This document shows positions 1 through 64,000 of a stretch of DNA of 64,000 bases, piece by piece; position 1 is the first letter of the stretch; each line of letters starts with the position of its first letter. The notes beneath the pieces were generated by a model. The model was not told the DNA's origin and did not search any database. It worked only from the letters and a program-made list of their open reading frames with translations. Source of the DNA: Seonamhaeicola algicola (GTDB taxonomy: Bacteria > Bacteroidota > Bacteroidia > Flavobacteriales > Flavobacteriaceae); NCBI RefSeq assembly GCF_007997385.1, contig NZ_VOSC01000025.1:680691-744690 (forward strand), read 5' to 3'. The position numbers and the translations under genes are program-made.

Positions 1-119
1 TTTGATTGCTGAGTAGCCCCAAACTTAGATGTATCTTCAAAATCCAAGATATATTGGCCATAAGAAGATGTTGAATAGATTGTAATAATACAAACAAGTA
101 ATAGTAATTTTTTCATCAT
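1..119 (-). CDS. Partial secreted protein of unknown function (5' end only)
   Basis: The minus strand opens with two adjacent ATG codons and encodes a signal peptide (two Lys, a Leu-rich core, then a Ser/Tyr-Gly-Gln region that looks like a cleavage site). It continues in frame to the left edge of the window as roughly 39 codons. The start of the mature part (Tyr-Ile-Leu-Asp-Phe-Glu-Asp) resembles the N-terminus of secreted beta-sandwich or carbohydrate-binding proteins, but too little is present to assign a family. It lies downstream of the haloperoxidase fusion gene on the same strand, separated by about 105 bp, so it probably has its own promoter. Only the start is visible, so the function is unknown. 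Confidence 0.55.
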   Translation of the reverse strand, partial: MMKKLLLLVCIITIYSTSSYGQYILDFEDTSKFGATQQS

Positions 120-224
120 AAATTTATATTTAAGTTAGTTTATATAAATATAAAATTATAAATGTGTTAACAGTAGAACAAATGTTTAAATATTAGCAAT
201 AAATTACTATTTACAGGTTGGTTT

Positions 225-3200
225 TTAGGGTTTTATTATAAGGTTTGACTTTTGGTTAATTTTTAAAATATAAACACCAGATGCTAAATTATAGGGAAGT
301 GTTAGTGTTGTTTTATTTGTGTTTTCGTTAAATTGTTTTGATATAATGTTTAAATAACTTCCTTTTAAATCAATTAATTTAAATTTATCATTTAATGTGG
401 TATTTGTTACATTAATTATAAAGTTTTCACTTATAGGATTAGGGTAAATTTTATAGTTTGAAGGTGTAGATGTATTGTTTTCTTTTCCTTCAAAATATTT
501 AACTCCAAAACTATAAGCATCTTTACCAATTTTTTCACCTATAAGTCTACCTGGTATATCATCGGCTGGCGGGTGAATACCTCCCCAAATTCTTGATAAG
601 CTACATTGATCGGATGCATCTCTGTAGGTTGCCCATTGTAATTTAACATCAGTACTAGGACCTTCTTCAAAAACTAAAAATTCATTTTTCCTAGCAATAA
701 ATTCCCCCATACCTCCAGGGAAAAACTCTGAGCCTGTTAGAAGTGTCATTAATTCTGCGGCAGCTCTAGAGAATGTTGAATGCCCTGATACGTAACCCGC
801 AAAAGGTGGCGTTACAAAACTGGGGCGTTGGTAAGGCCACCAATTTTCGGCTAAAATCCATCCTACGCCAGCCATATCAGTATTAGTATCATCAATATAG
901 TTATGTCCTTTCCATGTGTAAAGTTTAATCTTTCCAATATGTTCATTTGTGTCTCCAGCAAGTTCATCACCTTCTTCAACAAGTTCTATATATCCAGGTT
1001 TTAGAGGTATACCTGCTGTATTGTAATTTTGCAGCATGTTATTACTACTTTGTCCTTGGCTAGCCATATATCTTATTGCGGAAATAGGCCTTATGTAGTC
1101 ATACCATCCTTTAACACTCCAAGCAGCTATAGCAGCATCATGCATTGTGCCACCAAGTAAAAAGTACGCTTTAACATCCCACTCTAAAGGAGGTAGTATA
1201 TTGCCACTTCCATTAAGTTTTTTTTCAAATAAAGGATGATCATTAACGTAATTTAGTATAGTAAACCAATGCCCAGGAGGTGTTTCAGAGTCGGGTCCAT
1301 CAGCCCAAAATTCAGCTAGAACTCTTGCGTAATCTCCTCTTGGGACAATTTGAGTTTCATAAGGAACTCCTGTTATTGGGTTTATTGAATGACCTATGCT
1401 ATTATCTCCTCCATTTATTTCATCATAGAAATTTAGATAGTTGCTAAAATCAGTAGGAAAATTATTAATATTTAAATTGCCTATTGATTTTGGTGAAATA
1501 TCCCATTGAACACCATCAAAAGGATCTAGATGCGCCCCCCAAATAGATACTAATGAAAACCCCCATTTATAATTTTCACTGCTAACATCTTCATTATTTA
1601 TATTTAAAAGGGGAGGAGCGCCTGGATCATGGTAAACGATATAATTATTATTGTCTCTGGTGTAATTAACTTGAAAATCTTTATTTAGTGAAAAAGGTAG
1701 TACTTGACCCCATTCAGGGCTTAAAAACTCAGGGGTGTTACCTGAAATTAAATTACCACTTTGATCTATGAATTGATTTAAACTTAAAGGTTGCCATCTA
1801 TTTGGATTATTTAAAATACCACTGCCAGATACTCTGGGTGATAAAGGAAGGTTTAGAGGTTTATAATGAGCATTTGAATAGTTAGTATTTTCTCTAGATC
1901 CGTCATTATTTCCATAATTTATTATAGTTTGAGCAATATAGTTGCCCAATGCTGCTGCATCTCCATTATTAAAATTTTGTGAATTATAATTTATATCCAA
2001 ATTTAATTGAGACATAACCATGTCTATTAATATTTTAGTTTCATTAAATTTAGGAGAATCTTTAAAGCGATAATTTATCAGTCTATACATGGCATAGCTA
2101 ATGGTTTTCTCAATTTCTTGTTTACTTAGGCCAATAAATTCAGTAAAATCTTGTTCATTATGATTTTTTCCAATAAGGTAAGTTTTAGTATTATTATAAA
2201 TTGCCCAAGAATCATACATTGCAATACCACAATGAAATAAGTTTCTAGCATGAATTGTTGGTCTTGCAAAATCATTTCTTATGGCTTGTAATAAAACTTC
2301 GTTCCAAATTCTAGCAATTGAAAATTGCTCATTAGTTAATGATATTTTTGGAAAAATATCTAAGCTAATTTTTTTAGTAGAGCAAAACATGTCAGATTCA
2401 ATTACAGAAACTGTTCCTTTATTTGTTATATGCCACTTTACATTAATAGTGTTTGTGTTTTGCCCACTAATTATTTCACCTCCGTAAACCTCCCAAATTA
2501 AAGTGTTGTTTTGTTTTGCGTTGTAAGAGTAAGTTGTTGTAGAAAATAAGCCTACATCTGTACTTCCAATAATTTCATTATTTTGTAAGTATTGGCAGGA
2601 ATCATCATCAATTAAGGCATCTGGGTCATAATTACAAGATGAAGGATCTGTACATCCTTTTTTCTTAATAGCAGTTGGTACATTGTAATTTTCAATACCT
2701 TGGTTTTCTATTGCTTTAAAAGTTGAATTAATTTCAAGTGAATTATATGTTTCAACAATTCCTGATGGCCATTTTATTGAAATTTCCTCAATATCAGTAG
2801 CTTTTCCTAAGCCAAAATGTACGGGTTGAATACTCTGTGACAAGTAGCGTACACCTGTGCTGTATCTGTGTTGTGTATTCAAATTGGTTTTAATAGTAAC
2901 AATTGTACCTACAGCTTGACGATTTGAGACTGTGCCTTCGAGAATGAGTTTGAACCAGTTTAGATTCTCTTGAGAGGATTCTATTATTTTATTTTCATAT
3001 AAGTTTGATGGGCTATTGTTGTTTGTTACGAATAAATCTAAATCACCATCATTATCATAATCAAAAGGTGTTGCACTAATACTTACAGAAAGTTTATTTA
3101 AGCCCGTTTCTTTTGATTTATCTGTAAAGGAAATGGTTCCATTATCATTGTAGTTTTCAAAATAATAATTTTCTTGTTTTTCATTAGGAGCCATTTCTTT

Positions 3201-4211
3201 GAATCCATTTGTAATAAAAAGATCCTCATCACCATCTAGGTCAAAATCAGAAAAAGCTAAGTCCCATGCCCAACCTGTATTTTTTAAATTACTATATTCT
3301 AAATTTTTATTAAATGTATTATTTCCATTATTTTTAAAAAATACATTTAAATTTATTGTAGTTACAAAAAAATCAAACCAACCATTATTATCATAATCAA
3401 AAATAGCTACTCCCATATTATTATTTGCAGTGTTTAAACCGTAATTAATAGCTTGTTCAGTAAAATTATTTCCATCATTATTAATAAATAAGTCATTATC
3501 TCCTCCTGTATCTTGATTTACGTATAAATCCATCCAACCATCATTATTAAAATCAAAAGGTATACTCATGTAGGAAAACTTTAGGTTTTGTGAGCCAAAT
3601 TGTTCTGTAGCATTTGAAAATGTACCATTTCCATTATTAATATAGAATAAGTTGTTTTCACATTCACCCCATTCAGATATATATAAATCTAAATAACTGT
3701 CGTTGTTAACATCAAACCAAGTTGCACTTGTGTTTCTACAATTATTTCTTTTTAATATACCAGCTTGTTCTGTTGTTTCAATAAATGATCCATCTCCTTG
3801 ATTGTGAAATAATTGAACTTTATAACTGTGGGTAAAAAATAAATCAGGATACCCATCATTGTCATAATCACCCCAAGAAACACCATGCTTAATACCATCT
3901 ATACCACTAAACTCAGGTGAATTCTCACTTTCAGGATAAAGGTTAATTAATCCTGCTTCAGTTGTAACATCTGTAAAAGTACCATTATTATTATTTTTAA
4001 ATAGCCTTGTTATACTTTTACTGTCCTTATTGTCTTTGGATTTGGCAACAACAATTAAATCTAAATCTTTATCGCCATCATAATCTGCTACGGCAACACC
4101 GTTGTTTTCTCCTAAGTTAGAAAGTTTTGCTTGTTGTTCTATGTTTTTGAAAACTTGAGAGAAAGCAATATTAGAATATAATATTAATATTATTAATGCT
4201 AAGTTTTTCAA
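225..4211 (-). CDS. T9SS-secreted VCBS/UnbV protein fused to a vanadium-haloperoxidase-like domain
   Basis: This 1328-residue protein has an N-terminal signal peptide and starts at a TTG; no ATG is available nearby. Residues about 40-400 carry seven Asp-rich, Ca-binding VCBS/FG-GAP-type repeats (such as DYDNDGYPDLFF and DFNNDGWMDLYV). An ASPIC/UnbV domain follows (about 425-510), then a short Cys motif (GCTDPSSCNYDPDA) and a PKD-like stretch. The second half resembles vanadium-dependent haloperoxidases of the PAP2 superfamily: YQRP, then VSGH with His1144, then RIWGGIH with Arg1207 and His1213 at the canonical six-residue spacing. The lysine that lies seven residues before the first Arg in fungal chloroperoxidase appears to be Glu here, so activity is uncertain. 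The last ~75 residues form a T9SS type A sorting tail (YPNP...GVYILKI). It is separated from cassette 1 by a terminator. The haloperoxidase-fold assignment is fairly secure; the substrate is unknown. Confidence 0.85.
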   Translation of the reverse strand: MKNLALIILILYSNIAFSQVFKNIEQQAKLSNLGENNGVAVADYDGDKDLDLIVVAKSKDNKDSKSITRLFKNNNNGTFTDVTTEAGLINLYPESENSPEFSGIDGIKHGVSWGDYDNDGYPDLFFTHSYKVQLFHNQGDGSFIETTEQAGILKRNNCRNTSATWFDVNNDSYLDLYISEWGECENNLFYINNGNGTFSNATEQFGSQNLKFSYMSIPFDFNNDGWMDLYVNQDTGGDNDLFINNDGNNFTEQAINYGLNTANNNMGVAIFDYDNNGWFDFFVTTINLNVFFKNNGNNTFNKNLEYSNLKNTGWAWDLAFSDFDLDGDEDLFITNGFKEMAPNEKQENYYFENYNDNGTISFTDKSKETGLNKLSVSISATPFDYDNDGDLDLFVTNNNSPSNLYENKIIESSQENLNWFKLILEGTVSNRQAVGTIVTIKTNLNTQHRYSTGVRYLSQSIQPVHFGLGKATDIEEISIKWPSGIVETYNSLEINSTFKAIENQGIENYNVPTAIKKKGCTDPSSCNYDPDALIDDDSCQYLQNNEIIGSTDVGLFSTTTYSYNAKQNNTLIWEVYGGEIISGQNTNTINVKWHITNKGTVSVIESDMFCSTKKISLDIFPKISLTNEQFSIARIWNEVLLQAIRNDFARPTIHARNLFHCGIAMYDSWAIYNNTKTYLIGKNHNEQDFTEFIGLSKQEIEKTISYAMYRLINYRFKDSPKFNETKILIDMVMSQLNLDINYNSQNFNNGDAAALGNYIAQTIINYGNNDGSRENTNYSNAHYKPLNLPLSPRVSGSGILNNPNRWQPLSLNQFIDQSGNLISGNTPEFLSPEWGQVLPFSLNKDFQVNYTRDNNNYIVYHDPGAPPLLNINNEDVSSENYKWGFSLVSIWGAHLDPFDGVQWDISPKSIGNLNINNFPTDFSNYLNFYDEINGGDNSIGHSINPITGVPYETQIVPRGDYARVLAEFWADGPDSETPPGHWFTILNYVNDHPLFEKKLNGSGNILPPLEWDVKAYFLLGGTMHDAAIAAWSVKGWYDYIRPISAIRYMASQGQSSNNMLQNYNTAGIPLKPGYIELVEEGDELAGDTNEHIGKIKLYTWKGHNYIDDTNTDMAGVGWILAENWWPYQRPSFVTPPFAGYVSGHSTFSRAAAELMTLLTGSEFFPGGMGEFIARKNEFLVFEEGPSTDVKLQWATYRDASDQCSLSRIWGGIHPPADDIPGRLIGEKIGKDAYSFGVKYFEGKENNTSTPSNYKIYPNPISENFIINVTNTTLNDKFKLIDLKGSYLNIISKQFNENTNKTTLTLPYNLASGVYILKINQKSNLIIKP

Positions 4212-4256
4212 TTTTAGTTTAGTTTTATATAAATATAATAAATATTTTACTTTAAC

Positions 4257-4293
4257 AAAAAAGACCTATTTATCTAGATAAATAGGTCTTTTT
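4257..4293 (-). terminator. Rho-independent terminator of SusCD-SGBP cassette 1
   Basis: A near-perfect inverted repeat (arms AAAGACCTATTTATC and GATAAATAGGTCTTT) with A/T runs on both sides lies just past the stop of the glycan-binding lipoprotein. It separates cassette 1 from the haloperoxidase fusion gene. Confidence 0.8.
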
Positions 4294-4311
4294 GTTGAGT
4301 ACATTTATGAG

Positions 4312-5931
4312 TTAAGGTCTCACATCTACCTTTTCTATGTAAATATTATCAAAGTAATATGTTCCTGCTCCATTAGGGCGGAAAAATATTGAGTGATCAT
4401 TAGCGTTATCAACGTTAATAATTTTATTATCAATTTTTCTCCACTCTCCAAAAGCACCAGGAGCAGCACCAGCTTGCCAACCAGCGGGTCCAGGATTTAA
4501 ACTTTGCCAGAAATTAAAAGCATCATTATTACCAACTAAAAAGTCTGCACGACAAGAGTTAGCAGAGCCAGGTTCAGCGTATACCCAGTAGCTTAACTTA
4601 TAATCTACACCAGGCTCAAAACTACCAAAGTCTTTTAATATGGCTCCTTGGCCACCACCTGAGCTTACAATTTTCAAAATATAATTGCCATCAGGAATAG
4701 GTTCACCTGACGGTGCTGTTGTTATATACTCAATTGATGTTGGACCTCCTCTTTCTTCCCAACCAGTTCCTGCTTCTTCAAAACTTGCCATAACATCGCT
4801 ATTAATATAGTTATAGTTGTGCATTGTTACAGGAGCATCAGTGAATGCTTCAGGCTCTCTTGTATCAGTAGATTTGAAAGTTCCGTTTCCATCATAAGAT
4901 ACAGTAATATTATCTGATCTGTATATGGTTTCATTAAGAGTAATCCAAAGTAAAGTTGCGTCATTTGGATCTGTACTAACATTGCTGATAGTAACAGGGT
5001 TTGCACCTCCATTTACTGTAACGGTAAAATATGATTCATGATCAATGAATGGAGCAAATTCACCATTAAAGGGAACAACTATGGTTTGATCTTCTAATTC
5101 ATAAACATTACCTGTAAGTCTGAAAGGTTGACTAGAAGGAATTACTTTAAAAGGAGCGGGTATTTTATATTGCTCATAATCACCTGGGATGTTTTGACCA
5201 GTTCTTCTTAGTGTTAAAGTACCATTAAAAGCTCCTAGTTTTTTTAATACTAGTGTAGCATCTTTTTCTGTACTAGTTGAGCCTCCTATATTCCAATTCC
5301 AATCATCTGGTCTTCCTGTTTCTGTTAAATCGAACACATTAATAGCGTCACCAGCTTCAACATAAATAGTATCTGTGCTAGTATGATTTAAAATTTCACC
5401 ATTACTTCTTTCAATTCTTATAGTAGGAACAATAGTATCATAAACATCAACAACAAATGTTTTGTCTATTACCCAGTTTTCTCCAACTTTTACAGCTGAG
5501 ATATTGTCTTCTTCTGTAGGACCTCTAAAGGTAACGCTGTCTTTAAATATATTAAATAATCTTACGTGATTATAACCTGAATTTTTAAATAAAACGCTTA
5601 CTGTTTTATCTTCAGAAGAACCAGAACCAATTATTTTATCATCAAAAATAGAGTCTAATCTTTGAATTGGACCCTCTAAGAAAAAGTTTCCAGATTCAAT
5701 TTCCCATTTGTGGCTAATAGCGTTTTGAGATAAATCAGAAAATGTTAAATAGTCATCTTTATTTGTTAAAAGTGTATCTGGCCAAGGACTTTGTTCATAG
5801 GCAATATACCAACCTACATCACTAAATGAATTAGGTTGATCATACTCATCATCTTTGTTACATGCTGTGAATATAACAGCAAGTATAGCGATGACCATAA
5901 TTAAATTGTATTTTATATTATGTTTTTTCAT
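4312..5931 (-). CDS. Surface glycan-binding lipoprotein (SusE-position) of cassette 1
   Basis: This 539-residue SPII lipoprotein has its lipobox cysteine at about residue 24, followed by an acidic NKDDEYD stretch typical of the Bacteroidota surface-export signal. It contains PKD/Ig-like segments in the middle and a C-terminal beta-sandwich of about 160 residues (from MASFEEAG to the end) resembling CBM4/9-type carbohydrate-binding modules, with several exposed aromatics (NFWQSLNPGPAGWQ). It lies 11 bp downstream of susD in the susC-susD-X order, the usual place of the auxiliary glycan-binding protein. The protein encoded at 19525-21231 is a clear paralog: both share an FxDLSQxAISHxWxIExGxxFL motif and end in VRP. 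A glycan-binding role is inferred from position and domains; the ligand is not shown. Confidence 0.75.
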   Translation of the reverse strand: MKKHNIKYNLIMVIAILAVIFTACNKDDEYDQPNSFSDVGWYIAYEQSPWPDTLLTNKDDYLTFSDLSQNAISHKWEIESGNFFLEGPIQRLDSIFDDKIIGSGSSEDKTVSVLFKNSGYNHVRLFNIFKDSVTFRGPTEEDNISAVKVGENWVIDKTFVVDVYDTIVPTIRIERSNGEILNHTSTDTIYVEAGDAINVFDLTETGRPDDWNWNIGGSTSTEKDATLVLKKLGAFNGTLTLRRTGQNIPGDYEQYKIPAPFKVIPSSQPFRLTGNVYELEDQTIVVPFNGEFAPFIDHESYFTVTVNGGANPVTISNVSTDPNDATLLWITLNETIYRSDNITVSYDGNGTFKSTDTREPEAFTDAPVTMHNYNYINSDVMASFEEAGTGWEERGGPTSIEYITTAPSGEPIPDGNYILKIVSSGGGQGAILKDFGSFEPGVDYKLSYWVYAEPGSANSCRADFLVGNNDAFNFWQSLNPGPAGWQAGAAPGAFGEWRKIDNKIINVDNANDHSIFFRPNGAGTYYFDNIYIEKVDVRP

Positions 5932-5942
5932 GTTATTTTTTT

Positions 5943-7763
5943 TTAAGGAGTATCATATAATCTAGGGTTAGCTACTTCTTCGCTATTAGGTATTGGCCAA
6001 TAACCATGAAGATTTTCAGTGTAATTAGCTGCTGCTTGCTCAAACTCAGTCCATTTTGGTTCTGGGTCTTTACCCTCTATTTCGGTTCCAGATAGAATTG
6101 ACCCCCATCTTGTACCACTTTCACCTTTTTCAGTTTCAAATTTAAAGTTGTCAGACCAGTATTGTCTTTGTGATAATTCTTCAAAGCGTTGTTTTGTAAT
6201 ACCCCATCGACGCAAGTCTATTGTACGTATTGCGTTACCTTCAGCAGATAATTCAAGAGGTCTTTCAACATGCATTAGGTGTTCCATTAAAGATTGCGCA
6301 TTGTATGAAACATTATCATGATCATTTACAGGGTATTCACCTGTACCATCTAAACCTAATAATCTTACAGCAGAACGTCTTCTAACTCTATTAATATAAA
6401 CTAAGGCTTCATCAACACCAGCATCATTAGTACCACCAGCAATTAGAGCCTCGGCATACATTAAATAAATATCTGCTAATCTAATTACGCGAACATTAAC
6501 ACCAGAACGTGGGGTAGTTGCAGATATGTCTCTTTCACTTTCAGCTATATCCCAGTTGGTGTATTTTCTCCAATAACAGTGTTCTGCATTGTTATAAGCA
6601 GTTCCTTGAGCAGAGGTTTTTAAGTAGTACTGAGTATCTACATCATCAACAAGAGCTATGGAAGCAGAAGTTCGTAAAGAGAATACTCTTGGTACATTTT
6701 CTTCCATTACAGGATTGCCTTCTTCATCTCTGACAATTAATCCATTAGCATCTGTTTCTGGCCTGCTAACTGTGTTTCTTGGATCTTGCATATCTAGTAC
6801 TTCATTTCTATATAGGTCGTTTAACCAACATGCAGGATAAAGAGATCTCCAACCTCCTACAGGACTAAATGCAAAGTTTATAGTAGATGAGTTTTGGTCT
6901 TGTCCATAAGGACTTAACTCTTCTTTATAGTTTAATGAATATCCTATTTCTAAAATAGACTCTTCATTAAATTCATCTCTTGTAGTGAAATTACTACCTA
7001 TATCGGGAGTTAAAGAATAAGGGTGGTCATCAATAATTGTTTTAAAATATTGAGCAGCCATTGTATAATCTCCTTCGTAAAGGTAACTTTTTCCTAGTAG
7101 AGCTAAAGCAGTACCAGATGTTAGCCTTCCTGCTTTTCCTTCAGAATAGGTCATTGGTAAGTTTTCTACTCCATACTCTAAATCAGCTCTGTAAAATTCT
7201 TGAACAGTTTCAGCAGGACTTATAGGTTGATAATAATCATCAATTGATTGAGGTACATAATCTAAAATAGGTACAGCTCCGTTATTAAAACCTGTGTATA
7301 AGTAAAAATAGAATAAACCTCTAAATGTTCTGGCTTGAGCCATAACTAAATCTGCACGCTCTAGAGTCTCTCCTGTGAATTCAGGGTATAATCTTTCGGT
7401 GGCTTCAATAACTTGATTAGCTCTGAAAATACCTTTGTATAATGCAGCCCATTTTGCGTTAGGAGCATCAGATGAATTATTAAAAGTCTGCAACCAATAT
7501 ACATTGCTAGTATTTGGTCTACCCCAACCAGGGAAAGTCATGTCAGATCTATTGTATTCGTCTCCTGTTCTTAATATGTTACCATCTTTAAAGGCATTGT
7601 AAACAGCTGTTAATCCTGTTTCAAGATCATTTATATTGAGCCAAAAACTACTAGTTGAAAGCTCAACTGGGTTAGTTTCCTCTAAGAAATCTTCAGAGCA
7701 ACTAAAGATGCATAGAGAAGTTACTAACAAAAAAACCAATTTTTTATATGTTTTCTTTTTCAT
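5943..7763 (-). CDS. susD: SusD/RagB family outer-membrane lipoprotein, cassette 1
   Basis: SusD-family alpha-helical (TPR-like) protein that binds oligosaccharide at the cell surface as the lid of the SusC transporter. The N-terminal helix region, the internal NAVYNAF motif, and the C-terminal RLADIYLMYAEAL and IRTIDLRRWG stretches are diagnostic of RagB/SusD. I chose the ATG at 7763, giving about 606 residues, because it begins a normal signal peptide (MKKKTYKK...) with lipobox cysteine at about residue 22. An upstream in-frame ATG at 7805 would add 14 residues before it. The acidic residues after the cysteine (SEDFLEE) predict surface display. It is encoded 18 bp or more downstream of susC and 11 bp upstream of the glycan-binding lipoprotein. 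The ligand is inferred to be a sulfated galactan from the surrounding locus. Confidence 0.93.
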   Translation of the reverse strand: MKKKTYKKLVFLLVTSLCIFSCSEDFLEETNPVELSTSSFWLNINDLETGLTAVYNAFKDGNILRTGDEYNRSDMTFPGWGRPNTSNVYWLQTFNNSSDAPNAKWAALYKGIFRANQVIEATERLYPEFTGETLERADLVMAQARTFRGLFYFYLYTGFNNGAVPILDYVPQSIDDYYQPISPAETVQEFYRADLEYGVENLPMTYSEGKAGRLTSGTALALLGKSYLYEGDYTMAAQYFKTIIDDHPYSLTPDIGSNFTTRDEFNEESILEIGYSLNYKEELSPYGQDQNSSTINFAFSPVGGWRSLYPACWLNDLYRNEVLDMQDPRNTVSRPETDANGLIVRDEEGNPVMEENVPRVFSLRTSASIALVDDVDTQYYLKTSAQGTAYNNAEHCYWRKYTNWDIAESERDISATTPRSGVNVRVIRLADIYLMYAEALIAGGTNDAGVDEALVYINRVRRRSAVRLLGLDGTGEYPVNDHDNVSYNAQSLMEHLMHVERPLELSAEGNAIRTIDLRRWGITKQRFEELSQRQYWSDNFKFETEKGESGTRWGSILSGTEIEGKDPEPKWTEFEQAAANYTENLHGYWPIPNSEEVANPRLYDTP

Positions 7764-7823
7764 AATTGTGTATTTGTTAGAAAAATTATTAAATGTTTTT
7801 TTCATAAGATATTGAATTTATGA

Positions 7824-10800
7824 TTAAAAGGCAAATTGTACACCTAGTCTAAAGCTAGAACTAACAGGGTATGAACCTCTATCTAAACCTCTTGTGCTGA
7901 ATCCGTTATTACCAACTTCAGGATCAAAACCAGTATAATCAGTAATAGTGATTGCATTTTGCGCAGACAAATATATTCTTATGTTTGAAATGCCATGCTT
8001 TTCTATAGCATCTTTAGGGATTGTATAACCAATGGCTACGTTTCTTAATCTTGCAAAAGAAGCATCTTCTAGCCAATAATCAGTATAACCTCTGTAGTTT
8101 TCATGGTCTCTACCACGGTCAGTAGGTATTAATGAATTTGTATTTTGAGGAGACCATTGATGCACTAAGTCTTGATGGCGACCAGATTTGTAAGCAAAAG
8201 CTTTACTGCCATTCATTACCTCACCTCCAAAAGCGCCATACCACTGCATAGAAAAATCGAAATTTTTGTAATTAGCACCAAAGTTAAGACCCATTTCAAA
8301 TTCTGGTAAACCGCCGCCAGCAAATTGTCTGTCGTCTAGGTTTATAACACCATCACCAGCATCAGGAATACCATCATTATTTGTGTCAACAGTAGGAGCA
8401 TCAACATATTTTAAATCTCCTAAATTGGCATTACCACCAACAAGTGAGTTATATTCATCAAGTTCTTCTTGACTGTCAATTATGCCATCAGTTTTAATTA
8501 AGAAAAATGAAGCAGCAGGATAACCTAAAGCTACAGCTGATACTAAATCTTCATTAGGAACACCTTGTACAACTTGGCTACCTCCTAAATATAAAATATC
8601 ATTACCGCCAGACATACGAGTAACTATATTTTCGTTTTTAGTGTATGTTAGGCCTACATTCCAAGAAAGTTTACCTTTGTGTTTGTAGTTGGCAGACCAC
8701 TCCATACCTTTGTTTTCCATATCACCAATGTTAATAATAACAGTTGAGTTTGTTGCACCAGCGGTAGTAGGAGGTAGTAGCAACGGCAATAATAAGTCTC
8801 TTTTGTTTTCTTTATAAAAATCTGCAGAAATGTTTAATTTATTTTTAAATAAACCAAGTTCAAACCCAGCATTTTTAGATATAGATGTTTCCCACTTTAC
8901 TTTATCATTTGCGTAACGCTCTTGAATAGCTCCTGCAAGTAACGCATCAGCTTCTTCAGGACCCAAAATAGCATCTCTTTCAATTTGAATAGTAGCTTGA
9001 TTACTGTAAGGTTCAAACCCTTCATTCCCTACTTCACCATAACCAGCTCTAAGTTTTAATGATGTAGCTACCCTTTTTAAAGGTTGCCAAAAGGCCTCAT
9101 CAGATACATTCCAACCAACTGATGTAGAAAAGAAGTTACCCCATCTAAAATCTTCACTAAATTGAGAAGAACCATCACGTCTTACAGCACCACTTAAAAG
9201 ATATTTGCCTTTAAAGTTATATTGTAACCTAGTCATCATACCCATTAGGTTTATTGTACGGTTATTCCATCTACCTCCATTGTTACCTACATCAGAAGTT
9301 CCTAATGCAGCACCTAATTCTTGTACTTCATTGCTAACAAACTCTCTTCTGTCAGCAAAAGTACTTCTAGCAAAGGATGTTTCTGCAGAGAATAAACCTG
9401 TCCAGTTAAAGTTGTGGTTACCAAAACTTTTTTTATAATTTAAGAAGTTTTCAAAAGTTTGTTTAGTTCTTCTTGAGTATGTTTCTCTTATACCAGAAAG
9501 TACTTGAGGTGGTACTATTTCTCCATCTTCGTTAGTTTGAACAAATAATGGGTTAATTACACGTCTTGTGCTATTAGAAATATTAAAACCAACTCTAGCA
9601 GTATAAGTTAAGTTATCATTAAAATTATATTTAGCCGTCATGTTAGCATCAAAACTATCAACATTATCTCTATCGGTTTGAATTAGACGTTGTTGGTTTT
9701 GAGAAAGGTTTATAGCATCGTTATTAGTTGTTGATCCTGGGTTTTCTATTTCAGTTGCATCTGGATCTAGCTGTTGAGAATATGGATTGTATTTGTATGC
9801 CATAAGTAATAATTGCCATGGCTCCCTGTCTCTTTCTTCAACTCTAAAGCCCATACCGGTAGATATGTTCCAGTTTCCTTTTCTGTATTGAGTGTTGGCT
9901 CTAACATTAAATCTTTCATAACCAGAGTTGATTAACATACCGTCTTGCTTAAAGAATGACGCATTAATATTATATGCTAATCCATCCTTACCCCCAGAAA
10001 TGCTCAAGTTGTGGTTTTGTATAGGAGCACTATCTTGTTGAATGATGTCTGTTAAATCAGAATTATTTGTTAACTGGTGTGTACCTTGTACTATAGGTGT
10101 CCATGTATTTCCAAAATTTGTACCATTTAAAGCATTTGATCTCAGATGTGTAGCGTATAAATGATCTTCTAACTCCATTAAAGGTAGACCAGATGTAATA
10201 GACTGTAATCCATACCAAGTATGAATATTCATTTTCATGATACCTTCTTTACCTTTCTTTGTAGTAATTAATATTACACCATTAGCACCTCTAGTACCAT
10301 AAACAGCCGTAGAGGCAGCATCTTTTAGTACATCTACAGTTTCAATTTCATCAATACTTAATTTAGGGTCTCCATCAAAAGGGATGCCATCTACAACATA
10401 TAAGGGGGTGTTAACTCCATTAATTGAACCGATACCTCTAATTAATACATTAGATTCAGCACCAGGTTGACCACTTGAAGCAGTAACGTTTACACCAGCT
10501 ACAGAACCTTGTAAAGCTGTACCTAAATCTGCCGTAGCATTTAGAACTAGGTCTTCGTTTTTAACTTGTCCCACAGCACCTGTAATTTCTTTACGTTTTT
10601 GGGTACCATAACCAACTACAACAACTTCATCTAAAGCAGCAGTGTCTTCATTAAGTTTGATATTAATTGTTGTAGAAGTTCCAACTGTAACAACTTCATC
10701 TACATAGCCTAAGTAACTAATATTTAGCTTACTTCCAGTAGCAGCTTTGATAGAGTAGTTTCCGTCAAAATCTGTTACTGCACCTGTTGATGTTCCTACA

Positions 10801-10973
10801 ACAATTACGGTAGCTCCAACTAAAGGCTCTCCAGCATTATCAGTAATTTGTCCATTAATAGTAAGTGTCTGCGCTTGGGCAGTACTTATGCCTATTGTAC
10901 AAATACATGCAATAAGAAAAGCCTTGAATTGCCATTCTTTGAATAGCAACTTTTCAAGTAATTTGATTTTCAT
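7824..10973 (-). CDS. susC: SusC/RagA family TonB-dependent receptor, cassette 1
   Basis: This 1049-residue outer-membrane beta-barrel has a signal peptide ending near AQAQ, then a CarboxypepD_reg-like domain (about 38-125, with GAVTDFDGNYSI), a TonB box-like VVVVGYG, a plug domain (about 130-240, with NTPLYVVDGIP and LKDAASTAVYGTRGANGVILITTKKG) and a barrel ending in a terminal Phe. It would import oligosaccharides with the SusD encoded just downstream. The plug and barrel resemble those at 14625-17726 more than those at 39169-42360, so cassettes 1 and 2 look like an old duplication. A 12-bp direct repeat upstream (11036-11068) may be its operator. Confidence 0.95.
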   Translation of the reverse strand: MKIKLLEKLLFKEWQFKAFLIACICTIGISTAQAQTLTINGQITDNAGEPLVGATVIVVGTSTGAVTDFDGNYSIKAATGSKLNISYLGYVDEVVTVGTSTTINIKLNEDTAALDEVVVVGYGTQKRKEITGAVGQVKNEDLVLNATADLGTALQGSVAGVNVTASSGQPGAESNVLIRGIGSINGVNTPLYVVDGIPFDGDPKLSIDEIETVDVLKDAASTAVYGTRGANGVILITTKKGKEGIMKMNIHTWYGLQSITSGLPLMELEDHLYATHLRSNALNGTNFGNTWTPIVQGTHQLTNNSDLTDIIQQDSAPIQNHNLSISGGKDGLAYNINASFFKQDGMLINSGYERFNVRANTQYRKGNWNISTGMGFRVEERDREPWQLLLMAYKYNPYSQQLDPDATEIENPGSTTNNDAINLSQNQQRLIQTDRDNVDSFDANMTAKYNFNDNLTYTARVGFNISNSTRRVINPLFVQTNEDGEIVPPQVLSGIRETYSRRTKQTFENFLNYKKSFGNHNFNWTGLFSAETSFARSTFADRREFVSNEVQELGAALGTSDVGNNGGRWNNRTINLMGMMTRLQYNFKGKYLLSGAVRRDGSSQFSEDFRWGNFFSTSVGWNVSDEAFWQPLKRVATSLKLRAGYGEVGNEGFEPYSNQATIQIERDAILGPEEADALLAGAIQERYANDKVKWETSISKNAGFELGLFKNKLNISADFYKENKRDLLLPLLLPPTTAGATNSTVIINIGDMENKGMEWSANYKHKGKLSWNVGLTYTKNENIVTRMSGGNDILYLGGSQVVQGVPNEDLVSAVALGYPAASFFLIKTDGIIDSQEELDEYNSLVGGNANLGDLKYVDAPTVDTNNDGIPDAGDGVINLDDRQFAGGGLPEFEMGLNFGANYKNFDFSMQWYGAFGGEVMNGSKAFAYKSGRHQDLVHQWSPQNTNSLIPTDRGRDHENYRGYTDYWLEDASFARLRNVAIGYTIPKDAIEKHGISNIRIYLSAQNAITITDYTGFDPEVGNNGFSTRGLDRGSYPVSSSFRLGVQFAF

Positions 10974-11397
10974 ATTTTGTTAGTTTTAAATGTTTTGATA
11001 CACAAATTTGAATAAAATAGCCTGTTTTAAGGGAAACAAATGTTCTATTGAGTAGCACAAAAGTTCTAAATATTAAATTTATGTTAAATTGTTTAATAGT
11101 GTAAGTTATTGTTTTTTAGTTATTTAGTGTTGTTTGTTGTGTTTTTTTTGTAAAAAGTTAAACTGGTTTTTTAAATTTAATATTTAATTCTATTGACGTG
11201 ATTAGATAATGTGTAATTAAAATTGATCATGCAAAGGGAGATATTATTTAATGATAATAATTCTTACAATTTACACTTTAAAGATGTTTTGTGTATTTCA
11301 TCATTTTAGAGGTAATTTACAACAATTATGAGGTAATTATAGTTGTTCTATTAAAGTACAATCATTTTAATTTTACCGCACCAAGCTAAACTTTAAA
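10974..11397. other. Divergent intergenic region between susC 1 and the T9SS sulfatase
   Basis: This 424-bp AT-rich stretch separates two divergently transcribed units and must hold both promoters. The one structured element I see is a 12-bp direct repeat (annotated separately). A further TGTTCTATT copy of its core lies at about 11344, close to the sulfatase start. No open reading frame or RNA gene was recognised. Confidence 0.6.
11036..11068 (-). promoter_or_regulatory. Candidate operator: 12-bp direct repeat 21 bp apart
   Basis: On the minus strand TAGAACTTTTGT is followed by TAGAACATTTGT, start to start 21 bp (two helical turns) and differing at one position. It lies 63-95 bp upstream of the susC start. 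That arrangement suits binding of a dimeric regulator, for example of AraC or hybrid two-component type. The role is inferred. Confidence 0.4.
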
Positions 11398-14361
11398 ATG
11401 ATGAAACATTATTACTTTATTCTCCTTTTTTCTTTTTTCTTTTTCAATAATTTTAAAATAAAAGCACAAACTGCAGGAGCTAAACCAAACGTAATTATTA
11501 TACTGGCAGATGATTTGGGTTATGGCGATGTTGGTTTTAATCGGAATGCCTACGCAAGTACGCACCCATTTCCTGCAGAGCGCGGTATTATACCAACACC
11601 AAATATTGATGCTTTAGCCAACAATGGTATTATTTGCAGAAATGCACATGTGGCACATCCGTTTTGCGGCCCAAGTAGGGTAGGCTTGTTAACGGGTATT
11701 ATGCCACATAGAATAGGTGCTCAATATAATTTACCAAATGATAATACTACAACTTTAGGCGTGCCTACTAATGAAACATATTTTACAAATGTTTTGCAAG
11801 ATGCTAATTATAATACAGCAGCTATTGGTAAATGGCATTTAGGGCATGAAAATGGTGCCTACCAACCATTAGATAGAGGGTTTGATTATTTTTTTGGAAT
11901 GCTTGGTGGTGGCAAAAACTATTTTGAAAATATTTATGAAGATGCTTATTACAACAGGTTGGGTGGAAGTAATCCTGTAACCAATGAATATCAAGATCCG
12001 CTTTGGCGAAATAGAGGTTACGTAGCCGAAAGTGAATTTAGTGATGCTCCTGAAGAAGATTATTTAACCGATGTTCTAACCGATGAGGCTATAAATTACA
12101 TAGCAGCCAACGCACCTTCATCTAATCCCTTTTTTCTGTACCTATCATATAATGCGCCTCACACTCCTTTGCAAGCTCCTGCAGCAGAAATAGCACAGTT
12201 TAAAGCGGATAACCCTAATTTTGAAGCTTTAGTAAACAATAGTGATTATATAAAAAATTCTAATCCCGTAACAAAATTACCTCAAGCTGAGCAACAAGCT
12301 AAAATTGATGAGTTAACTGAGGCTCGTATAACCTACGCAACAATGGTAGCTAACATGGATAAGAATATTGGACGAGTTATTGCCGAATTACAAAAAGATA
12401 TGACCGAGTTTAACAATACGGTTATTATATTTTTAAGTGATAACGGAGGTTACACATTTAGTAAAGGTGCTGTAAATTGGCCCTTAGATGCTTTAAAGGG
12501 TAGTGTTAAAGAAGGCGGCCACAAAGTACCTATGTTTGTACATTGGCCAGCTCAAATAACATCAAACGCTGTTTATGATTATCAATTAAGTGCTTTAGAT
12601 TTGTACCCAACACTAGTTAATTTGGCTGGAGGTACAATACCTGTTAATAAAACTTTAGATGGAGTAGATTTTATGGATGATTTAATAGCAGGAACCGATG
12701 CAAGACCAAGTGAATCTGTTATAATCATGAGGCCTCAAAACGGATTTCATAACGGAGGCGTTTCAAACGGAAAGTGGAAAATTGTTAAAACAGCTAGTGG
12801 CGAATGGAAATTATATGATATTATAAATGATCCTGGTGAAACTACCGATTTAAGAAGCACTGAACCTAATGCGGAACAAATTATACAAGATATGCTAAAT
12901 GATGGCATAACTACTGTTGTAAATTTTAAAGATGTTAAACCACTTTGGTTTGATAATGATGGAGATGGAAGCGGGCATCCGCATAGTTTTTTATGGAATG
13001 ATGGTACATTACCAGGTTATAATAGGTTGTTTGAAAGCCAACAATTATTATTAGAAAATGAAATAAGCCAAATTTCAATTGAAGGTATAACCGATGCTGT
13101 TGAAGGTGAAATAAATGGTGTTTTTACAGTAAGTTTACCCGAAGGTGTTTTAGCTTCAGAAACTATAAACGTAAACTATACAATTAGTGGCAATACAACA
13201 AATAGCACAGATTTTACAACATTGTCGGGTACAGTAACTATTCAAAATGGAGAAAACAGCGCTAATATAGTTGTTGAAGCCATAGCTGATGGCTTAGATG
13301 AAACATCAGAAACTTTAACAATTACCTTACAATCTACAAGTTATGGTACAGTAAATACAGCTCCTGCAAGTATTTTTGTGTTAGATGCTATTACACCAAC
13401 ACCATTAACAGCGGGTGATATTGCTATAGTTGGTTTTAAAGCTGAAGGCACCAATAACGGGGCTGTGGCTTTTATGTTGCTTAAAGATATTTCGGCTACT
13501 ACAAAAATATCTATTTCTAACAGGTCATGGGCAGGAACACAAGATGGATGGACTGGAAATTATAGTGTTGATGATATTTGGACGTGGACTGCTGGTGATG
13601 CCTTTAGCACAGGCGCTATTTTTGTGTTAGATTCTGATGGCCTTGTAAAACATGTGGTTAATAATATGCAAACAGTAGTTGGTACAACATCACATGATTA
13701 TACAGGAAAAGAAACTGAAAGTAGTGATGGTGATTTTGATATGGCCTCTGCAGGTGATGGCATTTTAATTTTTCAGGCAGACCCTTTTGTGTTGCCAACA
13801 AACCCAAATTCAAGTGAGTGGATTACAGGTTTAAACACCAATGGCGGTTGGGGTACTGGTGGTGGTAATTCGTTTTGTGCATTACCAACAGCTTTAGCAA
13901 ATGGTGTTAATGCCAATGCAGTAGGTACAGATCAGGATAACGGTGTATATACGGGTGCTTTGGTTGGTACACCAGCTCAGTTAAGAGCAAGTATCAATAA
14001 CCCTTCAAATTGGATAACTTCAGAAACCGTAAATTATAATCTTTGGCCTTATAATCAAACAGTGAGCTCTAATGCTGGCCAAATAGGTGCTGCGGGAACT
14101 TTAAGTGTTAACTCAAATAAAACACTTGGTTTAAATATTTATCCCAATCCGTCAAATGGTATAATTAATATTCAATTTAAAAATGTAGTTAATAGCCTTA
14201 AAGCTGAAGTGGTTTCGTTAACAGGAAGAGTTATGAAAACATTACAAAAAAGTAATATTAACTCAACTGAAATAAATATGTTTAATTTACAACAAGGTAC
14301 CTATGTTTTAAGGCTATATCACGATAATGATGTAACCATAAAAAAAGTACTCAAAATATAA
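11398..14361 (+). CDS. T9SS-secreted S1 family sulfatase with Calx-beta-like and C-terminal modules
   Basis: Formylglycine-dependent type I sulfatase, 987 residues, with a signal peptide. The catalytic domain (about 28-520) has LADDLGYGDVG (metal-binding Asp pair), HPFCGPSR with Cys90 as the formylglycine precursor, and GKWHLG. It is followed by a Calx-beta-like domain (about 555-665), an uncharacterised module (about 670-900) rich in Gly, Asn and Trp, and a T9SS type A sorting tail (YPNPSNG...). At 987 residues it is about twice a single-domain sulfatase. The enzyme is therefore likely secreted or cell-surface bound and removes sulfate esters from intact polymer. The catalytic part is close to that of the sulfatase at 25527-26996. 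It sits alone between two SusCD cassettes and ends at its own terminator. The sulfate position cleaved cannot be told. Confidence 0.92.
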   Translation: MMKHYYFILLFSFFFFNNFKIKAQTAGAKPNVIIILADDLGYGDVGFNRNAYASTHPFPAERGIIPTPNIDALANNGIICRNAHVAHPFCGPSRVGLLTGIMPHRIGAQYNLPNDNTTTLGVPTNETYFTNVLQDANYNTAAIGKWHLGHENGAYQPLDRGFDYFFGMLGGGKNYFENIYEDAYYNRLGGSNPVTNEYQDPLWRNRGYVAESEFSDAPEEDYLTDVLTDEAINYIAANAPSSNPFFLYLSYNAPHTPLQAPAAEIAQFKADNPNFEALVNNSDYIKNSNPVTKLPQAEQQAKIDELTEARITYATMVANMDKNIGRVIAELQKDMTEFNNTVIIFLSDNGGYTFSKGAVNWPLDALKGSVKEGGHKVPMFVHWPAQITSNAVYDYQLSALDLYPTLVNLAGGTIPVNKTLDGVDFMDDLIAGTDARPSESVIIMRPQNGFHNGGVSNGKWKIVKTASGEWKLYDIINDPGETTDLRSTEPNAEQIIQDMLNDGITTVVNFKDVKPLWFDNDGDGSGHPHSFLWNDGTLPGYNRLFESQQLLLENEISQISIEGITDAVEGEINGVFTVSLPEGVLASETINVNYTISGNTTNSTDFTTLSGTVTIQNGENSANIVVEAIADGLDETSETLTITLQSTSYGTVNTAPASIFVLDAITPTPLTAGDIAIVGFKAEGTNNGAVAFMLLKDISATTKISISNRSWAGTQDGWTGNYSVDDIWTWTAGDAFSTGAIFVLDSDGLVKHVVNNMQTVVGTTSHDYTGKETESSDGDFDMASAGDGILIFQADPFVLPTNPNSSEWITGLNTNGGWGTGGGNSFCALPTALANGVNANAVGTDQDNGVYTGALVGTPAQLRASINNPSNWITSETVNYNLWPYNQTVSSNAGQIGAAGTLSVNSNKTLGLNIYPNPSNGIINIQFKNVVNSLKAEVVSLTGRVMKTLQKSNINSTEINMFNLQQGTYVLRLYHDNDVTIKKVLKI

Positions 14362-14384
14362 CACTAAAATACCGTAATTAATAT

Positions 14385-14414
14385 AAAAGCTTGTGTTTAA
14401 TACAAGCTTTTTTT
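14385..14414 (+). terminator. Rho-independent terminator after the T9SS sulfatase
   Basis: The arms AAAAGCTTGT and ACAAGCTTTT with a seven-base loop are followed by a T run, 24 bp past the sulfatase stop. Confidence 0.85.
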
Positions 14415-14624
14415 GTGTCTTATCTTCATTTTAGTACAAAAGCTATTTAGCTAGGTAAAATAGGTTAGGTTATGGGTAAATATTACTATTCACAACCTCT
14501 TTTCATAAAGTAAATTTACAGTATAAAACTCAGTTTAACACCAAGTTAAGTTGAGCCTTTATGTGTTTTGTATTCATGCAAAAACAAAAAAATAATTAAA
14601 AACAAGCTAATTAAACTTAAACAA

Positions 14625-17600
14625 ATGAAAGTGAAAAGCGTATTTATTACGAGAAAATTACTGAGCAATACCATGCTTGTTATGTTTCTGTTTTTAAGTT
14701 GTGCTCTTTTAGCGCAAACAGGAAAAATAACAGTAAAAGGTGTGGTTTCAGGTGAAGACGGAATGCCTATTCCTGGGGCTTCTGTAGTTCTTGTTAAAAA
14801 TGAAAAAACAACAGGAGCTGTAACAGATTTTGATGGTAATTATTCCATAGAAGCTAGTATAGGAGATACTCTTAAATTTAGCTACTTAGGTATGACGGCA
14901 CAAACTTTAAAAGTTATTGGGGCAGAGTTAAACGTTGTTTTAAAAGCCCAAGTAGATGAATTAGAAGAGGTAGTTGTTATTGGTTATGGAGCTGTTAAGA
15001 AAAAAGAATTAACAGGGGCTGTAACGCAAGTAAAATCTGATGCTTTAGAAAAAATTGTAAGTGCCGATTTGGGTACAGCTCTACAGGGGCAAGCAGCAGG
15101 TGTTAATGTTGTGTCTTCATCAACACCTGGAGGAGATTCTGAAATACTAATTAGAGGTATTACATCATTAGATAATAATACGCCATTATATGTGGTAGAT
15201 GGTATAGTTCAAGAAGGAGACCCCAGAATTCCGCCAACAGATATTGAAACAATAGATATATTAAAAGATGCAGCATCTACTGCAATTTATGGAGCAAGAG
15301 GAGCAACAGGAGTTATAATTATTACCACAAAGCAAGGTAAACCAGGGTCTTTACAAGTAAGATATCATGGTAATTACGCTATACAACATAGGCAAGCTGC
15401 AGTGCCTTTAATGAATTCTGTTGAGCAAACATATTTTGATGTTGTTACACAAAGAAATACAGGTGGTGCTTTTGATGACGAGGTAAGGTTACAATTACTA
15501 CAAAACCCGATACAGTTTCAAAATGAAACAAATTTAAACGATATTTTATTTAATCAAGATGTACCAACGCAAACACATAACCTAAATATATCTGGTGGTA
15601 CAGAAGATATTACATATAATGTAGCTCTTGGTTTTTTTGATCAAGAAGGTATTCAAGTAAATTCAGCATACCAACGTTTTAACACGCGTTTTAATACGGT
15701 ATATAATAAAAATAAAGTTAGAATTCAATCTAGTTTAGCTTTTATTCAAGACAGTAGGGATATTCCGCAAGGAAATTTACTGTCGCAAGCTATTGTATAT
15801 AGGCCAACGCAAAATGGTTTAGATTTAAATAGTTTTGATGAACTAGAACAAGGGGGTGATGATGTAAACAGATTAGGTTGGGTTTTAGAAAGCTTAAGAA
15901 CAGAACAAAATCAAAAAAGTGTAAGAACTAATGCTTCATTTAGGTTTGATTATGATATTACTAAAAACGTAACATTTACGAGTAATGTAGGTTTATCTGC
16001 TTATAACACTTTCAGAAAAGATTATAGGCCTTATCAAGAAATTTTTAATACCCAAGGCATATTACAATCGCAACCTATAAACAGTTATATAGACAATAGT
16101 ACAAGCTATAATAGGTCATTAAATATAAATGCAGGTATAACCTACCAAAAAGTTATTAATGATGACCACAAGTTAACATTTGCATTTTTTGCTGATAGAG
16201 AAAAATATCAAAATGAAGCGTTTAGAGCCAGACGTTTAGAGGCAACTAACCCAGATGCAAGAGTGTTAAATTTAGCCACAGGAGACCAAAGTGTAACATC
16301 TGGTTTTGATTATACAACAACTAGAATAGGTACTATTGGGCGTGTGCTTTATGGTTATAAAGGGCGTTATTTATTAAGTGCAAGTGTTCGTAGAGATGGG
16401 TCATCATTAGTGTCATATTTAGTTTCGCCAAAAAAACAATGGGGTACTTTCCCCGGAGTTTCATTTGCTTGGAACGCTTCAGATGAGGCATTTTGGGATA
16501 AATACAAAAGAATTGTAAATAACTTTAAAGTAAGGTTATCTCATGGTACCATAGGTAATGATCGTGTAAGACCTTATTCATTCATTCCTGGTATAGAACA
16601 AAACATTAATTACATAGGTAATTCAGGCTCGGGAGATTTTGTGAATTTAGGATCAACTCAGCTAGATTTTGCTAATAAAACCCTTAAATGGGAATCTACA
16701 ACAACATCAAACATTGGTATAGATTTAGGGTTCTTAAAAAACAAAGTAACACTTACTGCCGAGTATTATTATGCTGATAAAAAGGATATGTTATTCCCTG
16801 TATTTTTACCATTATCTGCCGGAGGTGGTAATAATGCCCAAGTAACTCTTAATGTAGGTAACATGATAAATAAAGGGGTAGAACTTACAGCTGCTTACCG
16901 AGGAAATATTGGTAAAGTAAGATTTAATATGAACGGAACATTCTCAACTAATGAAAATGAAATTACAAAAATTGATGGCGATTCAGATTTTCAGTTAACA
17001 AATGATTTTGGATTAGTTGGAAGAGCTCCTCAACAATCTAGAGTTACGGCTTTAGCCACAGGGCACGAAGCTGGCGCATTCTTTTTATGGAGAACTAATG
17101 GTATTATAGATACTGAAGAAAAATTAGCCGAGTACCAATTGTTAGATAATAATGCAAGAATGGGTGATACTAGATTTATAGACCAAAACAATGATGGTAT
17201 TCTAGATGATAATGATCGTGTTTACAGCGGAAGTGGTTTACCTAAATATGAGTTAGGTTACACACTAAACTTAAATTATAAAAGTTGGGATTTTTCAATG
17301 AATTGGTACGCTGCTTTAGGTCAGGAAATCATGAATGGTTTTGATGCTTGGGCATATGGTTTTGGAAGACATAAAGATTTAATTTATCAATGGTCTGAAG
17401 CTAATCCAGATTCTCCAATTCCAGCATTTAGAAATGATGTTAGAAGGCATCCTAACTACTTGGGGTATAGTGACTTTTGGTTAGAAGATGGTTCGTATTT
17501 AAGGTTAAGGCAAGTATCCTTAGGCTACGCTATACCAAAACGTAAAGTTGAGAAGTTAGGCTTAAAGTATTTAAGATTTTACGTAAGAACTCAAAACCCA

Positions 17601-17726
17601 CTAACATTCACTAAATACTCTGGTTATAACCCAGAAATTGGTGGAGGTATTGTATCAAGAGGTTTAGATAAAGATACAGGGCCAATATCTATTCAGTATC
17701 TATTTGGTATCAACTTAAACTTTTAG
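14625..17726 (+). CDS. susC: SusC/RagA family TonB-dependent receptor, cassette 2
   Basis: Outer-membrane importer of about 1033 residues. It has a signal peptide ending near LLAQ, a CarboxypepD_reg-like domain (GAVTDFDGNYSI), a VVVIGYG TonB-box-like motif, a plug domain (NTPLYVVDGIV, LKDAASTAIYGARGATGVIIITTKQG) and a barrel ending in NLNF. I chose the ATG at 14625 because it gives a compact signal peptide; an in-frame start at 14568 would prepend 19 Lys/Asn-rich residues. It leads a four-gene unit (susC, susD, glycan-binding lipoprotein, small lipoprotein) with 10-18 bp spacings. The shared SADLGTALQG and ADLGTALQG stretches tie it to the cassette 1 receptor. Confidence 0.95.
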   Translation: MKVKSVFITRKLLSNTMLVMFLFLSCALLAQTGKITVKGVVSGEDGMPIPGASVVLVKNEKTTGAVTDFDGNYSIEASIGDTLKFSYLGMTAQTLKVIGAELNVVLKAQVDELEEVVVIGYGAVKKKELTGAVTQVKSDALEKIVSADLGTALQGQAAGVNVVSSSTPGGDSEILIRGITSLDNNTPLYVVDGIVQEGDPRIPPTDIETIDILKDAASTAIYGARGATGVIIITTKQGKPGSLQVRYHGNYAIQHRQAAVPLMNSVEQTYFDVVTQRNTGGAFDDEVRLQLLQNPIQFQNETNLNDILFNQDVPTQTHNLNISGGTEDITYNVALGFFDQEGIQVNSAYQRFNTRFNTVYNKNKVRIQSSLAFIQDSRDIPQGNLLSQAIVYRPTQNGLDLNSFDELEQGGDDVNRLGWVLESLRTEQNQKSVRTNASFRFDYDITKNVTFTSNVGLSAYNTFRKDYRPYQEIFNTQGILQSQPINSYIDNSTSYNRSLNINAGITYQKVINDDHKLTFAFFADREKYQNEAFRARRLEATNPDARVLNLATGDQSVTSGFDYTTTRIGTIGRVLYGYKGRYLLSASVRRDGSSLVSYLVSPKKQWGTFPGVSFAWNASDEAFWDKYKRIVNNFKVRLSHGTIGNDRVRPYSFIPGIEQNINYIGNSGSGDFVNLGSTQLDFANKTLKWESTTTSNIGIDLGFLKNKVTLTAEYYYADKKDMLFPVFLPLSAGGGNNAQVTLNVGNMINKGVELTAAYRGNIGKVRFNMNGTFSTNENEITKIDGDSDFQLTNDFGLVGRAPQQSRVTALATGHEAGAFFLWRTNGIIDTEEKLAEYQLLDNNARMGDTRFIDQNNDGILDDNDRVYSGSGLPKYELGYTLNLNYKSWDFSMNWYAALGQEIMNGFDAWAYGFGRHKDLIYQWSEANPDSPIPAFRNDVRRHPNYLGYSDFWLEDGSYLRLRQVSLGYAIPKRKVEKLGLKYLRFYVRTQNPLTFTKYSGYNPEIGGGIVSRGLDKDTGPISIQYLFGINLNF

Positions 17727-17744
17727 AGAAAACTTTTATTTGTT

Positions 17745-19514
17745 ATGAAACATATATTAATAAAATCAATAATATTAGTCTTTGCAATTAGTGCATTAAG
17801 CTCATGTGCAGACAACGAGTTTCTTCAAGAACAAAACCCTAATATTATAGGTGTAGATCGTTTTTGGAGAAACTTATCAGAAACCAATGCAGGGTTAAAC
17901 GCCGTTTATCAAACCATGTATCATCCAGCAGTCTTAAACGTAATAGCCGAAACATTAAGGTCTGATATGGGATACCCAGGTTACGGGCGCCCAATACCGC
18001 AAAATACCGAAGATTTCTACCTTCACACTTATAATGGAGGTACAAATGAAATTATAGATAAGTGGCAAACATGTTATCAAGGTATATTTAGAGCTAATCA
18101 AGTAATTGAAGCACTTAATAATATTCAAAACACTACTGATAATCAAGACGAATGGGTTTCACAAATGGCTCAAGCTAGGTTTTTTAGAGGGTTATTTCAT
18201 TACTATCTATATACAACCTTCAATGAAGGAAGTATAATTATTAGAGATAAAGTACCAGTAACTAACCAAGATTATGCAAAAGCATTATCACCAGCTCAAG
18301 ATGTGTTAAGTTTTGTAAGGCAAGATTTAGAGTATGCCTATGCAAACTTGTATAAAAAAGGTGAATATCCAAACGGAGATATTACAAGAGTAACTTCTGG
18401 TGCAGCAGCAACCATATTAGGTCATACATACTTGCAAAATTTAGAATACGCCAAAGCTATGCCTTATTTTGATGATGTAATTAATAACCATGGTTATACG
18501 TTGGAGTATGATTTAGATAAAATGTTTACAAATGCCGGTGAATTTAATAGTGAATCTATTTTTGAAATAAATTTTAGCATCATAGATGCCGATTTAACAA
18601 ATGAAAGTAGGTGGATTGGAGAAACAGGAACCAATTGGTTAAACCAGCAAACATCAAACACCAAAGGCGCTGTTGGGCCTGCGTGGATAGCCCACGCCTA
18701 CAAGGCAGAACCAATGGATCCGTTAGATAATAGAAATTATTACATAGACCCAGATACAGGTTTAACATTACGAAATGTACCTCTAAGAGCATCATCTATG
18801 ATAGCAATTGTTGATGATACACAAACTTTATACTATGAAGTACAAACCAGTGCCTACAATAGGTTTCATGGTACAGCATGGGGCTTTGCATGGTGGAAAA
18901 AATACACAAATCATGATATTGTTGCTTCCGAAGGGCAGTTACCAACTGGATCTTCAACACTATCAGAAAAAAATGTTGTAGTTAACAGGTTGTCTGAAGT
19001 TATACTAATGCAAGCTGAATGTAAAATTAAAACAGGAGATGTTAGTGGTGCTTTAGAACTTATAAACAATATACGTAAACGTTGGGGGTTAGTATTACTT
19101 GGTGAGCAAGGAGCTAATACAAACAGAACATATGATGATGTTGTTTACAACGAAAACACGCTAATGAGGCATTTAATGTATGTTGAAAAGCCTTTAGAAA
19201 TGTCAATTGAAGGACATGCAATTCGTTGGTTAGATTTTATAAGATGGGAAAAATCAGATAATTATAGCTTTAAAGACAGGCTAGATGAATTAGCTAATAC
19301 AGTATTGTATGGTGTTAACTTTAGTTATGTAAATGAAGAAGGTAATATCCAAACAAGATTTAACTACCCGTCACTAGTAAGTGAACAACCACTAGTTGAT
19401 CATATAGTTGTAGATTATGAGTATGATACTTCTGCATTAAATTACAATGAAAGTACCCAAAAGTACTATCCAATACCCTTTGCTGAAGCTAATGCAAACC
19501 CAAACATAAACTAA
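17745..19514 (+). CDS. susD: SusD/RagB family lipoprotein, cassette 2
   Basis: This 589-residue SPII lipoprotein (cysteine at about 21, followed by ADNEFLQE, an acidic surface-export-type stretch) has the typical SusD features. These are an N-terminal NAVYQTMY motif, a helical middle (MAQARFFRGLFHYYLYTTF) and C-terminal SEVILMQAECK and AIRWLDFIRWE motifs. It would pair with the SusC 18 bp upstream. It resembles the cassette 1 SusD in length and motif order. Ligand inferred only from context. Confidence 0.93.
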   Translation: MKHILIKSIILVFAISALSSCADNEFLQEQNPNIIGVDRFWRNLSETNAGLNAVYQTMYHPAVLNVIAETLRSDMGYPGYGRPIPQNTEDFYLHTYNGGTNEIIDKWQTCYQGIFRANQVIEALNNIQNTTDNQDEWVSQMAQARFFRGLFHYYLYTTFNEGSIIIRDKVPVTNQDYAKALSPAQDVLSFVRQDLEYAYANLYKKGEYPNGDITRVTSGAAATILGHTYLQNLEYAKAMPYFDDVINNHGYTLEYDLDKMFTNAGEFNSESIFEINFSIIDADLTNESRWIGETGTNWLNQQTSNTKGAVGPAWIAHAYKAEPMDPLDNRNYYIDPDTGLTLRNVPLRASSMIAIVDDTQTLYYEVQTSAYNRFHGTAWGFAWWKKYTNHDIVASEGQLPTGSSTLSEKNVVVNRLSEVILMQAECKIKTGDVSGALELINNIRKRWGLVLLGEQGANTNRTYDDVVYNENTLMRHLMYVEKPLEMSIEGHAIRWLDFIRWEKSDNYSFKDRLDELANTVLYGVNFSYVNEEGNIQTRFNYPSLVSEQPLVDHIVVDYEYDTSALNYNESTQKYYPIPFAEANANPNIN

Positions 19515-19524
19515 AAAATACGTT

Positions 19525-21231
19525 ATGAAAAACATTAATATATACTTAATAATTTGTTTAATATTACTTGGCTTTACAAGTTGTGAAGAAAAGGAATATG
19601 CAGATTTTACAGCGCCCGATGAGTTGTCAGATGTTTCTTGGCTTATAGGTACAGAACCATTTGTTAATGATCCGTTCAGTATCAATGTAGATACACAAGT
19701 GCCATTTTTAGATTTATCACAAGGTGCTATAAGTCATGAATGGATAATTGAGGAAGGCAATAAATTTTTAAAAACAGGTTTTAAATCTCAAGATTCTATT
19801 TTTGACGATTTTATAATGGAAGATGCAGGTTTATCTTTAACAAACCCTAAAGCTTTCGTATTATTTAAAAATAGCGGAATAAATAAAGTAAGGCTTCTAA
19901 ATAAATTTAAAGAAAAAGTAACATACAAGTCTAGCGAAGGTATTCTTGAAGCGCACCAAGAAGGTGACTTTTGGGTAATAGACACAACGTTTACTTTTGA
20001 TGTTTATGCAAAAATAAAACCAGCATTCTCAATTTTTCAAGAGGGTAATGAAATTTTAAATGTTACTAGTGATGAAGAAACATCATTAGAAGATGAGGCT
20101 TCATGGCCAACAGTTGAAATTGAAGCAGCAACAGGTTTAACATATGTAGATAATACAACCGTAGGAAGACCTAACGGTACAACATGGATAATTCCTGACG
20201 GTGTACCTAGCCAAATAGGAGGAATAGAACGTGAAATTAAATTTTTTAAATTAGGAACTTTCAATGCTGGTGCTATACGGTCATTAAGGCTAAATGAATT
20301 GCCTCGATATACCGCAGAAAAAGTAATTCCTTTAAAAGTAAAAGTTGTACAGTCTAGCCAGCCATTTCAATTTGATGGAGCTTTATCTGAAGATGAAAAT
20401 GAGGTTATTCGTTTTAGAGTAAATGGTGAGCTTGTGCCGTTTACAGGTGAAGAATCTAACTTTACAGTAAATGTAACTAATGCGTTAACAGGTTTTAATC
20501 AAAATATACCAGTAGCATCAGCTAGAGTAAGTGAAGAAAATGCTATTTTTTTAGAACTAGTACTATCAGCTCCTATTTATAACAGTGATGTAGTAACGGT
20601 GTCATACAACGGAAATGGAAGTATTCTATCTGCAGACGAAAGAATTTTACAAGCCTTTGGCCCAGAAACAGTAGCAATGCATTTTGCCGGCAATATAATA
20701 CCAGAAAAAGCGCATGCTAGTTTTGAAGAACCAAGCGGTGCCGCTAATAGAGCATTTGCATTAAATTATTTTACAGGAAACAACAATATTTTAGGAGGAG
20801 GCAATTTTGTTTTTGAAAGAAACACTGAAAGAGCTTCAGACGGAATGGCAAGTATGAAATGGAGCACACCAGCATCAAATCCATTTCCTAATGTAAACCT
20901 ATGGAGTTTTGGTCTAGCTAGAATAGCATCAATACCAGCAGGTACCTATTTATTGTCTTATGATTTGTTTATTGAACCAGGTACTACGTTAAAAACTTTC
21001 AGAACAGAGTTTAATCAGCCAGCATTTAGTCGTCAAATTTGGGATATAGAAAATGAACCAAGAGGCGAATGGATTACTGTTAAAAATACAGTTACTACAA
21101 ATGAAATAACGCCAGGAATGAATTTAAGATTTACGTTTAGGCCACATGCTGATGAAAACCCGGGTGTTACAGGTGCGCAAGTAATGTATATAGATAACCT
21201 TCAGTTTATAGAGTTAGAAGTAAGACCTTAA
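19525..21231 (+). CDS. Surface glycan-binding lipoprotein (SusE-position) of cassette 2
   Basis: This 568-residue SPII lipoprotein has its cysteine at about residue 20, followed by EEKEYAD. It is a paralog of the product of 4312-5931, sharing FLDLSQGAISHEW, a QDSIFDDFI stretch, a late SSQPFQFDG segment and a C-terminal beta-sandwich module (about 395-568) ending in VRP. It lies 10 bp downstream of susD and 10 bp upstream of a small lipoprotein gene, so it is surely co-transcribed. A role in capturing glycan beside SusC/D is inferred from position and the carbohydrate-binding-like C-terminus. Confidence 0.75.
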   Translation: MKNINIYLIICLILLGFTSCEEKEYADFTAPDELSDVSWLIGTEPFVNDPFSINVDTQVPFLDLSQGAISHEWIIEEGNKFLKTGFKSQDSIFDDFIMEDAGLSLTNPKAFVLFKNSGINKVRLLNKFKEKVTYKSSEGILEAHQEGDFWVIDTTFTFDVYAKIKPAFSIFQEGNEILNVTSDEETSLEDEASWPTVEIEAATGLTYVDNTTVGRPNGTTWIIPDGVPSQIGGIEREIKFFKLGTFNAGAIRSLRLNELPRYTAEKVIPLKVKVVQSSQPFQFDGALSEDENEVIRFRVNGELVPFTGEESNFTVNVTNALTGFNQNIPVASARVSEENAIFLELVLSAPIYNSDVVTVSYNGNGSILSADERILQAFGPETVAMHFAGNIIPEKAHASFEEPSGAANRAFALNYFTGNNNILGGGNFVFERNTERASDGMASMKWSTPASNPFPNVNLWSFGLARIASIPAGTYLLSYDLFIEPGTTLKTFRTEFNQPAFSRQIWDIENEPRGEWITVKNTVTTNEITPGMNLRFTFRPHADENPGVTGAQVMYIDNLQFIELEVRP

Positions 21232-21241
21232 AATTAAAAAC

Positions 21242-21643
21242 ATGAAAAAAATTATAAAAATATATGTAGTAATTGTAATGATATTATCATTTACTGCATG
21301 CGATGAAGAAAGTAATTTTAAAAATTTTGATGCTGTTTTAACACCAGTTTATAGCTTAACTAATATAAGTAATGGCCCTTTTAAAATTAATATTTACAGA
21401 GAAAAAGCTTTAATAATAGAGTATATCTCTGAAGTTAATGTTGTAAGGTATAAAACATCTAATTACCAAGACAACTCAACTGAAACCAGTTATAATATTA
21501 CAGTAACTAGAGTTTCTGAAGACGAAACACCTTCACAATCATATGAAATATTAGCCGATAAAATTACAGGTGAGGGTACATTAACAATAAATACAACAGA
21601 TGTACATAATATTGTATTAAATGAAGTTGATGTTTACAATTAA
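21242..21643 (+). CDS. Small lipoprotein of unknown function in cassette 2
   Basis: This 133-residue protein has a signal peptide and lipobox cysteine at about residue 20, followed by DEESNF, so it is likely surface-exposed. The mature part is beta-rich with a conspicuous run of Tyr, Ile and Val, suggesting one small Ig-like or beta-sandwich domain. No family was recognised. It is the last gene of the cassette 2 operon (10 bp after the glycan-binding lipoprotein) and has no counterpart in cassette 1. A glycan-binding or assembly role is possible but not shown. Confidence 0.7.
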   Translation: MKKIIKIYVVIVMILSFTACDEESNFKNFDAVLTPVYSLTNISNGPFKINIYREKALIIEYISEVNVVRYKTSNYQDNSTETSYNITVTRVSEDETPSQSYEILADKITGEGTLTINTTDVHNIVLNEVDVYN

Positions 21644-21688
21644 TGCTTAAGTTGTAAAGCAATAGTAAGTATATTTTTTAGTTAGTTT

Positions 21689-21722
21689 TAAAAAGGTGAA
21701 ATTATAAATTTCACCTTTTTTT
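21689..21722 (+). terminator. Rho-independent terminator of cassette 2
   Basis: The arms AAAAAGGTGAAATT and AATTTCACCTTTTT with a three-base loop end in a T run, 46 bp past the small lipoprotein stop. Confidence 0.85.
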
Positions 21723-21974
21723 ATCCTTAATTTTTAATTAATATTTATTGTAAAATAACTGTTTGTAAAAGGAAGTTTTAATAACTAATTATATCATTTT
21801 AGATATTAGAAATTTATGTAATTAACATTTATTAGTCATGTTTTCTAACATGAGAAATACAGAACAAATACCATAATAAATTATTTGTTTAATATTTTAT
21901 AATATTTGCCATTAAAATATAAACGTAAATGTTTGAAAATAATAGCTTAATAAATTTGAAATAAAATAGATATA

Positions 21975-22000
21975 AAAAAACACCTCTAAAAAGAGGTGTT
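21975..22000 (-). terminator. Terminator of the T9SS CBM-like protein gene
   Basis: AACACCTCT-AAAA-AGAGGTGTT is followed by a T run when read on the minus strand, 26 bp past the stop of the gene at 22026-22808. Confidence 0.8.
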
Positions 22001-22025
22001 GTAATTATTTTAAAAATAACACATA

Positions 22026-22808
22026 TTAGTGCTTTAAAAACTTTTTAGTTGAAACCCCATTTTCTGAAGTTAATTTAACTAAATACATAGATTTGTTTAA
22101 TGAAGAAACATTAATTTCATTAGTAACATTAAGTTGTGTTAAAACAGATTTTCCTAATAAATCAAATACTTCAACTTTACTAATTGGTTCTTTTGCGTTA
22201 ATGTATAAAACATTTTTAACAGGGTTAGGGTAAGCACTAAACTCAAAAGCATTTTTATTATTAGTTGATAATATTTCAGATTGCGAAACAAGAATGTTAT
22301 CTACATGCACCGTGCCTCCATCTGTTATATCTCCGCTATCACTTCTTCTAAAAATAATTTGCCATTTTTGTAAAGTACCTGTCCAACTAGCATTTGTAAT
22401 TTCAAAATTATAAGTTTTAAAAACACCAACAGCATCTGTTGTAATGGTAATATCGGCAGCATTAAACCAATTGCCTCCAGCATCTCTGGCACGTATTCTT
22501 AATAAATTAACTTGGCTAGAGTTGTTACTTACTTTTAATTCAAAATGTTTGTAATTAGTGTCTAAAGCCTCAACAGCAGCAGGGGCGTACATAATTGCGT
22601 TATTGCTAGTTGTTGGCCATGTTATTTCCAATTCGCCATTGGGGTTATTTCCAAAAAAGGAAGCCCAAGGGCCTGTGCCACCGCCACCTTGAGTCCACCC
22701 TTCCCATGAAGTTCCGTCAAAAGTGTATTCTAAATCAGCCTGTGCGTTTGTTTGGTTAATACCAACTGTTAAAAAGCTAATAAATAATAAATAGTAAAAG
22801 TTTCTCAT
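22026..22808 (-). CDS. T9SS-secreted stand-alone carbohydrate-binding-like protein
   Basis: This 260-residue protein has a signal peptide (cleavage near NAQA) and one beta-sandwich domain (about 24-175). The domain carries Trp/Gly-rich strands (SWEGWTQGGGGTGPW) and ends in a VHVDNILVS strand, as is common in CBM-like modules. A T9SS type A sorting tail (YPNPVKNVLYI...) completes it. It has no enzyme domain, so it likely acts as a secreted or surface-attached polysaccharide-binding protein. It is divergent from the AraC-type regulator gene, with 261 bp between them that would hold both promoters. The ligand is unknown; the family is inferred from layout rather than from a recognised CBM signature. 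Confidence 0.7.
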   Translation of the reverse strand: MRNFYYLLFISFLTVGINQTNAQADLEYTFDGTSWEGWTQGGGGTGPWASFFGNNPNGELEITWPTTSNNAIMYAPAAVEALDTNYKHFELKVSNNSSQVNLLRIRARDAGGNWFNAADITITTDAVGVFKTYNFEITNASWTGTLQKWQIIFRRSDSGDITDGGTVHVDNILVSQSEILSTNNKNAFEFSAYPNPVKNVLYINAKEPISKVEVFDLLGKSVLTQLNVTNEINVSSLNKSMYLVKLTSENGVSTKKFLKH

Positions 22809-23069
22809 AATTTTAGTTTTATGTATTGTTTATACTACCAATTTAATGGTTATTGTCAGCTTTTTTTTATTCGTTATTACCTCTAACCTATTCAAATTTA
22901 TCTTATTAGGTGCTTTTGGTTTGGTAAACTGTTAAAATGTTTTAGGTTTTCTTTTTAATTAGTATCTTGTTGGTATAAATAGGTTATTTTATAGTCAATT
23001 TTATCTTAAAAAGTTGTTTTTAATTGTTTTTTAGGGTAAAAAAGACTAGTAAGTGTTAAAATTTCACAT

Positions 23070-23927
23070 ATGAAACTAGTTTTAAAAAATTCAGCCAATT
23101 TTGTAAACAAAAGAATAAGTATTGTAAAAAAAGAGCAACCTTGTTTAGATTCTGCATGGCATTACCATCCAGAGTTTGAGTTGCTATACATATCAAAAAG
23201 TAGTGGTATAAGGTTTGTTGGAGATAATGTATCGCATTTCTCATCAGGTGAACTGGTTTTAATAGGCTCATATTTGCCACATTTATACAGAAATGACCCA
23301 GCTTATTATGAAAAAGGAGGCGATTTAAAAGTTAAAACCATAGTAATGAAGTTTACCAAAAACTTTATGGGTGAAGGTACTTTTGATAACCCCGAATTTT
23401 CTGAAGTAGCTAAACTTTTAGATGAATCTAAATTTGGGGTACTGTTTGATAAAAGTGTAAGTGAAAAAATGCATGATGAAATTTTAGAAATAGTTCAATT
23501 ATCAAAAGGTGAACAATCAATCAGGTTATTAGATTTTTTATATAGATTATCACAAGTTGAAGATAAAAAAGCACTTTCTTCAACAGATATGAGACAATTT
23601 TCAACTGAAAACCCAGATAGGTTAGATACAGTTATAAAATATATTTCAGATAATTATATGAATACCATATCATTAAGTGATATTGCTAATATTGCTTGCA
23701 TGACAACCAATTCCTTTTGTAGATTTTTTAAAAAAATGACCAATAAATCATTTACAGAGTTTCTTAATGAAATAAGAATTAGAAATGCTGCCCGTATGCT
23801 AGTGCAAGAAAATTATCCAATATCTGAAGTCTGTTTTCTTGTAGGTTACAAATCCATTCCAAATTTTAATAAACAGTTTAAGCAAATAATGGGGCAAACA
23901 CCAAAAGCCTACAGGTACAGATTGTAA
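23070..23927 (+). CDS. AraC-family transcriptional regulator
   Basis: This 285-residue cytoplasmic regulator has an N-terminal cupin-type effector domain (about 20-110, with AWHYHPEFELLYI and a later YLPHLYRND) and a C-terminal double helix-turn-helix (about 187-285, with LSDIANIACMTTNSFCRFFKK and the terminal GYKSIPNFNKQFKQIMGQTPKAYR). The length is typical of the family. It is the only transcription factor in the window and lies directly upstream of the first GH16 gene. It is thus the best candidate to sense a released sugar or oligosaccharide and switch on the locus. An AraC-type regulator also controls carrageenan genes in Zobellia galactanivorans (recalled from the literature). The effector is unknown. 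Confidence 0.93.
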   Translation: MKLVLKNSANFVNKRISIVKKEQPCLDSAWHYHPEFELLYISKSSGIRFVGDNVSHFSSGELVLIGSYLPHLYRNDPAYYEKGGDLKVKTIVMKFTKNFMGEGTFDNPEFSEVAKLLDESKFGVLFDKSVSEKMHDEILEIVQLSKGEQSIRLLDFLYRLSQVEDKKALSSTDMRQFSTENPDRLDTVIKYISDNYMNTISLSDIANIACMTTNSFCRFFKKMTNKSFTEFLNEIRIRNAARMLVQENYPISEVCFLVGYKSIPNFNKQFKQIMGQTPKAYRYRL

Positions 23928-23979
23928 AAATTGGCCTGAACTATTACAAACTAAACATAGGTAAAATATCATATATATA

Positions 23980-24013
23980 GGGTAAGTTAATTAAATAGCT
24001 TAACCCTTTTTTT
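23980..24013 (+). terminator. Probable terminator of the AraC-type gene
   Basis: GGGTAAG pairs with CTTAACCC (one bulged A) across a 12-base loop and is followed by TTTTTTT, about 50 bp past the araC-type stop and just before the GH16 gene. Confidence 0.6.
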
Positions 24014-24047
24014 ATGTTTTTTTGTACATAACAAATAATGTGTTTAC

Positions 24048-25052
24048 ATGAATAGTATAGCTAAAACATTACTTTTAATAAGTTTCATACTAGTACTTAC
24101 AAGTTGTAAAACCTCAAAAAAAACAGCTACAATAATAAACCAAGTATTACCCTTTTCTGATCAAGAAAATGAAGGTAAATGGGTGTTGAATACAGAAGTT
24201 AGTGATGAGTTTGATGCACATAAAATTGATGAAAACCGTTGGTACATTGTAGGTAAGTTTAAAGATGGAAAACCTTTTTATAAACACCCCGATTTGCCAA
24301 ATAAAAAAGTTTGGAAAGGTAGAGCGCCTTCACAGTTTTCTGGCAGAAATTATCGTTTAGAAAATGGTAAGTTAAAGCTAGAAGCTCGTTGGGAACCAGA
24401 ATTTCCCTTTAGCCATGAAATAAGAAAACCCGTTTTTGGAGAGGCGCTGCCCTATGAAAATATAACAACACCATGTTTTATTGGGCGTAAATTTTTTAAA
24501 TACGGTTATATTGAAATTAAAAGTAAAGCTGCTGATGCGCCTGTAACAAGCGGGTTTTGGTCTATGGGTGAAAGGTTAGAGTTTGACTTTTTTGAAACCT
24601 ACGGCGGCACTATTAATCCAAATAAAAAACATTTAGATAACCAACTGTGGTGGTCTATAAGAGACTGGGATAAACCCATGACAGGCAAGCCTGCCTACAC
24701 TGAAAAAAAAGATGTTGGTTTTAGAATTGCTGATGATTGGCATATTTGGGGAATTGAGTGGGACGCCAAAGGGGTAAAGTATTATATAGATGGTAAGTTG
24801 TTTTCTCAAGTTACAGCCAATGAAGTAACCGCTTGGGCAAAAGAAAACAGAAAAAATTTAAACTTACCCAAAAATTATAATGGTTACGTTGCTACAAGGC
24901 CAATAAGTATTTGGTTAGATATGGAAATTTTTCCTTGGCATGACATACCCAAAAGTAAAGAAGAGTTAGAAATGCATAGCCCTGAAAACAAAAAACATGA
25001 TGGTGTTGTAGATTTTGAAATTGAGTATGTTAGAGTTTGGCAAAAGCAATAA
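24048..25052 (+). CDS. GH16 family endo-galactanase lipoprotein (carrageenase/furcellaranase-like)
   Basis: This 334-residue SPII lipoprotein (cysteine at about 20, followed by KTSKK) is a single-domain GH16 beta-jelly-roll enzyme. The retaining catalytic motif ExDxxE is present as Glu178-Phe-Asp180-Phe-Phe-Glu183. The segments KVWKGRAPSQF, FKYGYIEIKSKAADAPVTSGFW and the terminal VDFEIEYVRVWQK mark the fold. It shares these segments with the GH16 protein encoded at 50672-52309, so both belong to the same subfamily, distinct from that at 56595-57536. No acidic surface-export signal follows the lipid cysteine, so it may face the periplasm. It would hydrolyse beta-1,4 linkages of a sulfated galactan; kappa-carrageenan or furcellaran is inferred from context and not proven. 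Confidence 0.88.
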   Translation: MNSIAKTLLLISFILVLTSCKTSKKTATIINQVLPFSDQENEGKWVLNTEVSDEFDAHKIDENRWYIVGKFKDGKPFYKHPDLPNKKVWKGRAPSQFSGRNYRLENGKLKLEARWEPEFPFSHEIRKPVFGEALPYENITTPCFIGRKFFKYGYIEIKSKAADAPVTSGFWSMGERLEFDFFETYGGTINPNKKHLDNQLWWSIRDWDKPMTGKPAYTEKKDVGFRIADDWHIWGIEWDAKGVKYYIDGKLFSQVTANEVTAWAKENRKNLNLPKNYNGYVATRPISIWLDMEIFPWHDIPKSKEELEMHSPENKKHDGVVDFEIEYVRVWQKQ

Positions 25053-25096
25053 CATTATGTAACTAAAACTAAATATTAACATTAAAAAATTAAATT

Positions 25097-25447
25097 ATGA
25101 AGAAAATTGTATTAGCAGTATTGTTTATGCTAACAGCTACGGTAACTTTTGGCCAAAACAAATGGCAACAAAAAAAGATTGATTATTTTGTAGAAGCCGC
25201 TGCAAAAGAATTTAAACTAGATAAAAAACAAACCAATAAACTTTTAAAAGTTAGAGCTACTTATTTTTTAGAGTACATGGAAATAGTAAAAAAAGCAAAA
25301 AGCGGCGCTATTACTCCAGAGGAAAAAAAATCTCAAATCAATGCGCATAACCAAAAGTTTAATGCAAACTTAAAAGCAATTACCGGTACAGATAATGTTC
25401 AACCTTTCTTGGTTAGAATGCGGGACGAATTAAAAAATGTAAAATAA
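25097..25447 (+). CDS. Small secreted helical protein of unknown function
   Basis: This 116-residue protein has a clear signal peptide (cleavage near FGQ). The mature part is Lys-rich and predicted helical (about 25-110, with repeated KK and EE patterns). Its size and helical, charged character recall periplasmic CpxP/Spy-like proteins, but no defining motif was found and I do not claim that family. It lies 44 bp after the GH16 gene and is closed by its own terminator, so it probably shares the GH16 transcript. The role is unknown. Confidence 0.75.
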   Translation: MKKIVLAVLFMLTATVTFGQNKWQQKKIDYFVEAAAKEFKLDKKQTNKLLKVRATYFLEYMEIVKKAKSGAITPEEKKSQINAHNQKFNANLKAITGTDNVQPFLVRMRDELKNVK

Positions 25448-25470
25448 TAAGGTGCATCCAGTATATTTTG

Positions 25471-25503
25471 AAAAGCGATTTGTTTTTATCAAATCGTTTT
25501 TTT
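25471..25503 (+). terminator. Rho-independent terminator after the small secreted protein
   Basis: CGATTTG pairs with CAAATCG across a seven-base loop; AAAA precedes and a T run follows, 24 bp past the stop codon. Confidence 0.8.
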
Positions 25504-25526
25504 AACCCAAAGCATTAAAGTATTAA

Positions 25527-26996
25527 ATGAAAAATATATTTGTGATAAAGAAACTTTTGGCTTTAGTAATATTACTTACTATAACCAGTTGTAAAGGGCA
25601 GTCTGCTGAAAAAAATAAAAGAGTTCAAGATAAAAAACAACCTAATATCCTTTTAATTTTATGTGATGATTTAGGATATGCCGATGTTGGTTTTAACGGT
25701 TCTAAAGATATTAAAACACCAAATTTAGATGCTTTAGCTGCTAAAGGAACCATTTTTAATGACGCATATGTTGCACATCCATTTTGTGGCCCCAGTAGAG
25801 CAAGTTTGCTAACAGGAAGGTATGCACATAAAATAGGAGCACAGTTTAATTTGCCAACAGAAGGAGATCAAACTAAAGGGGTTGATGTAAATGAAACTTA
25901 TATAAGTAAAGTGTTACAAAAAGCAGGTTATTACACAGGTGTAATGGGCAAATGGCACTTAGGTTTTCAAACAGAATACCACCCAAATACCAGAGGGTTT
26001 GATGATTTTTATGGATTCCTTGGAGGTGGCCATAAGTATTTTCCAAAGCAATTTAAAGAAGCTTATAACAAGCAAAAAGCTAACGGACAATCTTTTATTT
26101 GGGAGTATTTACACCCATTAGAACATAACGGAAAAGATGTTGATGAAACAGAATATGTTACAGATGCTTTGTCAAGAGAAACAATGCGGTTTATTAATGA
26201 TGCTTCAAAAAAAGAGAAACCATTTTTTATGTATTTATCTTATAATGCACCACATACACCTCTAGAGGCTAAAGAAGAAGACTTAAAATTGTTTCAACAT
26301 ATAAAAGATAAAAAACGACGTACCTATGCTGCAATGGTTTATGCCGTAGATAGAGGTGTTGGTAAAATTGTAGAAAAGCTAAAGCAAACTAATCAATTTG
26401 AAAATACATTAATAGTGTTTTTAAGTGATAATGGCGGAAAAACAATTGCAGGAGCCAATAACCATCCGCTAAAAGAAGGTAAGGGAAGTGCTTATGAAGG
26501 CGGTTTTCGTGTGCCAATGTTTTTACACTGGCCAAACGTTGTACCAGCAGGAAAAACATATAGTTACCCAATTTCAGCTTTAGATTTTTATCCAACATTT
26601 GCACATTTAGCTAATGCCAAAATACCCGAAGATAAAGCTTTAGATGGTGTAAATTTTTGGAATCATTTTTTGAAAAAAGAAAACCCAAGAAAAGATCAGC
26701 CTTTGTTTATAATGCGCCATAGAAAAGGTTTTAGTGATGTAGCTATTAGAAAAAACCAATGGAAAGCATTAAAAGTATACCAAAAACCATGGAAACTTTT
26801 CAATATTGAAAACGATATAAGTGAAAGTAATGATGTAAGTAATTCACACCCTGAAATTTTGAAAACATTGGTTGAAGATGGTAACCTATGGAGTAAAACC
26901 CATATACAGCCCTTATGGTTTCATATTGAAAAAGAAGGAGAGCAATGGCAACAAGATAACATGCCCAGGTTTAATGAAACCTTTAAACTAAATTAA
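25527..26996 (+). CDS. S1 family sulfatase, lipoprotein
   Basis: This 489-residue formylglycine sulfatase has lipobox cysteine at about residue 22, followed by KGQSAEK (no acidic surface signal), so it is probably periplasmic. Motifs: LCDDLGYADVG (metal site), HPFCGPSR with Cys87 as the formylglycine precursor, GKWHLGF, SYNAPHTPLEA and FLSDNGG. It has the usual single-domain length. The catalytic part matches the T9SS sulfatase at 11398-14361 in many blocks (RIGAQ/KIGAQFNLP, LGGG), so the two are paralogs routed to different compartments. It begins after a terminator and precedes the sugar-acid genes by 228 bp. The sulfate position is not known. Confidence 0.92.
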   Translation: MKNIFVIKKLLALVILLTITSCKGQSAEKNKRVQDKKQPNILLILCDDLGYADVGFNGSKDIKTPNLDALAAKGTIFNDAYVAHPFCGPSRASLLTGRYAHKIGAQFNLPTEGDQTKGVDVNETYISKVLQKAGYYTGVMGKWHLGFQTEYHPNTRGFDDFYGFLGGGHKYFPKQFKEAYNKQKANGQSFIWEYLHPLEHNGKDVDETEYVTDALSRETMRFINDASKKEKPFFMYLSYNAPHTPLEAKEEDLKLFQHIKDKKRRTYAAMVYAVDRGVGKIVEKLKQTNQFENTLIVFLSDNGGKTIAGANNHPLKEGKGSAYEGGFRVPMFLHWPNVVPAGKTYSYPISALDFYPTFAHLANAKIPEDKALDGVNFWNHFLKKENPRKDQPLFIMRHRKGFSDVAIRKNQWKALKVYQKPWKLFNIENDISESNDVSNSHPEILKTLVEDGNLWSKTHIQPLWFHIEKEGEQWQQDNMPRFNETFKLN

Positions 26997-27224
26997 AACC
27001 ACACCTTTAACTTTATGTTTAAAAAGTGAGATACAGCAAAAATGGCTAGATTTTTTTACTATCTTCATCAAGTTGAAGTAAAATTGCTCTTAAAAGAGGT
27101 AATATTGATTACTTGTAGGGTAAATTATTAAACCGTTAGAGTAGGTATAAAATATTAATTTAGTAACAACTAAAATAAAGGGCTAAACACGTGTTATAAG
27201 CCTAAAACGTAAATAATTATTAAG

Positions 27225-28376
27225 ATGGTGATAGAAAAAATTGAAACTTTTATATTAAAGGACAAACTATCTAAAAGTTTTTTCTTTTCTCAGTGGGAGT
27301 ATTCAGAGCGTTGTATCTGTGTTGTAAAAGTAACTGCTACCAATGGTACTTATGGATGGGGTGAAGGTTATGGGCCCGCACCAGTTTTAGAGGCTGGTAT
27401 AAAGCTTTTAGAGCCCTTTGTTGTTGGTGAAAATCCGCTTGAAAATGAAGTTATCTGGAATAAAATGTACCGTAAAACACTAGACTTTGCAAGACGCGGT
27501 ATTTTAGTAGCCTCAATGAGTGCAATTGATATTGCAATATGGGATTTAAAAGGTAAAATTTTAGGTTTGCCGGTATCAACATTATTAGGTGGTGCACACA
27601 GAAATAGAGTGCAACCGTACGCAACAGGTCTTTATTTTACTGATCATAATAACCCTTCAAAAGACTTCGAAGAAGAAGCTAGGTTGTATATTTCTCAAGG
27701 TTTTAAAGCCATGAAAATGAAAGTAGGTTTAGGTATTAAAGCCGATGTTGAAAATGTTGCTAAAATGCGAAGCGTTATTGGGCCAGATATTAAGCTGATG
27801 GTAGATTCTAATCACGCCTACACACTGCGTGAAGCTACAGAATTGGCTAGAAAAATAGAAAAATATGATATTGGTTGGTTTGAAGAGCCTTTATCTCCAG
27901 AGTTTTATGAACAGTATAGTGAATTAAGACAAAAAACAACCATACCAATTTCGGGTGGCGAGTGTGAATATTTAAGATTTGGTTTTCAGCAGTTAATTCA
28001 AAATAAATCTGTTGATATTATTCAGCCAGATATTTGTGCAAGCGGTGGTTTAACTGAAGCTAAACGCATATCAGCCCTAGCAAGTGCTAATGGTGTAGAT
28101 ATCATACCACATACATGGGGTACTTCCATAGGTATTCACGTAGCACTTCATTTTATTTCAAACATAGAATCTGTTCCTGGTAGAATGTATCAACCTGATT
28201 TTTTAATGGAGTATGACCAAACTGAAAATGGGTTAAGAGAAAAATTAACCTTTCCTTCAATTGAAATGAAAGACGGATATATAGAAGTACCAAACAGACC
28301 AGGTTTAGGTATTGATGTAGATGAAGATGTATTAGAAAGTTTTTCAGAAAAAAAATCAAAAAAAATTATTGCATAA
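27225..28376 (+). CDS. Enolase-superfamily enzyme, probable 3,6-anhydro-galactonate cycloisomerase
   Basis: This 383-residue cytoplasmic protein belongs to the mandelate racemase subgroup of the enolase superfamily. The catalytic Lys164-x-Lys166 pair, metal ligands Asp194, Glu220 and Glu246, and His296 (in IIPHTWGTSIG) are all present at the positions expected for the subgroup. Related enzymes include galactarolactone cycloisomerase and 3,6-anhydro-galactonate cycloisomerase (ACI/DauB), which opens the anhydro ring to give 2-keto-3-deoxy-galactonate. That function is inferred from the tight linkage with the aldehyde dehydrogenase 10 bp downstream and the aldolase after it. Either the D or the L anhydro-sugar could be the source; GH127 and the absence of GH117 favour D. 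Confidence 0.8.
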   Translation: MVIEKIETFILKDKLSKSFFFSQWEYSERCICVVKVTATNGTYGWGEGYGPAPVLEAGIKLLEPFVVGENPLENEVIWNKMYRKTLDFARRGILVASMSAIDIAIWDLKGKILGLPVSTLLGGAHRNRVQPYATGLYFTDHNNPSKDFEEEARLYISQGFKAMKMKVGLGIKADVENVAKMRSVIGPDIKLMVDSNHAYTLREATELARKIEKYDIGWFEEPLSPEFYEQYSELRQKTTIPISGGECEYLRFGFQQLIQNKSVDIIQPDICASGGLTEAKRISALASANGVDIIPHTWGTSIGIHVALHFISNIESVPGRMYQPDFLMEYDQTENGLREKLTFPSIEMKDGYIEVPNRPGLGIDVDEDVLESFSEKKSKKIIA

Positions 28377-28386
28377 AAAAGTAACA

Positions 28387-29841
28387 ATGAAAACTCAAAA
28401 TTTCGGGTACAAAAAATTATACATAGGCGGAGAATTAATAGATGCCGTTAGTGGTGAAAAAGATGATGTTATTTGTCCGGCAACCGGCGAAGTAATAGCG
28501 CAGGTAGCTAAAGCAGGTAAAGAAGATGCTTTAAAAGCTTTAGAAACAGCCCAGAAAGGCTTTAAATATTGGTCTAAGTTATCATTAGCCGAACGTACTA
28601 CTTGGATGGAAAAATTACGATTAGCTATTTTAGATAATGAGCATGAGTTAAGAACCGCTATGGTGCATGAAATGGGTAAAACTTACGCAGGTTCACAAGA
28701 AGATATTGATAGGCTTACCGAAGCTTTAGAGTGGTATCCTGCAGCCATGAAAAATATGCGTGAAGAACAAATTCCAGATTACGAAAACACGCATACACAC
28801 AAAATGATATCAAAACCAGCAGGTGTAGCTGTGGCGTACTTAGCATGGAATTTTCCATTACTAAACGTAGGTTATAAGTTAGGGCCTGCTTTAGCTGCTG
28901 GATGTTCGTTAATTATTAAACCATCGGCATTGTCGCCATTATCAGCTTACATGGTTGGTGAAATTATGCACAAAATCAACTTTCCTGCAGGAGTTGTTAA
29001 TATTTTATCAGGCCCTAGTAGTGAAGTAGCAACTACCTTAACAACCAGTAATATACCAGCTGTATTAACCATGATAGGCTCTACACAAACGGGTTTAAAG
29101 GTTATTGCAGATAGTACAACATCTATTAAAAAGTTTGGTATGGAATTGGGCGGTAATGCACCGTTTATAGTTTTTGATGATGCAGATTTTGATAGCGCAG
29201 TACAATTAGCTATAGCCTTAAGATATGGAAATTCTGGTCAAGTTTGCGTAGCAGCCAACAGAATTTTTGTGCATAAAAATATCTATGATAAATTTGTGAA
29301 AGCTTATGTGAAAGAAGCTTCGCAAATTAAATTAGGATTTGGTATCAAAGAAAATCCTGATGTATTTATGGGGCCAGTTGTTAGCAGAAAAGATAGAGAC
29401 CGCATGTTTAATTTGGTTGAAGACGCTGTTAGCAAAGGAGCAACTTTAGAATACGGAGGAAAAATACCTGAAGGATTTCCTGAAGGTGGTAACTGGATTG
29501 AGCCAACTGTAGTATCAGGTATAACAACAGAAATGAAATTGTTTAACCAAGAAACATTTGGTCCTGTTGCGGGTATTATGCCTTTTGAAACCGATGATGA
29601 AGTGTTAAAATTAGCCAATGATACAGAATTTGGGTTAGCATCATATATTTTTACCAATAGCCACAAGCGTATTGAAAGATTTACCGAAGAATTAGAGTTT
29701 GGTGAAATTCATATTAACGGTGTAAAGTATGCTATTTATTTACCACATGGTGGTTATAAAAATAGTGGAATTGGTCATGATTGTTCACATTTAGCTTTAG
29801 AAGATTATTTAGTTAAAAAAAGAGTAACATCAGCAATCTAA
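28387..29841 (+). CDS. NAD(P)-dependent aldehyde dehydrogenase, probable 3,6-anhydro-galactose dehydrogenase
   Basis: ALDH-superfamily enzyme of 484 residues without signal peptide, so cytoplasmic. The catalytic cysteine is Cys287 (GNSGQVCVAANR) and the general-base glutamate is Glu253 (FGMELGGNAP); the GSTQTG cofactor loop is present. The ATG at 28387 is preferred to an upstream in-frame TTG at 28369 that would overlap the previous gene. It lies 10 bp after the enolase-superfamily gene and 3 bp before the aldolase. In carrageenan and agar degraders an ALDH beside such a cycloisomerase oxidises 3,6-anhydro-galactose to the aldonate (DauA- or AHGD-type), the function inferred here. Succinate-semialdehyde or lactaldehyde dehydrogenase activity cannot be excluded from sequence. 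Confidence 0.85.
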   Translation: MKTQNFGYKKLYIGGELIDAVSGEKDDVICPATGEVIAQVAKAGKEDALKALETAQKGFKYWSKLSLAERTTWMEKLRLAILDNEHELRTAMVHEMGKTYAGSQEDIDRLTEALEWYPAAMKNMREEQIPDYENTHTHKMISKPAGVAVAYLAWNFPLLNVGYKLGPALAAGCSLIIKPSALSPLSAYMVGEIMHKINFPAGVVNILSGPSSEVATTLTTSNIPAVLTMIGSTQTGLKVIADSTTSIKKFGMELGGNAPFIVFDDADFDSAVQLAIALRYGNSGQVCVAANRIFVHKNIYDKFVKAYVKEASQIKLGFGIKENPDVFMGPVVSRKDRDRMFNLVEDAVSKGATLEYGGKIPEGFPEGGNWIEPTVVSGITTEMKLFNQETFGPVAGIMPFETDDEVLKLANDTEFGLASYIFTNSHKRIERFTEELEFGEIHINGVKYAIYLPHGGYKNSGIGHDCSHLALEDYLVKKRVTSAI

Positions 29842-29844
29842 AAC

Positions 29845-30609
29845 ATGAAACAAAATTTATTACAAAATAAGTTAAAAGAGGGTCAAACAGTATTTGGCCC
29901 TTTTTGTAAATTACAAGATCCGGCAATAGTAGAAATAGCTGCACACAGTGGCTTTGATTTTGTTATTATTGATATGGAACACGGCCCTTTTAGTGTAGAA
30001 TCTGCCCAAAATATGGTAAGAGCTGCCGAGGCTAAAGGTATTACACCAGTTGTAAGAGTTACCGAAAATTCTGAAACACTAATTTTAAGGGTTTTAGATA
30101 TTGGTGTAAGGTGTATTCAAGTACCACAAGTATGCACAAAAGCAGATGCTAATAAAGTGGTTAAAGCTATTAAGTTTTTTCCAAAAGGAGAACGCGGTAT
30201 GTGCAGATATGTAAGAGCAGCCGAATACACTAATATTGGTCCGCAAGATCATTTTGGAAAGGCAAATGATTCTGTAATTTCAATAATACATATTGAAGGA
30301 ATGGAAGGAATTGAAAATTTACCCGAAATTGTAAAAGTAGATGGTATTGATGTTATTTTCTTAGGACCTTATGATTTATCGCAATCATGCGGCGTACCCG
30401 GAGATGTAAACAACCCAAAAGTAGTAAATGCTATGAAAGATGCTGTTGAAATTGCGAAAAAGCATGGAAAAGCTGTTGGTACATTTACAGAATCTCCAGA
30501 GAAGGCTAAAATGTGGAAAGATATTGGGGTTCAATACATTTCATATTCTGTAGATGTTGGACTTGTAATGAATACTTTTAAAGATATTACTTCAAAACTA
30601 AAAAACTAA
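29845..30609 (+). CDS. HpcH/HpaI family 2-keto-3-deoxy-sugar-acid aldolase
   Basis: This 254-residue cytoplasmic class II (metal-dependent) aldolase shows the family motifs FVIIDMEHGPFS, VVRVTE, IHIEGMEG (metal-binding Glu) and DVIFLGPYDLSQS (metal-binding Asp). The length is standard. Family members cleave 2-keto-3-deoxy or 4-hydroxy-2-keto acids to pyruvate plus an aldehyde without prior phosphorylation. Its start lies 3 bp after the ALDH stop. Here it would be expected to split 2-keto-3-deoxy-galactonate to pyruvate and glyceraldehyde. The known carrageenan pathway instead uses a KDG kinase and a KDPG-type aldolase, neither of which is in this window. The exact substrate is inferred. Confidence 0.85.
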   Translation: MKQNLLQNKLKEGQTVFGPFCKLQDPAIVEIAAHSGFDFVIIDMEHGPFSVESAQNMVRAAEAKGITPVVRVTENSETLILRVLDIGVRCIQVPQVCTKADANKVVKAIKFFPKGERGMCRYVRAAEYTNIGPQDHFGKANDSVISIIHIEGMEGIENLPEIVKVDGIDVIFLGPYDLSQSCGVPGDVNNPKVVNAMKDAVEIAKKHGKAVGTFTESPEKAKMWKDIGVQYISYSVDVGLVMNTFKDITSKLKN

Positions 30610-30648
30610 ACACACATCAACTTAAACTAAACTATTAAATTAATTATT

Positions 30649-32208
30649 ATGGGTTCGTATAAAAGAAAAGCTTATATATATTCAACTATTGTTGCCATGG
30701 GAGGCTTCGTTTTTGGCTTAGATGCGGCATTAATATCTGGAACAGTAGATTTTATTTCGCAAGAATTTAGCCTAAACGAATTTGAACTAGGTATGGTGGT
30801 TGGTGCACCTGCTTTAGGTGTAATTTTAGCATTGCTTTTTGCGGGCTATTCATGTGATAAATTAGGAAGAAAAACTACCCTGCAAATTGTAGCTGCTTTA
30901 TATGTAGTATCTGCAATAGGTTCAACACTGGCACCAGATTACTGGACGCTTTTATCATTCAGGTTTTTAGGTGGTTTAGCCTTTACTTCAATATCATTAG
31001 CATCTATGTATATTGGTGAAATAGCACCTCCAAAGTTAAGAGGTAAGTTAGTAACCATGATCCAAATTAATATAGTAATTGGTTTGTCTGGGGCTTATTT
31101 TATTAACTATCTAATATTACAATGGTCTACAACAGGTAATAATTGGGCTACAGATTTAGGTTTAAATGAAAATACGTGGCGTTGGATGTTAGGTTCTGAA
31201 ATTATACCAGCAATCATATGGTTTGTTTTATTGTTTGTAGTACCAAAAAGTCCGTCGTGGTTATTCTTTAAAGGAAAAATTAGTAACGCTAAACAAACAT
31301 TACTAAAATTAATGCCTGCCTCTGAAGTTGATGGGCATATTGCCGAAATGGATAAAAGCTTGGAAGAAACCGATAACAGATCTGTTTGGGCACAATTTAA
31401 AGGTATTTTTAGTAAAGAGTATAGAGTTGTTTTTGTAATAGCTTTTACATTAGCTATAGCCCAACAAACATCTGGTATAAACGCTATTTTATTTTATGCG
31501 CCAACTGTTTTTGAGCAGATTGGTTTAGGCAAAGATGCGGCTTTTATGCAAGCTATCTGGACAGGTTTAACAGGCTTATTATTTACCATTTTAGGATTAG
31601 TTTGTGTTGATAAATTAGGGCGAAAACCTATGATTTTAGGCGGTATGCTCTGGGTGGTTTTAAGCTTAGGTATAGCGTATTACGGATTTAAAACAGCTAG
31701 TTACACATTAACAGAAGACGCTGTTGTTGAAATGACTGAATTTAAAAACCCTGAAAGGTTACAAAGTATGATTGGTGTACAATACAGTAGTGATATTGAA
31801 CTTAAAAAAGCCCTTTTTGATGCTATTGGTGAAGATGAAGCACGCCAGTATTCAGGATTATTAATTCAAAAATCAGCTAAAATTAATGCAATACTAATTT
31901 TAATAGGTATTTTAAGTTTTATTGCTGCCTTCCATTTTTCTATAGGGCCTGTAATGTGGGTGTTGTTTTCTGAAATTTTTCCAAATGCTATAAGGGGTAT
32001 TGCAATACCATTTTTTACATTTATAACAAGTACAACAAGTTGGCTAATTCAGGCGTTTTTTCCTTCGCAATTGGCTAGTTTCGGCATTAGTAATACACTC
32101 CTTTTTTATGCTGTAACTGTGTTTTTGGGTATGGTAATCTTATCAAAATATTTAATTGAAACTAAAGGATTAAGTATTGAGGAAATACAAGCTAAACTTC
32201 AAAAATAA
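30649..32208 (+). CDS. MFS sugar porter (sugar:H+ symporter)
   Basis: This 519-residue inner-membrane protein of the MFS sugar porter family has about 12 hydrophobic segments. Signature motifs: DKLGRKTTLQI after TM2, PKSPSWLFFKGK before the central loop, QQTSGINAILFYAPTVFE in TM7, DKLGRKPM after TM8, and GPVMWVLFSEIFPNAIRG in TM10. A larger hydrophilic insert (about 345-410) lies between TM9 and TM10. It is 39 bp downstream of the aldolase gene in the anhydro-galactose operon, so it likely carries galactose, anhydro-galactose or a short oligosaccharide from periplasm to cytoplasm. Substrate inferred. Confidence 0.92.
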   Translation: MGSYKRKAYIYSTIVAMGGFVFGLDAALISGTVDFISQEFSLNEFELGMVVGAPALGVILALLFAGYSCDKLGRKTTLQIVAALYVVSAIGSTLAPDYWTLLSFRFLGGLAFTSISLASMYIGEIAPPKLRGKLVTMIQINIVIGLSGAYFINYLILQWSTTGNNWATDLGLNENTWRWMLGSEIIPAIIWFVLLFVVPKSPSWLFFKGKISNAKQTLLKLMPASEVDGHIAEMDKSLEETDNRSVWAQFKGIFSKEYRVVFVIAFTLAIAQQTSGINAILFYAPTVFEQIGLGKDAAFMQAIWTGLTGLLFTILGLVCVDKLGRKPMILGGMLWVVLSLGIAYYGFKTASYTLTEDAVVEMTEFKNPERLQSMIGVQYSSDIELKKALFDAIGEDEARQYSGLLIQKSAKINAILILIGILSFIAAFHFSIGPVMWVLFSEIFPNAIRGIAIPFFTFITSTTSWLIQAFFPSQLASFGISNTLLFYAVTVFLGMVILSKYLIETKGLSIEEIQAKLQK

Positions 32209-32303
32209 CGCCTAAAATATAGACTATAACCTGTTTTCGGTATTGCAATTAATCAAAAAAGGTTTTTTGACAAATATTGTTATGCTTTTAATTAATATTA
32301 AAA

Positions 32304-33464
32304 ATGAAAATAACAGACGTAAAAGTATTTCCAGTAAACATAGCAGGAAGAAGCCAACTTAATGTAAAAATTGAAACTAATACAGGAATTTATGGTTGGG
32401 GAGCATCTGGCATTACAGGAAGAGAGTACGCAGTTATTGGGGCTATAGATCATTTTAGGCCTTTGCTAGTTGGAAGAAATCCCATGCAAATTGGGGCCAT
32501 TTGGCAAGATTTATACAGAGGTCAATATTTTGAAGGTGGTAGAGTTTTAACTGCTGCCATATCAGCCATAGATATTGCACTTTATGATATTAAAGGAAAA
32601 GCTTTAAATGTGCCAGTTTATGAGTTGCTAGGAGGTAAACAACGCGATTATGTTGAGTGTTTTGCATCGCTTCTCTTCAGCTCTAAAGAAGAACTAATAG
32701 AACGCGCTAAGGTTTTAATAAAGGAAGGTTGGCAAATGCTAAGGTTAGCCCCAGCAGAATACGAAGAAGGAAAATATAATTCTATTTTTGAACCCAGAGA
32801 ATCTATTGCCATTATAGCAGATTGGATTACAGAATTAAGAAAAGTAGTTGGGTTTAAACCAACCATTGGTATAGATTATCATCACAGATTATCAGTTCCA
32901 GAAACAGTCTCCTTTTTACAAAGAATGCCAGAAGGAACTTTAGATTTTATTGAAGAACCTATAAGAGATGAATCTCCAGAAGTATACCAAGAGCTAAGAA
33001 AAATGGTAAATGTACCCTTTGCAATAGGAGAAGAATTTGCAAGTAAATGGCAATTTTTACCATACATAGAAAAAAATATTACCCAATTTGCTAGAATTGA
33101 TGTGTGCAACGTAGGCGGTATTACAGAAGCTGTAAAAGTGACAAATATGGCCGAAGCACATTATATAGATTTACTTCCTCACAATCCAATTGGGCCAATT
33201 TGTACTGCAGCCACAATACATTTGGCTGCTGCCTCTCCAAATTTTACGTGGTTAGAAGAAATGAATACACCTGTTGAAAACCCCGGTTTAGATGATGTTA
33301 ACTATTATACAAAACAACCAAAGTTAGAGGGGAATAGATACAAAGTTTCAGACGAACCCGGATTGGGCATAGAGTTTAATGAAGAATTAGCATTGAAGGA
33401 AGGATTTAAACCTGTTGAAACACCGCGCTTAATAAGAAAAGATGGGTCTTTTACCAATTGGTAA
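32304..33464 (+). CDS. Galactonate dehydratase-like enolase-superfamily enzyme
   Basis: This 386-residue cytoplasmic enzyme resembles bacterial D-galactonate dehydratase (DgoD). It shares IDYHHRLS (an Asp-x-His acid/base pair as in DgoD), FIEEPIRDE, FAIGEEFASKW, IDVCNVGGITEA and LLPHNPIGPI. It differs from the enzyme at 27225-28376, which has Lys-x-Lys instead. Dehydration of galactonate gives 2-keto-3-deoxy-galactonate, the same intermediate expected from the anhydro-sugar branch, so both halves of a carrabiose unit could converge on the HpcH/HpaI aldolase. No galactose dehydrogenase or lactonase was found in the window. A 24-bp gap links it to the next sulfatase gene. Confidence 0.82.
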   Translation: MKITDVKVFPVNIAGRSQLNVKIETNTGIYGWGASGITGREYAVIGAIDHFRPLLVGRNPMQIGAIWQDLYRGQYFEGGRVLTAAISAIDIALYDIKGKALNVPVYELLGGKQRDYVECFASLLFSSKEELIERAKVLIKEGWQMLRLAPAEYEEGKYNSIFEPRESIAIIADWITELRKVVGFKPTIGIDYHHRLSVPETVSFLQRMPEGTLDFIEEPIRDESPEVYQELRKMVNVPFAIGEEFASKWQFLPYIEKNITQFARIDVCNVGGITEAVKVTNMAEAHYIDLLPHNPIGPICTAATIHLAAASPNFTWLEEMNTPVENPGLDDVNYYTKQPKLEGNRYKVSDEPGLGIEFNEELALKEGFKPVETPRLIRKDGSFTNW

Positions 33465-33488
33465 TCGCAATAAATTAAAATTCTTAAC

Positions 33489-35267
33489 ATGAAAACACAA
33501 CTTCATTTAATTGTATTAGTTGCGCTATTTGTTACTCAATTTCAGAGTATATCTGCACAAGAAAAGCCTAATATCATTATTATGATGACGGATGATCAAG
33601 GCTATGGAGATATTGGTGCTCATGGTAATCCTTATATTAAAACACCGCAAATAGAAACTCTAGGTGAACAAGGTATAGAAATGTCTCATTTCTTTTCCTA
33701 TCCTAACTGCTCCGCTTCAAGAGCGGCTTTGTTAACCGGAAGATATCCTTATAGAGCTGGAGTAACTGCTGTAACTCAGGTAGATCATTTCATGAATACA
33801 TCAGAAGTAACTATTGCAGAAATACTTGCAGAAAATGGATATAAAACAGGGATTTTCGGAAAATGGCATTTAGGAGATAATATGCCTATGAGACCAATAG
33901 ACCAAGGATTTCAAGAAACCTTAGTTCATAAAGGAGGTGGTATTGGGCAAGCTGCAGGCCCTAAAGGGAACACGTATTTCAATCCTGTTTTGGAGCACAA
34001 CGGTACGCCCAAAACATATAATGGATATTGCGACGATATCTTTACAGAAGCAACTTTGAACTTTATTGAAAAGAACAAAGAGACACCGTTTTTCGCTTAT
34101 TTAGCAACCAATCTACCGCATTTTCCTTTACAAGTGCCAGATAGGTTGGCTGAACCTTACAGGAAAATGGGGCTACATGAAGATAATGCCCTTACCTATG
34201 GAATGCTTGCTAGTATAGATTATAATGTTGGAAGAGTACTAGATAAACTTAAAGAATTAGGTATTGAAGAAAATACCATTGTCATTTTCTTATCAGATAA
34301 TGGTCCAAGACACAGAAGAACTAAAAATGATTCGTATCCAGGGCGTTGGGTAGCCAATTTACGAGGTACCAAAACCAGTGTTTATGATGCAGGTATTAGA
34401 GTGCCTTTTTATGTAAGATGGCCCAATGAAATTAAACCATCAAATAAGTTATCTAACATGGGTGCTGTTATTGATATTTTTCCAACTATCATAGAAGCTA
34501 CAAAATCAAAATTACCTAAAGATTTAAAAGTAGATGGTAAGTCCTTATTACCGCTTTGGTTAAATGGAAATTCAGAAGCTTTAATTAATAGAGACTTTTA
34601 TGTACAAATGCATTATGGCCCAACACCATTTAAATACATGCATTTTGCAGTAAGAACAGATAAATACAAATTGGTTAGTCCGCATGATTTTCCTCATGGA
34701 ATTGTACATCAACCAACAGATTTTGTTTTAAAAAATGTTTTAAATAATTTAGAGTTATACGATGTTGAAAATGACCCTAGCGAAAGAATAAATATTGCTA
34801 AAAAGCATCCTGAAATTGTGGACGCCATGTTAGAACGCTATGAAAATTGGTTTGATGAAGTAACAGAAGAAAGAGATGCTAAAGGCATTCAGCGAATATT
34901 CTTAGGAACAAAAGAACAGCCAAATGTTAATTTATCAAGATTTGATTGGGGTGGCCCTCGTGTTATCTCTCGTTTTGATTACGGTGGTCCTAGAGTTGTA
35001 GAAGACAATCAACTAGGATATTGGAGGGTTAAAACTTTAAAAGGGATTTATAATGTATCTTTAGATTTGCCTGAAATACACAAAGATGGCTTTGCTCATT
35101 TAAAATACAATACGCTTCATTTAAAACTACCAATTAAAAAGGGGCAGAAACAAATTGTATTTAAAAATGTAGAATTTCCGGAGGCTGTAGGCAATTTACA
35201 TGCATATGTAAAAGTAGAACGATTATCTTCCGGACCACACTTTGTAGATGTAAATCGTATTAAATAA
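33489..35267 (+). CDS. S1 family sulfatase with an extended C-terminus
   Basis: This 592-residue formylglycine sulfatase has a signal peptide ending at about SISAQ and no lipobox, so it is likely soluble in the periplasm. Motifs: MTDDQGYGDIG, YPNCSASR with Cys74 (the CxAxR variant of the modification motif), GKWHLGD and FLSDNGP. After about residue 480 a C-terminal extension begins with two tandem copies of an 11-residue unit, SRFD(W/Y)GGPRV(I/V), at about 483-504, and ends in a beta-rich domain. It is 24 bp after the galactonate dehydratase-like gene. Substrate position unknown. Confidence 0.92.
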   Translation: MKTQLHLIVLVALFVTQFQSISAQEKPNIIIMMTDDQGYGDIGAHGNPYIKTPQIETLGEQGIEMSHFFSYPNCSASRAALLTGRYPYRAGVTAVTQVDHFMNTSEVTIAEILAENGYKTGIFGKWHLGDNMPMRPIDQGFQETLVHKGGGIGQAAGPKGNTYFNPVLEHNGTPKTYNGYCDDIFTEATLNFIEKNKETPFFAYLATNLPHFPLQVPDRLAEPYRKMGLHEDNALTYGMLASIDYNVGRVLDKLKELGIEENTIVIFLSDNGPRHRRTKNDSYPGRWVANLRGTKTSVYDAGIRVPFYVRWPNEIKPSNKLSNMGAVIDIFPTIIEATKSKLPKDLKVDGKSLLPLWLNGNSEALINRDFYVQMHYGPTPFKYMHFAVRTDKYKLVSPHDFPHGIVHQPTDFVLKNVLNNLELYDVENDPSERINIAKKHPEIVDAMLERYENWFDEVTEERDAKGIQRIFLGTKEQPNVNLSRFDWGGPRVISRFDYGGPRVVEDNQLGYWRVKTLKGIYNVSLDLPEIHKDGFAHLKYNTLHLKLPIKKGQKQIVFKNVEFPEAVGNLHAYVKVERLSSGPHFVDVNRIK

Positions 35268-35383
35268 AGATAAAAAAGTTTTAGTTTAGGATAGTTAACA
35301 CTAGCTTTTTCAAATTAAAAGCTATTAATTTTATATTTTAATAGAAATATATTTTTAAACTGTTTTAAGCTAATTTTTTATCT

Positions 35384-36805
35384 ATGAAAGCACTCAAGTT
35401 TCTTTTGGTTTTAACCTTAATGGTATCATGTAAATCACCTGTTAAAGCCCAAGAAAAGCCAAATATTATTTTTTTGTTTTCTGATGATGCCGGTTATGGA
35501 GATTTCGGATTTCATGGAAGTAAAATCATGAAAACACCTAACCTTGATAAACTCTCAAATCAAGGTGTGCGCTTTACACAAGGTTATGTAACTGATGCTA
35601 CTTGTGGTCCTTCAAGAGCGGGGTTAATGACAGGGAAATACCAACAGCGTTTTGGTTATCAGGAAATTAATGTTCCTGGGTATATGAGTGAAAACTCTAA
35701 ATATTTAGGGGATGATATGGGGTTACCTGTAGATGAAATTACTATGGCAGATTATCTTAAAAAGTTAGGCTATACTAATGCTATGTACGGTAAATGGCAT
35801 TTAGGTAATGCAGATCGTTTTCATCCTTTAAATAGAGGTTTTGATGAGTTTTATGGTTTTAGAGGTGGAGGAAGAAGCTATTTCCCTATTAAAAATTTTA
35901 AAAACGTACATCACGATAATAAAATGGAACGCAATTTTGGCAATTATGAAGAGCCAAAAACATATGCCACAGATGCTTTTGCAAATGAGGCTATATCGTT
36001 TATAGAAAGGCATAAAAACAAGCCGTTCTTTATTTACTTAGCGTTTAATGCGGTACACACTCCAATGGAAGCCACTCAAGAAGATCTTGATAAATTTCCG
36101 CATTTAAAAGGTAAACGAAAAGAGGTCGCTGCAATGACCTTAGCACTTGATAGAGCCTGTGGTAAGGTTATGGATAAACTAAAAGAACTAGGACTAGATG
36201 AAAATACTATTGTTGTATTTTCTAACGATAATGGAGGACCAACAGATAAAAATGCGTCTATTAATTTACCTTTAAGTGGTACCAAATCTAACCATTTAGA
36301 AGGTGGCTTTAGAGTCCCATATTTAATAAAATGGCCAAAGAAATTTAAAGCTGGTACAGTATACAATTACCCTGTAAGTACGTTTGATTTATTACCAACA
36401 TTTTACGCTGCAGCTGGAGGAGATACTAAAGATTTAAAAGATATTGATGGCGTTAATTTAATACCATTTGTTAAAGGTGAAAATAATGCCAGACCTCATG
36501 AAGATTTATTCTGGAAAAAAGATGTTCGTGCCGTTTACAGGCATAACGATTGGAAGTTAATTCGCTTTGCAGATAGACCAGCCGAATTATATGATTTAAC
36601 AAAAGACTTAACAGAACAAAATAACCTTGCTAATAAAGAGCCAGAGCGATTAAAACGTATGTTTAAAAAATTATGGGAGTGGGAGCTAACCTTAGAGCGC
36701 CCTTTATGGACTTTAAAACAAGAGTTTGAAAAATACGATACAGACAGAATGGATTGGTTTAGAAACCCAGAACTAGTAAAAAAATATATGGAAAAATATG
36801 ATTAA
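35384..36805 (+). CDS. S1 family sulfatase, lipoprotein
   Basis: This 473-residue formylglycine sulfatase has Cys16 as likely lipid anchor (VSCKSPVK), or a standard signal peptide ending at VKAQ. Motifs: [19 protein letters not shown] with Cys74 as the formylglycine precursor, [17 protein letters not shown] and FSNDNGG. It is a single-domain enzyme. It sits between another sulfatase and GH127, which suggests the pair removes sulfates that block GH127 or GH2 action. It is not close to the preceding sulfatase beyond family motifs. Confidence 0.92.
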
Positions 36806-36863
36806 TTCCATTAAAACACGTAGCTAAAAAATATAATAACTAAAAAAATAAAGCCAAATAAAA

Positions 36864-38843
36864 ATGGATAATCAAAAACATACAAAGGCTATAACAAATA
36901 CCAAAAACAGCCCTTTCGTTAAACTTAAAAGTATTGATTTTGGAGATTGTAAATGGAAAAACGGATTTTGGGCAGATAAAGAAAATGTTGCTACACAAAT
37001 TATGCTACCATACATGGGAGACGTTTTATGCGGTGATATTGGGCATGGTTTAAACAATTTTAAAATTGCAGCAGGCGAAAAAGAAGGAGAACATAAAGGA
37101 TTTTACTGGCACGATGGAGATTTTTATAAGTACATGGAAGCCTGCATGTATATTTATGCTTTAACTAAAGATGAAGCGTTATTAAAGAAATTAGATGAGT
37201 ACATTGAATGGATTGGAAAAGCGCAAGAAGATGATGGATACATTCATACACATATACAAATTACTGAAGGAGCTGAACGTTTTTCAAACAGAAAGTATCA
37301 TGAAATGTACAACTATGGCCATTTGTTTATAGCAGCCAGCGTACACTATCGTTTAACAGGTCAACGTAACTTTTTAGATATCGCCATTAAGCAAGCAGAT
37401 TTGTTGTGTGTTTACTTTATGCCAGATACAAAGCATTATCAACGTTTTGGGTTTAATCAAACGCAGATTATGGGGTTAGTAGAATTATACAGAACCGTTG
37501 GTGATAAAAAGTATTTAAAATTAGCAGAAAAATTTATAAACCGACGTGGTACTTTTAAAATTGAACATCATTCAACAACTGAAGGATACCCTATTGGTGA
37601 TATGGTACAAGAGCGTACACCTTTAAGAGAAGCAAATGAAGCTGTAGGGCATGCGGTGTTGGCATTATATTATTATGCCGGAGCTGCCGATGTATATGCT
37701 GAAACAGGAGAACAGGCTTTAATTGATGCTTTAGATAGACTTTGGGAAAATGTAACAGGTAAAAAAATGTATGTTACCGGAGCTGTAGGGCAAGCACATT
37801 ATGGCGCATCTACTAGTTTAGATATGATAGAAGAAGGATTTATTGATGCTTACATGATGCCTAATATGACGGCTTATAATGAAACATGTGCCAACCTTTG
37901 TAATGCCATGTTTAGCAATAGAATGATGGCCTTAAAAGAAGAATCTCGTTATGCCGATATTATTGAACTGGTTTTGTTTAATAGTGGTTTATCAGGAATA
38001 AGTATTGAAGGAAAAGATTATTTCTATTCTAACCCATTAAGAATGGTAAATGGCTCTAGAGATTATGAGGCACATGCAGATGTAACAGAAAGCCCCGTAA
38101 GACAACCTTACTTAGAATGTTTTTGTTGCCCACCAAATTTAGTAAGAACCATTTGTAAAAGTTCAGGTTGGGCATATACCTTATCAGAAAATGGCGTAGC
38201 TGTAGTGTTGTTTGGCGGAAATACGCTCGATACTAATTTATTAGACGGTTCAACAATAAAGCTAACACAGGATACTGATTATCCTTGGAAAGGTATTGTA
38301 AAGATTACTGTTGAAGAATGTAAAACTGATGCTTTTGATATTAAAGTAAGAATTCCTAAATGGGCAACAGGCAGTACATTAAAAGTAAATGGAGAAGATA
38401 CAGGTGTTCAAATTATACCTGGAACTTTTGCAGTTATTAATAGACAATGGAAAGCAGGCGATACCATAGTGCTAGACATGCCAATGGAAGTTAAATTAAT
38501 TGAAGGTCATAACAGAATTGAAGAAACAAGAAATCAAGTTGCTGTTAAAAGAGGGCCTATTGTATATTGTATTGAAACGCCAGATTTACCAAAAAATGTA
38601 TCTATTTTAGATGTTTATATTAAAGGAGATGCCAATTTAGTGGCAGAACACAAACCAGATTTTTTAGGTGGCGTTACTGTAATTAATACAGAGTTACAAT
38701 TAAGGGAAGATAAAAATGACGAAATGTACCAAGTTATTACCAAACCAGTTCTAACTTCGTATAAAACACAATTAGTACCATACTTTGCTTGGAGTAACCG
38801 TGGGCAAGCTGAAATGACAGTGTTTTTACCAGTTATTTGGTAG
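36864..38843 (+). CDS. GH127 family glycosidase, probable alpha-1,3-(3,6-anhydro)-galactosidase
   Basis: This 659-residue (alpha/alpha)6-barrel protein of GH127 (DUF1680) has no signal peptide, so it is probably cytoplasmic. The zinc-thiolate motif is intact: Glu340-x-Cys342 and Cys421-Cys422 (ECFCCPPN), matching the Glu-x-Cys and Cys-Cys set of Bifidobacterium beta-L-arabinofuranosidase HypBA1. In the Zobellia carrageenan system, GH127 enzymes release 3,6-anhydro-D-galactose from the non-reducing end (recalled from the literature). Linkage to the anhydro-galactose oxidation genes supports the same activity here. Arabinofuranosidase activity is the alternative. A strong terminator follows. 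Confidence 0.9.
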   Translation: MDNQKHTKAITNTKNSPFVKLKSIDFGDCKWKNGFWADKENVATQIMLPYMGDVLCGDIGHGLNNFKIAAGEKEGEHKGFYWHDGDFYKYMEACMYIYALTKDEALLKKLDEYIEWIGKAQEDDGYIHTHIQITEGAERFSNRKYHEMYNYGHLFIAASVHYRLTGQRNFLDIAIKQADLLCVYFMPDTKHYQRFGFNQTQIMGLVELYRTVGDKKYLKLAEKFINRRGTFKIEHHSTTEGYPIGDMVQERTPLREANEAVGHAVLALYYYAGAADVYAETGEQALIDALDRLWENVTGKKMYVTGAVGQAHYGASTSLDMIEEGFIDAYMMPNMTAYNETCANLCNAMFSNRMMALKEESRYADIIELVLFNSGLSGISIEGKDYFYSNPLRMVNGSRDYEAHADVTESPVRQPYLECFCCPPNLVRTICKSSGWAYTLSENGVAVVLFGGNTLDTNLLDGSTIKLTQDTDYPWKGIVKITVEECKTDAFDIKVRIPKWATGSTLKVNGEDTGVQIIPGTFAVINRQWKAGDTIVLDMPMEVKLIEGHNRIEETRNQVAVKRGPIVYCIETPDLPKNVSILDVYIKGDANLVAEHKPDFLGGVTVINTELQLREDKNDEMYQVITKPVLTSYKTQLVPYFAWSNRGQAEMTVFLPVIW

Positions 38844-38858
38844 TACTTTACATAGTAC

Positions 38859-38922
38859 AAAAAAATTACCCTTAACTAGTGTTTAATTGATAAAATAATA
38901 CTAGTTAAGGGTAATTTTTTTT
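38859..38922 (+). terminator. Strong rho-independent terminator after GH127
   Basis: A perfect 22-bp inverted repeat (core TTACCCTTAACTAGT and its complement) with a 19-base loop ends in a T run. It is the longest perfect stem among the terminators in this window. Confidence 0.85.
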
Positions 38923-39090
38923 AATTATTAGCATTTTTTAATCTCTTACTTTGTAATACGGTTATACTATCTTTTTGGTATTACCATTTCCTAACACTAA
39001 CAAACTAAGTAAAACTAACTAAATTATTAACGCAATGGCATAAACACTTCTCAACTTTTCTTTTCAGACAAAAAGCATTTAAATAAAAAA

Positions 39091-39116
39091 CCAGAAAATG
39101 CTCCAACATTCTCTGG
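39091..39116 (-). terminator. Hairpin in the susC 3 leader that reads as a minus-strand terminator
   Basis: CCAGAAAATG-CTCCAA-CATTCTCTGG forms a stem of ten pairs, nine Watson-Crick plus one mismatch/wobble. On the minus strand it is followed by TTTTTTAT, on the plus strand by no T run. No minus-strand gene lies nearby, which suggests it ends an antisense transcript. Confidence 0.5.
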
Positions 39117-39161
39117 CTATGTTAAATGATTAAATTAAAAAATTTAACCACAAATTCAATT

Positions 39162-39190
39162 CAAAAATATGAATATTCAAGCTCGTGCAA
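39162..39190 (-). promoter_or_regulatory. Candidate minus-strand Bacteroidota promoter at the susC 3 start
   Basis: Read on the minus strand, TTG (39190-39188) is followed after 18 bp by TATTTTTG (39169-39162), matching the Bacteroidota TTG and TAnnTTTG promoter elements. Transcription would run about 70 nt to the hairpin at 39091-39116. In AT-rich DNA a chance match is possible. Confidence 0.3.
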
Positions 39191-42100
39191 GGCATCATAT
39201 GTCTTATTTAAGATATCAAATGTCTTGTTTTTTTAAGTTTGATTTTAAACGCAAACTTACAGTATTTGTATTAGCTACAGCAATACTTCAATTAAATGCA
39301 AATACATTTAAAAACGAAACGCCTTTAAAGGCAAAAGCAGAACTTCAACAACTTACAGTTAGCGGAACAGTATCTGACGCAACAGGTCCGCTTCCTGGTG
39401 TAAATATTGTTGTTAAAGGAACAACACAAGGAACACAAACAGATTTTGATGGAAATTATTCAATATCTGTAAACGCAAATGCAACTTTAGTATTTTCATT
39501 CTTAGGTTTTAAAACTAAAGAGGTTGCTGTTGGTAATACATCAACATTAAACGTAACTTTAGAAGAAGACGTAGCTGGTTTAGATGAAATTGTTGTTGTA
39601 GGCTATACTACGCGCAAACGTGGAGAGCTAACAGGTTCTGTTAGTACAGTAAAATCTAAAGATATTGAAAATACATCAAACAGAGATGTAGCAAAGTCAT
39701 TATCAGGTAGAGTATCAGGTTTAGTAGTTTCAGATAGAGGTGGTTACCCAGGGTCTAATGATTTTTCATTATTAATTAGAGGGGTTTCAACATTAAATAA
39801 CAATCAACCTCTTATATTAATTGATGGTGTGCAATCTGGTTTTGGTACATTCAATCAATTAGCACCTCAAGATATTGCCTCTGTAAGTGTTTTAAAAGAT
39901 GGAGCTGCCGCTATTTATGGTAATAGAGCTGCTAACGGTGTTATTATTGTAACTACAAAAAGAGGTAAATCAGGAAAACCAAAAATTAGTTTATCAACAT
40001 CATATAGTTTGTCATCTTTTTCTGTAACGCCAGATTTGATGAATTCTGAACAGTATGCTATTTATGAAAATGAAATTGCTGAAAGAAACGGTGCTACTTT
40101 GCCTTTTACCCAAGAACAAATTAACAATTTTGCATCAGGCGAAGGTGTTAGTACAGATTGGGCAGATTTAACGTTTGCAAATTCATCACCAGAAACGCGT
40201 AGTTCTGTGTCAATTTCAGGAGGAAGTGAAAAAACTAGCTATTTTGTTAGTGGTGATTTTATTGATAGACAGGGTATTTTTGCATCGGGCGATTTAAATT
40301 TCAAACAAACACAAGTAAGGTCTAATCTTGATATAAAATTAACCGATGATATAAAAGTTAGTGTTGACCTTTCAGGAAGATTTGCGGTTGATGAGCAACC
40401 AGGTGTAGATGCGGCTTTTATTTACAAACACATTTACACTAATCTTCCTACTGAAGTAGGCCAGTATTCTAATGGCTTATACGGTTGGGGTGGAGAAAAC
40501 GGTGCAAACCCAAGAGTAATGTCTAGCAGTCAATCTGGTTTTTTAGATAGAGATACTAATGATTTAAGAGGAAGAATAGCTTTAGATTGGAAGTTAGATA
40601 ATATTACTGAAGGATTAAGTGCCAATGCTTACGTTGGTTTACGCCGCATGAACAATAACACAAAATCTTGGTATACACCATGGACAATTTACAGATTTGA
40701 TGATGTTACCGGAGATTATAACCCTGAAACAGGGTTTTCACAACGTGGGCAGCAACGTATTTTAAGAGAAGATTTCTGGAAATTTGATGAAACATTAATT
40801 AATGCAACCTTAAGGTATAACAATACTTTTGGTAAACACTCTATTAATACATTTGTTGGTTTTGAACAGCAAACATCAGAAACTAGTAACTTTTGGGCTC
40901 AAAAACAAGATTTCCCAACACCAGATCATCCGTATCTATTCGCAGGAAGCTCTGAAGGTATAATAGCAAATGGTTCTGCTTCAGAAAGTGCTTTATTAAG
41001 TTATTTAGGATCTTTTGCTTATAATTTCGATTCTAAATATTATTTAGAACTAACCGTTAGGCGCGATGGTTCTAGTAATTTTGGTCCAGGAAAAAGGTTT
41101 GATACATTTTACAGTATTGGTGGGTCATGGGCATTAAATAAAGACTTTTTAAAAGATGTGTCATGGATTGATGCTTTAAACCTAAGAGCAAGCTACTCTG
41201 TAATGGGTAATGATAGAATTCAACCATTTCAATTCTTAACACGTTACTCATACGGTAACACAAACCCAGATTCAGCCAGACCAAACTATTATGTGTTTGG
41301 TGAAACAGGTGTAACATTTAATGGCTTTAGAAGTGATAATGTGCCAAACCCAAATGTAACTTGGGAAACTGCATACATGAGCAACTTTGCATTAAGCTTT
41401 GCATTGTTAGATAATAGATTAACAGGTGATGTTAATTACTTTAAGCAAAGACGCGAAGATATTTTAATACCAAGGTCTGGAAATGTAGCAGATTTTACAG
41501 GTATTAGATTTCCTGATGAAAACCTTGGGCGTGTAGATAGCCACGGTTTAGAAGTTACATTAGGTTGGGCAGACCAAGTTAATGACAACTTTAGCTACAA
41601 CTTAGGCTTTAATTTCACACAAGCTAAAAACGAAATTAAAACATTTCCGCAACCAGATAATGTACCAGATGCTTTAAGGCTAGAAGGTAGCCCAATAGGT
41701 TCATATGTTGTGTACCCAACTAATGGTATTTTTAGAGATCAGGCACAAGTTGATGCTACACCAGTTAAGTTAGCTGGAACCGTTGAAGGAGAGCCTATTT
41801 ATGTTGATACCAATGGTGATGATGTTATTGATGATAAAGATAGAGTAAGACGTTCAACATCTAATATTCCAGAAATTCAATATGGTATTTCAGGTGGTTT
41901 TAACTATAAAAACTGGAATTTTAACATGTTATTACAAGGGCAAGCTAAAGCTGAAGCCTTAGTATTTTTTGATCAAAATGGAGCAAAACCAACTTACGTT
42001 TTTGACCAAAGATGGACGCCTAACAACAGAAACTCAAGATACCCAAGAGCCTTCGGTTTAAATGATACTTACAGCGGAAGCCAAAGCGGTAATGCTGATA

Positions 42101-42360
42101 ATTTTCAAGGCGCAGATTTATGGCTGCATGATGCATCTTTTTTAAGATTAAAAGAAGTAGAAGTTGGTTACACAATACCTAAAGAGGTAGCAAAATTTGC
42201 CAGTATTAAGTTATTTGCCAGAGGGTTTAACTTGTTAACAATGTTCTCTGATATTGCAGATCTAGGCTTAGACCCAGAAGCTACAGGTTATAACAATTTT
42301 AGAGACGCTACTTATCCATCATTAAAGATGTATACGTTTGGGGTTAATTTCAATTTTTAA
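39169..42360 (+). CDS. susC: SusC/RagA family TonB-dependent receptor, pair 3
   Basis: Outer-membrane importer of 1063 residues. A long N-terminus (possible later starts at residues 11 or 18) precedes the signal anchor, followed by a CarboxypepD_reg-like domain (about 62-135), VVVVGYTTRKRGE, a plug domain (NQPLILIDGVQSG, VLKDGAAAIYGNRAANGVIIVTTKRG) and a barrel ending in FGVNFNF. The plug differs clearly from those of pairs 1 and 2, so it probably takes a different oligosaccharide. It forms an operon with susD, 10 bp downstream, and has no adjacent SusE-like gene. Its leader carries a hairpin and a possible antisense promoter. Confidence 0.95.
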   Translation: MNIQARARHHMSYLRYQMSCFFKFDFKRKLTVFVLATAILQLNANTFKNETPLKAKAELQQLTVSGTVSDATGPLPGVNIVVKGTTQGTQTDFDGNYSISVNANATLVFSFLGFKTKEVAVGNTSTLNVTLEEDVAGLDEIVVVGYTTRKRGELTGSVSTVKSKDIENTSNRDVAKSLSGRVSGLVVSDRGGYPGSNDFSLLIRGVSTLNNNQPLILIDGVQSGFGTFNQLAPQDIASVSVLKDGAAAIYGNRAANGVIIVTTKRGKSGKPKISLSTSYSLSSFSVTPDLMNSEQYAIYENEIAERNGATLPFTQEQINNFASGEGVSTDWADLTFANSSPETRSSVSISGGSEKTSYFVSGDFIDRQGIFASGDLNFKQTQVRSNLDIKLTDDIKVSVDLSGRFAVDEQPGVDAAFIYKHIYTNLPTEVGQYSNGLYGWGGENGANPRVMSSSQSGFLDRDTNDLRGRIALDWKLDNITEGLSANAYVGLRRMNNNTKSWYTPWTIYRFDDVTGDYNPETGFSQRGQQRILREDFWKFDETLINATLRYNNTFGKHSINTFVGFEQQTSETSNFWAQKQDFPTPDHPYLFAGSSEGIIANGSASESALLSYLGSFAYNFDSKYYLELTVRRDGSSNFGPGKRFDTFYSIGGSWALNKDFLKDVSWIDALNLRASYSVMGNDRIQPFQFLTRYSYGNTNPDSARPNYYVFGETGVTFNGFRSDNVPNPNVTWETAYMSNFALSFALLDNRLTGDVNYFKQRREDILIPRSGNVADFTGIRFPDENLGRVDSHGLEVTLGWADQVNDNFSYNLGFNFTQAKNEIKTFPQPDNVPDALRLEGSPIGSYVVYPTNGIFRDQAQVDATPVKLAGTVEGEPIYVDTNGDDVIDDKDRVRRSTSNIPEIQYGISGGFNYKNWNFNMLLQGQAKAEALVFFDQNGAKPTYVFDQRWTPNNRNSRYPRAFGLNDTYSGSQSGNADNFQGADLWLHDASFLRLKEVEVGYTIPKEVAKFASIKLFARGFNLLTMFSDIADLGLDPEATGYNNFRDATYPSLKMYTFGVNFNF

Positions 42361-42370
42361 AAAAAATAGT

Positions 42371-44068
42371 ATGAAAAATATAAAGCTAATTATAGTTTGT
42401 ATTATTACTGCTTGTGTAACATTTACAAGTTGTGATGATGTTTTAGATACAACAGCACTAGATGCCTTTGGTGAAGATTTAGTGTATAATGACCCAGATC
42501 AGGTTGAAAGACTTGTATATTCTGCATACAATAGCACAGAAAGTTGGGGCTTAAACAAAACCATTTGGTGGTCTAGAAGATATAATTTAGAAGCAGGTTC
42601 ATTTGAAGCTAAATTTAATTTTAGAGATTTAGATAGGTTACGTTTAAGAGGTAACGGTTGGAACTCTTTAAACATGGGTGATTTTGGAAATAAATGGAGA
42701 GACTATTACCAATTTATTAGAGAAATTAATGAGTTTCTAGATAGAATAGATAATAGCGGCGCTATGCAAGAAAACCCAGATAAAGTAAACAGTTTAAAAG
42801 CAGAAATGAAGTTTCTTCGTGCTAATATCTATTCAAAATTAATTGCATTACATGGTGGGGTACCATTGCTAGATAAAGCTCTTGGTTTAAATGATGAATT
42901 TAACATACCAAGAAATACCTATGAAGAGTGTGTAGATTTTATTGTTGCAGAGTTAAATGAAGTAGCAACAGTTTTACCAGCAACTAGAGATGCTGCAGAA
43001 TTTGGTAGAGCAACAGCATTAGCAGCATTAGCAGTAAAATCTCGTACGCTACTGTATGCGGCTAGTAAATTACATGACCCAAGTACAGAACCAAGTGGTC
43101 CAATGTATGATTATACTAAGGCAACAAAATGGCAAGATGCAGCTAATGCTGCTAAAGAAGTCATTGATATGGTAGGTGATAGAGATTTAATTGCCGTAAA
43201 TAGTGCAGAAGATTACAGAAAACTATTTTTAGAAGCTAATCAAGATATTCTTTTTGCAAGGCCATTTGGTGAGTTTTATGATTTTGGTTTAGATGTAAAT
43301 TCTTTACCAAACCAAACACAAGCTCCTAGTGGTTATGGTGGTTGGGCATTATCATCGCCAACACATAACTTTGCTTTAGAGTTTAATATGGCCGATGGAA
43401 CTACCACAAACGATGCTACTTATGATCCTGCAAACCCAAATGATAACAGAGAAATGCGTTATTATGCAAACTTAAATTACCAAGGAGCAATATTTAGGGG
43501 TAGAGCTGTTGATTATGCTTTAGATGTGAATGAAGTTAATGATGGTTTAGACTCTCCTAGAGGTTTAGGTAACGTGTTACATTCATCAAAAACAGGATAT
43601 AATATTCGTAAATTTCAAGATGAAAGCGTAGGATTAACAGATTTGTCACCGTCGCGCCCATACATACTGTACAGGTTGGCAGAAATATACTTAAACTATG
43701 CTGAAGCAAATGCAGAACTAGGTAATGATGCTATTGCTAGAACATATTTAAACAGAGTATCAACCAGAGCGCTTCAGCCAGAAATAACATCTAGTGGCGA
43801 TGCTTTAAAAGAAGCTATAAAAAGAGAAAGACGTATAGAGTTATGTTTTGAAAGACACAACTTTTTTGATGAAAGACGCTGGATGAACCCTGGTAACTTA
43901 GGTTTTGATATTAAAGGTTTAAAATGGACTAAAGATGCTGGTGGTAACTTGGTGCATGAAGAGTATACGGTAATAAACAGGCCTTGGTTTAACAAGCACT
44001 ACTATTTACCAATACCACAATTAGAAATAGATAAAGCACCTGCCCTTATTCAAAATGATGGGTATTAA
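42371..44068 (+). CDS. susD: SusD/RagB family lipoprotein, pair 3
   Basis: This SPII lipoprotein of 565 residues (cysteine at about 21, then DDVLDT, an acidic surface-export-type stretch) has SusD features: YLNYAEANAELG with GNDAIARTYLNRV, and RRIELCFERHNFFDERRW near the C-terminus. The ATG at 42371 is preferred because it begins a normal signal peptide; an in-frame TTG at 42338 would overlap susC. It pairs with the receptor upstream and is followed by a strong terminator. Confidence 0.93.
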   Translation: MKNIKLIIVCIITACVTFTSCDDVLDTTALDAFGEDLVYNDPDQVERLVYSAYNSTESWGLNKTIWWSRRYNLEAGSFEAKFNFRDLDRLRLRGNGWNSLNMGDFGNKWRDYYQFIREINEFLDRIDNSGAMQENPDKVNSLKAEMKFLRANIYSKLIALHGGVPLLDKALGLNDEFNIPRNTYEECVDFIVAELNEVATVLPATRDAAEFGRATALAALAVKSRTLLYAASKLHDPSTEPSGPMYDYTKATKWQDAANAAKEVIDMVGDRDLIAVNSAEDYRKLFLEANQDILFARPFGEFYDFGLDVNSLPNQTQAPSGYGGWALSSPTHNFALEFNMADGTTTNDATYDPANPNDNREMRYYANLNYQGAIFRGRAVDYALDVNEVNDGLDSPRGLGNVLHSSKTGYNIRKFQDESVGLTDLSPSRPYILYRLAEIYLNYAEANAELGNDAIARTYLNRVSTRALQPEITSSGDALKEAIKRERRIELCFERHNFFDERRWMNPGNLGFDIKGLKWTKDAGGNLVHEEYTVINRPWFNKHYYLPIPQLEIDKAPALIQNDGY

Positions 44069-44131
44069 AATATAAACTGTGGTTCATGTAATTAATTCAT
44101 AAATCATATTGTTTAGTTTAGTTTAGATAGG

Positions 44132-44162
44132 AAACTGAGAACGAAAGTTCTCAGTTTTTTTA
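44132..44162 (+). terminator. Rho-independent terminator of susCD pair 3
   Basis: AAACTGAGAAC-GAAA-GTTCTCAGTTT, a perfect 11-bp stem with a GAAA tetraloop, is followed by T residues. Confidence 0.9.
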
Positions 44163-44290
44163 TTTAAACAACATATTAAGTTGGTAAAATAGCGCAAGCA
44201 TAAGGTAATTTTTAAAACAAGATGTTATTTAAAAAAGAGTTATTTTGAAATTCGCATTATTTGTAAAATTTCAGAAATCAAAAACAAACC

Positions 44291-46186
44291 ATGAAACAAA
44301 GTAAAAATACAGTGTGTCATTTACTATTAGTTGCATTACTTTTAATCATTATTACTACTAAAATAACAGCTCAAAATAATTCAAATAACAATAATTTAAT
44401 AGTTTTTTCAGAAGATGTAAACTTTCCGCGTCAAGAAAAAAACTTACGTAAATGGGATGCGCCGGTAGTTGCAGATTTAGATCAAGATGGCTATCAAGAT
44501 TTATTAATAAATGACCATGGTTTTGGTATTCAAGTACAATGGAATAATAACGGAAAATTTGCTAAACCTTATGATATTATTATGGGCGATTTACACGGTG
44601 TTTCTATTGCCGATTTTGATAAAGATGGGCACATAGAGGTTATCATGTCTCGCGGAGGTGGTTCGGGTAGCAATGCCAGAAACTCAAAAATGTACCGCGT
44701 AGTTGGGCGTGAGTTTGTTCCTCTACCAGATTTTAAAGAACCCTTAGCCTTAATGCGTGGGCGTACCGTAAAATTTATTGATGGTAATAATGATGGATAT
44801 TTAGATTTGTTAAACTTTGCGTTTCCCGATGCCTCAAAAAAAGGCGCTTCAGAAAATTATATCTATAAAAATAATACTAATGGGGAGCTTATATTACATG
44901 ATACTCTTCCAGCAATAAAAGGTAACGGACAAAAAACTCTAGTAACAGATTTTAATAATGATAATGTTTTAGATATTATTTTATACGGAAGTGGTAAAAC
45001 CACCGCTTTTAAAGGTAATGGCAATTTAACGTATACCGAAGTTACTAAAAATATTTTTCCTTTTGATATTGAGGAAACTACAAGTATAAGCGAAATAGAT
45101 TTTGATAATGATGGAGATTTTGATTTGTTTATAACCAGAGGCAAAAATGAATTTGAAAAAGGGGAAACCTTTTATAATGAAGCAGAAAAAACAGTAGGCT
45201 TTTTTACAACCAGAGGGCAATTTGAGTTTGATGATTTTGAAACGGGTGATGTTTTAAAGCTAGAAAATATGCAGTCTCAATGGCCAAATAATGATACTTA
45301 TTTTTTAGGTGAAACTGGTTATAGTTATGATTTTGAAGGCGAAACACATTCTGGTAAAAACATAAAATTAGTAAATAGTAACGCTTTAGGTTTTCCAGAT
45401 AATACAAATTACAAAGAAAAAAAGGGCTGGTATATTGGTTACGTTGGCAATAAAAAATGGCGTATTGCTGGTTATTTGTGGGCCCCTTCAACAGGCGTTG
45501 TTCACAATGTATCTAATTATAAAAAGCACAAGCATAATGAAGGGTTTAAAAACATTCTATTAGAAAATAAAAAAGGTGCATTTAAAGATGCATCACATAA
45601 ATTGAATACCATAAAAAAAGAACACGCTGTGGCTAGTGCTGTGGCAGATTTTAATAATGATGGCTTAAAAGATATTTTAGTAATAAAAAGAGGCGAGTTA
45701 GTTTATAAAAACGAAGCCTTGTTATACGTAAATACAAATAATAAAGGGTTTTATTTACAACAAAAGCATGGTGTAATTACAAATGATTTAGGTGCTTTAG
45801 GTATGGCTGTTGAGGTTGTAGATTTTGATGAAGATGGTAGTGTAGATGTGGTAATGGGTAATGAACGTGGTAAATGGCACTTGTTTAAAAATCTATCATC
45901 AAAAACATCAAATAATAAATTTATTAATATTAAAGTTGGTAAATCTCCTAAAAACAATGTGTCTCCGTTAGGCGCTAAAGTAACTATGTCTTCTTGTGGA
46001 GTAAATCAAACATACAGAATAGGCACTACAAATGCCCAATACTCACAAGGGCACAATAATTTAGTGCATTTTGGCCTTTCATCATGCAATAAATTAATAC
46101 ACGTTAAAGTTACCTGGATAAACGGTGAAGTAATAAACAAAACATTTAATTTGGCTAACAAAACGTTTTTTTTAGGAAACAAATGA
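44291..46186 (+). CDS. Secreted seven-repeat VCBS protein with C-terminal UnbV domain
   Basis: This 631-residue protein has a signal peptide (cleavage near ITAQ) and no lipobox or T9SS tail. Seven Asp-rich, Ca-binding VCBS/FG-GAP repeats are readable (DLDQDGYQDLLI, DFDKDGHIEVIM, DGNNDGYLDLLN, DFNNDNVLDIIL, DFDNDGDFDLFI, DFNNDGLKDILV, DFDEDGSVDVVM), consistent with a seven-bladed propeller. An ASPIC/UnbV-type domain (about 540-631) follows. It is a paralog of the product of 52312-54174 and shares its plan with the N-terminal half of the haloperoxidase fusion. It starts a cluster with GH2, sulfatase and GH16. No catalytic residues were recognised. A glycan-binding or scaffold role is possible; the function is unknown. 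Confidence 0.85.
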   Translation: MKQSKNTVCHLLLVALLLIIITTKITAQNNSNNNNLIVFSEDVNFPRQEKNLRKWDAPVVADLDQDGYQDLLINDHGFGIQVQWNNNGKFAKPYDIIMGDLHGVSIADFDKDGHIEVIMSRGGGSGSNARNSKMYRVVGREFVPLPDFKEPLALMRGRTVKFIDGNNDGYLDLLNFAFPDASKKGASENYIYKNNTNGELILHDTLPAIKGNGQKTLVTDFNNDNVLDIILYGSGKTTAFKGNGNLTYTEVTKNIFPFDIEETTSISEIDFDNDGDFDLFITRGKNEFEKGETFYNEAEKTVGFFTTRGQFEFDDFETGDVLKLENMQSQWPNNDTYFLGETGYSYDFEGETHSGKNIKLVNSNALGFPDNTNYKEKKGWYIGYVGNKKWRIAGYLWAPSTGVVHNVSNYKKHKHNEGFKNILLENKKGAFKDASHKLNTIKKEHAVASAVADFNNDGLKDILVIKRGELVYKNEALLYVNTNNKGFYLQQKHGVITNDLGALGMAVEVVDFDEDGSVDVVMGNERGKWHLFKNLSSKTSNNKFINIKVGKSPKNNVSPLGAKVTMSSCGVNQTYRIGTTNAQYSQGHNNLVHFGLSSCNKLIHVKVTWINGEVINKTFNLANKTFFLGNK

Positions 46187-46323
46187 TAAATTAACATAGC
46201 TTTTTCTAATAAAAACTATTTATAAAGACTATACATAAACTAGACAGCGCTTTTTTTAATATGAGTAAGAGTAAAAAATACTAAATCTTAATTAAATTGC
46301 ATACTCTTAAACTAAACTTTAAA

Positions 46324-48858
46324 ATGAACAAGCGTAATTTAACCTCACTTTTATTACTTACTTTTTGTTTTTTTACTTGGGCACAAGAAACAATAAACAC
46401 TAGTAATAGAGAAACAGATTTTAATTTTAATTGGAAGTTTCATTTACAAGATGATACAACACTTCCTACAACAATTCCAATAGCCGATACTAATTGGCGC
46501 GATATAAGATTACCGCATGATTTTGGTGTAGAGCAATCTTTTAGTAAAGAATTTGAAGGCTGTACAGGGTATTTACCAGGTGGTGTTGGGTTATATCAAA
46601 AGCATTTTAAACTACAAGGAAATACTGATAATAAAAATGTTTATGTGTTGTTTGATGGTGTATATAACAATGCTACTTTTTGGCTGAATGGAAAAAAATT
46701 AGGCGAAAACCCATACGGATACTCACCTGTTTATTTTGATTTAACACCGCATTTAAATAAAACATCAGAAAACATTTTAACAGTTCATGTAGATCATTCA
46801 AGGTATGCAGACTCGCGTTGGTATACTGGCGGAGGTATTTACAGAAATGTAAAATTAATTACTGTAAATAAATTACATATTCCTGTTTGGGGTACATTTA
46901 TAAAAACACCCGTTGCTACTAAAGAAAAAGCAACCATTAATTTAGAAACAACTGTTAATAATCAGTGGTCTAAAAAAAGCAAATTCACTTTAGTTACTAA
47001 AATCATTGATAATACAGGAAACGAGGTTGCATTAAAAGAAGATAAGCTAACGTTAAAAGGCAACAATAAACAAGTGTTTACGCAAGATTTTTCGGTGTTA
47101 AACCCCAAATTATGGGATACTAAAAACCCCAACATGTACAAAGCAGTAACTAGCATTGTGCATAAAGGAGAAGTGTTAGATACTTACACAACGCCTTTTG
47201 GTATTAGAAGTTTACGTTTTGATGCTAAATCGGGCTTTTATTTAAATGAAGAACCAACATTAGTTAAAGGTGTTTGTTTGCACCATGCTGCTGGTTTGGT
47301 TGGGGCTGCTGTTCCTAAAGGTGTTTGGAAACGTCGTTTACAAGCATTACAAGCCTGTGGTGTAAACGCTATTAGAACAGCTCATAACCCATATTCAGAA
47401 GAATTTTTAGAGTTATGTGATGAAATGGGAATTCTAGTTCAAAATGAATTTTTTGATGAATGGGATTATGCCAAAGATAAACGTAAAAATTACCATGATA
47501 GAAATACAGATTATATTACCCGCGGTTATGTTGAACATTTTCAAAAATGGGCAAAAAGTGATTTAACACGTACTATGTTGCGCGATAGAAATCACCCATC
47601 AGTATTTCAATGGAGTATTGGTAATGAAATTGAATGGACATATTTACATTACAGATATGATACTGGTTTCTGGAAAGATCCTAATAATCCACAAGCAGCT
47701 GGTGGTTATTGGGGTAGTGCGCCTATTTTATCACCTGAAGAAATTAAAGCTAATTATGATGCTGCTAAAAAAGGAGAACATATTTTAACTGAAACAGCAC
47801 ATAAATTAGCAAAATGGACAAGGGCTTTAGACCCTACCAGAGTATTAACAACCAATATGGTAGTGCCGCAAACAAGTATGGTTAGTGGGTATGCCAATGC
47901 TGTTGATATTTCAGGGTTTAGTTACCGAAATTTAGATATTGCTTGGGCTAATAAACATTGGCCAGATAGACATATAACCATTAACGAAAACCCAGGAACT
48001 TGGGATGATTGGAAGCAAGTACTAGAAAACCCTGGCGTGTTCAGTATTTTTATGTGGACAGGTATTGATTATATGGGTGAGCGTGATGGAGATTGGCCTG
48101 AAAAAAGTGGTTGGGGAGATTTATTAGACTTAGCTGGTTTTAAATATCAAGGTTGGAATTATTTTAAAAGCATTTGGGTAGATGAGCCTCATATTTCTAT
48201 TGGTACTTTACCCGTTGCTAAATCTGGTTTCAAGCAAACCGGAATTTCTGGCCAGCAATTACCAGAAAATAGTAACGCCTACAAATGGAGAGACTCTAAC
48301 ATGCATTGGAACTATGAAGAAGGTGAACAGGTAGTTGTAGAGGTGTGTTCAAACTACTCTATTGTAGAGCTGTTTTTAAATGGTCGTTCATTGGGTAGTA
48401 GAAGCATGTCTGAAAGTCCTGATAGGCTATTCCGTTGGACAATTCCATTTGAAGCAGGTACGCTTACAGCTAAAGCAGGTTTTGGTTCGCAAAAAGTTAC
48501 AGCTCAAATACAAACAACATCAAAACCAGTTGGCTTTACGCTAACAGCCGATAAAACAATCTTAGAGGCAAATGGGTATGATGTATCTCATTTTGTGGTA
48601 CAATTGGTTGATGCAAATGGTTTGCCAGTTAAAACTGAAAATGCAAAATTTGAGTTTGAAGTTGACGGTGATGCCAGAGTTTTAGGTGTAGATAATGGTG
48701 CAAGAAATAATATTCAAGATTTTAAATCTAATAGTTTAACAAGTGCAAAAGGTAGAGCTTTAATGATTTTACAATCTAACCTAAATCCTGGCACAGTTAA
48801 AGTAAAAGCTAAGTCCGAAGGTTTTGAAACACAAGAAATAACACTGCAAATAAAGTAG
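46324..48858 (+). CDS. GH2 family beta-galactosidase-like hydrolase
   Basis: Periplasmic GH2 enzyme of about 844 residues with a signal peptide ending near TWAQ. The order is an N-terminal sugar-binding jelly roll, an Ig-like domain, a TIM barrel and C-terminal Ig-like domains. The acid/base is Glu435 (QWSIGNEIEW) and the probable nucleophile Glu555 (ITINENPGTWDDW). A typical GH2 stretch RTAHNPYSEEFLELCDEMG is present. The ATG at 46324 is preferred over an in-frame TTG at 46297 because it directly begins the signal peptide. Release of terminal beta-linked galactose from desulfated oligosaccharides is the likely role. Glucuronidase or mannosidase activity is possible within GH2. Confidence 0.9.
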   Translation: MNKRNLTSLLLLTFCFFTWAQETINTSNRETDFNFNWKFHLQDDTTLPTTIPIADTNWRDIRLPHDFGVEQSFSKEFEGCTGYLPGGVGLYQKHFKLQGNTDNKNVYVLFDGVYNNATFWLNGKKLGENPYGYSPVYFDLTPHLNKTSENILTVHVDHSRYADSRWYTGGGIYRNVKLITVNKLHIPVWGTFIKTPVATKEKATINLETTVNNQWSKKSKFTLVTKIIDNTGNEVALKEDKLTLKGNNKQVFTQDFSVLNPKLWDTKNPNMYKAVTSIVHKGEVLDTYTTPFGIRSLRFDAKSGFYLNEEPTLVKGVCLHHAAGLVGAAVPKGVWKRRLQALQACGVNAIRTAHNPYSEEFLELCDEMGILVQNEFFDEWDYAKDKRKNYHDRNTDYITRGYVEHFQKWAKSDLTRTMLRDRNHPSVFQWSIGNEIEWTYLHYRYDTGFWKDPNNPQAAGGYWGSAPILSPEEIKANYDAAKKGEHILTETAHKLAKWTRALDPTRVLTTNMVVPQTSMVSGYANAVDISGFSYRNLDIAWANKHWPDRHITINENPGTWDDWKQVLENPGVFSIFMWTGIDYMGERDGDWPEKSGWGDLLDLAGFKYQGWNYFKSIWVDEPHISIGTLPVAKSGFKQTGISGQQLPENSNAYKWRDSNMHWNYEEGEQVVVEVCSNYSIVELFLNGRSLGSRSMSESPDRLFRWTIPFEAGTLTAKAGFGSQKVTAQIQTTSKPVGFTLTADKTILEANGYDVSHFVVQLVDANGLPVKTENAKFEFEVDGDARVLGVDNGARNNIQDFKSNSLTSAKGRALMILQSNLNPGTVKVKAKSEGFETQEITLQIK

Positions 48859-49004
48859 TAGTTTGTTAAGGTATAACTTTTAATTGAAACCAAAATTGTA
48901 ACAAAACAAGTTAAAATAATATAAGCTTAAGGTAACTAAAGCACTGTTTTAAGGGTTTATTTTTTCGTAATTTGAAGGATGTTATTTAATAAATTTCCTT
49001 GATT

Positions 49005-50654
49005 ATGAAATTCCTTAAAATAGTGCTTTTGTTTGCTATTATAGTTGCGTGTAAATCTAAAGAAGAGCCTAGAGAAACACCAGCTAAAAAACCAAATATT
49101 CTTTTTTTAGCTATTGATGATTTAAGGCCAGAAATTGGTGCTTACGGATCTGAAATAGCAATAACTCCAAATTTTGATAAGTTTGCATCTCAAGGGTTAT
49201 TATTTAATAATGCCTACTGCCAAGAACCTATTTGTAGTCCTTCACGCGCTAGTTTAATGACGGGGGCAAGACCCGAAACTATCAATGTTATTGAAAACTT
49301 CACATATTTTAGAGAAGCTAATCCAGATATTGTAACCTTGTCTCAGCACTTCAAAAATAATGGTTATGAAACTGTTCATACAGGAAAAATATATCATAAA
49401 CCAGCTTGGGCAGACCAAGAAAAATCATGGAGTAGAGAACCGGCTTATGATAAAATGACAATAAAACCAAGTAATACACCAGGCGGTTACGCATTGCCAG
49501 AAAACCAAGAATTTTCAAAAAAAGCAACGGCAGAAGTTATTGCTAAGTATGGGCCAAATGCACCAAGAAATGGCTTAGGTAAAGGGCCTGCTTATGAAAA
49601 AGCCGATGTGGAAGATACCTTTTATGAAGATGGTTATAATGCTGAATTAGCTATTGCTACAATGAAAGATATGCTTCAAAAAAATCCAAATAAACCGTTT
49701 TTTTTAGGCATGGGTATGAAAAAACCGCATTTAAACTGGTTAGCACCAAAAAAATATTGGGATTTATACAACCCAGAAGATATTGAGTTAGCCACATTAA
49801 CAGAAGCTCCTGAAAACGGAGCAACCATGGGTTTACATCCGTCTTTTGAGCTTCGCGCTAGATACGGTATACCTAAAAAAGGGCCTATTAAAGATGATCA
49901 AGCTAGAATTTTAAAACATGCATACTTAGCTTGTGTAAGCTACATTGATGCCCAAATTGGTAAAATGATTGATGCACTTGATGAAGCAGGAGTTAGAGAT
50001 AATACCATTATAATTATTTGGAGTGATCATGGTTTTCATTTAGGCGATATGGGTATTTGGTGTAAAGCTACCAATTATGAAGTTGCTACACGTGTTCCAT
50101 TAATGATCTGGACACCAAATATGCCAAAAGATACACGCGGGGTAAAATCTAACGCTTTGGTTGAGTTGGTTGATATGTATCCAACCTTATGTGAGTTAGC
50201 TGGTTTAGAAAAACCAGAACATTTAGAAGGTTATAGTTTTGCACCACTTTTAAATAACCCTAAAAAAGCATGGAAACAAGCCGCGTTTAGTCAATTTCCA
50301 ACGCCTGCATTACGTGAGTGGGCAGCAAACCCTCTATCACAAGGTATGCGAGAAACCTATTTTGGGCCATTAATTGAAGAGGTAGAAGATAAAATTAAAG
50401 CACAAATGGGAGATAAATGGAATAGAGATTTATTTGAAAATAACTTAATGGGTTATGCTATGCGTACTGAAAACTATAGGTTTATTGTATGGAAAGACTA
50501 TATAAATAAAAATACTGAACCATTATTTTATGAGTTGTATGACCATAAAACAGACCCAGGTGAAACTAAAAATATAGCCAATGAAAATCCAGAACTAGTA
50601 AAACAATTATTAGCACAATTTAATAAGGGTTGGAAAGGCAACCTTCCGAAGTAA
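49005..50654 (+). CDS. S1 family sulfatase, iduronate-2-sulfatase-like lipoprotein
   Basis: This formylglycine sulfatase of about 549 residues has lipobox cysteine at about 16, followed by KSKEEP, so it is probably periplasmic. Motifs: LAIDDLRPEIG (metal site), EPICSPSR with Cys77 as the formylglycine precursor, HTGKIYHKPAW in place of the GKWHLG of the other sulfatases here, and WSDHGFHLGDMGIWCK. Those features match the iduronate-2-sulfatase-like branch, so its target sulfate differs from the other four sulfatases. The ATG at 49005 is used; an in-frame TTG lies two codons earlier. The GH16 gene follows 17 bp after its stop. Confidence 0.92.
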   Translation: MKFLKIVLLFAIIVACKSKEEPRETPAKKPNILFLAIDDLRPEIGAYGSEIAITPNFDKFASQGLLFNNAYCQEPICSPSRASLMTGARPETINVIENFTYFREANPDIVTLSQHFKNNGYETVHTGKIYHKPAWADQEKSWSREPAYDKMTIKPSNTPGGYALPENQEFSKKATAEVIAKYGPNAPRNGLGKGPAYEKADVEDTFYEDGYNAELAIATMKDMLQKNPNKPFFLGMGMKKPHLNWLAPKKYWDLYNPEDIELATLTEAPENGATMGLHPSFELRARYGIPKKGPIKDDQARILKHAYLACVSYIDAQIGKMIDALDEAGVRDNTIIIIWSDHGFHLGDMGIWCKATNYEVATRVPLMIWTPNMPKDTRGVKSNALVELVDMYPTLCELAGLEKPEHLEGYSFAPLLNNPKKAWKQAAFSQFPTPALREWAANPLSQGMRETYFGPLIEEVEDKIKAQMGDKWNRDLFENNLMGYAMRTENYRFIVWKDYINKNTEPLFYELYDHKTDPGETKNIANENPELVKQLLAQFNKGWKGNLPK

Positions 50655-50671
50655 AAAAAAGAAAAGAAAAA

Positions 50672-52309
50672 ATGAAAACCAACAAACTAAAACACCACTT
50701 ATACTTTGTATTAGCAGTATGCTTTACACATGCTTTATTAGCTCAAAACCCGTTTACCGACCCTTCAAACAGTCAAGGTTGGATTTTAAATACAACTATT
50801 AGTGACGAATTTAATACTCCAGAATTAGATAAATCTAAATGGTGGATACTAGGTGAAAATGGAGATTACAGGAATAAATGGAAAGGTAGGGCTCCAGGGC
50901 AGTTTGCACCTCATAACGTTAAAGTTGAAGGGGGAGAATTGGTTTTAACCAGCCAATGGGAGCCAACATTTACATTTGCTAATGAAAAACAAGATGGTAC
51001 TTACTACGGAGGTACAGCAACTAGCGCAGATAATAGTAAACCAATTACTCAGGCTTGTGTTATGAGTGAAACCTATTTTAGGTATGGCTATATGGAAATT
51101 AGAGCTAAAATAGCCGATGCTCCTGTTACTTCTGCTTTTTGGACAACAGGATACCATTCTGAAATTGATATGGTTGAAAATTACGGTAAAAGACCTATTG
51201 GGAACCCAGAAGGTACCAACGCAGTTATAGAAAGAAAGCAAAGAACCAATATGATTAATTGGGATCCAGATATTCCTTCAAATCATCAAAATTGGAAAGT
51301 TGAAAATGATATGGGCGTTAGGTTAGCTGAAGATTATCATATTTACGGTTTTGAATGGGATAAAGATTATATAAGAACCTATTTTGATGGTAATTTATTA
51401 AGGGAAGTAACACGTCAATCTTTAGAGGCTAATAATCAATGGAGGCACGATTACCCACAAGAGCTTTGGTTAGATTCTGAGGTTTTCTATTGGTACGGTT
51501 TACCGGCTCAGGCAGACTTAACTTCACCAACAGCGTTTAAAATAGATTATGTGAGAATATGGCAAAAAAACATAACCACACCAAATTTTAATGCACTAGG
51601 TTTTGAAGGCCCTTTTTACTTTCAAGGGCGAAGTCAAAATTGGTGGAATGGGCCAGCAGCTAAATGGCGTATAAAAAATGAAAAATCAGCATCTGGTGAT
51701 TTTAGTTTACGTTTTCAACATTCAGGAACATTTTCAGGTAATTACACAACATTTACACCTTACGGGTCATTAAATTTACCTGCAGGCAGTAATCAAGTTA
51801 ACTTTAAGGTTTGGATAGACCCAAGTACATCAATAAGTTCATTAAGAATGATTTTAGAAAACCCATGGACGGTAATTGATATTGATGTTTCTGGCGTACA
51901 AAAAGGGCAATGGGTAGAAGTATCAAAAATATTTAGCCGTAGTGCCGCTTCAAACCAAAGTATAACAAACGGAGATAGAATTAGATTTATGCTACAATCG
52001 GCCAATGTTTCGGGGTCTCAAGCTTTGTTTTATGTAGATGATATAACATTTGCCAATACACTTAGTACAGCAAAAAATAATACTGTAAATTTCTCAATTT
52101 ACCCAAACCCAACCCAAAATAGCTTGCATATTAATTCGCCATTAAATGGTACCATTACTGTTTTCAATATGGCAGGTAATTTGGTTAAAAGTTTTCAAAA
52201 AGAAACAAGGGTAAAAAAAGTTGATGGTTTAAATTTACCATCAGGGGTGTATTTGTTTAAAATTCAGTCGGGTAACACATTTGCTACATCAAAAGTTGTA
52301 ATTAATTAA
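50672..52309 (+). CDS. T9SS-secreted GH16 endo-galactanase with C-terminal binding module
   Basis: This 545-residue protein has a signal peptide (cleavage near LLAQ). The GH16 jelly roll (about 25-300) carries the ExDxxE motif as Glu164-Ile-Asp166-Met-Val-Glu169. A beta-sandwich binding-like module follows (about 305-470, with SQNWWNGPAAKW), then a T9SS type A tail (YPNPTQNSLHI). WKGRAPGQF and FRYGYMEIRAKIADAPVTSAFW are shared with the GH16 encoded at 24048-25052, so both belong to one subfamily. As the secreted member it is the best candidate for the first attack on polymer outside the cell. The start at 50672 avoids overlap with the sulfatase gene. Subfamily and linkage are inferred. Confidence 0.9.
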   Translation: MKTNKLKHHLYFVLAVCFTHALLAQNPFTDPSNSQGWILNTTISDEFNTPELDKSKWWILGENGDYRNKWKGRAPGQFAPHNVKVEGGELVLTSQWEPTFTFANEKQDGTYYGGTATSADNSKPITQACVMSETYFRYGYMEIRAKIADAPVTSAFWTTGYHSEIDMVENYGKRPIGNPEGTNAVIERKQRTNMINWDPDIPSNHQNWKVENDMGVRLAEDYHIYGFEWDKDYIRTYFDGNLLREVTRQSLEANNQWRHDYPQELWLDSEVFYWYGLPAQADLTSPTAFKIDYVRIWQKNITTPNFNALGFEGPFYFQGRSQNWWNGPAAKWRIKNEKSASGDFSLRFQHSGTFSGNYTTFTPYGSLNLPAGSNQVNFKVWIDPSTSISSLRMILENPWTVIDIDVSGVQKGQWVEVSKIFSRSAASNQSITNGDRIRFMLQSANVSGSQALFYVDDITFANTLSTAKNNTVNFSIYPNPTQNSLHINSPLNGTITVFNMAGNLVKSFQKETRVKKVDGLNLPSGVYLFKIQSGNTFATSKVVIN

Positions 52310-52311
52310 AT

Positions 52312-54174
52312 ATGAATAAAAACATTAAATATAACTTATGGTTGTTGTTTGGTCTGTCTTTTTTTGCCTGTAAAGCACAACAAATTCAAGATGTTTCATT
52401 TTTTGAAGATTCTGAAGTTGTATCTTTTGAAGATAGGTCTCGAAGGAAATTTGATAACGCAGTTATAGCAGATTTAGACCAAGATGGTTGGCTAGATTTG
52501 TTATTAATAGAGCATTCTCGTAGAGTAGAATTGTATTGGAATAATACAGGTAAATTTGAAAAGGGTGAACCATTTATTTTTGGTGATACTCATGGCATGA
52601 CGGTTGCCGATTATAATAATGATGGCTTATTAGACGTATTGGTGCAACCCGGAGGTGGTGATGGTAAAAACCCAAGAAAATTAAGGGCTTATACCATAAA
52701 TTTAGATAGAACTATTTCAAAAGAAACAGAGTTTAAACATTTTGAAGCTAGCCGTGGACGTGCTGTAAAGTTTTTTGATGCCAATAATAATAGCGAGTTA
52801 GATTTAATTTTATCGGCATTTCCAGCAAAAAATAAATATGAAAAAGCTCATTTTTTATATAGAAAAGACACACCTAAATACTTCGCTTTTGAAAAATTAT
52901 TACCCTACGCCGATAGGTTTAATATGAGAGCCACAATTACAGATTTTAATAATGATAACATTAAAGATTTTCTGTTTTATGGCGGAAGTAAAATAATTGC
53001 CGTTCAAGGTGAAGACAATTTTGGTTTTACCGATGTAACTAATAATGTTTTGGGCAATATTTCAAATACAAACCTAGTAAGCAGTGTTTCTGAAATAGAT
53101 TTTGATAATGATGGAGATTTTGATGTGTTTCTAACCAGAGCAAAACACCCGTTTGATTCTGAAGCAGATTACAATACTGAAGATAAAACATTTTATTTTT
53201 TAGCCAGACGAAAACCTTTTCAACATGATAGTATAAAAGTAAATGGTAACTTAAAAATTGAAAACCTTCAAATGGCGTATCCGCATTTTGATGTATTTAT
53301 TGGTGCTAATAAAACACTTTTTAAGCGTACCAAAGATCAACACGGGCACCATGATTTAATACTTACGCAACAAGAAGCAAAAGGTTGGCCAAATGATACT
53401 TCAAAAAAAGGGCTATACATAGGTTATTTAGGTAATGGTTATTGGCGTATTGGTGGTTTTACTAATGCTCCAACAACAGCGGTTATTCACAACGTAATTG
53501 AAGCACCTAAAACCATTAAACTTAGAGCGCTTCCGGCTAAGTTGTTAGAAAATAGAAACGGAAAGTTTGTTGATGTTACTGCACAATTAGGTATTAATAT
53601 TAATGAACAAACAACAAGTACAGCTGTAGGCGATTTTAATAATGATGGGTGGGCAGATATGTTTGTGGTACGTTATGGAAAATCGGCTTCGGTAATTGAG
53701 CAATTCTTATATTTAAATAATAATGGTAAAGCATTTCAGCTTTCAAAAACTCACGGCATAGTTAGAAATGAGCGCGGAAGCACCGGCATGGGAGCAGAAG
53801 CGTTTGATTTTGATAAAGATGGCGATTTAGATATTATTTATGCCAATGAACGTGGTAAATGGCACTTATTTACCAATAAATTAAAACAAAAAAATAACTA
53901 CGTAGTTGTAAATGTTGGTAGTTCGCCATCGGGTAAAGCTTCAGCTATTGGCGCTGTTTTGAGGTTACAAGTAAAAAACAAAATTTATAAACGTGTAGTT
54001 GGGGCTACATCATCATCGTATTCTCAGGGACTTAATACATATTTGCATGTTGGTTTGGGTGATGAAACCACTGTTGATGCTGCCAAAATAACTTGGAGTA
54101 ATGGAGAAACAACTTCCTTTGAAATAAAAAAATTAAATAAAACCTATTTTGTAGGTAAATCAAAAAAACAATAA
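52312..54174 (+). CDS. Seven-repeat VCBS protein with C-terminal UnbV domain, lipoprotein
   Basis: This 620-residue protein is a paralog of the product of 44291-46186. It has a probable lipid anchor at about Cys20 (FFACKAQQ). Seven VCBS/FG-GAP repeats can be read (DLDQDGWLDLLL, DYNNDGLLDVLV, DANNNSELDLIL, DFNNDNIKDFLF, DFDNDGDFDVFL, DFNNDGWADMFV, DFDKDGDLDIIY), then an ASPIC/UnbV domain (about 530-620). Like its paralog it carries a central SKKGLYIGYLGNGYWRIGGF segment rich in aromatics, a candidate ligand site. The ATG starts 2 bp after the GH16 stop, so the two are translationally close. No enzyme motif was seen. Confidence 0.85.
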   Translation: MNKNIKYNLWLLFGLSFFACKAQQIQDVSFFEDSEVVSFEDRSRRKFDNAVIADLDQDGWLDLLLIEHSRRVELYWNNTGKFEKGEPFIFGDTHGMTVADYNNDGLLDVLVQPGGGDGKNPRKLRAYTINLDRTISKETEFKHFEASRGRAVKFFDANNNSELDLILSAFPAKNKYEKAHFLYRKDTPKYFAFEKLLPYADRFNMRATITDFNNDNIKDFLFYGGSKIIAVQGEDNFGFTDVTNNVLGNISNTNLVSSVSEIDFDNDGDFDVFLTRAKHPFDSEADYNTEDKTFYFLARRKPFQHDSIKVNGNLKIENLQMAYPHFDVFIGANKTLFKRTKDQHGHHDLILTQQEAKGWPNDTSKKGLYIGYLGNGYWRIGGFTNAPTTAVIHNVIEAPKTIKLRALPAKLLENRNGKFVDVTAQLGININEQTTSTAVGDFNNDGWADMFVVRYGKSASVIEQFLYLNNNGKAFQLSKTHGIVRNERGSTGMGAEAFDFDKDGDLDIIYANERGKWHLFTNKLKQKNNYVVVNVGSSPSGKASAIGAVLRLQVKNKIYKRVVGATSSSYSQGLNTYLHVGLGDETTVDAAKITWSNGETTSFEIKKLNKTYFVGKSKKQ

Positions 54175-54199
54175 ACACGATAAATTAAACTAAAAACTC

Positions 54200-56581
54200 A
54201 TGAAAAGAATAGTTGTAAAATGCTTTTTAAGTGTGCTGTTATTCGCTAGTTTTTCTAGCTGTAATAATGCTAAAGAAGAAGCTACATTAGAGCAACAAGC
54301 ACTAAATAAAATTAGCGAACTAGAAACTTTAATGGATAAAGCCAAAAGTAAATCTATTGATGTTGCCCGTGAAGAAACAACACTATGGTTTGCCAATCAA
54401 TTTTTAAAATTTGCTAATTGGGATGAAAATAACCAAGAAGCCATAACTAGACTTTTTGGTTATGAGCGTTACTATGCGCCAAAAAAAGATTCTTTAGCCA
54501 AAGCATTACCAAATTTTGAGCGCCAAAAAGTAATTGAAATTTTAGATAAAAGTATTGCAGATTTAAATAAAGAACTTAATGGCGAAACTAAGCGCCGTCC
54601 TGTAAATAAAGTAGATTGGCAAAATGCTAAAGCTGCAGATAATATGTTTGTAAGTAATGGTAAACCATCATTTCCCTACGACTATTTTTCAAAAACCGTG
54701 GGGCAGCCCTTAACAAATACCGATGTTTATAATGATCATTTAGGAGCATTATATCATGGAGGCGAAAACTTATATCCTATAGATCATGACCGTGCAATAA
54801 ATTCATTTTTATTAAATGAAGATGGTACTTTTAATGAAGAATTGATGAAGGAACTCACAGGAATTCCTGATACAAACATAGGTTTTTTATACTACTGGTC
54901 TATGGGTATTCCAGAATGGGTAGAAAAGAAAGAACCTGAAATTAGAAAAGGGCGTTCTTTATTTACTGGTTTTGATATTGATAACCCTTTGGCACGAGAT
55001 TTATGGGGCAAAATTATTAGAAAAACAGGTACACTTACAAAAGGTAAAAAAGTTACTGAATTAGGCTATGTTTTTGCAAATGAACCACATTGGTTTTCAG
55101 AAAAAGATCATTGGACTTACAGGTATAAAGAAATGAATGGTATTTCAAAATACACCTTAAATAATTTTAGAGCATGGTTAAAAAATAAATACAATAATAA
55201 CTTAGCAACGCTAAACTCAAACTGGGAAACTACATTTAAAAGTTTTGATGCTGTTACAATTGAAATTCCTATTGATACAGCTTTAAGAGGAAAACCAATT
55301 TGGTTTGATTGGTGTCGATACAACATGCACCGTAGTACAAATTGGTTTACATTTATGCAAAATGAACTACATACCGTAAACCCAGAAGCAGATACGCATA
55401 TAAAATTATTTCCAAGAACGTTTTATGAAGATGCTCGTTCACACGGAATGGATTTTGAAGCATTAACAGAACTCACAACCATGATTGGGCATGATGCCAA
55501 AGCATTAGGTAGTGCTAGTATTCGTCCGCACATAAAATCTGATTGGACCGCTCAATATGCTTATAAATGGGATGGAATGGCTATTTTACACGATTTTCTA
55601 GAATCTGTAGCACCAAATAAAATCAATGTGAATTCTGAGTCTCATTTCTTATCATCTGGCATGTGGAGAGATTTAGACACTAGAACAAGTTATGTACGTA
55701 ACGTGTATTGGTTGGCAACTTTAATGGGTATGGATGCTAATACCGGTTGGTTTTGGGCACGTGACCCAGACGGATCTCCAGAAGATAGGTTGGAAGGCGA
55801 ATTAAATTTCTTTGACCCAGGTTTAGGTGGCGCCTACGCAGGATCAAACAATATGCAGCCACATGTAACTAATGAAGTTACACAGGTTATGTATGACTTA
55901 AATTCTTTTTCTGAAGAAATTATTGAATTACGTAAACAACCCCGCCCGTTACGTTTATTTTATTCTGAAACATCAGCAATAAACACTAATAAATACATGA
56001 CGGAAACTACTAAACTATATAAATCGTTGTTTTTTGAAGGGTTGTCACTTGGTTTTGTCACCAAAAATATCATTGAAAAGCAAGATAATAACACCTGGAA
56101 TACCGTAGTTGTTTATAATACAAAGTATGTAACTAATAATGAGTTTGCTGCATTACAAACATATTTAAATAATGGTGGTACTGTTATTTTAGATTCAGAA
56201 GAAAGCCTTTCAATGGATGAATATGGTAAAAAACGTAGCCAAAAATTACAAGCAGGTAATGGTAAACTAATTGTTTTAGAAAATGCCAGTATTTCTGAAA
56301 TTAAATTAAAAGCTTTAGCTGAAGTAGCTAATGTTATGCCAGATGTTGTTGTAACCTCAGATAATGGGCAAGATTTTAAAACTACAGTATCGCGTGTTGT
56401 TAAACAAAATGATGGCTCGTATTTGGTTAATTTACTAAACGTTGGTAACAATACAGCAAAAATTACATTATCATTAAAATCAGGAACCATAAATTCTATT
56501 AAAAATTTAATGACAGGAAATACAGTTAATACAACGTTTAACCTAGCTTCAGAAGACGTGTTATTACTTGAAGTAAAATAA
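54200..56581 (+). CDS. GH42-like clan GH-A glycoside hydrolase, lipoprotein
   Basis: This 793-residue lipoprotein (cysteine at about 21) has a TIM barrel resembling GH42 beta-galactosidases. FDIDNPLARDLW precedes the acid/base Glu295 (YVFANEPHW); WLKNKYNNNLATLNSNWETTF is close to the GH42 pattern for that region; and Glu480 (NVNSESHFLSSG) is the probable nucleophile. A trimerization-like alpha/beta domain (about 600-720) and a C-terminal beta domain follow. An N-terminal helical stretch of about 100 residues is unusual for GH42. The related GH167 family, reported on kappa-carrageenan, is an alternative; I cannot separate them by eye. It lies between a VCBS/UnbV protein gene and a GH16 gene, 14-26 bp apart, so it is surely part of the operon. 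Confidence 0.8.
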   Translation: MKRIVVKCFLSVLLFASFSSCNNAKEEATLEQQALNKISELETLMDKAKSKSIDVAREETTLWFANQFLKFANWDENNQEAITRLFGYERYYAPKKDSLAKALPNFERQKVIEILDKSIADLNKELNGETKRRPVNKVDWQNAKAADNMFVSNGKPSFPYDYFSKTVGQPLTNTDVYNDHLGALYHGGENLYPIDHDRAINSFLLNEDGTFNEELMKELTGIPDTNIGFLYYWSMGIPEWVEKKEPEIRKGRSLFTGFDIDNPLARDLWGKIIRKTGTLTKGKKVTELGYVFANEPHWFSEKDHWTYRYKEMNGISKYTLNNFRAWLKNKYNNNLATLNSNWETTFKSFDAVTIEIPIDTALRGKPIWFDWCRYNMHRSTNWFTFMQNELHTVNPEADTHIKLFPRTFYEDARSHGMDFEALTELTTMIGHDAKALGSASIRPHIKSDWTAQYAYKWDGMAILHDFLESVAPNKINVNSESHFLSSGMWRDLDTRTSYVRNVYWLATLMGMDANTGWFWARDPDGSPEDRLEGELNFFDPGLGGAYAGSNNMQPHVTNEVTQVMYDLNSFSEEIIELRKQPRPLRLFYSETSAINTNKYMTETTKLYKSLFFEGLSLGFVTKNIIEKQDNNTWNTVVVYNTKYVTNNEFAALQTYLNNGGTVILDSEESLSMDEYGKKRSQKLQAGNGKLIVLENASISEIKLKALAEVANVMPDVVVTSDNGQDFKTTVSRVVKQNDGSYLVNLLNVGNNTAKITLSLKSGTINSIKNLMTGNTVNTTFNLASEDVLLLEVK

Positions 56582-56594
56582 AAATTAATATCTG

Positions 56595-57536
56595 TTGAAA
56601 AAACAATGTATAAGCATATTGGTTTTGTTGCTAATAGTTTCAAGCTGTAAAACAAAACAAGTGGTTTTAAATGATAATTTTAAGCCATTATCTGAGCGTA
56701 GTACAACTAATAATTGGGTAATGGTTTCTAGCTTATCTGATGAGTTTAATGATGCCCAAGTTAACTGGAACAAGTGGTTTAAAACCTCAAATTTACCCAA
56801 CACTACAGGTTGGAAATGGAATAATACACAAAATGTAATACTTGAAAACGGTGTGGCACAATTAACAATGCGCCATAACAAAAACAATGTATCAGATAAC
56901 GGTACGTATTTTAAATCAGGTATTCTAAAATCAAAAGAAACTTTTACAACAGGTTATGTAGAGGCAAGAATTAAGGGAGCAGTTATTAATGTGCCCGGAC
57001 CCAAAAATGGTTATGGTGTTTGCCCATCCTTTTGGCTATATAGTAATTTTGATAAAGAAGCCCAAGAGGGTAAAACTATTTATTGCGAGATTGATGTAGT
57101 TGAATTACAGCAATTCGATTGGCATAACGGGCACCAAGATGATATAAGAGATTCAGACCATAACTTACACTTGGTAAAAAAAGTTAACGGTAAAGGCGTT
57201 TGGTTTCGTCCAAAAAAATACCCTGAAACACAATTAAATAAATACCGTTTACCTGATGACCCAAGTGAAAATTATCATGTTTACGGTTGTGAAGTTAACG
57301 AAACTGAAATTATTTGGTATGTTGATGGCAAAGAAATTGCCAGAAAATCAAATACTGATTGGTACCGTCCTATGAATGTGACGGCTTCATTGGGATTACG
57401 CCGCCCATTTGTAAAGTTTTCTAACAATGCCAATAGAGCGGTAAATCCTTTAGAAGACGAAGAAGCTAAAAAACAATTACAAGGTATGCCAACAAGTATG
57501 TATGTAGATTATATTAGGGTTTGGACAAAAAAGTAA
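56595..57536 (+). CDS. GH16 lipoprotein of a second subfamily (agarase/porphyranase-like)
   Basis: This 313-residue lipoprotein (cysteine at about 18, then KTKQVV) starts at TTG; no ATG is available before the signal peptide. The GH16 ExDxxE motif is Glu165-Ile-Asp167-Val-Val-Glu170. It differs from the other two GH16 proteins in the substrate-binding strands: TTGYVEARIKGAVIN, GVCPSFWLYS and EIDVVELQQ, and a loop ending in MNVTASLGLRRPF. This pattern recalls porphyranase and beta-agarase type GH16, although a carrageenan-active member cannot be excluded. It follows the GH42-like gene by 13 bp. It probably cuts a different stretch of a hybrid galactan. Confidence 0.85.
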   Translation: MKKQCISILVLLLIVSSCKTKQVVLNDNFKPLSERSTTNNWVMVSSLSDEFNDAQVNWNKWFKTSNLPNTTGWKWNNTQNVILENGVAQLTMRHNKNNVSDNGTYFKSGILKSKETFTTGYVEARIKGAVINVPGPKNGYGVCPSFWLYSNFDKEAQEGKTIYCEIDVVELQQFDWHNGHQDDIRDSDHNLHLVKKVNGKGVWFRPKKYPETQLNKYRLPDDPSENYHVYGCEVNETEIIWYVDGKEIARKSNTDWYRPMNVTASLGLRRPFVKFSNNANRAVNPLEDEEAKKQLQGMPTSMYVDYIRVWTKK

Positions 57537-57654
57537 TAGTTTTTTTTCAAGATTTAATAAAAGCTGTATCGTTCAGTTTTTGTTCTGCTAGTTTTTTACA
57601 TCTAAAAACCTGTTTTTAATAATATCCATCTATCTTAATCATAATATTATAACA

Positions 57655-59487
57655 ATGAAAAAAAGTATTAGTCTATTAATAACTTTATTAGTAATTCTGA
57701 ATATTCAAGGCCAAGAGTTACTCTCTTTGCCAAAAAATATAAATCCTGCTGATAGAATATGTTTTACAATGTATACAGTACATGAAAGTACACTAAAACT
57801 AACGGCACAATTTTACCCCATTAAAAACTTTGAACCTTTTGAAGCAGTTTTAGAGATTGAAAAAAACGGACAATGGGTACAAATAGTTAAATCGCCAATT
57901 AGATATCCAGGGTATACCGCTTTATTTAGAGTTAATGAATGGGATGACTCAAAAGAAGTAAACTATAGAGTAGTTCATAATAACAAAGCTTTTTATGAAG
58001 GAATTATTCGTAAAAACCCAAAAGATAAAGATGAATTTATTTTAGCAGCACTTACATGTAATTCAATTTACCCTGAACACGGAGGTGATATTCCTAGAAC
58101 AGATTTAGTAAATAATATAAAAAAATTAAACCCAGATTTAATCTTCTTTTCAGGAGATCAAGTTTATGATCATAGTCAGCATTATTTGTATTGGCTTAAG
58201 TTTGGTAGAGATTTTGGAGACGTTATACGTAATACACCAACAATTTGTATAACTGATGATCATGATGTTGGCCAAGGAAACATCTGGGGAGCTAACGGAA
58301 AAAAAACTGAAACGAGAAGCGGTATTTCAGGAGGATATTACATGCCAGCAGAATATGTGAAAGAAGTTGAAAGAGCTCAAACAAGTCATTTACCCGATCC
58401 GTATGACGCTACACCCATAGAACAGGGCATTGGCGTATATTATACAGATTTAAAATGGGGAGGAATGAGCTTTGCAATTTTAGAAGATAGAAAGTTTAAA
58501 TCTGGTTTACTTGATTTACCAAAATATGCCCCAGATATTTTTCCAAATGGTACAAGAGATGCGCTTTTTGACCCGGATATAGATACTAGGAAATTAGATA
58601 TTCCTAATGCCAAACTGCTAGGAGACCGTCAATTAAAATTTTTAGAAGCATGGACAACAGATTGGGAGGATGCAGAAATGAAATCTGTACTTTCTCAAAC
58701 AGTATTTGCTATGGTAAATAACTACACAGGCAAGCATGATAAAGAAATAATAGCCGATTTTGACACTAATGGTTGGCCACAATCTGGAAGGAATAAGGCG
58801 TTATCTGTTATTAGAAAGAGTTTTTCAACTATGGTTGGTGGAGATCAACATTTGGGTACAGTAGTAAAACATGGAATTGACGATTGGGGCGATGCAGGGT
58901 ATTCTTTTGTTACCCCAGCTATTGCCAATTATTGGATGCGTTGGTGGGATCCTAAAGAGCCTGGTAAAAATAGAGAAAAGGGCGCTCCTTATTATACAGG
59001 AGATTTTCATGACGGGTTTCAGAATAAAATAACTGTAAAAGCTGTTGCAAATCCTTCAAATGAAGAGATTAGTGAAGGTGGTAAGTTATCTACTAGAGTA
59101 GCTGGTTTTGGTGTAATTAAATACAATAAGCCGCAAAGAACAATAACTTTTGAGTGTTGGCCAAGAAATATAGATATATCAAATCCAAACCACAAGCAGT
59201 ATAAAGATTGGCCAGTGACAATATCACAATTTGATAATTTTAACCCAAAAAAATTCTATCAATTACCTATTCTAGAAATGTCTAAAAAAGACCAAGTTGT
59301 TACTATTAGAAAAAGTAGTAATAGAGAGGTGGTTTCTTCTTTAAGAATTAAAGGTAAAGTATACCATCCTAAGGTATTAGAATTGGGGTCTTACACCATA
59401 GAAATAGGTGAGGGTGATACTCCAATTAGATATTTTGATGTAAAAGCTTTAAAAACCAATAATAAAAAACTAAAAGTTCAATTTTAA
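57655..59487 (+). CDS. PhoD-like metallophosphatase/phosphodiesterase-fold enzyme
   Basis: This 610-residue protein has a signal peptide (cleavage near NIQGQ). An N-terminal Ig-like domain (about 30-125) precedes a calcineurin-like metallophosphoesterase core with FFSGDQVYDH, CITDDHDVGQGN and GGDQHLG, the metal-binding Asp, Asn and His motifs of PhoD-type enzymes. The length fits PhoD-like proteins. It ends the sulfatase/GH16 cluster and is followed by a terminator. Alkaline phosphatase or phosphodiesterase activity is predicted from the fold. In this sulfatase-rich setting the real ester could be different. It has neither a lipobox nor a T9SS tail. Confidence 0.85.
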   Translation: MKKSISLLITLLVILNIQGQELLSLPKNINPADRICFTMYTVHESTLKLTAQFYPIKNFEPFEAVLEIEKNGQWVQIVKSPIRYPGYTALFRVNEWDDSKEVNYRVVHNNKAFYEGIIRKNPKDKDEFILAALTCNSIYPEHGGDIPRTDLVNNIKKLNPDLIFFSGDQVYDHSQHYLYWLKFGRDFGDVIRNTPTICITDDHDVGQGNIWGANGKKTETRSGISGGYYMPAEYVKEVERAQTSHLPDPYDATPIEQGIGVYYTDLKWGGMSFAILEDRKFKSGLLDLPKYAPDIFPNGTRDALFDPDIDTRKLDIPNAKLLGDRQLKFLEAWTTDWEDAEMKSVLSQTVFAMVNNYTGKHDKEIIADFDTNGWPQSGRNKALSVIRKSFSTMVGGDQHLGTVVKHGIDDWGDAGYSFVTPAIANYWMRWWDPKEPGKNREKGAPYYTGDFHDGFQNKITVKAVANPSNEEISEGGKLSTRVAGFGVIKYNKPQRTITFECWPRNIDISNPNHKQYKDWPVTISQFDNFNPKKFYQLPILEMSKKDQVVTIRKSSNREVVSSLRIKGKVYHPKVLELGSYTIEIGEGDTPIRYFDVKALKTNNKKLKVQF

Positions 59488-59549
59488 TAGAATAACACAT
59501 ATTATTAAAAAGTTAACTGAATAAATAGGATATTATTTTATACAGAATT

Positions 59550-59594
59550 AATGAAGTTAGTTAGGTTTTTATCTCTTTCTAACTTCATTTTTTT
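59550..59594 (+). terminator. Rho-independent terminator closing the PUL
   Basis: AATGAAGTTAG and CTAACTTCATT pair across an 18-base loop and are followed by a T run. Confidence 0.8.
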
Positions 59595-59722
59595 CGTGGT
59601 CTATGCCTTGCTACATGAACACTGCCAAGTGATATCTCCCCAATAAATAGGGCATTCTTTACTCGGTAAAGTTTAGTTTTATCAAAGCGCAAATCTTAAG
59701 ATCAGTTTAAAATAAACTAAAA

Positions 59723-59947
59723 TTGAATCCATATAATAAATTCTATTTTAATAAAGTCTTGTATTCAATATTTGGAAAACTACCGCAAGAGGTTTATGAA
59801 ACAGCATTAAAATTACTATTTATTAAAAGTGATAAACTTCAAAGAATAGCTGTTTTACGATCACTTCAGTATAGCAAGCACAACATTACTAAAGAATATT
59901 TAGACAGTTTTGGCGAAGACATACATCACATAAAATCATTTCAATAA
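59723..59947 (+). CDS. Doubtful short hypothetical protein
   Basis: A 74-codon frame that can only start at TTG, because a stop lies four codons upstream of it and there is no ATG. The product is Lys- and Tyr-rich, predicted helical, with no signal peptide and no recognised family. It lies alone between the PUL terminator and xdhC. It may be a degraded remnant or a chance frame. Confidence 0.3.
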   Translation: MNPYNKFYFNKVLYSIFGKLPQEVYETALKLLFIKSDKLQRIAVLRSLQYSKHNITKEYLDSFGEDIHHIKSFQ

Positions 59948-60187
59948 TTTTCTGTTTTTCTGAGTATTATAGAGGAGAATAATCTGAATTCAGAAATTAT
60001 AAATAGTGCTTTGATTCCTCTTTTATAAAACTATTTTCTAATTGCTATACGGGTGTGTTGGTATCTACAGAATCAGAAAAATTTAAGTGAAAAAGCAAAA
60101 AAAAGTATAAAAATGTTTTTTAATACTTACACAGATAAATTGTAAAATAAATATAATGCGTATTTTTAAGTTTTAAACATAAAATTA

Positions 60188-61207
60188 ATGACCCACGAGT
60201 TAAAGCAAATCATAGAAGCTGCTCTTCAAAATCAATTGCAAGCAAAAAAAAGTGTGCTTGCTACAGTGGTTGATTTAGAAGGGTCTTCATACCGAAAACC
60301 AGGAGTTAGAATGCTTATTACAGAAGAAGGAATCATGGTTGGTGCAGTTAGTGGTGGTTGTGTTGAAAAAGAGGTTTTAAGAAGAGCGCAATCGGTATTT
60401 TCATCAGGAGAATCTAAGGTTATGGTTTATGACGGACGTTATCGCTTAGGTTGTGAAGGTTCACTATATATTTTAATTGAACCCTTTTTTGTTTCAGAAG
60501 CGCTTAAAACAGCATTTTTTCATAATATAGAAAATAGAAAATCATTAAACATTGAATCTTATTTTAAAAAAGAAGATGATGCTATTGGTCATTTTGGTTC
60601 GGTTATAACCTTTAATAATAGTGCGTTTAAGTTTAATGATGCATTTCTTCCGAAGCAAAAAAATGAAGGGTTAAAACATTTTTCGCAAAACCTACCACCT
60701 TGCTTTAAATTGTTAATTATTGGTGGAGAGCATGATGCTGTTAAACTATGTAAAATGGCCTCGTTGTTAGGTTGGGAGGTTGATGTGGTAACATCTATGA
60801 GTGACCCAAAAGAATTAAAAGATTTCCCCGGAGCAAAACAGGTTATTGCTAGTACTCCAGAAGTTTTCAATACCTCTAAAATAGATTCTGAATGTTCAGT
60901 AGTTTTAATGACTCATAATTATGCTCAAGATTTACGATATCTTTTAAAACTGAAAGATTGTAAACTCGCTTATATTGGTATTTTAGGATCGGTTAAACGA
61001 AGACAACAGCTTCAAAACGAATTATTTGAGTACATAGAAGATTTAGAAGAAAGTTTTATAGAAAGTATTCACAGTCCTGCAGGTTTAAACATAGGAGCTA
61101 TTACACCCGAAGAAATTGCATTGTCTATTCTTTCTGAAATTTTAGCAGTAAATAGAGGTAGAGAACCTTTTTCATTAAAAACACTTAATGGTAAATTACA
61201 CTGCTAA
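60188..61207 (+). CDS. XdhC/CoxF-family maturation factor
   Basis: This 339-residue cytoplasmic protein shows the XdhC N-terminal domain (about 10-75, VLATVVDLEGSSYRKPGVRMLI and VGAVSGGCVEKEV) and a C-terminal Rossmann fold (about 175-310, LLIIGGEHDAVKLCKMASLLGWEV; GSVKRRQQL; IHSPAGLNIGAITPEEIALSI). Family members insert sulfurated molybdenum cofactor into xanthine dehydrogenase or related oxidoreductases. The gene overlaps the next by 20 bp, so the two are translationally coupled. The oxidoreductase subunits it would serve are not in this window. Confidence 0.9.
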   Translation: MTHELKQIIEAALQNQLQAKKSVLATVVDLEGSSYRKPGVRMLITEEGIMVGAVSGGCVEKEVLRRAQSVFSSGESKVMVYDGRYRLGCEGSLYILIEPFFVSEALKTAFFHNIENRKSLNIESYFKKEDDAIGHFGSVITFNNSAFKFNDAFLPKQKNEGLKHFSQNLPPCFKLLIIGGEHDAVKLCKMASLLGWEVDVVTSMSDPKELKDFPGAKQVIASTPEVFNTSKIDSECSVVLMTHNYAQDLRYLLKLKDCKLAYIGILGSVKRRQQLQNELFEYIEDLEESFIESIHSPAGLNIGAITPEEIALSILSEILAVNRGREPFSLKTLNGKLHC

Positions 61208-61802
61208 AGTGACTGTTTCTGTAATTATATTGGCAGCTGGTAATGCTTCTAGAATGGGTAAACCTAAACAATTACTTCCGTTTAAAAACGCTACACTTTT
61301 AGAACATGCTATCTCACAGGCTTTAAACTCTAAGATTAAAGAGGTGTATTGTATTTTAGGGGCCAACTCTCAAAATATAAAAAAGACGGTTTCTAGTAGT
61401 CAAATTACTTTTATAGATAATCCTAAATGGAAAGAAGGTTTAAGTACTAGTATTGTTAAAGGAATAAATTACCTAGAAACATTAGAAAAACAATTAGATG
61501 CAGTTTTAATAATGCTCTGTGATCAACCGTTTGTAAACGTAAATTATATTGATTTGCTTGTGAATACCTTTGCTAGCAACCCAGATAGTATTATAGCTTC
61601 AAATTATGGAGGTAAGCACGGTGTTCCGGCTATTTTTCCGAAGAAGGCTTTCCAATATCTTACAAATTTAAAAGGAGATAAAGGTGCTAAGGATGTATTA
61701 AATAACAGTATTTTTAATGTTATTTCTGTTACTCCTAAATCAGAAGAAGTATTAACGGATATAGATACTCCTGAAGATTATGAGTCTTTAAATAAAAATT
61801 AA
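61188..61802 (+). CDS. MocA/MobA-like molybdenum cofactor nucleotidyltransferase
   Basis: This 204-residue nucleotidyltransferase has the signature LAAGNASRMGKPKQLLPF (about 14-31), an EGLSTSIVKGI stretch, MLCDQPFV (metal-binding Asp) and a C-terminal DIDTPEDYE motif. This is the MocA/MobA-like branch that transfers CMP or GMP to molybdopterin. It overlaps xdhC at its 5' end; the GTG at 61209, just after the xdhC stop, is an alternative start. Its 3' end overlaps the convergent small gene by 4 bp. It acts with XdhC in cofactor delivery. Confidence 0.9.
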   Translation: MVNYTAKVTVSVIILAAGNASRMGKPKQLLPFKNATLLEHAISQALNSKIKEVYCILGANSQNIKKTVSSSQITFIDNPKWKEGLSTSIVKGINYLETLEKQLDAVLIMLCDQPFVNVNYIDLLVNTFASNPDSIIASNYGGKHGVPAIFPKKAFQYLTNLKGDKGAKDVLNNSIFNVISVTPKSEEVLTDIDTPEDYESLNKN

Positions 61803-61951
61803 TCTAAAGCATTTTTTGTAACATACCAACGCCAACCAATTATAGCTAACTGGAATTTATTTGCATTAACAATATCTAATCTTTTTTTTGTGTAGCTTGG
61901 TAAAATGGCTTTGTTAACTTTTGCTAAAACCTTAAATACTTGCTTTTTCAT
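61799..61951 (-). CDS. Short flavobacterial protein of unknown function (often labelled SsrA-binding protein)
   Basis: A 50-codon ATG frame encodes a basic protein beginning MKKQVFKVLAKVNKAILPSY and ending WYVTKNALD. I recognise it as a short conserved Flavobacteriaceae protein commonly mislabelled SsrA-binding protein; it is far too short to be SmpB. It has no signal peptide and may form one helix plus a hydrophobic C-terminus. It is convergent with the MocA-like gene, the stop codons overlapping. Recognition is from memory and not a database match. Confidence 0.7.
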   Translation of the reverse strand: MKKQVFKVLAKVNKAILPSYTKKRLDIVNANKFQLAIIGWRWYVTKNALD

Positions 61952-62459
61952 TAAAGTGATGTTTTAGTGTAAAAATAGTAAAACTTATTCTAGACTAAGT
62001 TTTACTTTTTTAATTGATTTAGATTGAAGTGATAATTGTAATTACTAAATCAACTATTACTTTAACAGCAGTCATCATATTTTTAAAGGTTTTAAGGTTA
62101 GTAAAAAGTATATTTTTATCAATGTTTTTTTAAGATATATATTTAAGAATATGTGTTCCAAACGTTTTACCAAAAATCGATGAAATTGCATATAGAGTTG
62201 TAAGTAAAAAAGAGAATTTGCTTTTGTGGTTTAAGTGACTAGCTTGGTTTATGTTTTTTAGTGTTATGTGTTAATGAGTTTTTTGTTTCAATTTGTAATA
62301 TTTGTAGGGGTTTTTTGTGACGGTTTTGAAAACTTAAGGAGTGTTTTATTAATTTAATTCTATTTTTTTCAATTTTCATTATTTAAATTAATACTACTGA
62401 AAAAAAATTTCACATTTCTTATGTTGCTTTTTACTTTGGTTTATATTCGCAGAAAATAG
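61952..62459. other. AT-rich intergenic region upstream of the antiporter
   Basis: About 508 bp with no supported gene. It should contain the promoters of the short minus-strand gene and of the antiporter. No clear hairpin, repeat or RNA gene was seen. Confidence 0.5.
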
Positions 62460-63410
62460 ATGTTTATGAGTATACTTTGGGTAATTCTTGGTTTTATATT
62501 ATTAGTAGTAGGAGGCGAGTTTTTAGTTCGGTCATCAGTGGCATTATCATTTAAGTTTAACATTTCTAAAATGGTAATAGGTATGACGGTTGTTTCATTT
62601 GCAACATCAGCACCAGAGCTTTTAGTTAGTTTAAATGCAGCATTGTCAGGTTCGCCAGCTATTGCAATAAATAATGTAGTAGGATCAAATATTGCCAACA
62701 TAGGTTTGGTGTTAGGTGTAACAGCTATGGTTGGAGCTATTGCTGTTGATGCGTCTTTTTACAAGCTTAATTGGCCTGTTATGATGGTGTTTTCAATGTT
62801 ATTATATGTTTTTTTAAAAAACGACAATGTATTATCTGCTTTTGAAGGTGTTGTTCTTTTTTTAGGATTGCTTTTATTTCTATTTATTTTAATTCGAAGT
62901 GCTAAAAAAGATGTTGTTACTGAAGAGGTTGATGATGCTTTGGCTATTGTTTCAAATTTTAAAATTATTGTTTGGTTGTTAATTGGAGCTGCAGCTTTGT
63001 ATTTTGGTAGTGAATGGCTTGTTAAAGGCGCCGAAGAAATTGCTGTAGCTGTTGGTGTAAGTCAAGGTGTAATAGGTTTATCTTTAATTGCTATTGGTAC
63101 AAGTGTACCAGAATTAGCGGCCTCTGTAATTGCAGCGGCTAAACAAGAAAAGGCTATTTCTTTGGGTAATTTAATAGGCTCAAATATATTTAATATAGGC
63201 TCTGTTTTAGGCTTAACTTCAATTATAAAACCAATACCAGTAACTGAGCCTACTATTTTAACAAATGATATTTTTTGGATGTTAGGTTTTGCAGCTGTGT
63301 TAATTCCTTTAGTGTTTTTGCCAAAGCGTATGCAAATTAGCAGATTAAAAGGAATGTTTTTAGTAGCTGGTTACGGTGTGTTAATGTTTTTATTATTTAC
63401 AAGAAACTAG
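62460..63410 (+). CDS. Ca2+/Na+ antiporter of the CaCA family (YrbG-like)
   Basis: This 316-residue inner-membrane protein has about ten hydrophobic segments. The two alpha-repeats are clear: GMTVVSFATSAPELLVS with NNVVGSNIANIGLVLG (about 41-85), and GLSLIAIGTSVPELAAS with NLIGSNIFNIGSVLG (about 204-250). These hold the acidic cation-binding residues. Length and layout match the bacterial K-independent YrbG branch. A second in-frame ATG lies two codons downstream. It is an ordinary housekeeping gene unrelated to the PUL. Confidence 0.93.
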   Translation: MFMSILWVILGFILLVVGGEFLVRSSVALSFKFNISKMVIGMTVVSFATSAPELLVSLNAALSGSPAIAINNVVGSNIANIGLVLGVTAMVGAIAVDASFYKLNWPVMMVFSMLLYVFLKNDNVLSAFEGVVLFLGLLLFLFILIRSAKKDVVTEEVDDALAIVSNFKIIVWLLIGAAALYFGSEWLVKGAEEIAVAVGVSQGVIGLSLIAIGTSVPELAASVIAAAKQEKAISLGNLIGSNIFNIGSVLGLTSIIKPIPVTEPTILTNDIFWMLGFAAVLIPLVFLPKRMQISRLKGMFLVAGYGVLMFLLFTRN

Positions 63411-63452
63411 TAACGTATTTTAGAATATTTTAAACATTAAACTATATAAATT

Positions 63453-63484
63453 AAAAAAGCACTTTCAATTGAAAGTGCTTTTTT
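63453..63484. terminator. Bidirectional terminator between antiporter and glutamine synthetase
   Basis: AAAAAAGCACTTTC-AATT-GAAAGTGCTTTTTT is a perfect hairpin with A/T runs on both sides, placed between two convergent genes. Confidence 0.9.
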
Positions 63485-63511
63485 ATTATGAACAAAATTT
63501 AATCTTTATAA

Positions 63512-64000
63512 TTAAATCTTAGCAGATTTTACAGTTTTAATAATTCTTCCAGCAATTTTGTATGGGTCACCGTTTGCAGCTGGTCTTCTGTCTTCTAACC
63601 AACCTTTCCAACCTTTCTCAACAGTGATAATTGGAATACGAATTGAAGCACCTCTATCTGAAATTCCGTAAGAGAATTGGTCAATAGATTGTGTTTCGTG
63701 CTCACCAGTTAAACGTTGGTCGTTAAACTCACCATATACAGCAATGTGTTCTTTTACTACAGGGCGGAAAGCTTCACAAATTTTCTCATAAGTTTCTTTA
63801 GAACCACAAGTTCTTAAAACACTGTTTGAGAAGTTAGCGTGCATACCTGAACCATTCCAGTCCATATCTTTACCTAATGGTTTTGGGTGGTACTCAATAT
63901 AGTAACCGTATTTTTCAGTTAAACGGTCTAGTAAATATCTAGCAATCCAAATTTCGTCACCAGCTTTTTTAGCGCCTTTAGCAAATAATTGGAATTCCCA
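63512..64000 (-). CDS. glnA: Glutamine synthetase, partial (C-terminal part)
   Basis: 163 C-terminal codons of an ATP-dependent glutamine synthetase that runs off the right edge. Visible conserved pieces are WEFQLF, a GDEIWIARYLL stretch, DWNGSGMHANFS (catalytic-site His), GISDRGASIRIP (substrate-binding Arg) and EDRRPAANGDPY. The short GSII-like form with these motifs is common in Flavobacteriia. It makes glutamine from glutamate and ammonia in the cytoplasm. It is convergent with the antiporter and shares a bidirectional terminator. Confidence 0.93.
   Translation of the reverse strand, partial: WEFQLFAKGAKKAGDEIWIARYLLDRLTEKYGYYIEYHPKPLGKDMDWNGSGMHANFSNSVLRTCGSKETYEKICEAFRPVVKEHIAVYGEFNDQRLTGEHETQSIDQFSYGISDRGASIRIPIITVEKGWKGWLEDRRPAANGDPYKIAGRIIKTVKSAKI

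Follow-up and report, generated by a model that had tools for sequence, protein, structure and literature searches.

Paired VCBS/UnbV propellers in a Seonamhaeicola algicola carrageenan locus as candidate enzymes of red-algal galactan breakdown

The analysis of a 64,000-nucleotide stretch of the Seonamhaeicola algicola genome (the window) reveals two paralogous propeller proteins, VCBS-A and VCBS-B, whose family accompanies carrageenan loci in two phyla. We tentatively propose that both are exported enzymes acting on non-reducing-end 3,6-anhydro-D-galactosyl linkages of desulfated carrageenan oligosaccharides, a reading that is possible but stays below even probability, and the comparative evidence leans towards an enzyme over a glycan binder or a scaffold. 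New here are the mutual exclusion of this family and DagB and the seven family-specific invariant residues described below. The window locus is a carrageenan locus with GH127, GH167, GH16 and sulfatases (Table 1), in which the pair flanks GH2, sulfatase and GH16 genes as originally predicted. The GH167 assignment was made from matches to 6ptm (E 2.7e-152) and 9whd (“GH167 glycoside hydrolase”, E 1.7e-145), and relatives of the S1-type sulfatase were found in the fetched neighbourhoods of 12/12 other core-family genomes of the window's taxonomic family.

Table 1. Genes of the carrageenan locus in the window (Dau names follow gene order and Table 1 of PMC5698469)
Feature	Position	Strand	Remarks
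MR_MLE (DauB-like), aldehyde dehydrogenase (DauA-like), HpcH aldolase genes	27225..30609	+	
MFS sugar transporter	30649..32208	+	Adjoins VCBS-A in several relatives
GH127 (DagA type)	36864..38843	+	Signal peptide not detected by in-house score
SusC/SusD pair	39169..44068 (39169-42360, 42338-44068)	+	Directly upstream of VCBS-A
VCBS-A	44291..46186	+	631 aa; seven-bladed VCBS/UnbV propeller (predicted); clade A in tree
GH2 beta-galactosidase-like	46297..48858	+	
S1-type sulfatase	48999..50654	+	
GH16 with T9SS sorting tail	50630..52309	+	Directly upstream of VCBS-B
VCBS-B	52312..54174	+	620 aa; paralogue of VCBS-A; clade B in tree
GH167	54200..56581	+	Directly downstream of VCBS-B; no Pfam match
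GH16	56595..57536	+	
PhoD-like protein	57655..59487	+	Elsewhere recurs beside or near family members

Both open reading frames of the pair are present where they had been predicted, and each encodes exactly the seven calcium repeats claimed, counted as D-x-[DN]-x-[DNS] loops, a pattern that occurs on average 0.01 times and at most once in shuffled sequences. FG-GAP_3 (PF13517) exceeds the Pfam cut-off in both proteins, and the DxDxDG-type calcium loops between strands A and B, together with the seven predicted blades, place them in the VCBS/FG-GAP superfamily. The UnbV domain (PF07593, cut-off 23.4 bits) was likewise recovered, barely in VCBS-A (24.5 bits) and more clearly in VCBS-B (36.2 bits), and paralogy is borne out by 39% identity over 596 aligned positions. 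The supposedly shared aromatic-rich central segment is true of VCBS-A alone (F/W/Y 17.1% vs 9.0% elsewhere, against 11.7% vs 12.4% in VCBS-B), with values that depend on segment boundaries of our own choosing; in this region the pair has conserved sequence in common, with one Trp present in 65/65 aligned family members. Pfam returned neither a GH nor a SusD domain in either protein, and homology to GH127 or GH129 was not found. Export signals were read from sequence, with an in-house hydrophobicity score in place of SignalP: the N-terminus of VCBS-A is hydrophobic and ends in ITAQ (residues 25-28), VCBS-B has a lipobox-like LSFFAC (residues 15-20), and the score is positive in 48 of the 49 core sequences besides the window's two, the exception being a broken frame. 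Among divergent members, it is positive in 2/14 within the stretch examined, and most of the others have apparent N-terminal extensions.

The original prediction had grouped the pair with the N-terminal half of a haloperoxidase fusion (225-4211, minus strand). The fusion does have UnbV and seven loops (one, at residue 43, in addition to the six that fit the strict pattern), yet its relationship to the pair is not close: a profile of the pair recovers it only in fragments (best E 1.4e-8), and most generic CRTAC1-like loci fit the fusion's propeller better than they fit the pair. This link was dropped because the fusion's propeller is generic. Sequence comparison indicates that VCBS-A and VCBS-B form a separate branch of the wider CRTAC1/ASPIC-UnbV family rather than close kin of its generic members, which do not share the pocket residues and central insert; common to both are mainly calcium-loop and UnbV residues, and also N414 and N469.

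The closest solved relative by sequence and by fold is murine CRTAC1 (9etn; profile E 8.4e-18, Foldseek E about 1e-18), which is likewise a seven-bladed calcium-loop propeller with UnbV, although identity in the fold alignments is 12-13% and the galactan family, unlike CRTAC1, has the pocket residues and, judged from loop spacing, an insert of ~125 residues that separates loops 5 and 6. CRTAC1-like propellers are, to our knowledge, a large family with few functions assigned, and we know of no enzymatic activity of CRTAC1. Outside the calcium loops, H68, D92, H94, R148, R150, W378 and W517 (VCBS-B numbering throughout) are identical in 65/65 members of the galactan family. Each of these seven occurs in 0-3 of 66 generic CRTAC1-like proteins, none of which has more than one of them (alignment of the 66 generic proteins with seven family rows). 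D92 is the sole invariant carboxylate outside the calcium loops; position 513 is E/D in 63/65 members and Q in 2, K46 is present in 59/65, and the pocket residues remain identical in members down to 27-32% identity. A structural partner, that is, a scaffold, chaperone or anchor for the pathway's lipoprotein enzymes with no chemistry of its own, would agree with the top match to CRTAC1 and with the position of VCBS-B immediately beside GH16 or GH167 in the window and in 7/19 B loci checked (some of them end-cut). We consider this role improbable: invariance of seven pocket residues, each rare in generic relatives, is not something a scaffold requires, the A and B genes of Colwellia echini are separated by 70 kb, and B is absent from 6/13 core genomes of the window's taxonomic family.

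More distant fold matches point both to catalysis and to sugar binding. Aldos-2-ulose dehydratase (4a7k/4a7y/4a7z) is in the fold matches of both models, and the fungal lectins 2bwm, 4tqm and 5mb4 are among the matches listed for VCBS-A (50 fold matches). These are VCBS-superfamily propellers as well, one an enzyme and the other a group of PVL-type lectins, which bind sugar between their blades and carry a GW motif in loop DA' (PMC8023676), but they are remote, and no sequence match to them was found at E<=0.01. Superpositions are loose throughout (rmsd 10 Å or more). A different enzyme on galactan oligosaccharides, such as a lyase, dehydratase or isomerase, or one removing a rarer substituent, needed beside GH127, would be in keeping with the dehydratase match, with an invariant His/His/Asp/Arg/Arg set that could hold a metal, with the presence of GH127 in most genomes having the family and with divergent-clade members in other galactan loci. 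This reading seems unlikely: the dehydratase match, with a TM of 0.39-0.42 by query length and an rmsd of 16-18 Å, is weak, and the available portions of PMC5698469, PMC6923384 and PMC6952198 describe no such missing step.

Co-occurrence with galactan PULs, the absence of which the original prediction had named as counting against it, proved strong in samples of 397 genomes (the window's taxonomic family) and 246 genomes (that of C. echini), with family cut-offs chosen after the score gaps were seen. In the former, the core family is found in 13 genomes (own genome counted), and all 13 fall within the 26 that carry a DagA-type GH127, vs 0/371 of the others (Fisher 1.3e-17; 2.0e-16 with the own genome excluded). 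VCBS-A lies at most 6.3 kb from the GH127 gene in 12/13, and in the remaining genome (G246) the two are on separate contigs. At the level of the phylum, a cut-off of E<=1e-40 finds the family in 2/395 genomes, namely the own genome and G119, which is of the same taxonomic family. Chance, or generic CRTAC1-like proteins hitchhiking in the cluster, might be suspected from how common FG-GAP/UnbV proteins are, with six UnbV matches in the own genome and generic matches among genome contigs spread over many phyla, and from one B-type copy (L056, genome G036) remote from any recognised locus gene. This we regard as highly improbable for a core family that is rare, locus-bound and marked by invariant residues of its own.

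These observations were extended by the C. echini sample, where 22/246 genomes carry the core family, including 18/18 with a DagA-type GH127 (E<=1e-200); a 19th genome, G811, with a weaker GH127 (39%, E 2.6e-131), is without it. Because the family is carried by all 18 of these genomes and by half of the GH127 genomes of the window's taxonomic family (13/26), it is not merely a substitute for GH127, and simple non-orthologous replacement was rejected as a full account. The family also occurs in carrageenan degraders in which neither GH127 (E<=1e-40) nor DagB (E<=1e-50) was found, C. echini A3 and Pseudoalteromonas sp. FUC4, both reported to grow on kappa-carrageenan (PMC6952198, PMC6923384). 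FUC4 carries both paralogues, as does P. carrageenovora, whose strain 9T reportedly cannot subsist solely on kappa- or iota-carrageenan (PMC6923384, PMC6262041), which counts against the proposal. In C. echini A3, VCBS-A is one ORF from a GH167-like gene and VCBS-B is beside GH16, sulfatases and GH167; by gene order these sites fit Ce338 and Ce385-Ce392 of the CAR PUL, the Ce numbers being our inference. The tree, whose splits were read unrooted, supports clade A (0.98), clade B (0.997) and a divergent group (1.0). Clades A and B both contain Bacteroidota and Gammaproteobacteria, and some divergent-clade members lie in other galactan loci, two of which (L047, L071) have GH86-like neighbours.

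The presence of DagB separates the carrageenan loci further. Among CarPUL genomes of the window's taxonomic family, DagB is found in 0/13 family-positive vs 8/13 family-negative genomes (one-sided p 8e-4), or, counted by genus, in 0/13 vs 6/10 (p 0.002); this could reflect two inherited locus types, for which the genus counts partly correct. Because of this mutual exclusion, the family perhaps performs the same step as DagB. Two genomes (G334, G180) have the window's type of GH127 at 89-90% and DagB but lack the core family, and five family-negative CarPUL genomes are also without DagB. When all exported anhydrogalactosidases are pooled, they and the family exclude each other only weakly (one-sided p 0.037; 0.073 two-sided). 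GH127 export scores are bimodal (<=0.31 or >=2.12), an exported GH127 occurs in 7/13 family-positive genomes, and G320 has neither a known exported anhydrogalactosidase nor a family member. Zobellia DagA (GH127) and DagB (GH129-like), for which 3,6-anhydro-D-galactosidase activity has been demonstrated, belong to the same loci (PMC5698469), but by the searches run they are unrelated to the propellers; a DagB from locus L180 matches 5opq over its full length (1424.6 bits), whereas the propellers match CRTAC1. PF11308 (GH129) was discarded as a DagB marker, since it matched 3/51 genomes, including family-positive G974 (E 1.4e-142), which has no DagB, while a search with the DagB protein found DagB in 8/51.

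A lectin-like periplasmic or outer-membrane binder, catching neocarra-oligosaccharides for GH16, GH167, sulfatases or transporters and holding sulfate in a basic pocket, would be in line with the lectins known among VCBS propellers (PMC8023676), with a mainly basic pocket (K46 beside invariant H68, H94, R148 and R150), with the lipoprotein-like character of 25/63 members by a crude lipobox pattern and with a family that accompanies GH127 in the C. echini sample and does not replace it. Such a role is rather doubtful, as it does not predict the DagB exclusion, and identity of the pocket residues in 65/65 members across differing CAZyme loci is stricter than expected with changing ligands.

GH167 as a determinant of family presence was not decisive, with at least 50% identity in 6/13 family-positive vs 3/13 family-negative genomes (p 0.41) and, with 37-41% paralogues included, in 11/13 vs 5/13 (p 0.04); in the C. 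echini sample, a GH167 or GH167-like match (E<=1e-40) is present in 19/22 family-positive genomes. Christiansen et al. 2020 (PMC6952198) put forward Ce362/Ce383. Among the FUC4 CarPUL ORFs that have a counterpart in the 100 kb fetched from C. echini, those with no known degradation step assigned include VCBS-A, VCBS-B, an SMP-30-like propeller, a TonB receptor, a 632-aa ORF and a multiheme cytochrome. The SMP-30-like propeller, which has much of the same pattern in GH127-less genomes, remains a competitor. It has 13 matches in the loci searched, counting the query's own copies (L160 and L068, one gene) and flavobacterial ones (L041, L054), and none among the 33 window genes compared.

A published lead makes the claim that the pair is an undescribed component correct only in part. 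No function had been established, but orthologues were already named by Hettle et al. 2019 (PMC6923384), who suggested that the missing alpha-1,3-(3,6-anhydro)-D-galactosidase of Pseudoalteromonas might be among three propellers of P. fuliginea PS47 (EU509_08830, 08835 and 08875); they did not obtain soluble protein with activity, nor did cell fractions show conclusive activity. The PS47 order is GH167 (08810), GH16A (08815), S1_NC (08820), S1_19A (08825) and 08830, and further on GH16B (08870) and 08875 (PMC6923384). By synteny, judged through FUC4 and P. carrageenovora as stand-ins with the same gene order, 08830 is the orthologue of VCBS-A and 08875 that of VCBS-B (same clade; A after S1_19A, B after GH16B), while 08835 fits the SMP-30-like gene by order. 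Like the window's pair, 08830 and 08875 are exported propellers in kappa/iota-carrageenan loci, and the stand-ins show 45-49% identity. The window's neighbours are partly different (A follows SusD, and B a different GH16), and the PS47 proteins were candidates in Pseudoalteromonas without GH127/129, whereas the family seen here includes a GH127-bearing flavobacterium and extends over two phyla.

Taken with the comparative evidence, the candidate enzymes would be ancient paralogues from the CRTAC1-like family that turned specific to red-algal galactan loci, exported by a signal peptide or as lipoproteins and residing in the periplasm or anchored to the outer membrane. By topology, H68, D92, H94, R148, R150 and E/D513 are predicted to form a pocket on the upper face, from blade 7 to blade 3, which together with the central insert (W378) may handle beta-neocarrabiose or longer desulfated oligosaccharides. 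VCBS-A and VCBS-B would do the job done elsewhere by DagB or exported GH127, and the paralogues may split substrates, for instance by chain length or 2-sulfation. In its fullest form, the proposal is a new VCBS-propeller glycosidase family that supplies the missing beta-neocarrabiosidase of GH127/GH129-less carrageenan degraders, is shared by two phyla, has given way to DagB in Zobellia-type loci and includes a divergent sister clade for the equivalent step on agar- or porphyran-type galactans; this extension is more doubtful.

Two groups have described carrageenan-using Gammaproteobacteria, some of them without any known anhydrogalactosidase (PMC6923384, PMC6952198), and a 2025 paper still calls the beta-neocarrabiosidase unknown (PMC12549532). 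The distribution and the invariant pocket yield a short candidate list with VCBS-A first, and the flavobacterial orthologues offer alternatives where active Pseudoalteromonas proteins could not be made. If true, the proposal would extend the roles of CRTAC1-like propellers to catalysis.

VCBS-A and VCBS-B represent an exported protein family that takes part in carrageenan digestion and has a conserved site of its own. The window itself is a carrageenan locus whose genes point to a flavobacterium, and it contains SusC/D pairs, sulfatases, GH2, three GH16, a DagA-type GH127, MR_MLE (DauB type), aldehyde dehydrogenase (DauA type) and an MFS transporter. Both proteins were found at the positions tabulated below, each with seven Ca-loop motifs (shuffled sequences: mean 0.01, maximum 1) and a UnbV domain over the cut-off, and the two paralogues share 39% identity. 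The original prediction was real as a whole, except for an aromatic-rich central segment common to the pair, which was not borne out, and the kinship of the haloperoxidase fusion, whose propeller is of the generic CRTAC1-like type. AlphaFold models of fair to good quality (VCBS-A: pLDDT 82.6, pTM 0.86; VCBS-B: pLDDT 80.8, pTM 0.83) both had murine CRTAC1 as top Foldseek match (E about 1e-18), followed by integrin propellers; aldos-2-ulose dehydratase was among the 50 best matches listed for either model, and fungal sugar-binding lectins among the 50 best listed for VCBS-A. Since the superpositions are loose, these matches indicate a VCBS propeller and little beyond.

Positions of the features in the window and in loci fetched from other genomes (L-handles)
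Feature	Position	Strand	Remarks
VCBS-A	window 44291-46186		
VCBS-B	window 52312-54174		
GH167	window 54200-56581		no Pfam match; matches 6ptm, 9whd; directly downstream of VCBS-B
PhoD-like protein	window 57655-59487		610 aa
Haloperoxidase fusion	window 225-4211	minus	vanadium-haloperoxidase-like C-terminal half, generic UnbV propeller, T9SS tail
SMP-30-like propeller	L160:12486-13592		beside or close to VCBS-A or VCBS-B
SMP-30-like propeller	L167:9747-10874		as above
SMP-30-like propeller	L152:15562-16659		as above
SMP-30-like propeller	L041:8777-9808		as above
Multiheme cytochrome	L161:5989-8145		gammaproteobacterial carrageenan/galactan locus
Multiheme cytochrome	L152:7612-9792		as above
Multiheme cytochrome	L071:6212-8374		as above; TPR repeats

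The analysis of 397 Flavobacteriaceae genomes reveals a match at E<=1e-30 in 15, the window's own genome included, of which 13 hold the core family (E<=1e-220). In the remaining two, whose best E-values are 1.8e-94 and 4.3e-101, the proteins are divergent and lie in open frames of about 1,000-1,160 aa. DagA-type GH127 occurs in 26 of the 397 (E<=1e-245; next best genome 2.6e-160). VCBS-A lies within 6.3 kb of GH127 in 12 of the 13 core genomes, while VCBS-B is present in seven, one copy (genome G036) being away from the locus. In the sample of 246 genomes from the family to which Colwellia echini belongs, 22 gave a core match (E<=1e-180) and 36 a match at E<=1e-100; GH127 at E<=1e-200 was present in 18, and one genome (G811) carries a weaker GH127 without the core family. 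With E-value cut-offs chosen after the score gaps were seen, the predicted co-occurrence with galactan loci is strongly supported, all 13 core genomes lying among the 26 with DagA-type GH127 and none among the 371 others, and all 18 GH127 genomes of the second sample being core-positive (18/18). In two loci, L047 and L071, divergent members stand beside Agarase_CBM-domain genes, two of three with a GH42-like barrel, an architecture that we take to be GH86-like; the wider family may thus serve other red-algal galactans. No such neighbours were recognised in the stretches fetched around the other divergent members. Relatives of the PhoD-like protein (33-80% identity) lie close to or beside family members in the galactan loci L042, L047, L054, L055, L057, L162 and L163, and a sequence search found no solved relative of it.

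A scan of genome contigs listed 80 of 382 related loci, among which at least six (L068-L073) hold full-length relatives at 27-49% and most others match the haloperoxidase-fusion propeller better than the pair. For alignment, 65 members were collected from the loci given to the search, namely the window's two and 63 distinct proteins of the 64 passing 150 bits and 480 aa, leaving out shorter pieces such as the split VCBS-B copies of genomes G383 and G138. When polar and aromatic residues were counted, H68, D92, H94, R148, R150, W378, N414, N469 and W517 (VCBS-B numbering) were identical in 65/65 members, all outside the Ca loops. Seven family members were also aligned with 66 generic CRTAC1-like proteins, each 450-900 aa long. 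Of these 66, 57 share N414 and 61 share N469; the remaining seven residues each turn up in between 0 and 3 of the 66, never more than one of them in the same generic protein. Judging from the strand order of the model, H68, D92, H94, R148 and R150 would fall within or adjacent to the D-A and B-C loops of blades 1-3, on what the topology suggests is the face opposite the Ca loops. An unrooted tree gave three supported groups (A split 0.983, B 0.997, divergent group of 14 1.0), and as A and B each hold both phyla, the duplication is older than at least one inter-phylum transfer.

C. echini A3 carries its A homologue one ORF away from a GH167-like gene. Its B homologue is flanked by GH16 genes, and a pair of sulfatase genes, GH167 and two more genes come after it in what we infer to be the order of Ce385-Ce392 of the CAR PUL (PMC6952198). 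The published description of the strain reports growth on kappa-carrageenan though no GH127/GH129 was found, and puts forward Ce362/Ce383 (PMC6952198). For Pseudoalteromonas fuliginea PS47, Hettle et al. 2019 suggest as candidates EU509_08830, 08835 and 08875, 6- or 7-bladed propellers conserved across Pseudoalteromonas carrageenan loci, two of the three with expression up on carrageenan and none obtained in soluble active form (PMC6923384). The PS47 locus tags and the gene orders of Pseudoalteromonas sp. FUC4 and P. carrageenovora make 08830 the A and 08875 the B orthologue, so the pair, originally regarded as an undescribed component, has orthologues already named in print as candidates (PMC6923384). 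By gene order, the SMP-30-like propeller fits the third, EU509_08835; none of the window genes compared with it gave a match. Both A and B genes are present on a plasmid of P. carrageenovora, whose strain 9T is nevertheless reported to be unable to sustain itself on kappa- or iota-carrageenan as the sole substrate (PMC6923384, PMC6262041). No report of a functional test of the family was found in the open-access literature searched, and a 2025 paper continues to refer to “an unknown beta-neocarrabiosidase” (PMC12549532).

The known anhydrogalactosidase DagB was sought, using the protein of locus L180 that matches 5opq (“3,6-anhydro-D-galactosidase”), in 51 genomes, of which 26 are the carrageenan-locus genomes of the window's family, 22 come from the C. 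echini sample and three are those behind named loci. Eight contain DagB; they all belong to the window's family and lack the core family, giving 0/13 family-positive versus 8/13 family-negative genomes (one-sided p 8e-4) or, by genus, 0/13 versus 6/10 (p 0.002); it was not found in the 25 genomes of the C. echini sample and the named loci. Genomes G334 and G180 combine DagB with the window's unexported GH127 type (89-90%) and lack the core family, so that on this similar background the two look swapped, and five family-negative genomes (G002, G011, G237, G320, G377) lack DagB too. The Pfam GH129 model PF11308 detected DagB weakly in two of the eight DagB genomes and a different GH129 in G974 of the C. 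echini sample, a strong match that is not DagB; contigs noted for PF11308 matches are G180:C76, G129:C3 and G974:C6. By a custom hydrophobicity-based export-signal score, GH127 copies from 46 genomes (27 flavobacterial, 19 other) were cleanly bimodal, exported versus unexported. A known exported enzyme, counted as exported GH127 (>=50% identity) or DagB, occurred in 7/13 family-positive versus 12/13 family-negative genomes (one-sided p 0.037), and the 22 family-positive genomes of the C. echini sample held exported GH127 in five, only unexported copies in 13 and none in four.

The exclusion of DagB and the occurrence in GH127-less degraders fit an anhydrogalactosidase, a tentative reading that we nevertheless put first; in Pseudoalteromonas sp. 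FUC4 and C. echini neither GH127 nor DagB was found. The regular presence alongside GH127 and the P. carrageenovora phenotype argue that the family does more than simply replace that enzyme; its compartment, or the chain length on which it acts, could be a different one. Placed next, it could be a binder, or else a different enzyme. Three points that were not found in print within the same open-access scope, namely the distribution over two phyla, the exclusion of DagB and the pocket of invariant residues, make this question directly testable.
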